A program made the position numbers and the translations under genes. A DNA stretch of 64,000 nucleotides. Source: Laccaria trichodermophora. Lineage: Eukaryota > Basidiomycota > Agaricomycetes > Agaricales > Hydnangiaceae. Positions 1-64,000 of this stretch are shown here, piece after piece. Positions within the stretch are counted from its first letter, which is position 1. Each line of letters begins with the position of its first letter. Under the pieces are notes generated by a model. The model made no database searches, was not told the DNA's origin, and worked only from the letters and a program-made list of their open reading frames with translations. The stretch covers positions 124,001 to 188,000 of the forward strand of contig JACTVC010000012.1 of assembly GCA_018417955.1 (NCBI GenBank), in the 5' to 3' direction.

Positions 1-827
1 CGTCCTCCATTGGCTGTGACTGTTTGGTGCCATGAAAGGCGGCGGGCGTTGTATGGGACGAGCTGTGAGCAGGGAATGCGGAAGAAGATGTGGTTGTCAA
101 CCCACTTTGAAACCGGCCCAATTCCGTTGGCACACATGATATCGGTACCTGCATCAGCAAGCATGCCATGTGCTCCCCCTGCCGAGGTAAGCCCGAAGTT
201 GTTGTTGATGTTGGCAGCAAAGCTGTCTTCTTCCCTGAGACGAACCACCAGGCCTGGCCATTGGCTGTAATGGGCTGGTATGGTGTGATAGGCCTCTGAT
301 ACATCTCGAATGGATGCCTGAGAACCTGGCGGGAGCCTGTGGATAATGAGGCACACTGTCGAGAAAGTCCCCCAGGTACAGGGGAAATCATGTGAGTTGA
401 TGCTGGAATTGATTGAGGAGATAAGGTTTTTGTCCAGCGTGTGGGGGTGTGAGAAATCGTGTACTGCGCAGAATTTTCCTGGTTTGCCCGGTTTAGGGAC
501 CAGAGAAAGAGGTGAGGACTGGAAAGGACCAATAAGGGCCTTGAGTTTGGCCTGTGAAAAGGGGCCAAGATATCTCCCCTTGCGAAACTCGTTTTCCACA
601 ATCTCATTGTAAACTTCTGGGTGCTTAAGAATAGATGGGTTATTAGGAGGGACATATGTTTTAGATATGGTATGAATGCCAATGTCGAAGCCATGAACGA
701 GACTATGGTACAGGTTTGGGTATCTTTCAAGGAGATTAAATGACGTGAGCCACTGGAGCCACGCATCTGCGTTGTAAGGGGTAAGCGCGTTAGACTTTCT
801 GTGCGAGAGAGCACTGCTAGGCTCCAT
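1..827 (-). pseudogene. Reverse transcriptase part of a DIRS-like retroelement, partial and inactivated
   Basis: An open frame runs from an ATG at 827 off the left edge of the window with no stop. It encodes a reverse-transcriptase-like protein of a type I recognise as abundant in mushroom genomes. Visible landmarks are SPLSLVPKPGKPGKF (fingers), the palm aspartate in SIRDVSEAYHTIP, and SKWVDNHIFFRI where relatives have WVDD, so the second catalytic aspartate is Asn. The preceding zinc-knuckle frame overlaps it by 11 nt in another phase. Related elements appear to read straight from the knuckle into this frame, so a TAG at 817-819 plus a 1-nt shift near 791-803 most likely broke a single gag-RT ORF. 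The DIRS assignment is from memory of the family; a tyrosine recombinase would lie outside the window. Confidence 0.6.
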
Positions 828-1223
828 GTCCAGACTTTCCACAGCCTGAACATGTGTGCCTGGTAGGGTGGGAGGTCTCCGAACATCCACCTGGGGTTTG
901 GAAGCTGAAACAGATGAGAAGGCCTTCCACAGTGATGAGCCTCCCCCATTCGTTTCTGCGCACCCATACGTTCCCTCCATTCCATAACATGGAGGCGGAG
1001 CACTTGGCGTACTCGTGCTCGTGGCGTCCAAGGCAGACGGCACAGGTGGAGCCACCACGCGCCGCTGTGCCCCCTTGAAAAAACAGTTGTTCCCCACTTT
1101 TGCCTTTCCCCCTGTTACTCGGGTTCCACTGGCTGTGCCGGGAATTATGAGAACGCTCAATGGAGGCGTGACGCCTCCTGCGTTGGCGGGTTGGGGAGTT
1201 TGACCGTGATCGCAAGTGCGAGT
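817..1223 (-). pseudogene. Zinc-knuckle exon of the DIRS-like Gag
   Basis: This minus-strand open segment begins with an Arg/Ser-rich stretch (RSRSNSPTRQRRRRHAS) and has two cysteine clusters: CAVCLGRHEHEYAKC and CSGCGKSGHGA. The second is cut by a TAG; the next codons are Gln-Cys, which would complete a CX2CX4HX4C knuckle. A plausible 3' splice site (ccaccag) ends at 1224 and would pair with the donor at 1630 of the upstream Gag exon, but the phases do not match as they stand. It is therefore either spliced elsewhere or decayed. Role by family: nucleic-acid binding in the retroelement particle. Confidence 0.55.
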
Positions 1224-1630
1224 CTGGTGGGGATCAGGCGTGAGCTCTCTTGCTCAGGGATGACCGCTTAGGCCAGTCCCTCCCATGACTAGTGGTGGGA
1301 GACAGCATTGTAGCGTCATGCTGTGGGGTATTGGCATGGCGTGATGGTTGGCATTGGCAAGTATGAGGGGTTTGCAGGGCATGGTGAACGAATTTGGCAG
1401 TTGGCAGTTGGCGTTGCATGGCAGTTGATATGGCATGGTGGATGATACGGCGTGGTGAATGATTTTGGGCAGGTTTAGGGTATGGTGCAACGTGTCAGCG
1501 TACAAGAATGGCGTGGCAATGGGAATGGCGTGGCAATGGCAATGGCGAGTTCGTGACAACAATGAGAGGGATGGGGTGGGTAAAGAACTTGTCAGCAGGG
1601 TGGTCTGAATATGTCCACAGAATGACTAAC

Positions 1631-2500
1631 CTTCCAGGCAGATTCAATGCGAATTGCATCCCACACTTCGTCGGCGATGGTGGCGAGAAGCCTCTGGTTT
1701 ATCTGGGCAATGTTGAAACTCTGCCCACAGGCGTTGTCGTCGTGCCATTGGCGGCGGGCCTTGGACTGGTATGCGAGTAAGACACGCTCCCCATTGGGGC
1801 GCCTGCGCATTGGGTCGAGCTCCAGATGGAAGAAGAACTTGGCGAAGGACTCTATGTGCTTTGTGGTCCAGCCGCATAGCTCCATGTGCTGCAGCATCGT
1901 GTTCTTACCCATGTTCATCTGTCTCCACAACAGGTCTGCATCTGGTATGACATTCTTTGATGACTTGAAGGCAGTGACGGGCTTGAGGGTGACTATGTTG
2001 TCGACCCGCGTGATGCCATATGCGTCGTATGGAAGGGTTCTGCTGGACTCCTGTGCCTCAGAGCAACCTTCTTCAGTAAAGTACCATAGTTCGATGTAGC
2101 TAAAAGATTTTAACTTGCCAATGGCGAACTGAGACGGACGGGGCAAGACGAAATCCCCAATCATCGTGTCATGCTCGAAATCGCTGAGCTTGGGTCGCTT
2201 CTTCTCCAGCTCCTTCCATTCTGCCTCCTTCAGCCACTCATCTTCTACTCTGAGCCTCTCCTCCTCTGCATGTGCTTGCCTCAGATGTTCCTCTTGTTCT
2301 GCCACGTCACCCTGGACTTGTAGCTCCCAGGCTTCCATTTCGCGCATGTGCATCTGGTTCCACGCTGTGACCAAACGTTCTGCTGCGTCTGTGTCGGAGA
2401 GTTGTCCACCAGCCGTCATGGCTAGTCGTACAGGAGCATAGGTTTCTCCAGCGAAGTCGAGACACACTTGACCCATGGGGTCTTGAGTGATTCGGGGCAT
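1631..2500 (-). pseudogene. Gag-like exon of the DIRS-like element
   Basis: An ATG at 2500 opens a frame starting MPRITQDPMGQVCLDFAGE. A charged, probably coiled-coil segment (repeated Glu, Gln and Lys between about residues 40 and 100) is followed by a segment containing MELCGWTTKHIESFAKFF and LLAYQSKARRQWHD, which I associate with mushroom retroelement Gag-like proteins. The frame reaches a good donor (aag/gttagt) at 1631/1630; beyond it the frame soon stops. The frame is also open upstream of 2500, but that part runs into the Ty3 LTR at 2644 and is not native. The Ty3 element sits about 140 bp upstream of this start, probably in the leader. The interval 1224-1630 is intron-like and includes a short GGCAATG-type simple repeat. 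Confidence 0.55.
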
Positions 2501-2638
2501 GGGTTCTAGGATGAGGATTGTTGTGTAAAGGAAGGTGATATGCGGTAGAGTAAGGACTGAAAAAGTGAAGGGGAGCTTGTAGGCTCCTCTCAAATAAGAA
2601 CGAGGTGGTGGCACGGAGCAAAGAAGGCACGTGCCACA

Positions 2639-2643
2639 CCACC
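2639..2643. repeat. Target site duplication, left (ccacc)
   Basis: ccacc directly precedes the Ty3 LTR and is repeated exactly at 14378-14382 after the other LTR, marking the insertion boundaries. Confidence 0.95.
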
Positions 2644-3181
2644 TGTAATAGGTGTTCCGTGAGTTAGCGAAACTGAGTGGGATTCTGATACCAACGACAA
2701 GTGAGCTGGCGGACGTGTAAACACCAATATTACAATGGTGTGCGATCAGCCGTAAGGCTTGGTCTAATCTCGCAAATACTAAGCGGAGATCGTTGACGCT
2801 ACGGATATCCGTTGCACGATCTCTGCACTTTCTCAGGAAATCCTCAAGAAAGCAGTAGATGGGAGAGTAAGTAAAAGTCAGTGTATAGCGACCGAACACC
2901 TCTGAGAGAGTATTCAGTGACCTTATACTAAACTCAAACACTTACTATACTTCTAGGAAGAATGCGATACGACGCTATTCAGACGCAGGGTATACGTAGT
3001 GGTGGTTGAAGAATAGAAAAAAGATGAGTTACATCATGTGACTAAAAGTATGTAATACGAGTTGAATCGTGTGCTTGCGTAAGCAAGTGCCAAAACATGT
3101 AGTAACGAAGATAAAGCGTCATAACGTACGTGCAGAAGTTCATGAAGTGGAAATTATATAGAATGCAGGACACTCGCCACA
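2644..3181 (-). repeat. 3' LTR of the Ty3 element
   Basis: 538 bp, plus-strand ends tgtaata...gccaca. It matches 13840-14377 except at three positions (gccgtaa/gccataa, cctcaag/cctcgag, tacgag/tacaag), each a CpG/CpA pair. Confidence 0.95.
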
Positions 3182-3193
3182 AAGCCCCCCTAA
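3182..3193 (-). other. Polypurine tract for plus-strand priming
   Basis: On the minus strand TTAGGGGGGGCTT lies directly against the 3' LTR. The TAG stop of the third ORF is part of this tract, so the ORF extends to the last possible codon. Similar G-runs occur before the TGTG ends at 41817 and 60228. Confidence 0.85.
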
Positions 3194-5718
3194 TTTCCAC
3201 TTAAGGAATCAAAATGAGCAGGGATGACGATGTCAGCGATACGCTTGCCGTGCCAGGAATCCGGAAATGAGAGCAAGAGTTCATCCACCTTGGAGAAGTG
3301 TACTGGCGTAATGAGCATGGGGGGACGACGGACGCCATGATTTGTGCTATGCAAGTAAGACTTCCAGCCCTTGCGCGTCAGAGGCTTTGCGGTTCCTTTC
3401 TCGAGTGACTTAGCAATGAGGTGGAAGATGGAATCGCAGCCGGCAGTCCATTCGCCGCTCCAATGATGGCAGAAATCCTCCATAATCTCCATTGTTGGGA
3501 AAAGCCATCTATGATGTTCCGGGTTCTCTGCTGGTACGAATCCATGAACAAGATTCTCCTCCTGTGCGGATATCTGATCGTGAAACAGAGGATCATCAAA
3601 CAGAGGGGAGGATGTCACTGCTCCTCGATGATGGATCGTAACCTGGGTCGACGGACCGTCCATGAACCTCTGGACTATTGCTGACCCGCCATACCGCTTA
3701 GCGATCCAAGCCGTAGGTCCGCCCATGCTAATGAGAGCTCGAGCATGTGGGCGACGAAGGATGTCTGCCAATTTTCCCATGTAGTGGTCCCGAAAAGCAG
3801 CTCCCCCATTGATATCTTTGAGGTGCTCCTCCTGGAATCCCGCCTCGTACGTCCGTTTGGTGAGTTCCGCGAGATCTGAGGTTAAAGGAGGTTTGAACGC
3901 TTTCAAGTCGCTGAACTTGGTGGCCATTACGAAGCGCATGTTACGAGCGATTGCGAGTTCGAGAAGATGACGCATGTGTGTAATCTCTGCGTCGGTGACT
4001 GCCCAGTACCTCAATCGCGTAAGTGTCCTACTATCCGGGAAGAGAACTACACTTTCCTGGGAGAAGGTGACGTTCCATTCCAACCCAGGTGGCATGGTCC
4101 ATACGGATTCTGCGTGAGTGAGAACCACTCCTGCTTCGCATAAATCCTCTATTGCTCGTCGCTGGATTGAAGGCGAGGTCCTCCGACGATGTTGATAAGC
4201 GTAAGCTCTGGGGGATGCTGAGCGAGTTCTGTCGGTGCGCCGCGAATTCGAACCCGAAGGTGTGCTGCTCCTCACTCCATTTGATGACTGACGAGGGGAG
4301 GACCTAAACTCCGATTGACTGCTGCTCTCTGACTGGGCCTCTGCGCTTGACATCTGGGCCAACCAACGACGACTGTTAGAAGGGCCATTAGTCCGTGAGC
4401 GCATTCGTTGTTGTCGGGATTGACGTGGGGGAGAACTGAGGGAAGAAGGGCGTCCGTCTTGATCGAAACGATCACCCTTTCCCGGTGCGTGCTTGGACCT
4501 GTGCAGTTCCCTGATCTCCCAAGAGCCTCTAACCATGCTCGTGCTTTCGTCGACGGTCATAGACTCGTCAGGTTGCGCTGAGACGACTGTGTTATCCAAT
4601 GGTTCCCATCGACAAAACAGCACGATGGTTTTGTCGCCCTCGTGACCAATGTAGGAGCTGAACCTGATGTAGTATTCCTCCGCGACACATAATGGAATAC
4701 ACCGGCGAGACCAGCCTTGGAAATCGACCATGTAGTACTGCCAATCGTCGTCAAATCGGACGTTCGGGTCTGGGCGTCCATCGCTTGTTACATCCTGTAG
4801 AAAGTCGTCGAATTTGAGTATTGCGCAGATCTCGTCATCCAAATCCCGGAGCTCCGAGGAATGAACGTCGCCCCGTGCCAACTGGCGATGATCGTCGTAT
4901 AGCCGCAACACTTTTGGGGATAGTGCTGTGAATCGTGGTGAAGCCTGGAGCGCTGAATTCCAGGGGTAGGCTACGGGTACGCGATGCCGAATGAGATTGG
5001 CAATGTTGAGGTGACGCCAATCCCGCTCCAAGTCAATTAAGACCCCTCGCTTGCGAAAGCGGTGAAGTTGAATGTCGTTGAGGTAGGAGACAACGTGATG
5101 ATCCAGCTCCGCATCCCATCGCGAAATTGAAGTGGTCCACCACAACAAGAAACCCAAGTAGTCGACAGCCGTTCTCTTAGCGATGCAGCCGGCGTCTTGT
5201 AATTCCTGGCTCGTGTCGAAGGCGCGGAGCAGAAGTTCCATGTCGTAGCGTGGGGGGCGAGACGAATTAAAGGGGAAGGGGTGGTTGATAGCGATTTCAT
5301 CGACACATCCGGATAACTGCAGCAAGTCTTCATCTACTGTTGAACGCATGCTCTCTGGGATGACAAAGACGCCGGTAGACAGCTGGTCCCATGGCATGGA
5401 CACGTCAAAGTCGAAAAACCAATCCGTACCGCTACTACTGATCGGCGGTCCGGCGGGATCTTCAGATTTCAGTGGAATATAGGGCCTCCAGCTAGCATTA
5501 CAATCGTACCAATCTAAGTCCAGTCCCCACTCCATCTCCAGGTATACTCCTGTCGGACCTCTTGGTCTGCTGTCGAGCTGAGGCCGTGTCTTATGTTCCA
5601 TGGCTTCAATAGGTATAACCGCCGCCGGAGTGTTGAGAGCCACCCATTCCGTCTGACTGATCGTCCGAAACTCGATCGAGGGAACGTTGCCATAATCGTC
5701 CGTGAATAAAACGTCCAT
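3190..5718 (-). CDS. Third ORF of the Ty3 element (env position), function unknown
   Basis: An 842-residue ORF from the ATG at 5718 (MDVLFTDDYGNVPS) to a TAG inside the polypurine tract. I recognise no catalytic domain. Visible parts are an N-terminal globular half ending near YYMVDFQGWSRRCIP, a Ser/Arg-rich low-complexity linker (about residues 420-540), and a C-terminal region containing a Gly-rich stretch (RALISMGGPTAWIAKRYGG). There is no signal peptide or membrane segment, so it does not look like an envelope protein. Upstream on the minus strand a long T-rich tract (about 5815-5850 on the plus strand) is followed by AG, resembling a 3' splice site. A spliced subgenomic mRNA is one way it could be expressed. 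The open frame also extends upstream to 5802 without an ATG. The intact length in a recent element argues that it has been under selection. Confidence 0.8.
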   Translation of the reverse strand: MDVLFTDDYGNVPSIEFRTISQTEWVALNTPAAVIPIEAMEHKTRPQLDSRPRGPTGVYLEMEWGLDLDWYDCNASWRPYIPLKSEDPAGPPISSSGTDWFFDFDVSMPWDQLSTGVFVIPESMRSTVDEDLLQLSGCVDEIAINHPFPFNSSRPPRYDMELLLRAFDTSQELQDAGCIAKRTAVDYLGFLLWWTTSISRWDAELDHHVVSYLNDIQLHRFRKRGVLIDLERDWRHLNIANLIRHRVPVAYPWNSALQASPRFTALSPKVLRLYDDHRQLARGDVHSSELRDLDDEICAILKFDDFLQDVTSDGRPDPNVRFDDDWQYYMVDFQGWSRRCIPLCVAEEYYIRFSSYIGHEGDKTIVLFCRWEPLDNTVVSAQPDESMTVDESTSMVRGSWEIRELHRSKHAPGKGDRFDQDGRPSSLSSPPRQSRQQRMRSRTNGPSNSRRWLAQMSSAEAQSESSSQSEFRSSPRQSSNGVRSSTPSGSNSRRTDRTRSASPRAYAYQHRRRTSPSIQRRAIEDLCEAGVVLTHAESVWTMPPGLEWNVTFSQESVVLFPDSRTLTRLRYWAVTDAEITHMRHLLELAIARNMRFVMATKFSDLKAFKPPLTSDLAELTKRTYEAGFQEEHLKDINGGAAFRDHYMGKLADILRRPHARALISMGGPTAWIAKRYGGSAIVQRFMDGPSTQVTIHHRGAVTSSPLFDDPLFHDQISAQEENLVHGFVPAENPEHHRWLFPTMEIMEDFCHHWSGEWTAGCDSIFHLIAKSLEKGTAKPLTRKGWKSYLHSTNHGVRRPPMLITPVHFSKVDELLLSFPDSWHGKRIADIVIPAHFDSLSGN

Positions 5719-5997
5719 GATCGACTGCCACGGACGGATATCCGTCGATAGCTGCCGATCCCTCGAAGAAACGTAGGCAGGATGTCCTCGCCCGCAGTCC
5801 ACTCGAGGGGAAAGAAAGAAAAGAAAAAAAAAAACAAAAGAACAAGAAAAGATAAGTCGGTAATGTCCGAAACAAAGGAAGAGAAGTCAACCGATATAAC
5901 CGAAGCCATTAGAAAAATACAACCGATAATAAATATTGCCGAAACACGATGAGGGCCTTAAAGCAACAACGTCAGGCGCCCTCGGCCTGTAGATCCT

Positions 5998-7305
5998 TTA
6001 TAATCCATGAGCCCTCTTGTACGCGTTGAGTACAAGAGGCGCGTTCTTCAGGGAAGCTGTTGGCTCCCATGTGTCGAACTGAGGTCCATAGCCTTCCCAG
6101 CGGACTAGCCACTCCATCCCGCGTTTCTTCCGCCGATGACCGACTATAGCTTCCACGCTGTATTCCTCCGAGGCTGGCTTGGCGCGTCGAGACTCACGCA
6201 TTGAAGTGCGTTCTCCCCACTTCTCGTCGGACTCCCTGTATGGCTTCAAATGTTCAATGTTGAAAACTGGAAGACCTGGATATTGATCGCCCATCCTCAA
6301 ACGATAGACTTTTGGATTGATTCTTTGTATAACTTCGAAAGGACCAATCCACCTCTGCTTCAGCTTGGTGCCGGCGCCCTTCGAATCAACCCATTCCAAG
6401 GAATGTGGGTTAATGAGTACCCGTGAGCCTTTTCGGAATTCGGGGACTGGTCGACGTGACTTGTTATATTGCTTAGCCTGCTTGTCCTGAGCCAAAGCGA
6501 TTGCCCGTCTAGCACTATCCCTGTGCATGGCCAAGGTTTCTAGGAAAGTCACCGCTTCAGGAGACAGTGAGTAGTTTGTCGCCTCGCCTTTTCCGGGTTT
6601 GAGAAAATCCAGTGGGGTTCTAGGATGAAATCCGTAAAGCAAGAAAAATGGGGTGGTCCCTGTAGAGCCATGAACCGCATTGTTGTAAGCGAATTCCAAG
6701 ATGTGAAGCCACAGCGACCAATCTGACAGATCGTCGTTGACATAGGCCCTCAACATGGTTGCTAATTGCTTGTTCACTATCTCCGTCTGCCCGTCGTGCT
6801 GTGGGTGATGAGACGAAGAGAGCGACATCTTTGTCTTCAAGCATTTTGCTACGCCTCTCCAGAAATCTGAGGTCCACCTCGGGTCCCGATCGGTCACTAT
6901 GCTTTCTGGAAGTCCAAAGCGACAACCGATATGCTTGACGTAAAGTTCTCCAAACTCTTCCGCCGTGAGGCCTGTCGTCGTCGGAATGAAATTCGCGTGT
7001 TTGGTAAGCCTATCCACAACGACAAAAATCGCATTAAATTCATCTGACCAAGGGAGATTCACTATAAAATCCATGGAAATGGACTGATAGGGCCGTGAAG
7101 GAATCGGGTTGGGAATGAGGAATCCAAATTTGTTGAAGTTGGAAAATTTTATCTTTTGACAGACGTCACAAGAGCCAATGAATCCCAGTATGTCCGTCTT
7201 CATTCTTTTCCAATAGAATTTCTGACTCAATTGCTGCCATAGCCGCTCTGGTCCAGCATGACTAGACTCCAATGGACTCTCGTGTGCCTCCCTCAGGACG
7301 AAATT
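5998..7305 (-). CDS. Integrase with chromodomain, downstream of an in-frame stop
   Basis: This is the C-terminal part of the Ty3 polyprotein, in the same frame as gag-pol but separated by the TGA at 7306-7308. The zinc-binding HHCC is intact: His in REAHESPL, His in SSHAGP, then SCDVC. The first His lies before the only nearby Met (7272), which supports continuous translation originally. The catalytic triad is seen in SMDFIVNL, IVTDRDPRW and HDGQTEIVN. The C-terminal 55 residues form a chromodomain (YSVEAIVGHRRKKRG, WLVRWEGYG, DTWEP), which places the element in the chromoviruses, whose chromodomains direct integration to marked chromatin. Length is about 435 residues. With the stop in place the integrase would be made only by readthrough. 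Confidence 0.9.
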   Translation of the reverse strand, partial: NFVLREAHESPLESSHAGPERLWQQLSQKFYWKRMKTDILGFIGSCDVCQKIKFSNFNKFGFLIPNPIPSRPYQSISMDFIVNLPWSDEFNAIFVVVDRLTKHANFIPTTTGLTAEEFGELYVKHIGCRFGLPESIVTDRDPRWTSDFWRGVAKCLKTKMSLSSSHHPQHDGQTEIVNKQLATMLRAYVNDDLSDWSLWLHILEFAYNNAVHGSTGTTPFFLLYGFHPRTPLDFLKPGKGEATNYSLSPEAVTFLETLAMHRDSARRAIALAQDKQAKQYNKSRRPVPEFRKGSRVLINPHSLEWVDSKGAGTKLKQRWIGPFEVIQRINPKVYRLRMGDQYPGLPVFNIEHLKPYRESDEKWGERTSMRESRRAKPASEEYSVEAIVGHRRKKRGMEWLVRWEGYGPQFDTWEPTASLKNAPLVLNAYKRAHGL

Positions 7306-10300
7306 TCATCGAGATCGGGGAACGCAGAGCCGAGGTTGATATTCAGGATCAAGGAAGTAGATTAACCCCTTCTCGTCCTTCATGAAGCGTTTATTACTTT
7401 CCCCAACAGTAGAGTCGTCTGCCAAATGCGTCAATATTGATTGGAATGCTGGGTCCGTCTGATAGCCCTGGACCCAATCCTCGAGGAAGGAATCACTGAT
7501 GGCGATGTGCAAGTTCGGCGTTGGATTGGTCGCATTCCAATATTCGCCGCTAGGTTCTAATTCGTCCAAGGCGCCCTCGTCCTCTACTTGTTCGGCTGAT
7601 GATGTCCAGACAGATCGTCGGCCTTCTAGACAGTCCTCTATGGTCCAAGCGTGGAAAGCTGTCCGAGCTGGCGCGGATTCCGCTTGTCTCTCCTGTTGCT
7701 CGGCAAGAGTGGAGTCAGCTTTGATACTCGGTTCATCACTAAGCATAGGAGAAATGTGGGATGGAGGAGCGCGCGGAAGACGGGAAAGCGGATCTACATT
7801 GGAATGTACGCGTCCTGCTCTATGGATGATCTCCAAATTCGGAGCGTACGCGGAGAATACTGCTCCCCAAGCGGCTAGGCGACGATTAGAATTTTCGTAA
7901 GTCCTTGCCCATTGTAAAGCAGAGTGATCGGTGACTAATAAAACTTTCTCCCCCTCAATGAAAGGTTGAAATTTTACTAGACCTTCCTTTGCAGCTAGCG
8001 CCTCACGCTCCGTCGTCGAATAACGTGTTTCAGCTGATTTAAATGTCCTGGACCAATACGCAATAACCCTTTCGACATGAACCACTGAAGAATCGAATGT
8101 ATCCCCCCATTTATCATCAGTAGGGCTATCGGAGATCTTGGCGCTCATAGTTGTTGTTAGTTTCGGGGGAGGCTGCCCAGCGTCATATTGTTTCTTCAAA
8201 CGGTCGTACGTTCTAGTCCCTTTCAAGTCTTTGACTGTAATTGGCTGAATTTGTTGCAGGGTGCAACCCAAAGCTTCGTCTGAAGCATCCGTGTAAAGTC
8301 TGTATGGAAGACCCTCAATTGGATGCCCTAGTACCGGACTTTCCTGTAAGGTCCTTTTCGCAGATTCAAATGCGTGTTCTTCCTCTGCACCCCAATTCCA
8401 TTTCTTGCCTTTGCGCAACATATGGAAGAGGGGGGAGCAAATTGACGCGTAGTATGGAATAAATGCCGCGAAATAAACCACCATGCCTAAAAATGTCTGA
8501 AGTTGTGAAAGTTTCTTAGGGCGTTCTAGCTCCATGATCGCTTTCACTTTTTCCAAGTGAGTCGACAATCCCAGGCGAGAGACTTTGTGTCCTAGAAGAA
8601 GAATGGAGCCATAAAACAGATGGCACTTTTTAGGGGACAAGGTTATGCCTGCTTTCTCTATTGCTTCCAAAACCAAGTCCAGGTGATGGATGTGTTCCTC
8701 GTAAGATTTCGAGTACACTACAATGTCGTCAATATAAACCAAGCAGAATAACCAGAGGTATGGTGCTAATATCCCTTGCATCACTCTTTGAAAGATAGAA
8801 GGTCCATTTCGCAAGCCGAATGGCATTCGTCGGAACTGGAACAATCCTCTATGAGTCCGGAAGGCCGTCTTCTCAACGTCCTCAGGATCCAATTCCAGCT
8901 GAGTGAAACCGGATAGGGCATCTAGGGACGATAATACTTGTGCGCCCGATAATGATGACAAAATTTCCGACTGACGCGGTATAGGGAACTCGTCAGGAGT
9001 TGTGACAGCGTTCAGCTTTCTATAATCAACGCAAAAACGTGGTTTCCCATTGCGATAAGCAATGACGACTGGAGCACTCCAGGGACTAATAGATGGCTCG
9101 ATCACGCCCTGTTCAAACCAAGTGTCTATCTGGACATCCATAAAACGACGTTTTTCCGGAGAACTGCCATACATAGGAACCGAAATGGGCACTTGCCCGT
9201 CCTGCGTCCTGATGTGGACTTTTGTCTTGAGGTGACCTAGTCTACCGTCGAACCCGAAGGCTTTAGTCCTGCGTTCCAACATACGCCACGCTTCATCGTG
9301 TAAATGATCTGGTAGCGACCCCACATCAATAAATTCCTTCATACGCGAGGATGGTATCTGCGTCAGGTCCGGCATTTCCGCAGTTTTGGGACCAAACGAT
9401 TCACTAACGTCTTCTGAATCCAAAGACTTCTCATTAGTCTCTGTTCTAACTGTGTCGTCAGGTGGGTGTTCCTTCCACTCGTAGTTTTCATCCGTTTTCA
9501 TCTGAATTTGAATTATAGACGCTATCACTTCAGCGTGTTTGCAATGCCGCTCCCAGTCCGCTAGATTCGTCACGTGATCGAAATATTCCGCTGGATCCGA
9601 TAACACACCAATCACTTCTCCTTTCCGTATGTACCTAGGACGATCGGAAGGATTCGCCACCGGGACCCATGGATTTGATGCTGAAATCAAAGTATTCGGA
9701 ACCATGAAGTAGGAATCATCTGCTCCGGACAATAGAGTTTTGCTAACCAGCCAATCTTTGTCCTCGCCTAGCTGTCCTTCCACCTGTATCCGTTTACATT
9801 CGTGCGGTCGTATCTTGTAGTCATCCATAGCTCGGACTACTCTCCCTTCCACGCCGAACTTCACTTTTTGACGATGCTTCTTGTTCTTTCGGCGTCTATG
9901 GAGTTTGGACCTGATGAATTTTCCGACCAAATGTGCGCTTTGACGAAGGCGATCAAAGTCTTTCGTTCTTTCCACTTGACGTGCTGTGATCTTGTAAGCT
10001 GATCTACCGAAATGGATTTTAGGACCTTCTTCCACATTTCTAGTGACCCCCAGCTCGTAGGTAAGTTGGAAATCTTCGCCTAACAGGATAGGAACAGTCA
10101 TCCCAGGTACGACATACGCTTCTGCTTCAGATTCGATCGTCACCCCGTCATCTGTTAACATGAAGATCGGAATCCGAACGAAGCCTCTCAAGGATGAATT
10201 CTTGTCTGTAAGTTGCCAGAGCTTCATTCTTAATCCTTGTTGAACGGAAGGTTTAGCTTTGAGGCTGTCGTAATACTCTTCCGAAATAAGAGTGACGTCG

Positions 10301-13296
10301 GCGCATGAATCTAACCTGAGGTCGGTACGTGAATTCTCCAAGTGACCGACCCATCCCTTCACGGAAAGGACCGACACTCCCACTGAAGACTCCCCTGCTG
10401 GGTAAAACCGCTTCTTGGTCATACGGATCGGTTTTACCTCTTTCGGAGGGGGAGGAAGAGGAATCGAAGGCTCGTCAAGACCTGATTTCTTATCGGTGTG
10501 TTCGTCCTGTACAACTTCGGAAGTGTAAACATTCCTGTCCCATAGTTCTGGCTCCTCAAGACTTGTGTCGTCATCGAATTCATCCAGCAACACATTACCC
10601 GGTGCTTTCGGTTTAGCACGATATTCCGCCCAAAATTCATCTTCGACTTCTTCTACGCTTACTTCACGGCTCTCCCTGGTCTTATGCCCACTTTCCGCCC
10701 CTTCAACGCTGAACGCGGTGATGACGTTTGAGTGAACTGCCGACTCAAAATCCGACTTTACACGGTCAAAATCAATTTGAGAACTCGCTAGGCGTTGAGA
10801 CAGAAGAATACCGTAAGCACTTTGATATAGCTTATCACTTTCTTCTGTCTGAGGATCCTTCTCGACGGATTTTGCAGTTCTTTTAGATGAGAAAACCTGT
10901 TCTTTATAAACGTCCCAGTCAGGACATTCTTTGTCCCAGTGGTTCTTACTTCCGCAAGCTTGGCACGCTGAGGGGGGAAGTTTACCCATTTTTGTGGTAA
11001 CATGATCATTTCGAGAAAACAGATAGCCTCCAGGCGGTGGCGCGCGCGGTCGCTTCTGCATGACATGATAAACTTCCCTCAACATATCATCATGTGTCTC
11101 AACATGTTGCTCCTCTGTATCACAAGTATCCTCATTGTGCAACTCTTCGTTGGTTACTTCTTTGTCGTCTTCGGCTATCGTCATTAACACTCGTCGATCC
11201 ACCGGTAGTCTGGATTGATTCATCCTGGACTCTGACGATCTTGGGGGCTCCCATCCTAACTTTCGTAAATTCGGAAGTAAATTCTCGACGGTGATAGTCG
11301 TCGCTGACGTGACCTTCCTCCTCCAGGCATCCAGTAGGGCATCCTCATGGTCGACGACTTTAGTATACAAAGACTTAGTTGATTTGATGCTACTCAGTAC
11401 TAGTATGGTCTTCCACGATATCGGAGCTTTCCTCATTATTAGACTTATCTCCAGCGTGCTGCCTGGCGTGGCCGAAGTAAGCATACGCGTATACATAATG
11501 CGCCTGATAATAAAAGTCTTGGGAAGCTCCTTCTCGTGCCCCACTTGCCGAAAGTATTGACCTTCGTAAACTCTATTTATCTTGGATTGCCAGGTTTCTC
11601 CCAGATATCCGTCCTTAATACCTCTGAGGTAGTTTATGTAGTGAGAACGCATGTGAGATTGTTCCTCAAAGGTAAGCGTGGAAAACCAATCCTTGATGTC
11701 CGAACCATCTTCCAAGTTCATCCATAACCAGTATCCTAGAGCTTCCGGAAGATCTCCCTCCAACGCAGCTAACTGCTGAATCTTCAGAAAGTATTGCACA
11801 GCCGTGTTAGGATTACCATCCCAGCGAGGAAGAGATTCCTGTTTGATTTCCGTCTTTATGGTTGGCTTGATTTGCCCATAAGGTATTGTCTTTTTACGCT
11901 TCTCTCGTTCTTTGTTACTAACGACACTCTTGGATTCATTGTCGCTAGAGTCGGAACTCGAACCAGAACCATCTCCGTCGCTCGGTTCAGATGGTGACTC
12001 TCGCCCTCTTCGTCCGCGTCTAGAAGAACCAGAGTTCGATGGCCTTCTACCAGAGTGCCTCCTGTTTTTTCGTCCAAGTCGCCCTCTATCGCTCTCATCG
12101 TCATCTTCGTCGTTCCCATCATCATCAGGAGGATCATCGTCTGGAGGTCTCCTTGATGGCTCAGTGACTTGTCGACTGTTGGATGGGATTGAACTTCTCC
12201 CGCGATTAGATGAAGGCATGTGTGGCGGAGGTTGGCGATCAGGCCAATCACACAATCCAAGTGAAGGACGCTTCTGTTTTGTCGAATCCGAAGGAGAATC
12301 GTTGGCCCAAGTCGGTATTTGCGGTGTTGCTATACTGAAGAGAACGTTCTGATTGACTCTCGTTGATTTTGTAGCTGCATTTGTACTGCTCATGGTCAAC
12401 CTGGGTTTCAACCTCCCTCCTTCGAACCATTTGTTCGGTCCTCTGTACGGAGTATCGGCTCCTAACCAGATCTTGTCAGTGATTACTTCGCTTTCGTTTT
12501 CCGCATCGGCTCTAACTTCCTTTTGCTTCCCCTTGGAAGCGTGAGGATTTCTCTTCTGTTCTTTGTATTCACCTTCTGGAATCAACACGCTCTTCAGCGT
12601 ATCCGGTAAAGGCAATATATTCATCCAGGACTTAGACTGATTCAATGCAGATTCTGCTTGAGGGGTCAGCTGATCGTGATGATGAGGAAAGTTTTGATAG
12701 AGATAACGAAGTTTCTGGTCTGCGGTCATCAGGTCCTGTAGCCCATTATGCAGATCAGGCAAAGTAGATATCGGAGATAACAATAGCTCCTCCTCCTCCT
12801 GAGGAGAATGTTGATATTGCAGTGCATATTTTTGTAAGGTACGGTGACCCAACTCCAAGCATTTTTGAATCGTCTTCCACGCTACGTTCAGCTGAGGAAG
12901 ACTCGAAGTCCCTCTCAGTATGGACGAGAGCGTATCTTCTGGGTCTACTGTGAAATACCGAGTACGTTCTTCTAAAAGACCAGAAGCTCTTTCTACGAAC
13001 ACTTGTAGTTCTATCGCGGTCTTGTTGACTGATGCCATGAAGCTCTCTATCAGACGGTATTTCGTTATGCTTCTGTTACTATCCTCAATTCTTTCAACGT
13101 AATCTGGATTTAATTCTGGCATAGTGGCCAACAAGTTCACCCAAGCTTCCGTTGAAATTCCGCCATCTATGGTTTCTCTTGTATACTCCTCCAATATCTT
13201 TATCATCGGCGAGTTTTTCGACGAACTATCTCCTCTCGCTCCGATAGGTAATTCCGGTTCTTCGCCTTCCATTATCGTTTCAAATCCAGCTGACAT
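7306..13296 (-). CDS. Gag-protease-reverse transcriptase-RNase H polyprotein
   Basis: A single frame of 1996 residues from the first ATG (13296, MSAGFETIMEGEEPEL). The frame is open for another 209 codons upstream, into the LTR, with no ATG, so a non-AUG start or longer leader peptide is possible. From the ATG: an acidic Gag region, an Asp/Arg/Ser-rich linker, CX2CX4HX4C knuckle CQACGSKNHWDKEC (about residue 780), protease motif LRLDSCADVTLIS (about 995; Cys in place of the usual Gly), RT with the YIDD box (about 1520), and RNase H with TDASDEALG, TTEREALA and LLVTDHSALQW. It ends RLCVPRSR-TGA and the integrase frame follows without a shift. The stop probably arose from CGA by a CpG transition; programmed readthrough is the alternative. 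Confidence 0.92.
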   Translation of the reverse strand: MSAGFETIMEGEEPELPIGARGDSSSKNSPMIKILEEYTRETIDGGISTEAWVNLLATMPELNPDYVERIEDSNRSITKYRLIESFMASVNKTAIELQVFVERASGLLEERTRYFTVDPEDTLSSILRGTSSLPQLNVAWKTIQKCLELGHRTLQKYALQYQHSPQEEEELLLSPISTLPDLHNGLQDLMTADQKLRYLYQNFPHHHDQLTPQAESALNQSKSWMNILPLPDTLKSVLIPEGEYKEQKRNPHASKGKQKEVRADAENESEVITDKIWLGADTPYRGPNKWFEGGRLKPRLTMSSTNAATKSTRVNQNVLFSIATPQIPTWANDSPSDSTKQKRPSLGLCDWPDRQPPPHMPSSNRGRSSIPSNSRQVTEPSRRPPDDDPPDDDGNDEDDDESDRGRLGRKNRRHSGRRPSNSGSSRRGRRGRESPSEPSDGDGSGSSSDSSDNESKSVVSNKEREKRKKTIPYGQIKPTIKTEIKQESLPRWDGNPNTAVQYFLKIQQLAALEGDLPEALGYWLWMNLEDGSDIKDWFSTLTFEEQSHMRSHYINYLRGIKDGYLGETWQSKINRVYEGQYFRQVGHEKELPKTFIIRRIMYTRMLTSATPGSTLEISLIMRKAPISWKTILVLSSIKSTKSLYTKVVDHEDALLDAWRRKVTSATTITVENLLPNLRKLGWEPPRSSESRMNQSRLPVDRRVLMTIAEDDKEVTNEELHNEDTCDTEEQHVETHDDMLREVYHVMQKRPRAPPPGGYLFSRNDHVTTKMGKLPPSACQACGSKNHWDKECPDWDVYKEQVFSSKRTAKSVEKDPQTEESDKLYQSAYGILLSQRLASSQIDFDRVKSDFESAVHSNVITAFSVEGAESGHKTRESREVSVEEVEDEFWAEYRAKPKAPGNVLLDEFDDDTSLEEPELWDRNVYTSEVVQDEHTDKKSGLDEPSIPLPPPPKEVKPIRMTKKRFYPAGESSVGVSVLSVKGWVGHLENSRTDLRLDSCADVTLISEEYYDSLKAKPSVQQGLRMKLWQLTDKNSSLRGFVRIPIFMLTDDGVTIESEAEAYVVPGMTVPILLGEDFQLTYELGVTRNVEEGPKIHFGRSAYKITARQVERTKDFDRLRQSAHLVGKFIRSKLHRRRKNKKHRQKVKFGVEGRVVRAMDDYKIRPHECKRIQVEGQLGEDKDWLVSKTLLSGADDSYFMVPNTLISASNPWVPVANPSDRPRYIRKGEVIGVLSDPAEYFDHVTNLADWERHCKHAEVIASIIQIQMKTDENYEWKEHPPDDTVRTETNEKSLDSEDVSESFGPKTAEMPDLTQIPSSRMKEFIDVGSLPDHLHDEAWRMLERRTKAFGFDGRLGHLKTKVHIRTQDGQVPISVPMYGSSPEKRRFMDVQIDTWFEQGVIEPSISPWSAPVVIAYRNGKPRFCVDYRKLNAVTTPDEFPIPRQSEILSSLSGAQVLSSLDALSGFTQLELDPEDVEKTAFRTHRGLFQFRRMPFGLRNGPSIFQRVMQGILAPYLWLFCLVYIDDIVVYSKSYEEHIHHLDLVLEAIEKAGITLSPKKCHLFYGSILLLGHKVSRLGLSTHLEKVKAIMELERPKKLSQLQTFLGMVVYFAAFIPYYASICSPLFHMLRKGKKWNWGAEEEHAFESAKRTLQESPVLGHPIEGLPYRLYTDASDEALGCTLQQIQPITVKDLKGTRTYDRLKKQYDAGQPPPKLTTTMSAKISDSPTDDKWGDTFDSSVVHVERVIAYWSRTFKSAETRYSTTEREALAAKEGLVKFQPFIEGEKVLLVTDHSALQWARTYENSNRRLAAWGAVFSAYAPNLEIIHRAGRVHSNVDPLSRLPRAPPSHISPMLSDEPSIKADSTLAEQQERQAESAPARTAFHAWTIEDCLEGRRSVWTSSAEQVEDEGALDELEPSGEYWNATNPTPNLHIAISDSFLEDWVQGYQTDPAFQSILTHLADDSTVGESNKRFMKDEKGLIYFLDPEYQPRLCVPRSR

Positions 13297-13839
13297 AGTC
13301 GGTCTGGGACTGATAACTTCGGTATCCGTTTCAAGAGTAGATTCTCGCGACGTAGGCTTGCTCGACGTGGACGTTACGGGAGGTAAAGCGGTTACGGTGA
13401 CAGTCGAAGTCGTAGGCTTTGACGTTGAAGCGGTGAGACTGAACGAGGATAGAGGAGATGTAGGTTTCGTAGATTTTTGGGTAGGGGTAGGGGTAGGAAT
13501 CAAAGTCTTCTTACGATTCGCGTTTGACGCCTGTAGGCCTAGACGATTCGTAATAGACGTGTTGGTAGATGATGTTGGCGTCGGAACGCTGGTAGGTTTT
13601 GCAGGGGAAACTGATCTTGACGATTCCCTTGATCCGTGTGTGGTACGTGTAGATCGAGAGGATCGTGTAAAGGAATATGATGGTACTGAAGTACTCGACG
13701 CGCGATTCGTAATCGATTGGTCGGTGATGTGACTTGAGGTGTTTGTGAGGGACAAGCTATCCAGTACTTCCTCACCAGGCCTAGTCTTCTTGTTGTTATA
13801 GTCGGCCAGGTTGTCGGAGGTTCCCACAGTGTCCACCTT

Positions 13840-14377
13840 TGTAATAGGTGTTCCGTGAGTTAGCGAAACTGAGTGGGATTCTGATACCAACGACAAGTGA
13901 GCTGGCGGACGTGTAAACACCAATATTACAATGGTGTGCGATCAGCCATAAGGCTTGGTCTAATCTCGCAAATACTAAGCGGAGATCGTTGACGCTACGG
14001 ATATCCGTTGCACGATCTCTGCACTTTCTCAGGAAATCCTCGAGAAAGCAGTAGATGGGAGAGTAAGTAAAAGTCAGTGTATAGCGACCGAACACCTCTG
14101 AGAGAGTATTCAGTGACCTTATACTAAACTCAAACACTTACTATACTTCTAGGAAGAATGCGATACGACGCTATTCAGACGCAGGGTATACGTAGTGGTG
14201 GTTGAAGAATAGAAAAAAGATGAGTTACATCATGTGACTAAAAGTATGTAATACAAGTTGAATCGTGTGCTTGCGTAAGCAAGTGCCAAAACATGTAGTA
14301 ACGAAGATAAAGCGTCATAACGTACGTGCAGAAGTTCATGAAGTGGAAATTATATAGAATGCAGGACACTCGCCACA
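13840..14377 (-). repeat. 5' LTR of the Ty3 element
   Basis: Partner of 2644-3181 at a constant offset of 11,196 bp. It contains the promoter by position. The target duplication ccacc follows at 14378-14382. Confidence 0.95.
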
Positions 14378-14382
14378 CCACC

Positions 14383-14837
14383 TGTTCGCTCAAAGACCCT
14401 ATTCTAACCCTACACTCGTTCCTCGCTTCGGGAACGAACTCCAATCTATTAATTGGCCACCAAACATGTGACCAGGATCGCCACACAGATCTGCCGCACA
14501 GTGATCACCGCACTTTCGTATTCAGAGATGTCCCCCTCCATTCGTGTGCCAAAGATTTCAGATTGACAGTTTGGCGTGCGGGCCAGGCACCCTTGTCTAA
14601 GATTCAGAACTTTCTGGAGCTATATTTGTGAAGCACCCACTGGTTTTCATCTTGTTTGTTGCTTGCCCACTATCTCTCAAAGGGACTTACTTGACAAGGT
14701 CGCATTTTCAAGATATAAGCATATATCTACAACTATTCATTATTGTGATTTCCAATTTCATGATTCTACACCAATTAATGCTCTTCCTGCGAAAGGTGGT
14801 CAGTGCGTCAAGTTTCAAAGACGGATGGACTCAGCCA
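14383..14837. other. Non-coding interval right of the Ty3 insertion
   Basis: This should be the upstream continuation of the DIRS-like element's leader, since it joins 2638 if the Ty3 element is removed. I see no reliable ORF, splice pattern or RNA gene in it. Confidence 0.4.
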
Positions 14838-15031
14838 GACGCGAAGGTAAAGAACTTGAACGTTTTGGTTCTGTTCCATTTGCGTTGGGGTACATTCAAA
14901 TTACTCAACCATGCCTTCAAAGATTGAATATTGAAGGTCTGTGTAATCCCTTGACTACATGCTTGAACGTTGCAGAGTGGCCGGCAGTTCCACCTTAGCA
15001 AATCGCATTTCATAGTTCAATTGATTGATTA

Positions 15032-17107
15032 CATCAGGAAACAGTGAATTTATAAGTAGTTTCTCAGCGAAATCCATTGCACTGGTAGTTTTTGATTCTT
15101 CACCGTAGCAGGCAGTAGCCACAACTTATCTGGGTAGTTGACCTTGCATGTACATTTCCTGAGTAGCTGTCCAGCAAGTGTCAGTAGTTCCAATATTTGT
15201 CTGGCAAGTGTCAGTAGTCCCAATATCCTTTCACTGGAGACTGGTAGCTTCAGTAGAGGAAGTAATGCAAGCCAACAAGCAGCTGTAGTTATAAAGAAGA
15301 GCAAAAAGGAATGAAGTTCAAAAGAAAAAATTGTTATTTTGTGTGGCGAAGAGACTTTCGAAATACATGAAGATCAACTAAATATCGTAGAAGGGAGAAG
15401 TTGTGATGGCAAAGATTTGTGAACGTGTTGGTGTCGAAATGATTGGGGGTGCGTCGGGGGGGTGTGTACCAATGAACATAGGCGAGGGGGTGGTTGTATT
15501 GGCTGAATTCAGTGGCAACTTGAAGATGAACAACGGGGAGCCCAAGCAATAGACATGTCAGTGAGATGAAGGAGTGACGTTTCGACATTTGGAGCTTACA
15601 AAAAGGCACAATGGACAAGCAAAGCAGGGCTTCTATCAACGCCGCAAGGGCGGTGACGTTGTCGCCATGAGACTGAGCTGCCTTCCTTCCATTCCCTTGC
15701 GTCATGCATGTTGTCCTCGATGTTGTTGTCGGTTGAGGGGTCGCATGAAGATGCCATGAGGCCACATATAGATATATGCGCTGGCTCTGGAACCTGGATG
15801 GGCAAACGGGAATTGGAGAGTGGGAGAGCTTCAGCTGAGAGGGGAAGCGGCGAAAGATTTCAAAGAGGATGAGCAGGGAGAGCAAGCGGTCACAGCGATT
15901 GTGTTGGGTGCATCGGAGGAGGAAAATGGAGGAGAGTCAGAGTCGGAGGGGCTGTACGTTGGTCAGCCATGAGACGAGCAAGGCGCTAACCGTGTCGCAA
16001 TGGCGAGGCTATGTTGAATTGAAAAAACTGTAAGTCCGTTGAAACTCCGACACCATGTGACAATGTTGATTTTTGAATTTCCCAACACGAAAATCCTTTC
16101 TTCCTTCCCCCCACCACACTCCACCACATCACCAATGCGCAAGTCTTTCCATTCAAGTCCTCTTCATGTCTGTCAGTGTGTCCCTTCCTTCTTCATCCAC
16201 GTTCTCTGCACTCACGACCCTCTTCTAGTCTGCATGTGCATACATCCTCCTCATCTGTGTTGGCCATACTCACACTCACCCCCCTTCCTTTCCTCGTTTC
16301 CAGTATGTGTGTGTCTCCATCTGTCTTTGTCCACGTTCGCCGTACTTACACCCCATTTGCCTCCTCATCTCCAGGCAGTGCTGACCGACTTACCCTCATG
16401 CATGTGTAGCACGTCTGTGTGTACTTTAATTCTCCCTCATCTGTGTTCGCTGTATTCACCCCCCTTTCTCCTCTCATCTCCAGGCAGTGCGTACTTTCCT
16501 TGTCCCTTATCGGTGTTTGACGTACTACCCCCCTTTCTGGCCTCCTCTCGAGACAGTGCATACTTTCCACATCTCTTGTCAGCGTTTGTCATACTCACCC
16601 TACCCCACCCCCTCCCCCTTTCTCTCCTCATCTCCAGGTAATACTTACTTTCCTTGATTCTTATCGGTGTTCGTCATACTTACACCACCCCTTGCTTTCC
16701 TCGTCTCTAGGTAGTAGAGCTCATGATTAGACTAGTACCTTGAATGTATATACCTTGTCTCTCAATACACAATACCACGATGCTTCCCAATCACTACTGC
16801 CTATTTGGGTTCAAAAAAATGACCAGCTACCCATTGTGTACCATGAACCAGTAACCTTCATAGATCAGAAACAATGCAAACAATGTATGGTTAGACTTGG
16901 CTACAGAGCCCTGGTTCACCTGGTAGCTTCCGTAGACACAGAGCAACACACACAATGTAGAGCTACCTACCAAGTTCAGGAAACTACTGATGCTACTGAG
17001 ATTAGTAGAGTGACTATGGAAACTATGGACTAGGGGACTTGTGTACCCAGGTATTCAGTGTACTGAGGGTATTTGGAGCTACTGACCCAAGTCAGTGCCT
17101 CCTGATG
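15032..17107. mobile_element. Non-autonomous DNA transposon (CATCAGG ends) upstream of Rho copy 1
   Basis: It begins CATCAGGAAACAGTG and ends with the inverted CATCAGG, flanked by TA on both sides (15030-15031 and 17108-17109). Comparison with copy 2 around 20855-20870 shows the uninterrupted site, confirming a 2,076-bp insertion. No transposase is visible; the longest open frame inside (minus strand, about 15334-15885) lacks an ATG start and any familiar motif. TA duplication would fit Tc1/mariner, but the sister element at 17579 is flanked by CA, so the superfamily is left open. Confidence 0.8.
16090..16720. repeat. Degenerate pyrimidine-rich minisatellite inside the transposon
   Basis: About seven irregular units of 70-110 bp. 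Each has a CATCTSCAGGNAGTG-like core, then CTTTCCT, TTGTC or TATCGGTGTT, and a run of C. Spacing between cores is roughly 110, 70, 84 and 75 bp. Confidence 0.6.
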
Positions 17108-17578
17108 TATCTGACATCAATTGAATTCCTCCCGCTACTCAGGTGGGTGACACTGTGCAAATTGGGTCGCCCACACCGCCTTGCACAGCCGTTCCTACGT
17201 TTTAAAAAGAGCGCTCTTGACCAGTCTAGAATTAACACTGCCCTTGATGCCCCGAGCACTGCAACGAAAACTGGTAATCGTCAGAGGTCATGAGACGGGA
17301 AAGGTTCTGTATCTTTTTCCTCAATTGATTTTTATTTTACTGACGGAATTCATGGCGTTCAATAGACAAGCTTGCTCTCCGCCTTTGCACATGGTCGTTT
17401 TCCCGGAGTGAGGTAGTATTCCTCTCCGTCGAGCCAATGTTGAATCATTTTCCACCAGCCACACGTTCCGAGTGTTTTTGAGAGTTTCATAGCGGATCGC
17501 GAAGTGAATGGCTACGATGTTGAGTTAGCACTGTGGGATACTGTGGCTGGAACACCAGATCTTGACCGTATCAGGCCA

Positions 17579-18913
17579 CATCAGGAAAACTCCAACCGTG
17601 TGGCTGGTCTGGCTCCAGACCAGCCAGACGCTTCCAGACCATCAGAATGTGAGTGGCGACATAATACCCTCCCGATGCCACAACGGTTTTTTGTCCCATA
17701 ATTTCATTCTGACTTCATAACAGCATTTGTGGGAGAGTAAAAAGATCTGGTGATAGGTAATCAGACACATCAGACCATTCATAAGTTTTCTTCTATGTCA
17801 ATTTTTACACAGTAGCGGGCAATAGAATAGTTGTTAGAAGAGTACTCGGATTAGACATGTACTAGTATCTACTAATAGGTAACGCTAACATGAAGTGAAT
17901 GGACATGACGGTATCCCTCGTTCAGTTTCGTGGAGGGGAGAGCACTCGTGCATTGTCATTTTGTCCGACATCGTCCATCGTCATGGTTTTCGTGTCGTTG
18001 TCATCGTCCACCACCGTTGTCGTCGTCCACCGTCGTTGTCATCATCCACCATCGTTGTCGTCGTCCACCGTCGTTATCGTTGTCCATCATCGCCACCACA
18101 TCGCGACATTATCATCCGTCCGTCTCCATCGTCATCGTTGTCATCACCAAATGTGGCAGAGGGCGAGGGGCAGTGGTTGGCGGGTGTTCCGGTGGCCGCT
18201 GGGTGGGTTGTGGCTGTTAGACAGGAGAAAGAGGGGGCTGGTGGAACTTACGACGTGATGTGCTCACCTGCACTACTGTTATGTCGTTGCTGTCTGGAGG
18301 CGTTGATGTGCCACGTCGTCTTCTCCATGCGTTGTCGACACGGCAGGCACTCACTTAGTTGGTACCGCTGGTGACGTGGCATTGGCACATTGTTGCTGCC
18401 ATGGTTGCTGTGTTCCGAGGTGGGTGTGGACAGTGGACGACGGGAATGGGCAGCAGTGGCGGCCGTAGGCGATGTGGAGAGGCAGCGACAGGGATCGTCG
18501 TGGAAGATGTGGTGTGCTGTGGCCGTATTGGCATTGTTGCTGAGCCTCCAGCGCGTGATGTGGCAGTTGATGTGTGGGCCTAAATGTCCTTTAGTTCATG
18601 GTGGGCGCTCATGATGCGAGGCGGCGGTCACGAAGGGTGGTGACAGTGCTGGGGATGGTGGTGGTGGTGGGAGGAGAGTGTTTGAATTTGGGTTTGGTTA
18701 CGAGAATCAAGGTGTCGGAGTTTCAACGGACTTGTACGAATTGAATGGTTTGTGTTCTGGTGAAGTTCAGATTCTGAAAGAATTCAAAAATCTGACTACT
18801 TCAAAATTTGTGATGAAAGAATGGGAAGAAAATATTTCTGACAAAAAACTTGCCACACCTGTCAGACGCATCAGACGCACCAGACCTTCCACACGCGAAG
18901 AGTTTTCCTGATG
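17579..18913. mobile_element. Non-autonomous DNA transposon (CATCAGG ends) in exon 3 of Rho copy 1
   Basis: Terminal inverted repeats begin CATCAGGAAAACTC at both ends and match at about 28 of 34 positions. Flanks are CA on both sides; copy 2 shows the empty site at about 21336-21342 (ggccactaaa). Just inside the left end is a perfect 11-bp hairpin (17602-17625, GGCTGGTCTGG and its complement). The interior has a GTCGTTGTCATCGTCCAC-type simple repeat (17960-18140) and no transposase. Confidence 0.85.
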
Positions 18914-19186
18914 CACTGAGTTATTCTGGCACACATGTCGTTCTCCTGTGCTTTTCGGTCGATTCCAAAGAATCATTTGATCGCGTCGAAGGACATGTAT
19001 GTCTTTGATGCAACCCATCAGGCTCCCCTACCTAATAATGTTGTTGTCAGTGGATCAAGGAATTACGACATTTTCTTCCTTACATACCCATTCTTCTCGT
19101 AGCAACGAAAACAGATCTGCATCACGACGCGCAAGTGATCAACAAGTTAAGTCGTTCAGGTCGACACCTCGTCACTACGGAAGAGG

Positions 19187-20269
19187 CAAGGGGGTTCCAG
19201 GATGTTGAAGCCAAAAGTGAGGTTGAATTTTCAAATAAGAGCCTGTCGACCCAGACTAACCCAACCCATGGGAACTAATTACCATATATGGAAGGTAATA
19301 TTGTGTCATAGTGCTGATGCGTCATGCTTGGCATCATAGTACATGCCTTGTCTTTCCACCTCCTCTTCGACCTACATCCTCCCTCAGCTGCAAGATCCGC
19401 ATGTCCAAGACTCAAATCGGTACTCGAGGCTGACGCACGCTAGGTGGTACTTTGATATGTGAGTCTTTCTGCTACCACCTTCAATTCACAATGCTTACTT
19501 CAACTGTTTCGCAGCCATGTTGCTTACACTTTATCACCTCCATCCCCGCCTCGATCTGTGCGACTGTAACAGGTTTATTGCAGTCACATTAGTATGTCCC
19601 GCTATCGCAAGCCTCCTTTTTTGGCTATAATGATTCTGACTGACAGTTGCCTCCACAGGTTCTGAGCCAGCAGGAGTTTGGTCAATTGCACAGGGTCTGT
19701 CTCAGTCTCAACCTCCACGCTCATGTTCTTAGGGTGTGGGATGGCTTCTGGACCACCAATTGTAGAGGATACACCATCTGCAAAGTTGTTCAATCAGGTA
19801 TGTTCATTTGTTTCCTCTAAATTACTGACTTACCTATGTGCTGTTCAGTTTCCTCGTTGACCAGTTCTGGAGCCTCATCAACTTCGCTTTCTCTACCATG
19901 TTCACTCGAGGTTTTGGGAAGGGTGATACATGATTTAAATTTTAAAATGGATCCTGGTGAGTTCTGAGATCTATTTCAATTTCAATTGCGCGAAATCTTA
20001 CCATTGTCAACTAGGACCTCTGATTCATTCACGGCTGCCAAGGTATCCTCCCCATCCTCATTCTCGGAACTGCTCTCCACAACTCATTTGTCATTCTAAG
20101 GCCTTTTCTTCCTTCAGAGCAATGCGCCTGGTTACTCAGTTGTAAAATAAGGCTTTACAGGGCAGATGAATGCCAAATAATTAATGAGGTCGAAAAGTTT
20201 TTTTATGACTGGTTGGCTGGACTAACTAACCAGCCTGGTATATCGGGTTCAAATCCCGAAACCCCCTTG
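19187..20269. mobile_element. Non-autonomous hAT-like transposon in Rho copy 1
   Basis: 1,083 bp with ends CAAGGGGGTT, flanked by a perfect 8-bp duplication ggaagagg (19179-19186 and 20270-20277). The intact paralogue has a single ggaagagg at the same place (21596-21603). An 8-bp duplication with CA(A)GGG ends is the hAT pattern. No transposase is visible. A stretch at about 19660-19930 (two spliceable open segments around a gtatgt...ttcag intron) could be captured host sequence. Confidence 0.9.
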
Positions 20270-21006
20270 GGAAGAGGTGCGTCCTCCCAGCTTCAAACAT
20301 CGGTTCGCCGATTATATTTTTATGTAGGGTAGCATGCTGGCTCAAAAAATCGGAGCAACTCATTATTGCGAGACCTCGGCGAAGCAGATACATGGAGTGC
20401 AAGACACATTTCATCGTGCTATGCAAGCTACGGTAAGGGAAGAAGAGACGGGATCAAGAGACGGGATCAAGTTGCGCTGTAATGTAGATGTGAAAGTGCA
20501 AAGGATAGCGAGTGTCTGCGTGCGTTGTGGTACTTGGAAGGAAGTATCGTTACGCTGCAACTTGAAGGAAATAGTCGATGAAAGACCCCATGAGAGTTGT
20601 TACAAAAATGTATGTCGAAAAGGATGAGTAGGTTAAAATGCTGCTGAACCAGGTTACTACACAGACAATTCGATGCGAAACTTGGGAAGAACCAGATTCC
20701 TGGTGATCCTCTTTGCGTTTGCGTTGGGATACATCCAAATAACTCACCCATTCCTCTTCAAAGATTGAACGTGACCGTGATCCCTCGACTTCAACGTTGA
20801 ACGTGGGCAGAGTGGCCGCCTTAGCAAATCGATAGTAAGTAGTGCATCTCACACTCCAATTGATTAATTATCTGACATCGATTGAATTCCTACGGAGGGT
20901 GATAGTGGGCCAGTGCAAACTAGGTCGCCGACACTGCCTTGCACAGCCTACTACGTACTAGTACTTCTTAAAGAGAGCTCTAGGAACAACGCTGCCATTG
21001 AGCTTG

Positions 21007-21805
21007 ATGCCCCGAGCACTGCGAAGAAAACTGGTAATCGTCGGAGATCATGAGACGGGAAAGGTTCTGTATCTTTTTCCTCAATTGATTTTTATTTTAC
21101 TGACGGAATTCATGGCATTCAACAGACAAGCTTGTTCACCGCCTTTGCACATGGTCGTTTTCCCCAAGTGAGGTAGTATTTCGTCTCGTCGAAACTATGT
21201 TGAATCGTTTTCCTTTAGCAATACGTTCCATGTATTTTTGAGGGTTTCGTAGCGGATCGCAAAGTGAACGGCTACGATGTTGAGTTGGCGCTGTGGGATA
21301 CCATGGCTGGAACACCAGATCTTGACCGTATCAGGCCACTAAATTACCCTGACGCACATGTCGTTATCCTGTGCTTTTCGGTCGATTCCAAAGAATCATT
21401 TGATGGCGTCGAAGAACATGTATGTTTTTGATGCAACCCATTCTCCATTATCTGATGATGATGTCAGTGGATCAAAGAATTACGACATTTTCTGCCTTCC
21501 ATACCCATTCTCCTCGTAGCAACGAAAACAGATCTGCGTCACGACACGCAGGTGGTCGACAAGTTAAGTCATTCAGGTCAACACCTCGTCACTACGGAAG
21601 AGGTGCGTATTCATAGCGTCTTTCCAACTTCAAAGATCAATCCACCGACATTTTTGTATAGGGGAGCATGTTGGCTCGAAAGATCGGAGCAATTCATTAT
21701 TGCGAGACCTCAGCGAAGCAGATACTTGGAGTCGAAGACACATTCCATCGCGCTATGCAGGCTATCGTAAGGGACGAAGCGACGGGTTGCTGCCTTGTAA
21801 TGTAA
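21007..21805 (+). CDS. Atypical Rho-family small GTPase, intact, five exons
   Basis: Exons 21007-21063, 21126-21167, 21219-21419, 21468-21602 and 21662-21805 join in phase 0 at every GT-AG junction (introns 62, 51, 48 and 59 nt) to give 192 residues, the normal Rho length. Motifs: P-loop VGDHETGKTS, switch I FPQQYVPCIFE, switch [18 protein letters not shown], base recognition ATKTDLR and CETSAKQ, and a C-terminal CaaX box CLVM, predicting prenylation and membrane attachment. It is atypical at three key places: His at the Gly12 position, Cys for the Mg-binding Thr of switch I, and AGTP where Rho proteins have AGQE, plus one extra residue before it. By analogy with known Gly12 and Gln61 changes it should hydrolyse GTP poorly, while the Cys may weaken Mg binding. 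Which Rho subfamily it belongs to is unclear. It is the downstream copy of a tandem pair. Confidence 0.9.
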
Positions 21806-21990
21806 ATATGTGAAAGCGTATACGTAAGGGAGTGTGAATGAGTGTTTCTGGTACTCGTAACCAAGTGTCGTTCCACTGTCCAGAAATAGTGGATCAAAGA
21901 GTAACGACCTCATGAGGGTTAATTAGGCAAAAGTGCTGCTGAACCGGTAAGTGAAGGCTATACAGATAGTCCAATGCAAAATATACCTAC

Positions 21991-22611
21991 GACGGTATAG
22001 ATGAGTCCTAGGGCTGTGAACCGTACCGTATTACGGTTACGGCCGTATACTTTACGGGTGCTCATGGGTCACTTCAGCTCAGACCCGTACCGTAAAGGTC
22101 AACTAAGATGACTGGAAGCTCCTTCACTTCTGCGCCGCTGTTGAAAAGCCTAGCGCAGTGCAGGGTTTTCTTGTACTTGAGTAACTCGACGTAAAAAAAA
22201 AAGGTTTTTTTATCCCATCCCCTTCGAGGGCTCAGATAAACGAATTCATGATGACACGTTTCGAGATGTACAAAAACCGGAAGAGTTGTTGATACAACTT
22301 TGAATCTGGCACGTGGCCCATTTTTCTGGCTGCCGTCACCACCTCATCACCGGCACCCATGATCACCATCCAGAGTTCCGAATTGGCCGCACTGGAAAAG
22401 AAATAAGAGGAGCAGCGCTGGTGAGAAGTTCGACCTTTTGTTCCTGGTCTGGGACTGAACTGCGGAACGTATTTGCCAGACTGCTGTCGCTGGAAAATTT
22501 CCGCAGCATATTACGCACTCTACGCGGCATGGACCTTCAACCATATTCTACTTATAAAATGCTGACACTGGATAACCGATATGAAGTTTTATCATCACTA
22601 ACAGTCCGCTC
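21991..22611. other. Intergenic region upstream of the monooxygenase
   Basis: It contains a cluster of inverted CCGTA/TACGG words (22020-22100), a poly-A/poly-T hairpin-like run at 22190-22210, and no supported gene. The promoter of the monooxygenase should lie in the last few hundred bases. Confidence 0.4.
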
Positions 22612-24084
22612 ATGAAGATTGTCATCATAGGCGGCGGTATTGGCGGTCTCGTCACCTACCATGCTTTGCGCAAACATCTTGCGGACACTGATCCCTCTAT
22701 CTCTGTGAAACTCGTAGAGTCGCACCCCTCTTTGTCAAATACTTCCCGCACGATTGGTGGTGGTCTTGGGCTCGCACCAAATGGCATGCGCGCTATTGCC
22801 TCTGTTGCGCCTGAGGCAGTCGCCTACATCAATGAGCGTGGCTTTCTTGGCGACGCCATGTCCTTCCGTAATTCAAACGGACGCTTACTGGGTAGGTTCA
22901 AGAGCGGTACGATTGGAAGATACGGGTTTGGGATGCTAATGATTCGTCGGGCTGTCGTGCATGAGGCTCTCATTCCTGGCTTGCGCGAGGAGGATGTGCA
23001 CTGGGGAATGAAGGTGGAGAGCGTCAAAGAAGTTGGAGAGCAAGTGCTGGTTGAGTACGAGGACGCTACTACGGAACTCGCAGATCTCGTCATTGGCGCA
23101 GATGGCGTTCGCAGTGTTGTGCAGCATTCTCTCTTTGACGGGGCTTACAAGGCCACCTACGAGTACGTATGGGTTTCGAGATATCTCTTACATCAATCTC
23201 ATTAGATTGTAGCGGTCTCACAGGTGTTGGCGGTTTCATACCCTTTTCCGACCTCTCTCCCAGGTTTCAGGAGAGTTTTGACGCCCACGGTGTCACCATG
23301 ACCTTTGGAAGAAAGGGATTTTTTGGCTACTCCCTCTGCGTACCCGCATCCACCCCCTCCCCCTTCATCCAATGGTGGTCCATCTATGAAGCTCCCTCCA
23401 TGCCCAATCGCGAGAAACCCAACAAGGACGCCATCAAAGCCCAGCTTCTCGCCCGCCACGGATCTTGGAAATCACCATATGATTCTCCTGATTCAGGGGT
23501 ATACAAATCCATCATCGAGCTCGGTTGCCGCGACTCTGAAACGCCACAGACTCCCGAAATGCAAGCCATGTTGGCGTTCGACATGAACGTGCTCGTCCTG
23601 CCACGATATGTCACGCCGCGCCTTCCGTGCTGGACCAACGCTGAATCGAAAAACGAGAGGGCTCAAGGGAGGATCATTTTACTTGGCGACGCAGCGCATA
23701 CGATGCCTCCTGATTCCGGGCAAGGGGTCTCTTGTGCGGCCGAGGATGCTGTTGTGTATGCTCTCCTCTTGAAGCATTACTATACAGCCCCGGACGGACT
23801 GCGCAAGGCTGCTAAGGCATACGAAAGGATGCGTATGCCGCGGGTCCATCGAATTTTGGACGTAGCCAAACGGAATGGTGATGCGAAGAAGGAGATGGGG
23901 TGGTTTGCGCAAAAGTTCAGAGATACAGCCGTGTGGCTACTGTGTTAGTAAAGCCCATCTGCGTGATTCCGGCCGTACTCATGTTTATTTTCTAGGCAAA
24001 TTACCGGAGTCTATTCACGACTATGCTTTTGCTTATGATTCGGAGAAGGCAGTTGCAGAATTTCTGGCAAAGGAGAAATTGTGA
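22612..24084 (+). CDS. FAD-dependent monooxygenase (salicylate hydroxylase-like)
   Basis: The start ATG at 22612 opens directly into the FAD-binding fold MKIVIIGGGIGGLVTYHAL (GxGxxG). Further motifs are LADLVIGADGVRSVVQ (the DG motif contacting FAD and NADPH) and GRIILLGDAAHTMPPDSGQG (the GD motif). The family hydroxylates aromatic or polyketide-type substrates; the substrate here cannot be read. A second intron at 23944-23995 is clean and adds a tail ending FLAKEKL at 24084. The first junction is less clear: a donor after 23166 and acceptor at 23205 fit the consensus, but the 39-nt intron leaves the frame off by one, so either another splice site is used or there is a frameshift. Total length is about 455 residues. 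It lies 505 bp upstream of the ABC transporter on the same strand, a possible small metabolic unit. Confidence 0.85.
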
Positions 24085-24589
24085 CCAGTCGCCAGCGGGG
24101 CCGTCTTCCTCTTATAACTGTTGTGATTCACGATTCCGATATAATACCCGGCAGGCATTCCATTCCGAGGCATCTAATGCTTCATTTTGGTTAACTTTGC
24201 CATCTCTTTGGAATGTTTCGTTTGTCCTCCTCATACTGTACACACGTCTTTGTCCTTGCTGAACAATTTTCCAAGTTATAAACCTCGCCTCCTCCATTGA
24301 TATCATTGGAAGCGCTTGAGGTTGAGGATATCACCCAAATCAACCGAATCGCTACTTGCCTGATGTGAGCCAACACACCCAAGCATATGATCAACGTCTC
24401 AAAGTCACCTTGCTGCGGTCTCCGGCGGCCACAGATGATCTATATCATCAGTCGAGTCAGGTTCCCAAACCAGGCACATTCGCACGACCAAGGCTGACCT
24501 GGAATGGCCCCTGCCAAGCATCAACCATCGCTTCTTGACTTGTGACCACCATTCGAATTTCGTCCCCACCAACCACCTTCGTTTCAGCC
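24085..24589. other. Intergenic region between monooxygenase and ABC transporter
   Basis: No ORF or RNA gene is supported. It holds the 3' end of the monooxygenase transcript and, presumably, the transporter promoter. Confidence 0.4.
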
Positions 24590-27500
24590 ATGTCTGAATC
24601 GGACAAGGGCGAAAAGTTATCGAAGAAGGGATTCTTCTTTCGTCGAAAGGCCACGCGGCCAACCGTGGAAGAGAAAGCTGTGGACTCGACCAAGAACACG
24701 GAGGAAGACAAGCCAAAATCGGAGGTGCCTACCATATCATTCACTCAGTTATTTCGGTGTGTTTGAGTCTTAGTCCATGTTGTTGTTCTAACTGTCGGCA
24801 TAGCTATTCCACGAAATTTGAACTTTTCCTCGATGCGATTGGCTTACTAGCGGCAGTAGGGGCGGGTGGTGCACAGGTCGACTCTAGAACAACCTGTTTG
24901 ACATTCCCGACATCCTAACCTCGACTCCACAGCCTCTTATGTCCGTCCTTTTTGGAAATCTCGTCGAAGACTTTGTCACGTTCACGACCGTCCTGCTGAG
25001 GGCTGAGCAAGGCGATGAGTCTGCTAAACAGCAATTACCGATAGCCGCAGCCAACTTTCGTCGTGTCGCTGCTCTGGATGCCACATATTTCGTCTATCTT
25101 GGTCTGTAGTCCTATAACCGTTTCTCTTGGGCGTTTCCGCTAATTCAATCGTTCCAGCCATCGGATTGTTTGCCTGTACATTCGCCTATCTGTATATCTG
25201 GGTCTACACCGGCGAGGTCAACAGCAAACGTATTCGTGAATACTATTTGAAAGCAGTCCTTCGCCAAGACGTCGCCTACTTTGATGATGTGGGCGCCGGA
25301 GAGGTTGCTACCAGGATTCAAACAGACACCCGTGCGTTTTACGTGATATATTTCCATCTCTCTGCCTTATCTTCCCCCAGATTTGGTACAACAGGGTATC
25401 TCCGAGAAGGTCGCGCTCGCCGTCACCTTCGTGGGCGCCTTCATTACAGGATACGTTATCGCATACGCCCGTTCTTGGCGGTTGGCCTTGGCGCTTACCT
25501 CCGTCCTACCTGCTTTGGGCCTCACGGGCGGCGTGATGAACAAGTTTGTTTCGAGCTATGTTCAGTTCGTTTGAGCTTCACTTCCATAACCGGTCAAGTT
25601 CTGACAACCATCTAGGTTATCTCTCAAGCATGTCGCTGAGGGCGGCACCCTGGCAGAAGAGGTCATTTCTACGATACGTACCGCTCAGGCATTTGGCACC
25701 CAGGGCAAGCTATCTGAGACCTACGACTCTCACGTCAATGGTGCCCTTTCGTCTGATCTGAAGACTTCGTATTGGACGGGTGGGGGTGTGGCTGTCATGT
25801 TTTTCATAATTTACTCCTCATATTCCCTCAGTAAGTTTTGAACTGATATGGTGTCGATATGTGTTCACGCTTCTGCAGCCTTCAGCTTCGGCACGACCCT
25901 TATCAATAGCGGACATGGTGCGAATCTTCTTCTCTAGTCAGACTTCTCACTAACTCCGCTGTAGCCACACCGGGCGAAGTCATCAATGTATTCTTGGCTA
26001 TTCTCATGGGTTCATTTTCGATGGCTCTCTTGGCCCCTGAGATGCAAGGTCTGTCAATAGAGTCTCCAATGCCCGCGCCATGTACTCATGAGAAAACTAA
26101 GCTATCAACAACGGTCGCGGGGCAGCAGCAAAGCTCTATCAAACCATCGATCGTGTGCCCGAGATCGACTCGGCTGATCCCAATGGTCAGAAACCGGAAA
26201 ACGTAAAGGGCGAAATTGTGTTTCAGGACGTGGAATTCAGCTACCCTTCGCGACCGACAATTCAAGTCACGAAAGGTTTGTCGTTGAAGTTTGAAGCTGG
26301 AAAAACAGTTGCTCTTGTGGGCGCTTCAGGCTCGGGAAAATCGACTATTGTCTCTCTCATTGAACGGTTCTATGACCCCACAGCTGGCGTTATCAAACTT
26401 GACGGTATCGACATTAGGGATCTCAATTTAAAGTGGCTGCGATCGCAGATCGGATTGGTTTCTCAGGAGCCCACGCTGTTCGCTACCAGTATCAAAGCAA
26501 ACGTCGCTCATGGCCTCATCAGCACGAAATTTGAGCACGCCTCAGAGGAAGAAAAGTTTGCGCTCATAAAAGAGGCCTGTATAAAGGCTAACGCGGATGG
26601 CTTTATTTCTGAACTACCCTCGGGATACGATACCTTGGTTGGAGAGCGCGGATTCCTCCTTTCAGGCGGGCAAAAGCAGCGCGTCGCTATTGCTCGTGCG
26701 ATTGTTTCTGACCCTAAGATATTACTACTCGATGAAGCCACCAGCGCGTTGGACACACAATCGGAAGGGGTTGTGCAAGACGCGCTCGATAAAGCCGCTG
26801 CAGGTCGGTCATTTCCCCTACTATCGTCTGCATGGTGCTAAAAATTGCATTATGCCAGGTCGTACCACAATCGCTATCGCACATAGGCTCTCAACCGTCA
26901 AAGATGCGGACGTCATATGCGTCCTGAGCGAAGGCCTTGTGGTGGAACAAGGGTCGCATGACGACCTTCTTCAAGCAAACGGCGCCTATGCAGGCCTCGT
27001 TCAAGCTCAGAAATTGAAAGCACAGGATGATACAGACATCGAGGACGTAGCCCAGACCGCAGCACTTGAAGAACAAGTTGCAAACAAGGAGATATCCATT
27101 AGCCGCGTCGATACTGGCCATTCTCTTGCTAGCGAGATCATCAAGCAGAAGAGCAGTTCATCGGCGGATTCGAAACCGAAAGACCTTTCCATATTTATGC
27201 TTTTCGTTCGTATGGGTCGCCTCAGTCGAAAGCAATGGAAGAACTATGTCGTCGGAACAATTTTCTCAATAAGTAAGTCAGCCGTCTCAAGCTGGTGATC
27301 TATCGCCCTGATTCTGGACTCGCAGTGGCGGGTGCCGTATACCCCGCCTTCGGTATTGTATACGCTGACGGCATTGTTGGGTTTTCTGCCACCGACAACC
27401 ACGCCCGTCGTGTTGCAGGCGACCGTAACGCCCTCTGGTACGTCATTATCTCGGGCAAATCTCAGTTTTGTAATTTCTGACCCCTGCTCCCTCATAACTC

Positions 27501-29655
27501 TAGGTTTTTTATCATTGCTTTACTTTCCACCCTAGTTCTGTTTATCCAAAACAGCTTGTTTGCATCTGCGGCGGCCAGATTAACAGCGAAACTTCGCTCT
27601 CTGAGTTTCAAGGCCATTCTTCGCCAAGATAGTTTGTATTTTGTGCTATTCCATTCCGATCCTGGCTTACGGAGTATATCAAGTTGAATTTTTCGACAAG
27701 CCTGACAACACTGTACGTAGATCAATATCTGAAATTTATATCTGACGCAGTTTGTCCCCGATAGACTGGAAGTTTGACTGCTGGCTTGAGTGATAACCCC
27801 CAGAAAGTCAAAGGACTCGCTGGCGTCACTTTGGCGACAATTATTCAAAGTATCGCGACGCTGATCGTCGGCTCCATCATTGGCTTGGTTTACTTCTGGC
27901 AGGTTGGACTCATCGCCATTGGTGAGTCCCCATGTCTCTGTTTTCGTCAGTATCTGAAGCACCTTATCAGCCTGTACACCTCTTTTGGTATCGACTGGAT
28001 ATATTCGCTTGGTAAAGTTCTTTATCCACAGAGCCTTTAGAAAGTTCGCTCATTTCCCCACCCATAGCGCGTTGTCGTTATGAAGGATCAGACTAACAAG
28101 AAAGCTCACGAAGCCTCTGCCCATCTTGCATGTGAGGCAGCTGGAGCCATTCGAACGGTTGCGTCGTTGACTCGTGAGGATGATTGTTTGGAGGCGTACA
28201 GCAAGAGTCTAGAAATACCGTTGAAGAAATCCAACCGAACCTCACTTTGGAGCAACCTCCTTTTCTCAGGTGCCCAGTCCATGGGTTTCCTCGTGATTGC
28301 TCTTGTTTTCTGGTTCGGTTCAGGCCGCGTTTCGCGCCAGGAAGCTTCGACGAAGGCATTCTTCGTGGGATTAATGGTGCGAGCGACATTTATTCATATC
28401 GATCCGCAATGAAATTTCCATCTCAGAGTACGGTACTTGGAGCTATCCAAGCTGGGAACGTATTCACCTTCGTCCCCGATGTCTCCGCGGCGAAGGGGGC
28501 TGGCTCCGCCATTATACGACTTCTCGACGCGGTCCCCGACATCGACGCAGAGTCAAGGTCCGGAAAGTCCGTGAATCCTGAAGGGGTTGAAGGCCACCTT
28601 CGCCTTGAACGTATCCATTTCCGATATCCTACAAGACCTGCGGTTCGCGTCCTCCGTGACCTCTCGTTAGAGGTGGAACCAGGTACTTACATCGCCTTGG
28701 TGGGGGCTAGCGGTTCAGGGAAGAGCACGATGTGAGACCTTTCGATTCATGAAGTTCATAATTATCTCACAGTTGCCTTAGTATTCAACTTATTGAGCGC
28801 TTCTATGACCCTCTGGCTGGGGATATATATGTTAGTTGCCTCTATTGCTTTCCAGACCTTCTTTCAACTCTGTTTATTGTCAACAGCTTGACGGCGAACC
28901 GATTACAGAATTGAACGTCCAAGAATACCGCAAGAATATAGCCTTGGTCTCTCAAGAACCCACCCTCTACGCAGGAACTATCCGCTTCAACGTCCTACTC
29001 GGCGCAATCAAACCCCATGAAGAAGTGACACAAGAAGAATTAGAAAAAGCCTGTAGAGACGCCAATATTCTGGAATTCATCCAATCGTTACCCAAGTAGG
29101 TATTCGCTGCTCCTTCAGCTTTGAATGTTAATCCAACCACAACAGGGGTTTTGAGACAGAGGTGGGCGGTAAGGGCTCCCAGTTGTCTGGAGGTCAGAAA
29201 CGTAAGAATCCCCGTCCTTTGCACAAGTACTGTGTTTGGTTGACCTACCTCTCCTTTTGCAGAACGAATTGCTATCGCGCGGGCCCTCCTCCGGAATCCC
29301 AAGGTTCTCCTACTAGATGAGGTCAGCCCACGGCGCTTTCCACGGAAATACCCAATTGACATCTTGCAATAGGCGACCTCAGCACTTGACTCGGCGTCCG
29401 AGAAAGTCGTCCAGGCCGCACTCGATCAAGCAGCGAAAGGAAGAACAACGATTGCAATCGCCCATAGATTATCAACGATCCAAAATGCAGATAAAATGTT
29501 TGTTGGATAGCCACCTTTTTCTGCCATTGTTAACTGATGTGTGCTGCAGATACTTCATAAAGGAGGGTAGAGTCAGCGAGGCTGGAACGCACGACCAACT
29601 TCTGGCGAAACGCGGTCATTACTTCGAGTACGTACAACTACAAGGTCTTAAGTAA
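24590..29655 (+). CDS. ABCB-type full transporter (multidrug/a-factor exporter family)
   Basis: The ATG at 24590 starts a hydrophilic N-terminus ([17 protein letters not shown]). About 22 introns of mostly 45-60 nt interrupt the gene; the first are 24757-24803, 24877-24932 and 25102-25157. Layout TMD-NBD-TMD-NBD. NBD1: Walker [11 protein letters not shown]-loop VSQEPTLFA, signature LSGGQKQR, Walker [14 protein letters not shown]-loop AIAHRLS. NBD2 repeats the same set: GASGSGKST split by an intron, [18 protein letters not shown] rebuilt across an intron, [19 protein letters not shown]. The last exon ends [11 protein letters not shown] at 29655. Both catalytic sites look intact. Family role: ATP-driven export of hydrophobic compounds or lipopeptides across the plasma membrane. 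The neighbouring monooxygenase suggests, but does not show, export of a modified metabolite. Confidence 0.93.
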
Positions 29656-29984
29656 GTAGACAAAGGAGAACTTGAATCAATCAGTAATTTATCTTGACAA
29701 CGGGACCCCTGTTAGGGAACGAGCACATGTCAGGAAGACGGCGTGCTCAAGAGTCAACGCCAGACAAGAAAGAGAAGGGGATGTCGGGAGGTAAAGTAGT
29801 AATTGCAAGGGAAGATGCAAGTGCTCCAACAGGGAGGAAGACCACATGAAAAAGCATCAGAGTCGACGGCGAGACAATTAACATGATGCCTAGAGCAATA
29901 ATGGGAAGGGTAGGGAAGAAACTAGACTGGCGAAGAAAGAAGGAACAAGTACTCAAACAATTGCAAGAATCACGTTTCATTCGG

Positions 29985-31340
29985 TAACGGAGCTTTGTGA
30001 AATGGTAGGAAAGAAACCTCGTGGGTGGTAAATGGTGGAGGGGCGAAACACCTCAACAGAGAGCACAATGAGTAGGGGGGGTCCGGAGCACTGCGAGAAT
30101 GGAAAAAAGCAAATCCTGATGATAGGAATGGCGGAGAGGTATCAACGGACAAGGCGCAAGACGCTGATGAGGAAGACGGAGCGGCATCGGGAATTGACTG
30201 CGAGACAACCACGGTTCTGTTATGCAGCTTTGTGAGCAAGAAACCCCCCATGATAGAAAAGGCGGAGACGCACAGCACCAACAAAGCGAACGATAATGAG
30301 GAAGATGGAAGGCATCAGAGTCCCTTCTGTTACGAAGCTTCGCAGAACGAAAACTTCGATGGTGGGAAAGGCAGATGGGGCACAACATACGCGTTGGACG
30401 AATGCGCATGATGAAGACAGAAAGGCAGAGTCGACATATGACATCCCGCCATTCCGGAGCTTTGTAATGGAAGTGGGAAGAAGTCTCGAAGTTATAAAGG
30501 GCAAAAGCGCACAGTACGAGCCACGGGGTGACATGATGAAGATAGAGAGAGGTGTTGGAGTCGATAGGTGACATCCTGCCATTCCGCAGCTTGTATGAAC
30601 GGTTGGAAGAAGTCCTGAAGTTGGTGATGGCAGAGAAGCATGGTACCAACGAGGCGTGAAATGACGGCAACTAGGATTGAAAGATGTCAGAGTTGACAGA
30701 CGTTGAAGCCTTGTAGGCGTGGAAGGAGGAAAATCTGATGATAGGAACGCCGTGGGAGCACTAAAGGTCAAGGTCAAGATGCCGATGAGGAAGACGGAGA
30801 ATCGATTGCAGGACAATCATGTTTCGGCCATGTTTCCTTTCTATTACGAAGCTTTGTAGGAAAGAAACCCTGATAATGGGAAAGGCGAAGGTATACAGCA
30901 TGATGATGAGGATGGACGGCATCGGAGTCGGCTGCAACGGCTGTTACGCGGCTTTGTAGAAAAGAAACAGCCTGCATAATCAAGGCAAAGAGCGCAAGAT
31001 GACGATGATGAAGAATGAAAGGCATTGAAAGCCGACCGCGATACTTTCCAATGATGAGGGAGGATCGAAAGGCACCGTGCGACAATCATGTTCCCTTCCG
31101 CTATAGAACCTTTGAAGGAATGTAGCCTGGGGCTGGAAAAGGCGGTGGATCACAGTACCTAACAAGGTGCAAGATGATGACGATGAAGGACGCAGACACG
31201 AGAGTCGACCGCGAGACAGTGTTTCCATCCCTTGCTAGAGAAACACTGGGGGGGTGGTCAAGGCAGAGAAGGTGCCAGATGAGGAAGATGGAGATGTGGC
31301 GGAGCTGAGATGTTCATGTTTCGATCCATTACAGAGCCCG
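29985..31340. repeat. Degenerate minisatellite, about 11 units of roughly 120 bp
   Basis: The core AAGCTTTGTAG...AAAGAAA, then GATGATGGGAAAGGCGGAG, GATGATGAGGAAGA and a GGCATCGGAGTCGACTGCGA-type segment recur with cores near 29993, 30090, 30222, 30328, 30457, 30588, 30708, 30847, 30946, 31107 and 31222. Long minus-strand open frames inside it follow the repeat and show no domain. It begins just after the ABC transporter. Confidence 0.7.
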
Positions 31341-32690
31341 AGGATGATGAAGTGGAGGTCCTCCGTGTAACAGACTGATTGATATAAGCAAATCAACGTA
31401 GCACAAGGCGAAGAAGCAAAGGGCTTTGAAATCAAGTTAACACTCCTGGAAAGAAAGAAACGACCACAGACATCAGTACCTAAGCCACGACGAGATAGGA
31501 GAGACCCCACACACCCAGGTAGCCATCGCAAAACGTTCCCAACTGATCCCCTCTCATGTGACTCCCCCGCACGAATCTCACTACCTCCCAGTCAGTTTTG
31601 ACACCTCCACACAAAACCAAAACGCTGGCGCGGAGCCTAACATGACATGCGGTCTTGAGGACGCAGACCGTCCCGAAGCATCCAACAAAACTCCAAGACG
31701 TCGGCCCATCGACTGTCTGGAAGGCATGTACATCCCGCACATCGACTGCATGCTCATCCCGCAACCCGCCCGACAAGTACAAGTTCATATCTACCACCAC
31801 AAAAGTGACCCGCGGACACGTCTCAAGGATGAAAACCCTGCGGCGCAAAAGGGGAGGGAAGGATGGGACCCAATGTGCAGTGGAAGAAGGGTGGACCGAG
31901 AGCGAGAAATGGACGTGGATTTCGGGAACTTGAGGCTAGTGAAGGATGCACCACGACAGGACCCATCCAACGACGATGACAAAAAACTGCCTTGAAGCGA
32001 AAGCGGGTAGCTCAGTGCTCAACTTCTGAAAGATAAAGAATCAATAACGACAGGCCTAGCGACGATGAAGAGCACGTAGCCCAATTCAACCCAATCCACT
32101 GATAAGGATTCCTCAGACTATCTTCACGCAAAAAACGATGCTGTATGATCAAGATCAAGTGATGCGTTGTTCTTTGGCTAGAGCTCCAGTCCGAGTCCGA
32201 GTGGGGGATGTTGAGTCGAGGATTTGGATTGAGTGTATGCCATGGTTCGTTTCGGGGACAAGAAGGCCCATTAAAATGATGGGCCGGAGCTGTGGGTACA
32301 GCTCTGTCCATCGTTGAATGTCGAATTTTGAATGTTGGATGTTGAACGTTGAACGCTGACATTTGCGCGGCCACGATCAACTCTCTGCCGCCGTAGAAGC
32401 CGTCCGCCCGCTTTCCCTCAGTTCGGGCGAATCTCCTCGACGACGATGATAGTCCGCATGAGCTCCGGTCGCTTAGGAATAGGACTAATTTCTAGCGAAA
32501 TGGCCACGAGGAGTTGAATATCGGGTTCAGAACAGAAAGGTGCGATGAGAATTGCCTAGTGTCGCAACTTCGATGTGTATCGTATACGGCGTTTTTCGAG
32601 ACCGAAGTGCACTGTTTGTAGTCCTCCTTTGGCCCCCGACCATCCAAGATTGAATATTCCTGTCGTCTCCTGTCTTGTAGAGCCCGCATG
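31341..32690. other. Region without a recognised gene
   Basis: An open frame on the plus strand (about 31558-31995) has no ATG at its start and only polar low-complexity content; a minus-strand frame over the same bases has no familiar motif. A TTGAATGTTGGATGTTGAACG-like short repeat occurs at 32315-32355. Nothing further is supported. Confidence 0.4.
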
Positions 32691-32695
32691 GTTAG

Positions 32696-32985
32696 AACGT
32701 GTTACCCGAGAAAATCACCCTCGTACCTGACACTTCCCGTCCGCCACCCCTCGAGTACGTCTACGTCCATCCCCTTGAAGCGCACCAAGGTGAGCCACAA
32801 CCACCTCAATGGCGGATTCCATAAATAAGGCATGAGTGCGGTTCATCTGGGTCATTGTAGATTATGAGGACGTAGTTCGGGCGAAGGGCGCTTCTTCACA
32901 GACGCGCGTCTGTAATGCGATACTAAATCCTAGGTACTGTCTGATACTCCAAAATCAGCAGTCGGAGTCGAAGAGGCCAGGCTAA
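32696..32985 (+). CDS. Possible gene fragment, two exons, unknown
   Basis: Two open segments (32696-32789 and 32861-32985) are linked by an intron with good ends (gtgagc...cattgtag, 71 nt) and keep one frame across the junction, reading ...PPPLEYVYVHPLEAHQ then YEDVVRAKGASS. An acceptor-like gttag precedes the first segment, so earlier exons may exist. No start codon or homologue is recognised. It could be a decayed gene. Confidence 0.25.
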
Positions 32986-34150
32986 GAGCGACGTCGAAGA
33001 CGATGGCCAAGGAGGGAGAGGTTGTGGTCAACTTCAAAGCCGGATCAAAAATCTCATTCAACAGGAAACTCCGACTCAAATGCCACTTCAACCAAACTTC
33101 AACCTTGCGTCCTCCCCATCCTTACAACATCATTAAAGAGTGGCTTGATCCCCCACCCCCACCCCCTGTGCTTCAGTCTACGTGGAACTGACCTATTTTA
33201 CAATTCATTAGACGGCAAAGTTCGATTACTTCCGAGTCAGATGGATCCAGAAGTGGAATTCACATACTCAAAGACCATAATTCTCAAAATGCGTTCTTAT
33301 AAGTGTATCATACACGGCGCATGATATCCTTTGACAAATCTCTCCCTTTTCTTTTCAGCAACACTCCGAAGCGTAACCAACGATGAAGTCTAAAGATCTA
33401 ATCGTTCATCGTCCTTGTATTGATCGAATTCACACACAGCAATCAAATCCCCCACCTTCGTCCTGACCCACCCCTCGGTGCAGGCGACCCACACCTGAGT
33501 ACGGCAACACGCATCGAACTCACATCCGACATTACTGAGCCCCTCTTCTGCGGCACCTCCCGAAACTCATGAATTAAGAAGAGGCTGAGGCCGATTCACC
33601 TACATCGCCTGCCGACAATCATAACGATGCATTCCTCGTCTTGCGAAATTTGGCATTAGGAATCATTGCGCTCCTTCGCTGACATATCCCCAGTATCTAC
33701 AACCTGCTGCAATCAGTTTGGACGACAGAGGGCAGTGTTCGTTCTCTTTCAATTTTTTCTCTGATGAGGAAATACAGGGTTTTGCATGAAATACAGTCTA
33801 TAAATACTCAATAGCGAGCATGCCGAGTAGAATGCACCAACAGAATTACTGCACAGAGTACAAACCAAGTACAAATGTAGCGGTGACAGCGAGCGACGTC
33901 CGTGGGAGAGCGACGTGCAGGGTCGCATATAAATAGCTGTCCATAACGACATCTTAAACTCATCCAGAGCTCTGCCTGTGCGATCTGTAAAGCGTAATCA
34001 TGTGAGTGGCCATTTTCTAAGAATGAAACGGTGGTATACGATTCGTAGCTCACGCCGCCAGTTGCTTCATATTTACATAGAATATATCAGGCACACCGAA
34101 CCAACGCCGAACAAAAATCCAGAATGATGGGTTACCTCATCTGCCCTTAT
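32986..34150. other. Region without a recognised gene, upstream of the secreted-protein locus
   Basis: No supported ORF or RNA gene. The inverted duplication that includes the first secreted-protein gene begins at about 33965. Confidence 0.4.
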
Positions 34151-34159
34151 TCCATTCCA

Positions 34160-34165
34160 TATAAA
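34160..34165 (+). promoter_or_regulatory. TATA box of secreted-protein gene 1
   Basis: TATAAA lies 98 bp before the ATG at 34258. Paralogues have TATA-like boxes at 35597 and 37748. Confidence 0.5.
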
Positions 34166-34257
34166 CAGAGGAGTCGTTGGCGGTCGAGGCTTCAGTGACT
34201 TTGGGGCCTTTTTTTTCCCTTTCAGCTGCCCTTTCGAACTTTCACTCCTCTACGAAG

Positions 34258-34729
34258 ATGTGCTCCTTCCTCACCATCTTCACCCTCCTGATCGGCGGTA
34301 CCATGCTCACGTCTGCGATGGTAGCCCGCGCTCCAACACCATCCGGCAATCCTTGTGTCTACACGTGCCCCCTCAAAGACCTCAACAACAAGGCATTGAC
34401 TGTTCATGTTGAAACCACCGACCCTATTTACTGTCAATATAATGGGGCCACCCACTCCTGCTCGTACAGCAAGGTTTGCTATACACGCAACCTCGCATCA
34501 TCTAGATCTTTACTAAAAATTTAACTAGACCACAGGATTGTTGACGGCCGACAACGACAGCGGGAAGTGCCCTTCCACAGCCGTCTGCTCGACATCCTCC
34601 CGTCGTCGTCGTGATCCTCTTCCTCAGTCCCCCCGTCGGCGAAACCCTGCCACACGCCAAGTTGATACATCTCCGTTGAAGGTTAGAAGTCAACTTGGGG
34701 CTGCTAAGCGGGCTAAGAGGTCGGTTTAG
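34258..34729 (+). CDS. Small secreted cysteine-rich protein 1
   Basis: Two exons (34258-34473 and 34529-34729; 55-nt GT-AG intron, phase 0) encode 138 residues. The start gives a clear signal peptide (MCSFLTIFTLLIGG...SAMVARA). The mature part has six Cys: CVYTCP, YCQYN, CSYSK, then GKCPS and AVCST, enough for three disulfides. The C-terminal third is basic with RRRR, RRR, KRAKR clusters that could be Kex2-type processing sites. The pattern CP..D...L...CxY...CxYxK TGxLTAD...CP resembles secreted proteins of unknown function common in mushrooms. It is presumably exported; its role is unknown. Its closest relative is the inverted copy at 37208-37667. Confidence 0.85.
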
Positions 34730-35282
34730 ATGGTGCCGAAATCCCATGGTGAGTTGTGCTATTCTCCCAGTCTCGCATATATTTTTTTTTGATAGAGGAC
34801 TAGATGTCGGGGCCCGGACATATGGATATTTACACCTACTTTTGCCAATCGCGGCTTCACACCACATCCCTGGATGCTTTCCTTTTATTACCCGGATTTT
34901 TTAACACTACCCGTCTATCTAGTTTTGACAAGAATAGAACTTCTTCGCCCTTGACTGTACCATTCATTTCTGTTATAGTACTAATGTCGTTTGTACTTAA
35001 CTAAATAGTTACTCGTTAGCTTAAGAGTCTGTAGTATAGAAAACGCGAAGCGCGTAACAGAGTTACTCAGACTGATAGTGGTGCGGCACGTAAAACCCAA
35101 CTTCCCCCCTGCTAGTGCTACACTTATAATTGCGCTCAAATTGGCGAGGACCTCAGGCCTTTCCATCGGCTTCGGCCGCGGGGGCTCGATGCCATATAAA
35201 TATTCCTTCAAGATCGGTGGCGACCAGAACTTGGCTGTCATGCGCTCGCTCCTTGTTATACAAACCACTTTCTCTGGCAGGC

Positions 35283-35360
35283 ACTCGTTTTTTCTCACTT
35301 CTTCTGTGCGCGCGAATCTGATCTCACTGGACGGACAAGACGGAAGATTGGGAGGAGAAA
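35283..35360 (+). pseudogene. Decayed 5' fragment of a gene 2 paralogue
   Basis: The reading VRANLISLDGQDGRLGG matches the end of the signal peptide and start of the mature protein of gene 2 (VRANLISVDLRG), after a hydrophobic stretch. Downstream similarity is lost. It is probably a truncated duplicate. Confidence 0.4.
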
Positions 35361-35596
35361 TCAAAATAACCGGGACTGAGGCGTTTCGTAGGTAAGCCTT
35401 TTGTTTGCTGAGGTATTTCGAATAACTTATACAACCTCAGAGGAAATCTCATATCGAACGGGTTTTCACTCTGAATTCGACGCTAACTTTCTTAACGTCG
35501 TTGTCATCTTATGGGTTTATTTCGTTCCAGACTGATTATTAAATATAAGTTTGACCCAGAACGTTTTTAGTAGTGTCAGCCACACCTTTGGCTGGA

Positions 35597-35604
35597 TATA
35601 AAAA
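35597..35604 (+). promoter_or_regulatory. TATA box of secreted-protein gene 2
   Basis: TATAAAAA lies 76 bp before the ATG. It is followed by ACCGTTCA, which also follows the TATA box of gene 3. Confidence 0.55.
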
Positions 35605-35672
35605 CCGTTCAAAGCCAGACGCGAATACGCCTTGGTCATCAAACACTCGCCCACCGTAGTTCGCGATACGCA

Positions 35673-36317
35673 ATGCCCCTCCGGCCTCTGAGCACCAGCC
35701 TCAGGATCCTTACACTCGTTTTGCTCGTCGTTCCTACCCTTGTGCGCGCGAACCTAATCTCTGTCGACCTTCGAGGCAACACGGACCGCGACCTGAACCT
35801 TCAAGACATCGCTGACCTCGTGGGCCTTGGCGTTGACGTCGATGATGGCGGCGTTTCCTTAACGCTGGACTTGCCGAGTGACGACGCAGGACCACCAGAG
35901 CCAGCGGCAAGCAAAGTCGTCGCCCGCACCACCACGTACTCCTGCCCGCCGAAAGACAAGCACGGAAACGTTCTCGGCTTCCACTCCCAGTCTAGCAGTC
36001 CGATGCGATGCATGTACAAAAGCCAGGATAGGGACAGAGGGTCGTATTGTCTGTATGACAAAGTCAGTTCTCCAACTCATCTATGATAACGAGATTCGTT
36101 TTCTGACGCGTAGATTTTACAGCGCTCTGGAGCCCTAACAGCAGACCACCACGACGACTTGTGCCCAGAGATCGCCTCAGAGAACTCTTCATCAAAGCGT
36201 CGACGCAGTCCTCTCCCTGTATCGCCCAGGAAGCCGTCAGCCACTCGAGCGCCTATCTCTGCTGCAATGAGGACGAGAAGCAAGCTGGGGATAATGAAGC
36301 ACAGAAGACGAGGCTGA
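35673..36317 (+). CDS. Small secreted cysteine-rich protein 2 (diverged, longer)
   Basis: Exons 35673-36062 and 36123-36317 (60-nt intron, phase 0, branch-like CTGAC near its end) encode 194 residues. The signal peptide is LRILTLVLLVVPTLVRA. An extra acidic segment of about 60 residues precedes the shared domain: YSCPPKDKHGN, MRCMYKS, SYCLYDK, then, after the intron at the same position as in genes 1 and 3, RSGALTADHHDDLCPE. The tail is again basic (KRRRSP, RKPSATR, KHRRRG). It lacks the second Cys of the exon-2 pair. The shared intron position and exon-2 motif make common ancestry with genes 1 and 3 clear. Confidence 0.8.
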
Positions 36318-37207
36318 GGCATATCATCGGTAAGCTCTATATCCCGTCGCTGAATGATACGAGAGAGACTGATTTACGGTGCAGATTACGCCGGGCTCAG
36401 AGATATTCCTGCCCGACCTTGTCAGAAACACATCTTCGTTCGCTTACAATTCGTTCAGTTACAATTCGTTCATACAGTTCCGTTCAAAATCGTACCGTCG
36501 TTGAATAGGCCGTTTGTGTACCCTGTTCTGTCTCCATCTTTACAACCGCAGCCGCTCCGAAAAGTCGCTAAAAATCAGCCTGAGGCCTTTCAAAACAGGA
36601 GTGGGTCAGAGGTTTCGGTTGAACTTGTGTGCTAGTCACCGTGGAAATGATGGATGACAGCAGAATTATGTAAGTAGTTTGCGGAACCGACAACTGTATA
36701 TTCCTGTTTACTTCGCCAAACAAGTGTCTATTACTACTTCAAATTAGGCCAAATCGAGGCAAGGCTAATTAGAAGGATGAAGGATCCCGCGAACGTCGGC
36801 AAGCTGGCAACCATCAGAGCTTTGTTACTTTCTGGAACAAAATTGGACAAACGTGGAACCATTGAACAGACACAAAGGGTTGGTAATAATAGTCTACACC
36901 ATTCTACATGTGTTAACTAGACAAATGAATGGTACAGTCAAGGTCTTCTAAGGACGGAGAAGTCCTTGCATTGTTCAGTTCAAGAATGTAAAAATTAGAC
37001 GGGTAGTGTTAAAAAATCCGGGTGAAAAAAGGAAGGCATCCAAGGACGTGGAGTGAAGCCGCGATCGGCAAAAGCGGGTGCAGTGGGAAGTAACTAGTAG
37101 ATATGCATGGTATGTATATCGTTCGAGGGGACCCGACATCTAGTCCTCTATCAAACAAATGCGACACTGGAAGGGTAGTACAACTCACCGTAGGATTATG
37201 GCACCAT
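36318..37207. other. Interval between secreted-protein genes 2 and 3
   Basis: No supported gene. The inverted duplication's right arm begins at about 36923. Confidence 0.4.
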
Positions 37208-37667
37208 CTAAACCGACCTTTTAGCCCGCTTGGCAGACCCAAGTTGATTCCTGGTCTTCAAAGGAGCTGTATCAACTTGGCGTCCAGAGTTTCGCAGACG
37301 GGGTGATGAAGGAAGAGCATCACGACGACGGGAGGATGTCGAGCAGACGGCTTTGGAAGGGCACTTCCCACTGTCGTGGTCAGCCGTCAACAATCCTGTG
37401 GTCTAAACAAACTTTTAGTAAGGAATGACGATGCAAGTTGCGTGTATAACAAACCTTGCTATACGAGCAGTAGTGGACGATCGAATTATATTGACAGTAA
37501 AGAGGGTCGCTGGTTTCATCACGAAGGCCCAATGGCTTGTCGTTGAGGTCTTTGGAGGGGCACTTGTAGACACAAGGAGTGTTGGATGGCGTAGAACCGC
37601 GGGCTTCCAACGCAGACGTGAGCGTAAAACCAATCAGGAGGGTGAAGATGGTGAGTAAAGAGCGCAT
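37208..37667 (-). CDS. Small secreted cysteine-rich protein 3
   Basis: Exons 37667-37455 and 37402-37208 on the minus strand (52-nt intron, phase 0) encode 135 residues. The signal peptide is MRSLLTIFTLLIGFTLTSA. The mature Cys pattern is the same as gene 1 (CVYKCP, YCQYN, CSYSK, GKCPS, AVCST), and the basic tail ends SAKRAKRSV exactly as gene 1 does (AAKRAKRSV). It is the inverted paralogue of gene 1; both copies look intact. Confidence 0.85.
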
Positions 37668-37740
37668 CTTGTAAAGGAGGGAAGTTTGAAAGGCGGCAGA
37701 AAGGGAAAACAGCCTGGAGCAACCGGCAGCGACTGAACGG

Positions 37741-37748
37741 TTTATATA
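37741..37748 (-). promoter_or_regulatory. TATA box of secreted-protein gene 3
   Basis: TATATAAA on the minus strand, about 75 bp before the ATG, then ACCGTTCA as at gene 2. Confidence 0.55.
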
Positions 37749-37932
37749 AAAAAGGGCAGATCAGGTCCCCATCATTCTTGATATTTGTTCCGCACACGGT
37801 GCCTGATATAAATGATATTAAGCGACTGGCGGCGTCGCGCTTTAGCTAGGAATCGTATGCCGCCGTGCGTTTCATCCGTAAAAAATGGCCACTCATGATT
37901 ATGCTTTACAGACCGCACAGGCAGAAGCCTTT

Positions 37933-38261
37933 AAGGTGTCGTCATACACTGTCAATGTCATAAAGCCTAAAGGGAAAGCGTAAATCTATACGACCCTGCA
38001 CGCCGCTCACACGCAAGTCGGCCCGCACGCTGTCACTTCCTCACCCTAATTTACATCTCCACTTGGTGTTGATTTGGTGTGCACTCGTACCTACTCGTAC
38101 CAGCGGCGCCTTCTATTCGGCATGCTCGCCATTGACCACTCATTCCCTCATCACACAAAAAAATGGAAAGAACGAACATAGTAAAACTTGAGTAAAACCC
38201 CTATCAAGCATTAGACTCAGTTCAGTGATTTTATTGACAAAATGACTCTTCCGCTTTACTT
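37933..38261. other. Interval left of the copia element
   Basis: No supported gene or repeat beyond the end of the inverted duplication. Confidence 0.4.
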
Positions 38262-38266
38262 CCTCC

Positions 38267-38453
38267 TGTTGGAAATAGAGGATAAAGTTCTATTATGTAC
38301 AAGTTTCTACAGTCCTTATATACCTAATTACTATGTATTTACCATGTTCTAGTGTTATCTACATACTCGGGATTACTAAGTTAATAGTCTGATATTACTA
38401 ATTAATTAAGTGCGAGAATGTACTTGCAAATGCCAGATTGTACTATTCCAACA
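38267..38453 (-). repeat. 3' LTR of the copia element
   Basis: 187 bp, with inverted ends TGTTGGAA/TTCCAACA; partner of 40718-40904. Confidence 0.92.
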
Positions 38454-38676
38454 CTCCTCCTCAATTCGGCATTTCCGAAGAGCTTCCTAAAATTCCAAAA
38501 ATAGTTCTTCCATGTCTGTGCTGGTCACATAGCATCAGCACCAGAATATCTGTAGATCATTCCTTAGATCTGCAGTCTTTTGCCTGATAGGCATCCCAAA
38601 ATATATTTCCCCATTTCGGCAGGAGCTCTTCCTCAACTGCTTACTTGCTGATAGCCTGGGAAATTCCATAATTCCT

Positions 38677-38842
38677 TCAATAACATGCATCACCTAGCGA
38701 TGCAATTGCAAATTGTGATGTTTCCTTTGTCAGTGAATCATTGATATCTTTTCCATCAGCTGTTTTGACGGCTTTGCAGTGTCGTGAGATATGTCCGGTG
38801 TGTCCACAGCGATAGCACGTGCGATTATCAATTAATCCTTCA
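38677..38842 (-). pseudogene. C-terminal Gag part with zinc knuckle (copia)
   Basis: Continues the Gag frame of 40041-40623 across the hAT-like insertion: without the insertion the frame reads RHEG-LIDNRTCYRCGH. The knuckle CYRCGHTGHISRHC is a complete CX2CX4HX4C. It ends SLGDACY at 38677 and no further domain follows before the LTR. Confidence 0.8.
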
Positions 38843-39956
38843 AGGACCCCCGAAAATCCTGCTAAATGGTAGATACTAAAATGGCCGATTTTCAGATTCT
38901 TGTCTGTACCAATTTTGGCGAACTCTGTCCGGATTTTATCTAGCCTAGTCATAATATAAAAATTTTGTCCGGACTACGTATCTAGCCATATTTAGGGCCC
39001 AAGTTTGTCCGGAATCTAGTATCTGGCCTCCAGAGGACTGGAATTTGAAGGAAAAGTGGAAATCTGGCTAAATTACTAAACTACGCACTGTCCTTGGCCT
39101 TTTGGCGCTTCCTAAAGGCCTTCATTGCCTTTCTGAGCTGTTCCTTCCCCTTTTTCAAGTCATTGAAGAGTACCATATCGACGGGAGAGAGCTCAAATCC
39201 ACTATTGTTGACTTTCAATGGCTGGGTATTCAGAAGTGTCAGAAAACTTGTTGGTGGCAGCAGGACATATTGGTGTAATTGAAGCAATGCAGTGACCTCT
39301 GGAATGGAGCGGAACTGGGCACCGTGACTGCTGTGCTCGAAAACTTGTAGAATGATCTTCGAAAGGGCGGTATGCATGGTGCATCGGCACTAAACCAGAC
39401 ATTCGTTTTCATTCCAATGACACCCTTCGTCATTTTGGGCAATGCGAACTCCAGGAATTTGGTGACCGGGAGCCCGTAAGAAGGGAATAGTTGTTGGGAT
39501 TGTGACTCTGGGACTTGCAGTACAGTGTTTCGGGCGTCCGACACCTTGGGCAGTACATCTTGGTAGTTTTTCTGGACTCCAATCCAATCTGATTCTTTGA
39601 AAACACCTTCAGCGTCGAGGCACATTTCACGCCACATTATGTTCAATATATCATTCGGTACCTGATCGCATGTTGTAAAAACAAAAATAAAAGCTCACAA
39701 CAGGGTTCAAACAGCAGACTACATAGATTCAACCATAGGTTGATGCGCTTACGGTTATCCATTGCACTATGCGACCATACATGTCTGGTTAGGTATCTAG
39801 CCTGTCAACCTCCTTGGAAAGCTGTCCGGATTTTGTATCTAGCATTTTGCTAATTTTGTCGAAAACCTGTCCGGTTTGTCTCTAGCCTAGCACCCCCATT
39901 TTCAAAATTTCTGTCTGGATCCGTATCTACCATTCAGCAGGATTTTCAGGGGTCCT
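38843..39956. mobile_element. hAT-like transposon nested in the copia Gag
   Basis: 1,114 bp; ends AGGACCCC(C/T)GAAAATCC are inverted over about 33 bp, and an 8-bp duplication atccttca flanks it (38835-38842, 39957-39964). Subterminal motifs TGTCCGGA...TATCTAGC recur three times near the left end (38912-39025) and three times near the right (39830-39940), a typical transposase-binding arrangement. Minus-strand open frames (39081-39646) show no known transposase motif, so it is probably non-autonomous. Confidence 0.88.
39693..39775 (-). other. tRNA-like relic inside the hAT-like element
   Basis: On the minus strand an A-box-like segment (CATAGTGCAATGGATAACCG) and a B-box-like segment (GTTTGAACCCTG) lie at tRNA spacing, with an anticodon-stem-like ATCAA...TTGAA between. 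The T-stem does not pair, so it is not a functional tRNA; perhaps a tRNA-derived fragment. Confidence 0.3.
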
Positions 39957-40040
39957 ATCCTTCATGGCGATCCCAATTTGGGCCTCTGCGCCCACCTGGT
40001 CCCTTTCCATCATTATTGATGCGGTTACTAGATAGGGCAA

Positions 40041-40623
40041 TCTCTGTGCCTGGCCCTCCTTTTTGTCATTCCTCCTTGAGCAATGCACTTTTAACATCAG
40101 TTGTTGTTAACTCCTCCTTTGATGCAATAAGTGATGTAGCTATGCTTGAATATTCATTGTCCAAATTGAATATAAGGACATCTGTAATGTCTTGATCTGA
40201 GAGTGATACTCCGATGGCATTGAGTTTTCTTGCCAGATCTGTGATGCCGTTGACATAAGCAGAAATTGATGCACTCGTGTCATGCTCAAATCCATAGAAT
40301 TGCCATTTAAGGTTAATGCACATGGATCGACTGTTCTTCTTGTAAATATCCTTCAGCACTTTCCACACTTCTGGTCCATTTTTAGCGTTGCGTATGTATG
40401 TGTATTGGCTTGGCTCGACGGTAAGCGCAATCAATGTAAATCCTTCCTTGGCTTTAGTCTCCCATGACTTCTCTGCCTCCTTTGTGGATGGTTTTTCTTC
40501 TTCTCCAGAAGTCACCTTCCAACATCCCTTCTGCTGAAGCACTATACTGACTGCAAATTTCCAATCATGATAATTCTGGCTATTAAGCTTTGTGATGGTC
40601 ACAATTATCCAATCACTTGACAT
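40041..40623 (-). pseudogene. Copia Gag, N-terminal part
   Basis: ATG at 40623; MSSDWIIVTITKLNSQNYHD is the standard start of copia-type Gag (the Leu-x-x-x-Asn-Tyr-x-x-Trp pattern), followed by the helical capsid region (ISAYVNGITDLARKLNAIG, LTTTDVKSALLKEE). A TGA at 40066-40068 interrupts the frame, which then continues in phase (QKGGPGTEIALSSN) to the hAT-like insertion. CGA to TGA would explain the stop. Confidence 0.85.
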
Positions 40624-40717
40624 GATGGTATAAATAGCCACAAGATAAGATAGGGCAGCAGTGCACAAGTGCAGTAAAAGCGGTGAGTCTCTTTCCTGGG
40701 GGCTGGGGCCCATAACC

Positions 40718-40904
40718 TGTTGGAAATAGAGGATAAAGTTCTATTATGTACAAGTTTCTACAGTCCTTATATACCTAATTACTATGTATCTACCATGTTC
40801 TAGTGTTATCTACATACTCAGGATTACTAAGTTAATAGTCCGATATTACTTATTAATTAAGTGCGAGAATGTACTGGCAAATGCCAGATTGTACTATTCC
40901 AACA
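40718..40904 (-). repeat. 5' LTR of the copia element
   Basis: Partner of 38267-38453; about 5 differences, two at CpG sites. Confidence 0.92.
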
Positions 40905-40909
40905 CCTCC

Positions 40910-41620
40910 TCAATCTATTGTCACCAGAAAATTGCTGCTTCTAGTTTTGCAGGAGAGCCTTTCTTTTGTCTTGATATTCAGGTGATGGATTAGAAGGGTT
41001 ATGTCTTGGGGAGTGTTTTTGCTGGATGTCCTATAAACTCAAAAAGTATTTCAACATGGCTGATTGAAATTCTAGACGCATTCATTGATAAAATAAATCA
41101 TTGGCTTTAGCCTTTAAGTTGGAAGGTTCTACCAAAGGAGTGTGGTGCAAGATGCTTTAAATCAGTACAAAGTTCAACTGTTTGCAGCACATCTCTTTAT
41201 TCAACAATCCTGCAGGCCACCGCTGAGAATGACAATTCCCTACCACTTGGCAAAACCGCTGCAGAGGCAGGTACTTGACACCATTCTGTCGGTAGTTGAA
41301 TAAATTCTTGGAGTGCTTTTGACTATTTACCAAGCACACGGATGGGGATGAACCAATGTGAGGAGTGTCCATCTCATTCAAGGTTTATTTAGCAGTGAAA
41401 CACAGACAGTAATTTGGGTGTGGACTTGCAAAGGACGACCACGAAAAATTTATACTTCTGACAAAAAAAAAATTCAAACAAGTGGATGACAAGTGTGAAA
41501 TGGTGTCTGTAGACTTCTCACGTAGTAAGTCATGAGGAGAAGTTGAGGGGTGGCTGACAACGTGTCAGTGCTTATCCTGATCGATGAGCAGTTACTGGGT
41601 GCTCAGCTGGCCGGACGTGT
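40910..41620. other. Region without a recognised gene
   Basis: AT-rich; a 74-residue minus-strand open frame (41157-41381) has no domain. Nothing else is supported. Confidence 0.4.
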
Positions 41621-41828
41621 TGTTGGTAAGTGACACAAGCCTAGCAGGCTCGTGTTGACGTGAGACCTTAGTCTGCGGGCATACGATGCGAATGGTAGTA
41701 GATTGCTAAAAATGATAGGTAACCCCAACATAGGGTTCCCTTTGTATATACACAACAAACAACTATCTACAAATGAATATAACGGTGCGTGATGTTAATG
41801 ATCCCTGCTACTTCACAAAGCCCCCCAC
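41621..41828 (-). repeat. Candidate LTR end and polypurine tract of a second Ty3-type element
   Basis: On the minus strand GTGGGGGGCTT at 41818-41828 adjoins TGTGAAGTAGC, the same arrangement as at 3181/3182 and 60228/60229. A matching TGTTGG start lies at 41621, giving a possible 197-bp LTR. No partner LTR is found in the window, so this is tentative. Confidence 0.4.
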
Positions 41829-41902
41829 ATCAGTAGCCGTGACTATGATTTTTGCTGTTGTTTGGCCTTGTACTTCTGATGTTTCTGCCCACCTCGAGGG
41901 CG

Positions 41903-43891
41903 TCATTCCAATTGTTCTTCCAAAGTTACGGCCGCGCGATGTATCAAAGAGACGTCGGGAGCAGGGTCAGACGGGCCGGGCGAAGTTAGTTGAGTCTCAA
42001 GGGGAATGGTAGAAGGACCAGGGTTATTCATACGAGTTTCGACGACAGTCGGTAGAGCCGAGGGAGGACGTGTCCAGGAATGTGTGGCATTCCGCGTAGC
42101 TTCATTGAATACCTCCTCCATTACAAAATGGCTGATAACCAATGAACCGTCCGCCATAGTCCTGTGCGTTAAGTATCCCCGCAGGGTGCATGCATCGTCG
42201 TTGCTCTTCATGTCTACCCAAATAAGAGGAACTCCACATGTAATTGTCCTGAGCAACCGATTGATCCAAACGAAATGAGAACACACTGCCATGCTATAGA
42301 ACCACGCGCGACAAGTTTCCCAGTCAGGTGGTAAGCCTTCGAAACACAAGTAGCGGGAGTCGGAAGAGTGAGTCCCGAGGGTAGCAAAGTTAGCCGACAC
42401 CACTGATAACTGCGTGGTTGGCCCCATTGACTGAGAGGATGGAGATTCCCGTGATGCTATAGCTGCAGGTGAAGGCGCACTGAAGTTCGTGGGGATGGGG
42501 GCCGGAACGTCACTCTTCTTTAACGAAGCACCATCCGAACTCCTCATTTTCTTAGGACGACTCCCATCTTTAACAGCGGGATACTCTGAACTAGAGCTAG
42601 GCGCTCGCGGACGTCTTCCTAACTGATTTCTTTCTACTTGCATTTCCTGACTTTGGGAGGTAGACTGTTGTACTCGATGGGATCTGGGCTCCGTTGGGAT
42701 AGGCTTCACGGGAATGGATTGCGGGACGACGTCTATGGGTGGTTTGGGGCTGAGTACGGGTGAAGGCCTACATGACGTGATATGGGAAGGCGAGTTCTGC
42801 GCTATTGGGGCATAGACAACTTTTTCTTTGCCTTTAATCGAGGGTCTCCGCAATGGCAGCTCCTTTGCTGAAGGGGTCGGGGCTTGCTGATTGACTGTTC
42901 CTTTAGAGGCGGTCTTCTTTGTATAGATCCAACGTGAAGCTGGATACTCCTTCGTAATCTTATCCTCCGTCATTTCCATGAATCTCGCTAATGGCGCTGG
43001 GAATCCGAACTTGTGTATATCGGATACCGCACCGGGGGGAGCTTCTACGCCTTCCAAGAAATAGATTTCCCTTCTCTTCTGCCTATCGTAGCACACCTGC
43101 TCGCAATCCTCTGGCTTAGACGACACGAGACAGAAATAATAGCTGTCCTGCGCTACGTCATGCTCTTTCCAGGACGTCCATTTACCCTCTGAGACGGCCA
43201 TTACTGCTGGTGGTACTATCCAATCCACTCGGTCGCTCGCGATGGATCGTACTTCCATTTCATAGTCGTTGGGGAGCTGGCTAGAAGATGGTGCTGTCGG
43301 ATCGCACGTCCTCTTCTCCAGTCATTGTGGATGCTCAGCTTGCCGCATTACCACCTCTGGAGTCTCATTCAACAGCTTATGCTTAATTCCATCCCACCCT
43401 TGCGTCGCCGGATCCGAGTTAACGCGATCCCCTGCTGGTAAGGTAGGGTAACCCGATGGTATTCCTTCACGATCTCTATCCTCATTGAACGAGGCTTGGT
43501 TCTTGTAGGCGACGTGATCGTATGCGTTGGTTTTTGGCACGAGGTACTGGATGTCTGTCGAAGTAACGAAGTCTTGGTTCCAATGATCTTCCTTGTAATT
43601 GTATAGCTCCGTAATCGGGACTTCATGTATAATAAAACAGGGGACTCTGTGTTTCAAGAGCCAGTAGACGTGTTCTTCTTTGGCGCCATTGATCCATGCT
43701 CCTAAGATATCGTCTACGGCAAAAGGCGTCTCGGTCATCCATTCCCCCGCTGCTGCTTCCCTTCGCTCCCTTCTAATGATAGACATCGCCTTCAACCACG
43801 CATCCTTTAGTTTCAAGCCCCTTTGCATTCGAGTCACCAAGTCTACCACGTCTGCGTAATGGTGTTCGCCCCCCAGCCGAGGTCTTTATTG
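41903..43891 (-). pseudogene. Retroelement-associated mushroom ORF, C-terminal part
   Basis: Continuation of 45508-46803 after a DNA transposon. It opens with PRLGGEHHYADVVDLVTRMQ and contains AWINGAKEEHVYWLLKHRVP, which I associate with a large family of uncharacterised mushroom proteins. An in-frame TGA at 43322-43324 splits it; the frame continues unchanged. A Pro/Ser-rich linker follows, then a segment that looks like an RRM-type fold (YLCFEGLPPDWETCRAWF... PLIWVDMKSNDDACTLRGYL). The ORF ends 75 bp before a polypurine tract, the same position as the third ORF of the Ty3 element at 3190-5718. Confidence 0.6.
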
Positions 43892-45507
43892 TCCTCCACT
43901 GATTCCTGCCGGAATCCGGCGGAATCCGCGGAATTCCTGGAATTCCGGAGGAATCAAATTTGGCAGAGGGCCCTGCCAAATTGATCAAACCATTCCGGCG
44001 GAATTTTGATGGAATTCAAATTCCGCCGGAATGGTTCCAGGAATCACCCGGAAGGAATGATCCCGGAATGACACGGAACGGAATTCCTGACGCCCAAATC
44101 GAGTGTCGGCGTTTGCCGACGCTTGATTTGGGCGTCATCATAACAAACAACTCTCTCTCTCAACCACCACCATCGTCCACGACGCCAACCCACCTCGCGA
44201 CACCGCCACGTCACCAACGGCCACCACGACGCACACAACGACGACGTCCGTCGTCGTTTCACCACGACCCCAACACAACACCACGGCCACGACATGGGAA
44301 ACGACACACCAACGCCACGTCACCAGTCCCAGTCAACGAGCGCGGCAACACGTTGCCACGTCGCTGATAGCGACGTGGCAACGAGACGACGAACGACGCA
44401 GGTCGTCGTTCGTCGCCCCAGGTGAGCACCCCGTCGTCCCACCCAGCTTGCTAACACCAGGCACACGACGAGGGACAACCACGTCAACGCACGACCCCCA
44501 CGACCACGCCCACGGACGACGACACGCCTCACCACAACGGAGGGCCACGCCAACAAACGACACGCCCACGACAACACCACCACCACGTCAATGGACGACG
44601 ACCGCGTCAACGGACGCCCACGTCAACGGACGACGACGACGTCAACGGACGACGACGACATCAACGGACAACGAGCACGTCAGCGGACGACACAACCACG
44701 CCCACAGACGACGACACGCCCCGCCACGTCAACGGAGGGCCACGCCGACAGACGACACGCCCACGACGACACGCACCACCACGTCAACGGAGCACCACCA
44801 CGTCAACGGATGACGACGACCTCCCACTTCCGTGTCCCTCTCTCTTCCTCTCCCTGCTCCCCTTGGTTTTCCCTCCCCCCTTTCCCTTTCCCTCCACCCT
44901 TCCTGTCCCTCCCCATTTCTATGTACCCCCTTCCTTTTCCCTCCCCCTTTCCCTTCCTGTCCCTTCCCTTCCTGTCCCTCCCCATTTCCTTGCCCCTTCC
45001 CATTTCATTGTCCCTCCACTTCCTTTTCCCTTGCCCTACCCTGTCCATCACCATTTCTTTATACCCCTTTCCCTGTCCCTCCCCATTTCCTTGTCCCTTT
45101 CAATATACACTGTATGTAGTAATGTAGATTTTATGTCATCAATAAAGTACATGCAAATTTAATCTATTAAGATCTATTACTTGACCAAAGTGTGAATTTT
45201 ATAAGAACTTTTGAGTATTGAGGAGTTGATGTAGTGCAGATTAAGTCTTAGCTCAGTGTTTTGGTTATAGCAACTCTGAACAGCTCTGATCAGAGCATGT
45301 GGAGGAGGGTAAAGTACAAACATATGTTTAAAATAGAACAGCCGAATATACAAATAATGAGATTTTCTGTCTATTCCAGTCGGATTCCTGTGGATTCCGG
45401 TCAGATTCCTCCGGAATTCCTGGAATCTGTCCGGAATTCCTGGATTCCTACCGGAATTCCTGGATTCCGGCCGGAATCCGCGGAATCCGGTAGGAATCAG
45501 TGGAGGA
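43892..45507. mobile_element. Hairpin-rich DNA transposon (TCCTCCACTGATTCC ends)
   Basis: Ends tcctccactgattcctgccg and its inverted counterpart ending at 45507 frame 1,616 bp that interrupt a formerly continuous protein-coding region. GGAATTCC words crowd both ends. Three strong hairpins lie within 250 bp of the left end (43957-43982, 43988-44036, 44088-44137). The interior is a CACGTCAACGGACGACG-type repeat (44590-44820) and a C/T-rich tract (44830-45110). No transposase is seen and the target duplication is not clear. Confidence 0.75.
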
Positions 45508-46803
45508 ATGGAAAGTATTGCCCCAGCCCTCTAATTTCGCTTTCGCTGGGATAACGCGGCCTATCTGCCCAGTACTCTGGCTTTATGTCAGCTATGACAG
45601 TCATAGTGGATATGGCCGCTTCGAGTTCGATGTTACGAGTTGTCAGCTGAATGAGAAGGGCTGTATCCAGATGTCCCAAATCCTTCATTCCCTTCCTAGG
45701 CGAAGAACTGACCCACGCGATAGCAAGAGGAGCATTCTCGATGCTTGCCAACACAACCTGCCCCCGTGTCACGAACGGCAACCACAGTTGCAACGGATTG
45801 TAGTGCTGTGGCGACTTCGTAGGGTCGAAACGTCCTAAATGACCATCAAAACGCCTCATCGTCCTATCCTCCACCATCTCGACTTCATGTCCTGGGGCTC
45901 TAATGCCGGGGTAGTATGCTTCGATCAAAGAATTGGGCGACCATAACAGCCAGGTCTTGCCTATCATTGTAACTAGGCGACTGTAGACTCGGGAGAAGGG
46001 AGGTAGAATGAGTGAAAGCGTGTCGTCAACTACTGGTGTCTCGAAGTATCTGGATAGGCTTTTCCTTCGCATCGTGTCATAGAGTCGCGAATCGTATCCA
46101 CCTGGCGCAGGAGTGTGCGTAAATTTAGTGCCAATCATCCTCAGAACTTCTTGTGGCAAGACGACTTCTAACGAATTTGAGTAAGACCACGGGGAGGTAT
46201 TCCAGAGTGACCATGGTTCGCATAACGTAGCTTGGATAGGACTAGAATTACTATCGATGAAAGGGCGAATGCAGTACCAATAAGCAGTTATCCTGATCGC
46301 TCCCACGAACACGCTCTCGTATTGTATAATATCAACTTTGTTCCAATATGGTACAACTATGAATTGATGCTTTAATGATGCCACGGAATTAGTGAGGGGA
46401 AGCCTGTGTGAATACTTGATACGAGACCGGCTTCCGTGCGAAGAGTTCAAGATGAAACAGGTTCTCGTGCGAAGGTGCGAAATGGGATAAAGGCTGTGAA
46501 ACTCCCCTTCCTCAATCCCTCTTCCTACTATCACCACCACCACCAGCGACGTCTCTTAGGCAAGGCTACTTGGACAATTAGCCGTTCATCTCTCATCCCA
46601 TTATACAACACCCATCCTTTCGCTTCCAACACTCTTGAGAGTTTAATGGTCCCATATACTCCTGATAGATACACCCAGGGTTCGTCCTCTAGGTTGCATG
46701 TACTGCCTGTCGCTGATTTCCAGCAATTGATTGTAGGGAAGGGATTGTTTTCTTCAAAGCGAACTATTTCTAGTAGAGGAATACCAGTTGGCACAGAAGG
46801 CAT
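45508..46803 (-). pseudogene. Retroelement-associated mushroom ORF, N-terminal part
   Basis: It begins at the ATG at 46803 (MPSVPTGIPLLEIVRFEEN), with EPWVYLSGVYGTIKL soon after. At a GGT/ACC simple repeat around 46531-46543 the frame shifts; the rest (FIVVPYWNKVDIIQYESVFV ... RYPSESEIRGLGQYF) is open to the transposon at 45507. With the C-terminal part at 41903-43891 it made one protein of roughly 1,080 residues of unknown function. No upstream pol is present, so the parent element is truncated. Confidence 0.55.
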
Positions 46804-47768
46804 AGGGAGGAGATCCTGGTAGTCATGCAAAACCTTAATGTGACAAAGAGGGTTAGGACTAGTGCTTGGAAGTCCAGTCTCAAGACTGAAAAAAGACTGA
46901 GACTGGACTGAACCAAGACTGCCCAAGACCGGAAATTCCCAGGACCGTCGAAGACCGCAACCGCGGTCCGGTCTTCGGTCTCTCACAATTTCGGAAATTT
47001 GAAGACCGTGAAGACCGACAAAAAACCGGTCTAACCGGTCTCAACCGGAACTCGTAACCAAACACAAAACACAAACACAACTCGTAACCAAACACAACTT
47101 TCCTCCTCCTACCACCACCCTCCCTGTTACCATCACCACCCTTCGTGATGACCACTTTGCATCGTGAGCACCCGCGATGGGCTAAACGACCCGTATGCTC
47201 ACACATCGACCGCCACCTCACATGCTGGAGGCTCAGCAACGACACCCATGGCCACGGCGCGCCACATCATCCTCCACAACGACGCCCCCCCCCTGCCAGA
47301 CATCACCTACAGCCACCACCGCCCACACCACCAACCACAATGGCAACAACAAACACCTGCCATGCACAACTGTCGTCAACTCTCACACCCACCTCACACC
47401 AACCACAACAACAACAACGAGCGCCTGCTACGTCGACAGCGCCACAAGTATACATAGATGTCACTATAGTACCATAACAATAGAAATTGACAATTGTCCC
47501 AATAAGTCATAGGGCTACCCCAATGGGCCCAATACACATGGACGCCATGGATCCATACCTGGGACCCATGGATGTACCTAACATATGGTATTCATGTGTG
47601 GCCCAATGGGTATTCATCAGACCTCATTGCCATAATCAATGGTAAAAGGTTGGGCCACATGTGCTCAAAAGGACATGATTATTGCTATAATCAATGGTAC
47701 CATAGGTACCCAAAGTATAATCTACTGATAGCCAAAAGTTGGGCCCATTTGCCCAGTGCACTTGTTGA
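46804..47768. other. Non-coding, hairpins and low complexity
   Basis: A hairpin at 46872-46908 (GTCCAGTCTC and complement) is followed by repeated AAGACCG/CGGTCTT words (46910-47045), CACAAACACAA and CCACCAC tracts (47050-47440), and paired ATAATCAATGGTA copies (about 47632 and 47686). It may be a transposon end; no gene is supported. Confidence 0.45.
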
Positions 47769-48220
47769 AAGATCCGGATACATTCCTCCGGAAAGCTACT
47801 ACGGAGACCTTGTAGAAGACACGGCCGCAAGTATTAATCAACGGAAAGTGGGGACGCAACTATGGCACAACGTGATCCATCTCCCAATACTTTGTAGAAG
47901 ATGCGGGTGCAAGTATTCATAAATGTAAGTCACAAACTACCGACCCGCATCCCTTCCATCCAACAGATCCAAGCTTTTGTGATCTCCGAATACATTGTAG
48001 AAGACGCGGGGGGAAGTCTCAATCAACATTATACATCTCCGAATACTTTCTAGAAGGAACGGGTGCAAGTATCAATTAATGAAGAGACACGGCCACAAGT
48101 ATTGAAAAATGTGATGGGTCTCCGGATACTTTGTAGAAGCCGCAGGCGCAAGTATTCATAAATGTGATGGATCTCCGGATACTTCGTAGAAGCCGCGGGC
48201 ACAAGTATTCATAAATGTAC
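47769..48220. repeat. Tandem repeat, unit about 53 bp, about 7 copies
   Basis: Unit GATGGATCTCCGGATACTTT, GTAGAAGCCGCGGGCGCAAG, TATTCATAAATGT. The last two copies (48114-48219) are nearly identical and earlier ones are diverged or truncated. It ends directly beside the stop codon of the gene at 48229. Confidence 0.75.
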
Positions 48221-48228
48221 GTAAAAAA

Positions 48229-48898
48229 CTAAGGCCCACCATCCATTCCATCCGACACCTTAAGTACAGCTCCTGAACTCACACCCTTGGATTGAAGTTG
48301 AACAGCCTTTTTCTTGAGGCTGATCATCATGTCCAACCGTTCAAGCTGGTCCTCCGCATGAGAGCAGACCTGCAGCAAAAAGTCCCGAGCCCTCACCACT
48401 TCTTCGTATTCCCTATACAATACCTTATACGCCATTCTGGCGTATTCCAGAGGGTGAGTCACTGCTGGCAAATCCAGTGCAACCTCATCAAAAAAGGTCC
48501 GACGGAGATTCGAGGAGGGCGAGGATACAGGTACCCGCGTAGGACCATCAGAATCCCTGAGCGTCGCGGAAGTTTTATTGCTTTCGGAGTTTGCAATAGC
48601 GACCTTCAGGATGGCTTTTAGAAAGTTGTAAAAGGACGAAATGAGATACGTACATCCGTATCATTTCTCGCCCACTCCAGTCGCTCGTAGTTTTCCAACA
48701 TGGAATTGATGCCTAGGTAGATTGGTCAACGAAATCAACAGTCATATGTGAACACCTACCCTTTGTTGCGGCGAACGTCCGGGACATCATGTCCACAGAA
48801 GCATTCCCAGCCAAACGGACTATTGTTCTCCAGTCAGTTGACTAGTCAATAAACAAAAGGGTTGAACAGTGCGCACCAAGAGGGGACGTAGACGACAT
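48229..48898 (-). CDS. Small coiled-coil-like protein, unknown
   Basis: A minus-strand model: exons 48898-48877, 48819-48760, 48712-48650 and 48614-48229 join in one frame to about 176 residues (MSSTSPL...DGMDGGP). The first three introns have consensus ends, but the last is only 35 nt, so details may be wrong. The C-terminal half is helical and charged (EYEEVVRARDFLLQVCSHAEDQLERLD), likely a coiled coil. Similar tails occur, as I recall, in mushroom proteins with Zn2Cys6-like clusters such as the one at 58713, so this may be a truncated relative. Its start is 58 bp from the first palindrome. Confidence 0.5.
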
Positions 48899-49139
48899 TT
48901 TATTGCTGAAGACGATTCGGAGGGTGGACAATGGAGTACTTTGTTCAAGACAATTGACTGGTGGCTACCACTTTTATGATTAATCTATGACAACTGTCCA
49001 AGAGGCAATGTGTATACTGCCACAGGTTTTATGAAAGGCATCTCATTAGGATTGCCCATCTATTTCATTCAATTTATCACTAGAATCTTTCATAAGATAT
49101 AGGCAAGGATAATGAGATATCATGAGGATATTTCATTAA

Positions 49140-50370
49140 GCTCTTTGGCCCTTTCATTGCCATTTCATAGACTTTTCATTAGGATATTTCATTAGGCTCC
49201 TTCGCTTTTTCATTGCCATTTCTTAGAATTTTCATTAGGATATTTCATTAGGCTCCTTCGCTTTTTCATTACCATTTCTTAGAATTTTCATTAGGATATT
49301 TCATTAGTCTCCTTGACTTTTTCATTACCATTTCTTATAATTTTCATTAGGATATTTCATTATGCTCCTTTGCTTTTTCATTACCATTTCTTAGAATTTT
49401 CATTAGGATATTTCATTAGACACCTTCGCTTTTTCATTACCATTTCTTATAATTTTCATTAGGATATTTCATTATGCTCCTTTGCTTTTTCATTACCATT
49501 TCTTAGAATTTTCATTAGGATATTTCATTAGACACCTTCGCTTTTTCATTACCATTTCTTAGAATTTTCATTAGGATATTTCATTAGGCTCCTTCGCTTT
49601 TTCATTACCATTTCTTAGAATTTTCATTAGGATATTTCATTAGACACCTTCGCTTTTTCATTACCATTTCTTAGAATTTTCATTAGGATATTTCATTAGA
49701 CTCCTTCGCTTTTTCATTACCATTTCTTAGAATTTTCATTAGGATATTTCATTAGACTCCTTCGCTTTTTCATTACCATTTCTTAGAATTTTCATTAGGA
49801 TATTTCATTAGCCTCCTTCGCTTTTTCATTACCATTTCTTAGAATTTTCATTAGGATATTTCATTAGACACCTTCGCTTTTTCATTACCATTTCTTATAA
49901 TTTTCATTAGGATATTTCATTAGACACCTTCCCTTTTTCATTACCATTTCATTAGGATATTTCATTAGACTCCTTCGCTTTTTCATTACCATTTCTCATA
50001 AGGATATTTCATTAGGTATTTGGCCCTTTCATTACCATTTCTTAAATTTTTCATTGGGATATTTCATTCAGCTCCTTGACCCTTTCATTACCATTTCATT
50101 GAATTTTTTCATTAGAATATTTCATTATGTTCCTTGACCCTTTCATTACCATTTCTTACAGTTCTCAGTAGGATATTTCATTAGGCTCCTTGGCGCTTTC
50201 ATTAGATTTTCTTAGAATTTTCATTGGGATATTTCATTCAGCTCCTTGACTCTTTCATTACCATTTCATGGAATTCTCATTAGAATATTTCATTAGGCTT
50301 CTTGGCGCTTTCATTAGGATATTTCATTGAGCACCTTGATGATTTCATTACTTCTCATTAGGCTCCCTGG
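49140..50370. repeat. 56-bp tandem repeat, left arm of foldback 1
   Basis: Unit TTTTTCATTACCATTTCTTA, GAATTTTCATTAGGATATTT, CATTAGACTCCTTCGC; about 15 near-perfect copies then diverged ones. Mirrored at 52800-54040. Confidence 0.9.
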
Positions 50371-52799
50371 CACTTTCATTACCAAAAATAGATAATGATG
50401 ATGATATGTATCACATGGGTTGTTGGGAGGGTGATCACATGACCAATTTCCTAAAATGGTCAAAAACGAAAGTTGTAGCCCTACACTGTAGCTTCCTGAA
50501 CCTGTTTGAATTATGTTGTGAAGTGCTCCCATTGTGAAGATATGATGTAAAAGATTCTTCCAAGTGCTGTGTTTTTTTTTGTTTTTTGCATTTTTCTCCA
50601 TGAAAACAAAACCAAATAACATGATTCCAACACATTTAGAAAGCTAAATGAAAGGGCAACAAATATTGTATTGTGGGAAAAATGACCAAAAAAGGAAGGT
50701 GCATTCCCTGAAAGAGCAATTGACACTGACAGACTACAACAGTCAGATATAGACTACCAGGTTTGCTGATAGACTACAAAAAGTTGGACATAGGCCTCAA
50801 AAGTCGGACTTAGACTACAAAAGCTTGGACTTAGACTACAAAGTTAGGGTTAGGTTAAAAGGTTATCCACACTGAAAACTTTTGTAGTCTGCGCTTTTTC
50901 ATTAGAAAATTTTGTAGTGTCCGCTTTTTTAGACTACAAAAGTTTGTAGTGTGTGCCTGTTTATTAGAAAAGTTTATAGTGTCTGCTTTTTAGACCACAA
51001 AGTTTGTAGTGTTCACTTTTGTATTAGAAAAGTTTGTAGTGTCCACTTTTTAGACTGCAAAAGTTTGTATTGTCTGCTTTTTGAGGCTACAAAAATTTGT
51101 GGTTGACATATAGTTTATAGTGTCCTTGACTCTGTATAGGTTATGGGGATGAGGTTAAAGAATTGACATGATTTTACATATTGCCATTGCTGCAGCATTG
51201 ATTTTTGACATCATGTACAAGTTGTCTTTCATGTCAAGAAAGGCTATTCTATGCCTTCCTATTGAATGCTCTGTCCTATTTCAAAGTCATAGTTCTAGGT
51301 TCATGGGGATATGGCTTAAGGATGGACATGACTTTACATATTGATTGCTATTGCCACATCATCAGCTTTTCACATCAGTTGTCTTTCATGTCAAGAAAGG
51401 CTATTCTATGCCTTCCTATTGAATGCTCTGTCCTATTTCAAAGTCATAGTTCTAGGTTCATGGGGATATAGTTTGAAGGATTAAATAACTTTACCTATTG
51501 CTATGGCCACATCATTAACTTTTGACATCATACCCAAGTTGCCTTTCACATCAGGACAGGCTACTCTCTGATTTCACATTGATAGTTGCTGGTCTGTCTG
51601 CTTTGACATTGATAGCTACTAGCCCATCCCAAACATAGCCAACTTTGATATCAGCTCTTTGAGGGCTATAGGATGATGGGCTGATTGTTCCCTGGAGGTG
51701 TCCTTAAGTCAGGTCATGATGTAAGTTGAGAATGTATTGAGACAGAACAGTGGATATTAATATGAATGGCTTCCTCTGGCTTGAAAACCAACTTGGGCAT
51801 GATGTGAAAAGCTGATGATGTGGCAATAGCAATCAATATGTAAAGTCATGTCCATCCTTAAGCCATATCCCCATGAACCTAGAACTATGACTTTGAAATA
51901 GGACAGAGCATTCAATAGGAAGGCATAGAATAGCCTTTCTTGACATGAAAGACAACTTGTACATGATGTCAAAAATCAATGCTGCAGCAATGGCAATATG
52001 TAAAATCATGTCAATTCTTTAACCTCATCCCCATAACCTATACAGAGTCAAGGACACTATAAACTATATGTCAACCACAAATTTTTGTAGCCTCAAAAAG
52101 CAGACAATACAAACTTTTGCAGTCTAAAAAGTGGACACTACAAACTTTTCTAATACAAAAGTGAACACTACAAACTTTGTGGTCTAAAAAGCAGACACTA
52201 TAAACTTTTCTAATAAACAGGCACACACTACAAACTTTTGTAGTCTAAAAAAGCGGACACTACAAAATTTTCTAATGAAAAAGCGCAGACTACAAAAGTT
52301 TTCAGTGTGGATAACCTTTTAACCTAACCCTAACTTTGTAGTCTAAGTCCAAGCTTTTGTAGTCTAAGTCCGACTTTTGAGGCCTATGTCCAACTTTTTG
52401 TAGTCTATCAGCAAACCTGGTAGTCTATATCTGACTGTTGTAGTCTGTCAGTGTCAATTGCTCTTTCAGGGAATGCACCTTCCTTTTTTGGTCATTTTTC
52501 CCACAATACAATATTTGTTGCCCTTTCATTTAGCTTTCTAAATGTGTTGGAATCATGTTATTTGGTTTTGTTTTCATGGAGAAAAATGCAAAAAACAAAA
52601 AAAACACAGCACTTGGAAGAATCTTTTACATCATATCTTCACAATGGGAGCACTTCACAACATAATTCAAACAGGTTCAGGAAGCTACAGTGTAGGGCTA
52701 CAACTTTCGTTTTTGACCATTTTAGGAAATTGGTCATGTGATCACCCTCCCAACAACCCATGTGATACATATCATCATCATTATCTATTTTTGGTAATG

Positions 52800-54040
52800 A
52801 AAGTGCCAGGGAGCCTAATGAGAAGTAATGAAATCATCAAGGTGCTCAATGAAATATCCTAATGAAAGCGCCAAGAAGCCTAATGAAATATTCTAATGAG
52901 AATTCCATGAAATGGTAATGAAAGAGTCAAGGAGCTGAATGAAATATCCCAATGAAAATTCTAAGAAAATCTAATGAAAGCGCCAAGGAGCCTAATGAAA
53001 TATCCTACTGAGAACTGTAAGAAATGGTAATGAAAGGGTCAAGGAACATAATGAAATATTCTAATGAAAAAATTCAATGAAATGGTAATGAAAGGGTCAA
53101 GGAGCTGAATGAAATATCCCAATGAAAAATTTAAGAAATGGTAATGAAAGGGCCAAATACCTAATGAAATATCCTTATGAGAAATGGTAATGAAAAAGCG
53201 AAGGAGTCTAATGAAATATCCTAATGAAATGGTAATGAAAAAGGGAAGGTGTCTAATGAAATATCCTAATGAAAATTATAAGAAATGGTAATGAAAAAGC
53301 GAAGGTGTCTAATGAAATATCCTAATGAAAATTCTAAGAAATGGTAATGAAAAAGCGAAGGAGGCTAATGAAATATCCTAATGAAAATTCTAAGAAATGG
53401 TAATGAAAAAGCGAAGGAGTCTAATGAAATATCCTAATGAAAATTCTAAGAAATGGTAATGAAAAAGCGAAGGAGTCTAATGAAATATCCTAATGAAAAT
53501 TCTAAGAAATGGTAATGAAAAAGCGAAGGTGTCTAATGAAATATCCTAATGAAAATTCTAAGAAATGGTAATGAAAAAGCGAAGGAGCCTAATGAAATAT
53601 CCTAATGAAAATTCTAAGAAATGGTAATGAAAAAGCGAAGGTGTCTAATGAAATATCCTAATGAAAATTCTAAGAAATGGTAATGAAAAAGCAAAGGAGC
53701 ATAATGAAATATCCTAATGAAAATTATAAGAAATGGTAATGAAAAAGCGAAGGTGTCTAATGAAATATCCTAATGAAAATTCTAAGAAATGGTAATGAAA
53801 AAGCAAAGGAGCATAATGAAATATCCTAATGAAAATTATAAGAAATGGTAATGAAAAAGTCAAGGAGACTAATGAAATATCCTAATGAAAATTCTAAGAA
53901 ATGGTAATGAAAAAGCGAAGGAGCCTAATGAAATATCCTAATGAAAATTCTAAGAAATGGCAATGAAAAAGCGAAGGAGCCTAATGAAATATCCTAATGA
54001 AAAGTCTATGAAATGGCAATGAAAGGGCCAAAGAGCTTAA
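52800..54040. repeat. 56-bp tandem repeat, right arm of foldback 1
   Basis: Reverse complement of the left-arm array, copy for copy, including its sequence variants. Confidence 0.9.
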
Positions 54041-54419
54041 TGAAATATCCTCATGATATCTCATTATCCTTGCCTATATCTTATGAAAGATTCTAGTGAT
54101 AAATTGAATGAAATAGATGGGCAATCCTAATGAGATGCCTTTCATAAAACCTGTGGCAGTATACACATTGCCTCTTGGACAGTTGTCATAGATTAATCAT
54201 AAATAGTGGTAGCCACTAGTGGACAATTTGCACTAGTATCTACCACTTTTTATGATAAAATACAGTCAAGTGCCTGCACAACTTTTTGGTAAATGGCACT
54301 GTGGTCTTATGAAATGAGAAACATGGGGGAAATCTAATGAAACATGTTTCATTTTTGGCCCAGACCATTTCATATATATCTCATTGTTTCCCTAGCAATA
54401 TTTCTTTGCCATTTCTTTC

Positions 54420-54960
54420 CCATTTCATTGGCTGACTGGCTATATTTCTTTTCCATTTCATTGGTTGCCTGGCTATATCTTTTTTCTATTTCATTGTTTC
54501 CCTAGCAATATTTCTTTGCAATTTCTTTCCCATTTCATTGGCTGCCTAGCCATATTTCTTTCCCATTTCATTCATATTTCTTTTCCATTTCATTGTTTCC
54601 CTAGCAATATTTCATTGCCATTTCATTCCTATTTCATTGGCTGCCTAGCCATATTTCATTCCCATTTCATTCATATTTCATTGCCATTTCATTGACTCCC
54701 TAGCAATATTTCTTTGCCATTTCTTTCCCATTTCATTGGCTGCCTAGCCATATTTCTTTCCCATTTCATTCACATTTCTTTTCCATTTCATTGTTTCCCT
54801 AGTAATATTTCTTTGCCATTTCTTTCCCATTTCATTGGCTGCCTAGCCATATTTCTTTCCCATTTCATTCATATTTCTTTTCCATTTCATTGTTTCCCCA
54901 GCAATATTTCTTTGCCATTTCTTTCCCATTTCATTGGCTGCCTGGCTATATTTCTTTCCC
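54420..54960. repeat. Outer tandem repeat, left arm of foldback 2
   Basis: Units of about 100 bp built from CATTTCATTGGCTGCCTAGC, CATATTTCTTTCCCATTTCA and TTGTTTCCCTAGCAATATTT. Mirrored at about 57600-58340. Confidence 0.8.
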
Positions 54961-55439
54961 TTCTTGTCAGGGTCCATCCAATGGGTCATCAGGAGGGTGG
55001 TCACATGACCAATTTCCTAAAATAGTCAAAATACAAAATTAATAGCCCTGAATTGTAGCTTTCAGAATCTGTTTGAATTATGTTCTAAAGTGCTCTCATT
55101 GTGGAGATATGAGGCAAATGAATTTTCACAGCGCCGTCTTTTTTCAACCTTTTTGTCTTTTTCTCCAGGAAAACAACACCAAACAATATAATTTTAACAT
55201 ATTTAGAAAGCTAAGAAAAGGGGCTACAATTATCATATTATAGAAAAATTGACTCAAAAAGGAAGGTGCATAGCCTAAAAGGGACACACACACCAGTAGA
55301 CTACAAAAGTCAGACCTAGACTAGAAATTTTACCAATAGATTACAAAAGTCAGACATAGAATACAAAAATGAGTAATGCACTACAAAAGACTACAAACAG
55401 CTGGACATAGACTACAAAGTTTACTAATGGGCTATGACA

Positions 55440-56170
55440 GACTTCAAGAGTTGGACATACACTACAAAATCCGCTTTTCTCATTACAAAAGTTTTAGTGT
55501 CTGCTTTTTTCATTACAGCAGTTTGTAGTGTCCGCTTTTTTTATTACAACCGTTTGTAGTGTCCACTCTTTTCATTACAACAGTTTCTAGTGTCCACTCT
55601 TTTCATTACAACAGTTTCTAGTGTCCAATTTTTTTATTGCAACAGTTTCTAGTGTCCGCTTTTTTCATTACAACAGCTTGTAGTGTCTGCTTTTTTTATT
55701 CCAACAGTTCCTAATGTTCGCTTTTTTTATTACAACAGTTTCTAGTGTCTGCTTTTTTAGACTACAACAGTTTACAATATCCACTTTTTAAGACTACTAA
55801 GCTTGTAGTCTCAGTTTGTAGTGTCCACTTTTTTTATTACAACAGTTTATAGTGTCCGCTTTTTCATTACAACAGTTTGTAGTGTCCGCTTTTTTATTAC
55901 AACAGTTTGTAGTGTCCAATTTTTTTATTGCAACAGTTTCCAGTGTTCGTTTTTTTTATTACAACAGTTTGTAGTGTCCAATTTTTTTATTGCAACAGTT
56001 TGTAGTGTCCGCTTTTTTCATTACAACAGTTTGTAGTGTCTGCTTTTTTAGACTACAACAGTTTCTAGTGTCTGTTTTTTTAGATTATGACAGTTTGTAG
56101 TCTTCGCTTTTTTGGACTACAACAGTTTACAATATCCACTCTTTAAGACTACTACGTTTGTAGTCTGCTT
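55440..56170. repeat. Inner tandem repeat of foldback 2, left arm
   Basis: About 30-bp unit CATTACAACAGTTTGTAGTG then TCCGCTTTTTT, roughly 20 copies. The same motif occurs in element 1 at 50880-51080. Confidence 0.8.
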
Positions 56171-58712
56171 TTCTGACATTTAGTTTGTAGTAGGTATGGG
56201 TTTATGACATGTGAGATGAATTGACTCTGCCAGTCAGGCCCAACTTGTTGTCTTTCACATCAGTGGAGCCCGTCTCTCTTTTCAGCTGACCAGCCACTAT
56301 CCCATCTCTCTGGACTCAGTCAAACATCTATTGATATCAGTAGCTACTGTCCTATAATGAGTGTCTCTCATTGGTCTTTTCTGTCAAGTCAAATTATGAT
56401 AAGGTTTCACTGTCCAACCATTCATCCTAGCCAATCTTCACTGAAAGCCATTCAAGAGTACTAGGAGTGAATGATGAAAGGTTGTCTATTCCTATTATGT
56501 TCTTAGTCTACTCAGGTGAATACAAGCTGGAATCTGGTGAATCTTTTCCAGGTTGACCATGAGTAGAGCTGTTGTTCTTGAAAACACAGTGCAGGCTCCA
56601 CTGGTATGAAAGCCAACAGTTGGGCATGGCTGGCAAAAGTCAACTCATCTCACATGTCATAAACCCATACCCACAAACTAAATTAGAAAAGCAGACTACA
56701 AGCTTAGTAGTCTTAAAAAGTGGATATTGTAAACTGTTGTAGTCTAAAAAAGCGGACACTAGAAACTGTTGTAATAAAAAAAGTGAACATTAGAAACTGT
56801 TGGAATAAAAAAAGCAGACACTACAAGCTGTTGTAATGAAAAAAGCGGACACTAGAAACTGTTGTAATAAAAAAAGTGAACATTAGAAACTGTTGGAATA
56901 AAAAAAGCAGACACTACAAGCTGTTGTAATGAAAAAAGCGGACACTAGAAACTGTTGCAATAAAAAAATTGGACACTAGAAACTGTTGTAATGAAAAGAG
57001 TGGACACTACAAACGGTTGTAATAAAAAAAGCGGACACTACAAACTGCTGTAATGAAAAAAGCAGACACTAAAACTTTTGTAATGAGAAAAGCGGATTTT
57101 GTAGTGTATGTCCAACTCTTGAAGTCTGTCATAGCCCATTAGTAAACTTTGTAGTCTATGTCCAGCTGTTTGTAGTCTTTTGTAGTGCATTACTCATTTT
57201 TGTATTCTATGTCTGACTTTTGTAATCTATTGGTAAAATTTCTAGTCTAGGTCTGACTTTTGTAGTCTACTGGTGTGTGTGTCCCTTTTAGGCTATGCAC
57301 CTTCCTTTTTGAGTCAATTTTTCTATAATATGATAATTGTAGCCCCTTTTCTTAGCTTTCTAAATATGTTAAAATTATATTGTTTGGTGTTGTTTTCCTG
57401 GAGAAAAAGACAAAAAGGTTGAAAAAAGACGGCGCTGTGAAAATTCATTTGCCTCATATCTCCACAATGAGAGCACTTTAGAACATAATTCAAACAGATT
57501 CTGAAAGCTACAATTCAGGGCTATTAATTTTGTATTTTGACTATTTTAGGAAATTGGTCATGTGACCACCCTCCTGATGACCCATTGGATGGACCCTGAC
57601 AAGAAGGGAAAGAAATATAGCCAGGCAGCCAATGAAATGGGAAAGAAATGGCAAAGAAATATTGCTGGGGAAACAATGAAATGGAAAAGAAATATGAATG
57701 AAATGGGAAAGAAATATGGCTAGGCAGCCAATGAAATGGGAAAGAAATGGCAAAGAAATATTACTAGGGAAACAATGAAATGGAAAAGAAATGTGAATGA
57801 AATGGGAAAGAAATATGGCTAGGCAGCCAATGAAATGGGAAAGAAATGGCAAAGAAATATTGCTAGGGAGTCAATGAAATGGCAATGAAATATGAATGAA
57901 ATGGGAATGAAATATGGCTAGGCAGCCAATGAAATAGGAATGAAATGGCAATGAAATATTGCTAGGGAAACAATGAAATGGAAAAGAAATATGAATGAAA
58001 TGGGAAAGAAATATGGCTAGGCAGCCAATGAAATGGGAAAGAAATGGCAAAGAAATATTGCTAGGGAGTCAATGAAATGGCAATGAAATATGAATGAAAT
58101 GGGAATGAAATATGGCTAGGCAGCCAATGAAATAGGAATGAAATGGCAATGAAATATTGCTAGGGAAACAATGAAATGGAAAAGAAATATGAATGAAATG
58201 GGAAAGAAATATGGCTAGGCAGCCAATGAAATGGGAAAGAAATTGCAAAGAAATATTGCTAGGGAAACAATGAAATAGAAAAAAGATATAGCCAGGCAAC
58301 CAATGAAATGGAAAAGAAATATAGCCAGTCAGCCAATGAAATGGGAAAGAAATGGCAAAGAAATATTGCTAGGGAAACAATGAGATATATATGAAATGGT
58401 CTGGGCCAAAAATGAAACATGTTTCATTAGATTTCCCCCATGTTTCTCATTTCATAAGACCACAGTGCCATTTACCAAAAAGTTGTGCAGGCACTTGACT
58501 GTATTTTATCATAAAAGTGGTAGCTACCACTCCAATTTGGATGGTGGACAATGGAGTAATCGAGATGCGATCCTCCAGATTCGGCCGAAATTCATTGATG
58601 TCCGAAAATGGAAATGTTGACATAGAATATTTCCACCCCCACCACCTCTCTCTTCTTTCCCATCACCCATCCACTCCGTTATCTATCCACCACGTTAGCG
58701 TCGACGGTCATT

Positions 58713-60053
58713 ATGTCCACCCCACTCTCCATCTTCAACATCCCCTCCGATCTCACCAAGAAGCTTCCCACCCGTGAAAAAATCAACGAGATTTACCCGC
58801 GGATTCCCTCACTCATTGAATTGGCCCGCACTTGGTACAGGGAATCATATGAAGGTGCGAACGAGCGGACAAGGGCAGCTCGGGAGGATTCCCTACGAAA
58901 GGTTGTGGTAAGTGTATTTTACTATCTAACATTACATGCAACTCAGAGAAAAATGTAGGGTTGGTACCTACGTTGCGCGCAAGTCCTGCAACACGATCCT
59001 GACTTTTCAGTAACGCCCGAGATGGAGCGGATTACCAACGAGGTCCTTGTAACGGAGCAGGGGGATTTTAATTGGGAAGTTCTCGAGGAGCCATCGCCCG
59101 AGCAGGAGCAAGAGGAGGAAGTTGAGGAGGATGACTTCAGTGATCTATTAGGCGGCTGGGGAGTGAACGCGGATGGGCCAGCGGCCGCAGAGAAAAGCAA
59201 ACAGAAGGAGGTTGTGGAGGAAGTTCCGAAAAAGCGGAGTAGAGGGCACAAGCGTAAGGCGGATGCAGGGGATGGAGGAGACATGGAGGCTGAGGTTGCA
59301 GAAGTACCAGGGCCGAAGGAGCAGAGGAAGAAGGCGAAGGTGCAGGGAGAGAACAAGGATGTCGAGATGGACGACCCCGATTACGACTTTGGGACAATGG
59401 GAGTTACGGCCACTGAACCCACCCCCCGCCATCGCACTCCTTGCAAGCAGTGCGAGATCGCCAACTTGGATTGCGTTGTCGCAATAGGTCTCAAAGGCAA
59501 CGCATGCGTCAAGTGCCGTTCAAGGAAGATCGGCTGTAGCTTTGTCAACACCCCCGGTGCGTCTGGCAATCGACTTACCTCCAATCCGATGCCCAAAAAG
59601 ACGACGTCAAAAAAACCCCGTGAACTGACTCCCCCCATCGTCCTCGTCACTGCTCTGCCGAAGCAAAGTGCGAAGCCAGCGGGCAAAGAAATCGAGGCCA
59701 AAGATGCGCGCCCTCGTCCTCGCGCCACCAAACCACCCGCGAAGACTGAGGCTGTCACCCAGAGTGGGGGCTCTCGACCACCCCCCGCCAAGGACGATGC
59801 CCGCGGTCTCATTCCTCCAGAGAAGACAACGGTATATGCGAATTCGCGCTACACGTGTGAAACCGAAGGGCTGATCGGGACTTCTCGACGAAGGCGTGAG
59901 TGCGAGATAGCGGCGGAGAAGATCCGGGGTACGCGAGAGAGAGAAAGTAATGTGGTGCCGCAAGGCGTCACCACGTTGAGATTATCCTGTGACCCAGGAA
60001 CTGGAGCGCGGTCACCCGGCGCAGGACTCTTGTATCCCGGAGGGGAGGCATAA
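58713..60053 (+). CDS. Protein with mid-sequence Zn2Cys6-like cluster
   Basis: Exons 58713-58907 and 58959-60053 (51-nt GT-AG intron, phase 0) encode about 429 residues (MSTPLSIFNIPSDLTKKL...). The N-terminal third is helical (IPSLIELARTWYRESYEGAN), then an acidic stretch and a Lys/Arg-rich stretch. A cluster CKQCEIANLDC, 10 residues, CVKCRSRKIGC fits the CX2CX6C...CX2CX6C spacing of fungal binuclear zinc clusters, but sits near residue 210 rather than at the N-terminus. The C-terminal part is Pro/Lys/Arg-rich and ends abruptly 41 bp before an LTR, so the 3' end may be truncated. Family role is probably DNA binding; many mushroom paralogues have no known function. Confidence 0.65.
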
Positions 60054-60093
60054 GGCTGCCTAGCCGTACAGAAAAGGGGTGACTCCGTCCACA

Positions 60094-60228
60094 TGTAATA
60101 TATGATGTGGTTGCAAAGTTAAGTTTATTTGTTATGAACACTACACTATATGAAATGGAAACAAATACGAGTAAATACGATGGTGCTAGATCACGCATAC
60201 TAGTAGTGCCTACTAACACACCGTCACA
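60094..60228 (-). repeat. 3' LTR of a partial Ty3-type element
   Basis: 135 bp with TGTAATA...GTCACA ends like the first Ty3 LTR (TGTAATA...GCCACA) but otherwise different. The 5' LTR would lie right of the window. Confidence 0.65.
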
Positions 60229-60240
60229 AAGCCCCCCCGT
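60229..60240 (-). other. Polypurine tract
   Basis: CGGGGGGGCTT on the minus strand abuts the LTR, as in the complete Ty3 element. Confidence 0.75.
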
Positions 60241-61126
60241 GAGATTGGAGCATCGTCCTGAAAACAAGTGTCTCTATATCGTCGTCTCCGGCCTTTGTCT
60301 GTTCTCCTAAGGGATCGAGTCCTTAGTTGCTCTTTTGTTGATACTGAAGGGCAGGGGGTCAAAGGTCGTCCATGGTTTGTGAGTTGTTAACTCTGGAGGT
60401 TCGCATCCCTCTTCCCGACAAGCTTAATCCATTCACCAGAGCTAACCAAGCAGATCGATTGGGCTAGACGGTAAGGCGGTAGAGTGATTAGGGCCAGGCA
60501 GTCTCGCCTTCATCATTCTCGCCGAGAGGGTTGACCGACGGTTGACGTTAAAAGGATGAAACCTTGGGCAGAGATATGGTCCCGTTCAAAGTTCTCGACT
60601 CTGGAGGGTAATAATCGAGCTCCTTGACTTTTCCTGTTGTTAGGGCGCAGAGGGGGTCGTTCGATAGCATGGAATACAATAGCACCTCTGTGTCTTCCTT
60701 CAACCGGTTTGGTTTCTGCGAGGGGCTAGGAAGGGGTCACATGTAAGACAAGTCCGCGCCATCAGGCAGCGAGGTATTGGTGACGATCTGATGTCAGTCG
60801 CAGGAGTACGAAGATTTAGTGATAAAGAAGGGTTTAGCTTCGTTTCGCTGACAGGCATAAAGAGCATACAGAGATAGAGAAGTAGAATTCGAGTACGAGG
60901 AGAGTAGGGCCGCCTGTGCGATGACGTATGACATGCAAGGTGGCGAAGAAGAGAAGGAGAAGGTTGGTAGGGTTCTTGACACCTGCAAAAAGGGAGAATC
61001 CTATGCAAATACCATTGCTTCGGGTAAACCGATAGAGCCGGCGGTCGATCACAGATTCGCAGTGGGGGGTTCTTAGCATGGAGATAGAGTTCCTGACCAG
61101 GGTAAGATTGTCGAAGGCCGTCAGTT
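60241..61126. other. 3' non-coding part of the partial Ty3-type element
   Basis: No open frame with coding character. It lies between the 956-residue ORF and the polypurine tract, where the complete element carries integrase and a third ORF. Confidence 0.45.
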
Positions 61127-63997
61127 TCACCAAGGTCTAAGACCAGACGATCTAAGTGCTGTAGACTCCAGTACAGGTAATCTTGCCAACCGCGTACTAC
61201 TATTCATGGTGGTTTGCTTATCTTCGTAGGGGCTAGACCAGCGCAGCGTTAACTGCTCATTATCGCCTAGCCTAGATATTCGCCTCCTGTTTAGTGGTAA
61301 TCTATTCGTTTTAACAATTATCGCAGCTTGGGTAATGAATCCCGCCATAGCCATGTGTTCGCTAGTAGGATCCTTCCTGTATGAGGAGACTTCATCCTCC
61401 AATTTCTTTCGACGATTCGACACAAGAAGAGATTCGATGCAGCACAGGACTGCTTTGATTATTGTAGTTTTCCGGTTCGTAGTCTCGCTCACGGCAGCCG
61501 ATTCGGATTTCAAAGTCAGAGCAGCGGGATAGTCAAACACGCTCTTTGCCAAATTGTTGATACCCTCATGTAAGATGTCTTTTCCAGGGTTGCTCGTGCT
61601 GTTAGATTGGGAGTGGAGGCTATTGTCATTATCACTATAGTCGTTGCCGATCAGTTCAGAATGAGGATGAGATGGTTTGTAGGGGAGGGAAAGGTTGCTT
61701 GCTCTAGGAAATGAGACTTCCTTTCCTGTGTTCCTCGTTCCAGGTTTCGTAGAGTCGAGTTCAACTCCTTCTGGACAGGGTAGTCCGGGGACGTTGAAAT
61801 TGGAGGCAGGTCGGTTCTCCTTTGTTGCCTCCTTTGACGATTGAACACCCAAGTTGGTTTCTCTCTGGAGTTGAATTAGATCGGGGAGGACCGACGATTT
61901 TCGTGAGTCTAGGTTGCCACGCAACAGGATAGCAGGGTTAATCCGGGTTTCTAGAGCAGCGTATGGTCCGTGCTTAAGAAAATTGGTTCCCCGTGCATTG
62001 GAGCAAGAGATGTCTTCCTTTATGTGCCCACGGGTCCAAGGATCTTCCATCCTATTCGACCTTACATCTGAATGGCAGTCAACTGTCAGACCCAGACCAA
62101 GAGCTGCTCGTCCATTTCTATCACCCCTTTGAGCATTCGTTACCCCGTCAACTGGTAACGCAAATTGTTTATAACTTTGTAAGGGGTCAAAGCTCTTGAG
62201 GGTAGTCATTGTCGGGAGTATTCCGTTACTCCACGAGGCACCCTGTAGCGATTTGAACACAAGGTAGGGCTTGGGTACTTCACAGAGGTAGTTCGTCATT
62301 TCCTCCTCCCTTCGTTCCATTTGTATAAGCTGGTCTATGGAATACCATCTTCTGGGATCTGGTTGGCAAGTCACTTTATCCAATAAAGAGGCTAGTAGTC
62401 GTGAGAGAGTGAGGATAGGTCTTATGGCGCTCCTCTTAGTTTGATGACCTATTCTAGTGCTCCGACAAATATCATAGACAGAAGCTTGCACTTCCGCGTC
62501 CTTATCCACGAAAGACCAGGAGGATAATTCTTGCAGTCGCGCTATATAGCAGCGTGATACAGCATGTAAGATTTCAGATTTGTATATCCAACGTGACACG
62601 TAATCCGCTCTGTATTTTGAGAAGTATAGTCGAGTATTCCATCCAGTAGCAATCGGGTATAGCAGGAGCTCGTCAAGCCTTCCCTGGAGGAGGCTCGTGG
62701 AAATTATCATTTTCTTGTCGAACTGCGCTTCAACACTGCGTGAGGACCAAAGTTCATCTGTTTCGAAACTTTCCACAACCCCCTCACGCATATTCGAGCC
62801 TATGGTTGCGAGCAGTCGTGGTAGTTCTGCTCTGTAATTCGTTCCGAGGGATCGCAGAATGAATTCTAGCTTCCAACTTGAAGCTGAATTGGAGGCAATC
62901 TTGATCCTTGATATAATAGGGTCGAGTGGTTTCCTGACTATCTTCGTTGTTTTCATAGAATCTTCGCGTCTTATTTCGGATGCGAATTGCCATCCAGGAC
63001 CAACGTTCAAACTAGAGGCGACTGCAGGAGTTGAGGCTCTGGGTACTACATTCTTACTCTTCAGAGTCTCTTCAAACCTTGCTGTATCTTGTTCTATAAG
63101 AACACTACTGTCCTTCGTTCGAGAGTTTCGAAGGAGTATTCGTATCATTCGCGCGAGGGGGTCGACACAGGGGTGGAATTGACCAAATTGAAGTATGATT
63201 CTAATTAGATCAGATTGATCCGTAAGGACTCTGGCCCCCCACACGACTAATTGTTGGTTAACCTTCTCATAAACTCGCGCCCATTTTAGGGCTGCGCGAT
63301 TCACGATCAAGGTGGCTTCCTCCTCATCTATGAGGGGTCGAAAAACATTTAAAATTTTCGTAATAGTAACCTGGGCCTCAGGTTCAGCTGGTACGGTAAT
63401 TTTCACTGGCGCCGCTCCCATTTCATTCGGTTGATTGGCTTCGCCAAGACGTTGGTCTTTGGGTATCTTGACGACCAATTGGGGTACTGCCTCACTAACG
63501 GTCTCTCGCGAAACCTCCCACCAGGTATAACAGAGAGTTCTTAGACGATTCCTTAATCGTACAGTCAGGTCCAGTCGTGGTTGGCTGGAGCTCGGAGGTG
63601 GATCTAACACGAGTGTGTTCGTGGGAACGTCTATAGCTCGTATTATTTCTATTCGGCCGGGGGACAAAGGCTGGCCCAGTATAGTTCGGGCATCGTGATC
63701 TCGACAGTCTAGCATAACGTGCACTGGCAGCTTGCTATTATGGTGGACGTTTGTGTGGAGTTCCCAGGATCGAGCGGTAAATTTGACGATTCTAACTTTG
63801 GTCCAAGCTGAGAGTTGTTGACCGTCGACTTCATGCTCAGTTGAGATTACTCCGCAAATGTGTTCTGGGGTCGGTTGAGTATTAGGTAGCGTTTTCACAT
63901 GCCCTAATCGACCGTTCACTCTGAAGGTTGTGACCTTACTGCATGACGCTACAATTATCCTTCCTCGATAGCCAGAAGGTTTGCTTGGGAGTGGCAT
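61127..63997 (-). CDS. RT-less Ty3-derived polyprotein, 956 residues
   Basis: An uninterrupted frame from an ATG at 63997 (it may extend beyond the window) to 61127. Near the start FRVNGRLGHVK aligns with FGFDGRLGHLK, which lies just before RT in the complete Ty3 element. Near residue 230, ATLIVNRAALKWARVYEKVN aligns with the RNase H segment LLVTDHSALQWARTYENSN, followed by a VDPLARM/VDPLSRL match. No RT motif lies between, and the RNase H Asp is Asn. The remaining 650 residues are unrecognised and polar. An LTR and polypurine tract follow at 60094-60240. It looks like a non-autonomous derivative that has kept or gained a long ORF. Confidence 0.65.
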   Translation of the reverse strand: MPLPSKPSGYRGRIIVASCSKVTTFRVNGRLGHVKTLPNTQPTPEHICGVISTEHEVDGQQLSAWTKVRIVKFTARSWELHTNVHHNSKLPVHVMLDCRDHDARTILGQPLSPGRIEIIRAIDVPTNTLVLDPPPSSSQPRLDLTVRLRNRLRTLCYTWWEVSRETVSEAVPQLVVKIPKDQRLGEANQPNEMGAAPVKITVPAEPEAQVTITKILNVFRPLIDEEEATLIVNRAALKWARVYEKVNQQLVVWGARVLTDQSDLIRIILQFGQFHPCVDPLARMIRILLRNSRTKDSSVLIEQDTARFEETLKSKNVVPRASTPAVASSLNVGPGWQFASEIRREDSMKTTKIVRKPLDPIISRIKIASNSASSWKLEFILRSLGTNYRAELPRLLATIGSNMREGVVESFETDELWSSRSVEAQFDKKMIISTSLLQGRLDELLLYPIATGWNTRLYFSKYRADYVSRWIYKSEILHAVSRCYIARLQELSSWSFVDKDAEVQASVYDICRSTRIGHQTKRSAIRPILTLSRLLASLLDKVTCQPDPRRWYSIDQLIQMERREEEMTNYLCEVPKPYLVFKSLQGASWSNGILPTMTTLKSFDPLQSYKQFALPVDGVTNAQRGDRNGRAALGLGLTVDCHSDVRSNRMEDPWTRGHIKEDISCSNARGTNFLKHGPYAALETRINPAILLRGNLDSRKSSVLPDLIQLQRETNLGVQSSKEATKENRPASNFNVPGLPCPEGVELDSTKPGTRNTGKEVSFPRASNLSLPYKPSHPHSELIGNDYSDNDNSLHSQSNSTSNPGKDILHEGINNLAKSVFDYPAALTLKSESAAVSETTNRKTTIIKAVLCCIESLLVSNRRKKLEDEVSSYRKDPTSEHMAMAGFITQAAIIVKTNRLPLNRRRISRLGDNEQLTLRWSSPYEDKQTTMNSSTRLARLPVLESTALRSSGLRPW

Positions 63998-64000
63998 GAC

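Follow-up and report, generated by a model that had tools for sequence, protein, structure and literature searches.

Foldback elements with unlike tips in Laccaria trichodermophora, probably moved in trans by KDZ transposases

Two long palindromes stand almost end to end in a 64-kb window of the Laccaria trichodermophora genome (the window being the whole stretch of DNA analysed), which raises the question of what they are, what moved them and how their arms have stayed alike. The best explanation, to which we give a probability of roughly 0.85, is that they are foldbacks, non-autonomous members of the KDZ (Kyakuja-Dileera-Zisupton) superfamily of DNA transposons, predicted from their sequence to be moved in trans, with arms that exchange and tips that remain polar.

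Two palindromes in one target site

Each palindrome has the structure of a foldback: a short centre lies between inverted repeats that are very long and internally repetitive. A first-pass annotation had reported two palindromes without recognisable genes, and these are present as described. It had placed them at 48957..58531 with an 11-bp gap; the bounds are corrected below, and the gap is 9 bp.

48949-48955, plus strand: element 1, left target duplication (7 bp), GACAATT
48956-54221, minus strand: element 1, subfamily A foldback, 5,266 bp, R tip at the low end and L tip at the high end
48956-48981, plus strand: R-type tip of element 1, GACTGGTGGCTACCACTTTTATGATT
49120-50316, plus strand: outer array of element 1, ~56-bp units, low-end arm (mirror 52860-54056)
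50415-50880, plus strand: conserved block of element 1, low-end arm (mirror ~52297-52761)
50881-51084, plus strand: inner repeat of element 1, low-end arm (mirror 52095-52296)
51442-51736, no strand: centre of element 1, non-palindromic, ~295 bp; copies differ in how it is oriented relative to the tips
54196-54221, minus strand: L-type tip of element 1, CACTAGTGGCTACCACTATTTATGAT
54222-54230, plus strand: common target GACAATTTG (element 1 right duplication 54222-54228, element 2 left duplication 54224-54230)
54231-58532, plus strand: element 2, subfamily B foldback, 4,302 bp, L tip at the low end and R tip at the high end
54231-54256, plus strand: L-type tip of element 2, CACTAGTATCTACCACTTTTTATGAT
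54475-54960, plus strand: outer array of element 2, ~99-bp units, low-end arm (the other arm's array, 57606-58383, is longer)
54981-55469, plus strand: conserved block of element 2, low-end arm (mirror ~57097-57585)
55470-56128, plus strand: inner repeat array of element 2, 31-bp units, low-end arm (other arm 56731-57096)
56324-56552, no strand: non-palindromic centre of element 2, ~229 bp
58507-58532, minus strand: R-type tip of element 2, GAGTGGTAGCTACCACTTTTATGATA
58533-58539, plus strand: element 2, right target duplication (7 bp), CAATTTG

As had been noted, the conserved block and inner repeats occur in both elements and the outer arrays differ (56-bp versus 99-bp units). The arms were also said to mirror each other almost base for base. 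This suits element 1, with 4 mismatched positions over the first 2,420 bp, 3 of them within the first 17 bp, but overstates the case for element 2, where aligned columns outside the tip are 98.2% identical, 14 gaps total 516 bp and the outer arrays of the two arms are unequal in length. None of the nine ORFs scanned in the palindromes matched Pfam above a curated cut-off. The single Rfam match, to MIR172 (29.3 bits, where the cut-off is 70; E 0.005), is taken as a chance product of the hairpin, and no tRNA genes were found within the 64-kb window. One gene in the window has its closest named relative in Hebeloma cylindrosporum (57%); its named relatives are mushrooms, which we take to be Agaricales.

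Element 1 is flanked by a perfect 7-bp duplication, GACAATT, and element 2 by another, CAATTTG. What had been read as imperfect 9-bp flanking repeats are these two duplications, overlapping within the single 9-bp target. That target sits in a dispersed repeat, and the paralogous target was without insertion in 7/7 other close copies of the repeat that were fetched. Since each element has its own 7-bp duplication and the paralogous targets are all empty, both palindromes are real, complete transposon insertions, each inserted independently, and neither artefacts nor Mutator-type 9-bp events.

A genome-wide family with large KDZ partners

The window palindromes are members of a large genome-wide foldback family. 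A search of the genome with the tips, proposed in the first-pass annotation, returned 126 left and 255 right matches, against 0 for reversed-pattern controls; the many copies bear out its view of the two palindromes as foldback elements and related members of one wider family. The L tip reads CACTAG... and the R tip, shorter by one base, GA[C/G]TGG..., and the elements end in 5'-CACTAG...CCAGTC-3' or ...CCACTC-3', with long terminal inverted repeats (TIRs). Tips were paired after removal of 9 L matches reading GACTGG (among 100 listed); 83 of the 191 tips used found no partner among the matches listed, and 49 of the 54 pairs carry two unlike tips.

Duplications were checked at every pair except C76:30960-37210, the count leaving out eight fetched single-tip loci (L021, L025-L028, L046, L047 and L051). 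A 7-bp duplication flanks 44 of 48 two-tip elements, 41 exactly and 3 with one mismatch (exact plus one-mismatch by set: 27+1 of 30, 1 of 1 and 13+2 of 17), and in the 41 the match is exactly 7 bp and extends no further. The two-tip element C1:1763097-1767219 has no duplication; nor has C14:447608-467132, retained among the 48 and probably a mispair, with tips from two subfamilies. A comparison of 28 duplications gave no strong target motif.

Long inverted repeats are a well-known product of misassembly, and a pair of copies on C9 with swapped duplications could be one. Assembly or missed-adapter chimeras, which had been named as one finding that would overturn the foldback interpretation, are nevertheless very unlikely, with a probability close to nil, given the unlike tips of those 49 pairs, the exact duplications at many sites and the empty paralogous sites.

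Four elements of 10.9-22.5 kb have matching tips, exact 7-bp duplications and KDZ transposase sequence inside:

C3:744725-755617: KDZ element, exact duplication, PF18758 and PF18803 inside
C23:706990-719940: KDZ element, exact duplication, KDZ match inside
C23:2753993-2765064: KDZ element, exact duplication, KDZ match inside
C1:3695051-3717510: KDZ element, 22.5 kb, exact duplication, KDZ match inside; read at its ends only, it may hold nested insertions

In these large elements the C-terminal end of the transposase faces the right tip. Among the tips listed, an R tip lies 0.8-3.0 kb downstream of six of the best 17 transposase C-terminus matches, and the opposite arrangement occurs at none of the 17. 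Pfam finds KDZ and CxC2 domains in the tip-matched elements, in reading frames that are broken into separate ORFs, some with stops; the best named match of the KDZ protein is in Laccaria amethystina (62%). Both KDZ elements read whole carry arrays of 56-bp period in their arms, like those of element 1, while the foldback core of the window elements, compared by the block, the inner repeat and the centre of each, has 0 matches in these two. The tips, the length of the duplication and the large partners each indicate KDZ transposases as the mobilising enzymes.

We rejected membership in the P superfamily, as the transposase domains found there are those of KDZ, with CxC2, and not of a P-type or THAP transposase; at E 0.01 none of the 16 KDZ-element ORFs scanned (10 + 6) matched THAP or the P element. 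TET/JBP genes were also rejected as cargo, with 76 matches in the genome and 0 inside the four KDZ elements. One TET/JBP match lies 1.4 kb outside C3:744725-755617.

The same evidence bears on the Mutator-type transposition suggested earlier, in which these would be foldbacks of the Mutator (MULE) type that make 9-bp duplications. The foldback shape is in its favour, and the available portion of PMC4079207 indicates that Mutator seems to include most foldbacks. However, 41 of 48 elements have duplications of 7 bp and no longer, and tip-matched elements have KDZ and CxC2 domains inside; this makes the reading extremely improbable, and we reject it.

It is also conceivable that the palindromes are inverted repeats selected by the host to produce double-stranded RNA that silences KDZ elements. 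The tips and array type are common to KDZ elements, and the strong CpG depletion of the arms is compatible with a methylated history; but the copies number in the dozens, are dispersed and have target duplications, which resembles the spread of a transposon and not a domesticated locus, and we regard host selection as a long shot.

Arms that appear to exchange and tips that stay unlike

How, then, do the arms stay alike? For 39 of 42 arms the partner arm is at least as close as the arm of any other element (27 strictly closer), whereas 3 are closer to another element; these arms come from 21 of 32 elements, those with block matches of sufficient length on both sides, which the remaining 11 lacked. 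In L043 and L048 partner arms are 0 apart and yet 1.6-2% from any other element compared. Outer-arm lengths are equal within 1 bp in 8 of the 22 elements in which the block could be located in each arm (L041 dropped as a duplicate of L040), against a shuffle mean of 0.8, with 0 of 10,000 shuffles reaching 8; the arms of the other 14 are unequal. With the window elements as references, scored plus, the centre lies in the two orientations relative to the tips 12 versus 4 times in subfamily B and 3 versus 4 in subfamily A, a count that leaves out L012_13 (two matches), L022 and L024 (56-bp matches) and two LL elements. Such flips are seen between close relatives too.

Partner arms are usually the best match, the lengths of the two arms vary together and the centre can be inverted with respect to the tips, so sequence appears to have been exchanged or copied between the arms within elements. 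Such long inverted repeats had been said to be hard to maintain unless recent or homogenised, and on arm comparison, centre orientation and arm lengths both appear true. Youth alone, with clonal spread of an already symmetric master and no ongoing exchange, would suit the many nearly identical copies and the several blocks at distance 0 from those of another element. We consider it unlikely, since it is at odds with element-specific differences mirrored in both arms (L043, L048), with co-varying arm lengths and with centres in either orientation, close relatives included.

The outermost ~26 bp, by contrast with the arms, remain unlike between the two ends of an element. A 7-bp duplication accompanies 44 of 48 two-tip elements and 0 of 5 same-tip palindromes, one of the five read at its ends only (Fisher p = 4e-5; exact duplications only, 41 of 48 against 0 of 5, p = 3e-4). 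This contrast suggests that tip polarity may be needed for mobility. It also bears on whether each transposition renews the palindrome through hairpin (snap-back) copying, in which one half would serve as template over its full length. So few differences between the arms of element 1, 4 in 2,420 positions, would suit such copying, but a full-length copy would equalise the tips, and 27 of 27 two-tip elements compared keep them unlike, the two LL elements in that comparison having no duplications. Snap-back copying is thus contradicted by tip polarity and we judge it highly improbable.

To our knowledge, the mechanism of KDZ transposases has been little studied. In the mechanism we propose, a KDZ transposase made elsewhere would bind a polar pair of L and R tips and mobilise the element by a cut-and-paste reaction with cuts staggered by 7 bp. 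In the intervals between transpositions its arms would pair with each other, during replication or break repair, and copy or exchange sequence, keeping the arms alike and inverting the centre. Conversion that reached a tip would give an LL or RR element, no longer mobile; hence the tips would stay unlike. We lean somewhat towards the full version of this idea, a KDZ-driven foldback that is a near-perfect palindrome and yet strictly polar, its arms continually exchanged, ~20 bp of tip identity kept and symmetric-tip products immobile. If true, tip polarity would be a signal that a KDZ transposase requires, and would also set a natural limit to how perfect the palindrome can become. That a KDZ transposase needs two unlike ends is a directly testable claim.

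Relation to known elements

Our literature searches turned up no description of a KDZ foldback. Among KDZ elements, Kyakuja makes 7-bp duplications and Zisupton and Dileera 8-bp ones, and the Kyakuja elements of Laccaria share with the present family the KDZ transposase, the 7-bp duplication and a left end starting with CA; the two described families have 5'-CA..TG-3' ends without TIRs, unlike the palindromes, and the available portion of the source mentions no foldback derivatives (PMC12730594). KDZ1-KDZ3 of Cryptococcus neoformans are likewise KDZ elements, of 9-11 kb and shown to move, but differ in their TIRs of 139-241 bp, CxC1 domain and 8-bp or 4-8-bp duplications, with no foldback form in the part of PMC12810828 available.

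Parallels in form come from animals. Galileo of Drosophila is foldback-like, with long, internally repetitive TIRs, 98-100% identical within a copy, and 7-bp duplications; exchange between TIRs has been proposed, some copies are chimeric with non-matching 7-bp flanks, and the element is linked to inversions. Its transposase, however, belongs to the P superfamily, and a recurrent difference between left and right tips does not appear in the accessible text (PMC3573991). Foldback (FB) and Tetris of Drosophila resemble the present family in being non-autonomous with long inverted repeats, which in Tetris hold internal tandem arrays, but Tetris is tentatively assigned to Mutator and makes duplications of 8-10 bp, and an autonomous partner for it was not found, as far as the available portions of PMC4079207 and PMC4022104 go. 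Tm1 of nematodes, from what was available on it, shares the long inverted repeats and non-autonomy.

Foldback elements may stay without a known mobilising enzyme, as Tetris has in the available part of PMC4079207; for the palindrome family, tips, duplication length and large partners offer a candidate. The family may serve as a natural experiment on the survival of long palindromes, with its apparent arm exchange, centre flips, duplication-less same-tip products and swapped duplications. The swapped duplications of the C9 pair are as expected of an inversion.

Two insertions at one site

The first-pass annotation had described two giant palindromes in the window, and repeat searches bore them out. 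We regard the palindromes as real and an artefact as very unlikely. One gene of the window has named relatives that point to a mushroom host, the best being from Hebeloma cylindrosporum (57%). The palindromes lie on contig C4 of a 59.0-Mb, 77-contig genome, with ends set by comparison with other copies:

48956-54221, element 1 (subfamily A)
54231-58532, element 2 (subfamily B)
about 48726-48955 and 58533-58900, a dispersed repeat around the palindromes

The arms of element 1 differ at only 4 positions within the first 2,420 bp. Three of these, 1, 5 and 17, belong to the tip; the fourth, 1617, is a gap of one base. Both palindromes had been called gene-free, and this holds; nine open reading frames had no Pfam match above a cut-off.

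GACAATT stands on both sides of element 1 and CAATTTG on both sides of element 2, and the nine bases separating them, GACAATTTG, contain both inner duplications with a two-base offset. The dispersed repeat, which includes the right flank of the palindromes, has 8 genome copies at 98% or above, the window copy counted. In all seven others the target is empty and the two flanks are continuous; the junction string TTCAAGACAATTTGGATGG is exact in six, and the alignment of the remaining copy, L100, runs through it with three positions gapped. Because the offset duplications lie within nine bases and the paralogous sites are empty, the sequences show that elements 1 and 2 are independent insertions, in opposite orientation, into one 9-bp spot.

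A foldback family with probable KDZ relatives

A genome search with the conserved block and the tips, proposed in the same annotation, revealed many further copies. The block gave 40 scored matches from 728 first-look candidates, many in mirrored pairs. Patterns for the two unlike tips, L and R, matched at 126 and 255 places with up to 3 mismatches, and the same patterns reversed, used as controls in the same genome, matched nowhere. Nine R-like L matches were set aside from the 100 listed, and pairing used the remaining 91 L and 100 R. Among the matches listed there are at least 54 outward-facing pairs, of which 49 combine an L with an R tip (two-tip), 2 are LL and 3 are RR. A further 83 tips had no partner. 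The 46 pairs under 9 kb sum to at least 190 kb.

Target duplications were examined in 53 of the 54 pairs. An exact 7-bp duplication flanks 41 of the 48 two-tip elements, and three more have one mismatch. Of the four without, two belong together and have their duplications swapped, a third is probably a mispair, its tips coming from two subfamilies, and the last, a B element at C1:1763097-1767219, is an unexplained exception. The swapped pair consists of two 3,741-bp elements with 0 differences, 1.8 kb apart on contig C9:

C9:72928-76668, L040
C9:78489-82229, L041

Their swap is the pattern expected after inversion of the intervening DNA, which was likely inverted by recombination between the two elements; it is possible that an assembly fold produced the same arrangement.

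Transposase sequence of the Kyakuja-Dileera-Zisupton (KDZ) superfamily is present in four large elements bearing these tips and exact 7-bp duplications:

C3:744725-755617, A-type tips
C23:706990-719940, A-type tips
C23:2753993-2765064, B-type tips
C1:3695051-3717510, B-type tips, 22.5 kb, read at its ends

Across the 34 bases compared, the C1 element has the same tips as the B family, and Pfam matches on the C3 element are KDZ (E 3.6e-40) and CxC2 (E 1.5e-40). Counting tips among the matches listed, six of the 17 best matches to the transposase C-terminus are followed by an R tip at 0.8-3.0 kb downstream and five are preceded by an L tip at 8.5-18.4 kb upstream, four of these five being R-tip loci as well. 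The reverse layout occurs at none; ten have no tip, which says little, as 100 tips of each type were listed. The long arms of the KDZ elements are made of tandem arrays and are 76-79% alike. The 56-bp array period of element 1 recurs in the arms of the two KDZ elements read whole, and units of about 44 bp are present in those of the B-type element C23:2753993-2765064. These matching tips and arm arrays indicate that foldbacks and KDZ elements have tips and outer arrays in common; neither KDZ element read whole contains a match to the foldback core (block, inner repeat and centre). The palindromes are largely explained as foldback transposons that would depend on a KDZ transposase.

A further 16.3-kb element with A-type tips and an exact duplication (L012/L013, C23:3504848-3521174) has 2.85-kb arms, 99.9% identical, with about 10.6 kb between them holding further repeat arrays. 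Tet_JBP dioxygenase has 76 matches genome-wide, one of which (C3:742843-743286) is just beyond the C3 KDZ element, 1.4 kb from its left tip.

Mutator is apparently home to most foldbacks, with exceptions, according to one account (PMC4079207). One non-Mutator foldback is Galileo, of the P superfamily, which likewise has 7-bp duplications, terminal inverted repeats (TIRs) that resemble each other inside each copy, and chimeras whose two flanks differ (PMC3573991). Kyakuja of Laccaria likewise has 7-bp duplications but, unlike our family, CA..TG ends and no TIRs, and Zisupton and Dileera have 8-bp rather than 7-bp duplications (PMC12730594). Given the KDZ transposase, the 7-bp duplication and ends differing from published Kyakuja, the family is KDZ by transposase and Kyakuja-like by duplication, outside the published description of Kyakuja termini. 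Tip motifs of Marasmius oreades KDZ elements are said to stand in a supplementary figure, outside this comparison (PMC8290104). No KDZ foldback was found in the accessible literature on Kyakuja, Zisupton, KDZ, Laccaria and fungal or basidiomycete foldbacks, which included few subscription papers, and the words foldback and palindrome are absent from the main text of the Laccaria bicolor survey (PMC3411680). Three things look new: the KDZ link, the strict polarity of tips on palindromes that are nearly perfect, and the evidence that arms are exchanged.

Probable arm exchange and tip polarity

The block could be used in both arms of 21 elements. Of their 42 arms, 39 match the partner at least as well as they match an arm of any other element (27 strictly closer), and three are closer to another element. 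Outer arms range from 243 to 3,086 bp, yet in 8 of 22 elements the two lengths differ by no more than 1 bp; shuffled lengths gave a mean of 0.8 agreeing elements, and 8 or more in none of 10,000 shuffles. Arms also drift apart, since lengths are unequal in the other 14. The centre (281-bp and 231-bp probes) is 92-100% identical among copies within a subfamily, and its orientation relative to the tips varies (12 versus 4 in B, 3 versus 4 in A), element 1 and L016 having opposite orientations at 0.2% block difference. Such flips are what crossing over between one element's arms would do.

The tips escape homogenisation. Comparing the two tips in each of 27 two-tip elements gives 1-4 mismatches and a one-base gap over the first 26 bp, whereas farther in the aligned parts of the arms are 91-100% identical, gaps apart. 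Every R tip of a subfamily starts with the same 26 bp (30 of 30 elements), and 28 of 30 L tips take two standard forms. A duplication flanks 44 of 48 two-tip elements and none of five same-tip palindromes (Fisher p = 4e-5; exact duplications alone, 41 of 48 versus 0 of 5, p = 3e-4). Inverted arms are present in the four same-tip palindromes read whole (about 250 bp in L092); the fifth, C56:1743256-1749153, was examined at its ends. We propose that arm exchange or copying would occasionally include a tip and that the same-tip products would then be immobile. Their lack of duplications would also fit another origin, as no more than young products of recombination between two elements.

In the LL element L043 (C8:306512-310723), mirror symmetry runs about 140 bp beyond the tips into flanking array DNA, and an 80-bp piece of R tip adjoins. 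L043 may be a relic of arm copying that went beyond the tip.

CpG depletion and other repeats

CpG observed/expected averages 0.18 in 29 foldbacks (range 0.05-0.52), whereas the flanking DNA averages 0.81 (0.35-1.27). Depletion in the two KDZ elements read whole is confined to the repetitive arms (0.09-0.28; L010/L011 and L014/L015) and spares the interior (0.71-0.93). This loss may reflect either a history of methylation or selection favouring arms poor in CpG.

Elsewhere in the window, a retrotransposon at 2639-14377 encodes reverse transcriptase, RNase H and a chromodomain integrase, a Ty3/Gypsy-like domain set. It is probably young, as its 545-bp terminal direct repeats (2639-3181 and 13833-14377) are 99.1% identical. 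Further repeats are inverted (77%; 33971-34917 and 36996-37925) and direct (17108-21900).
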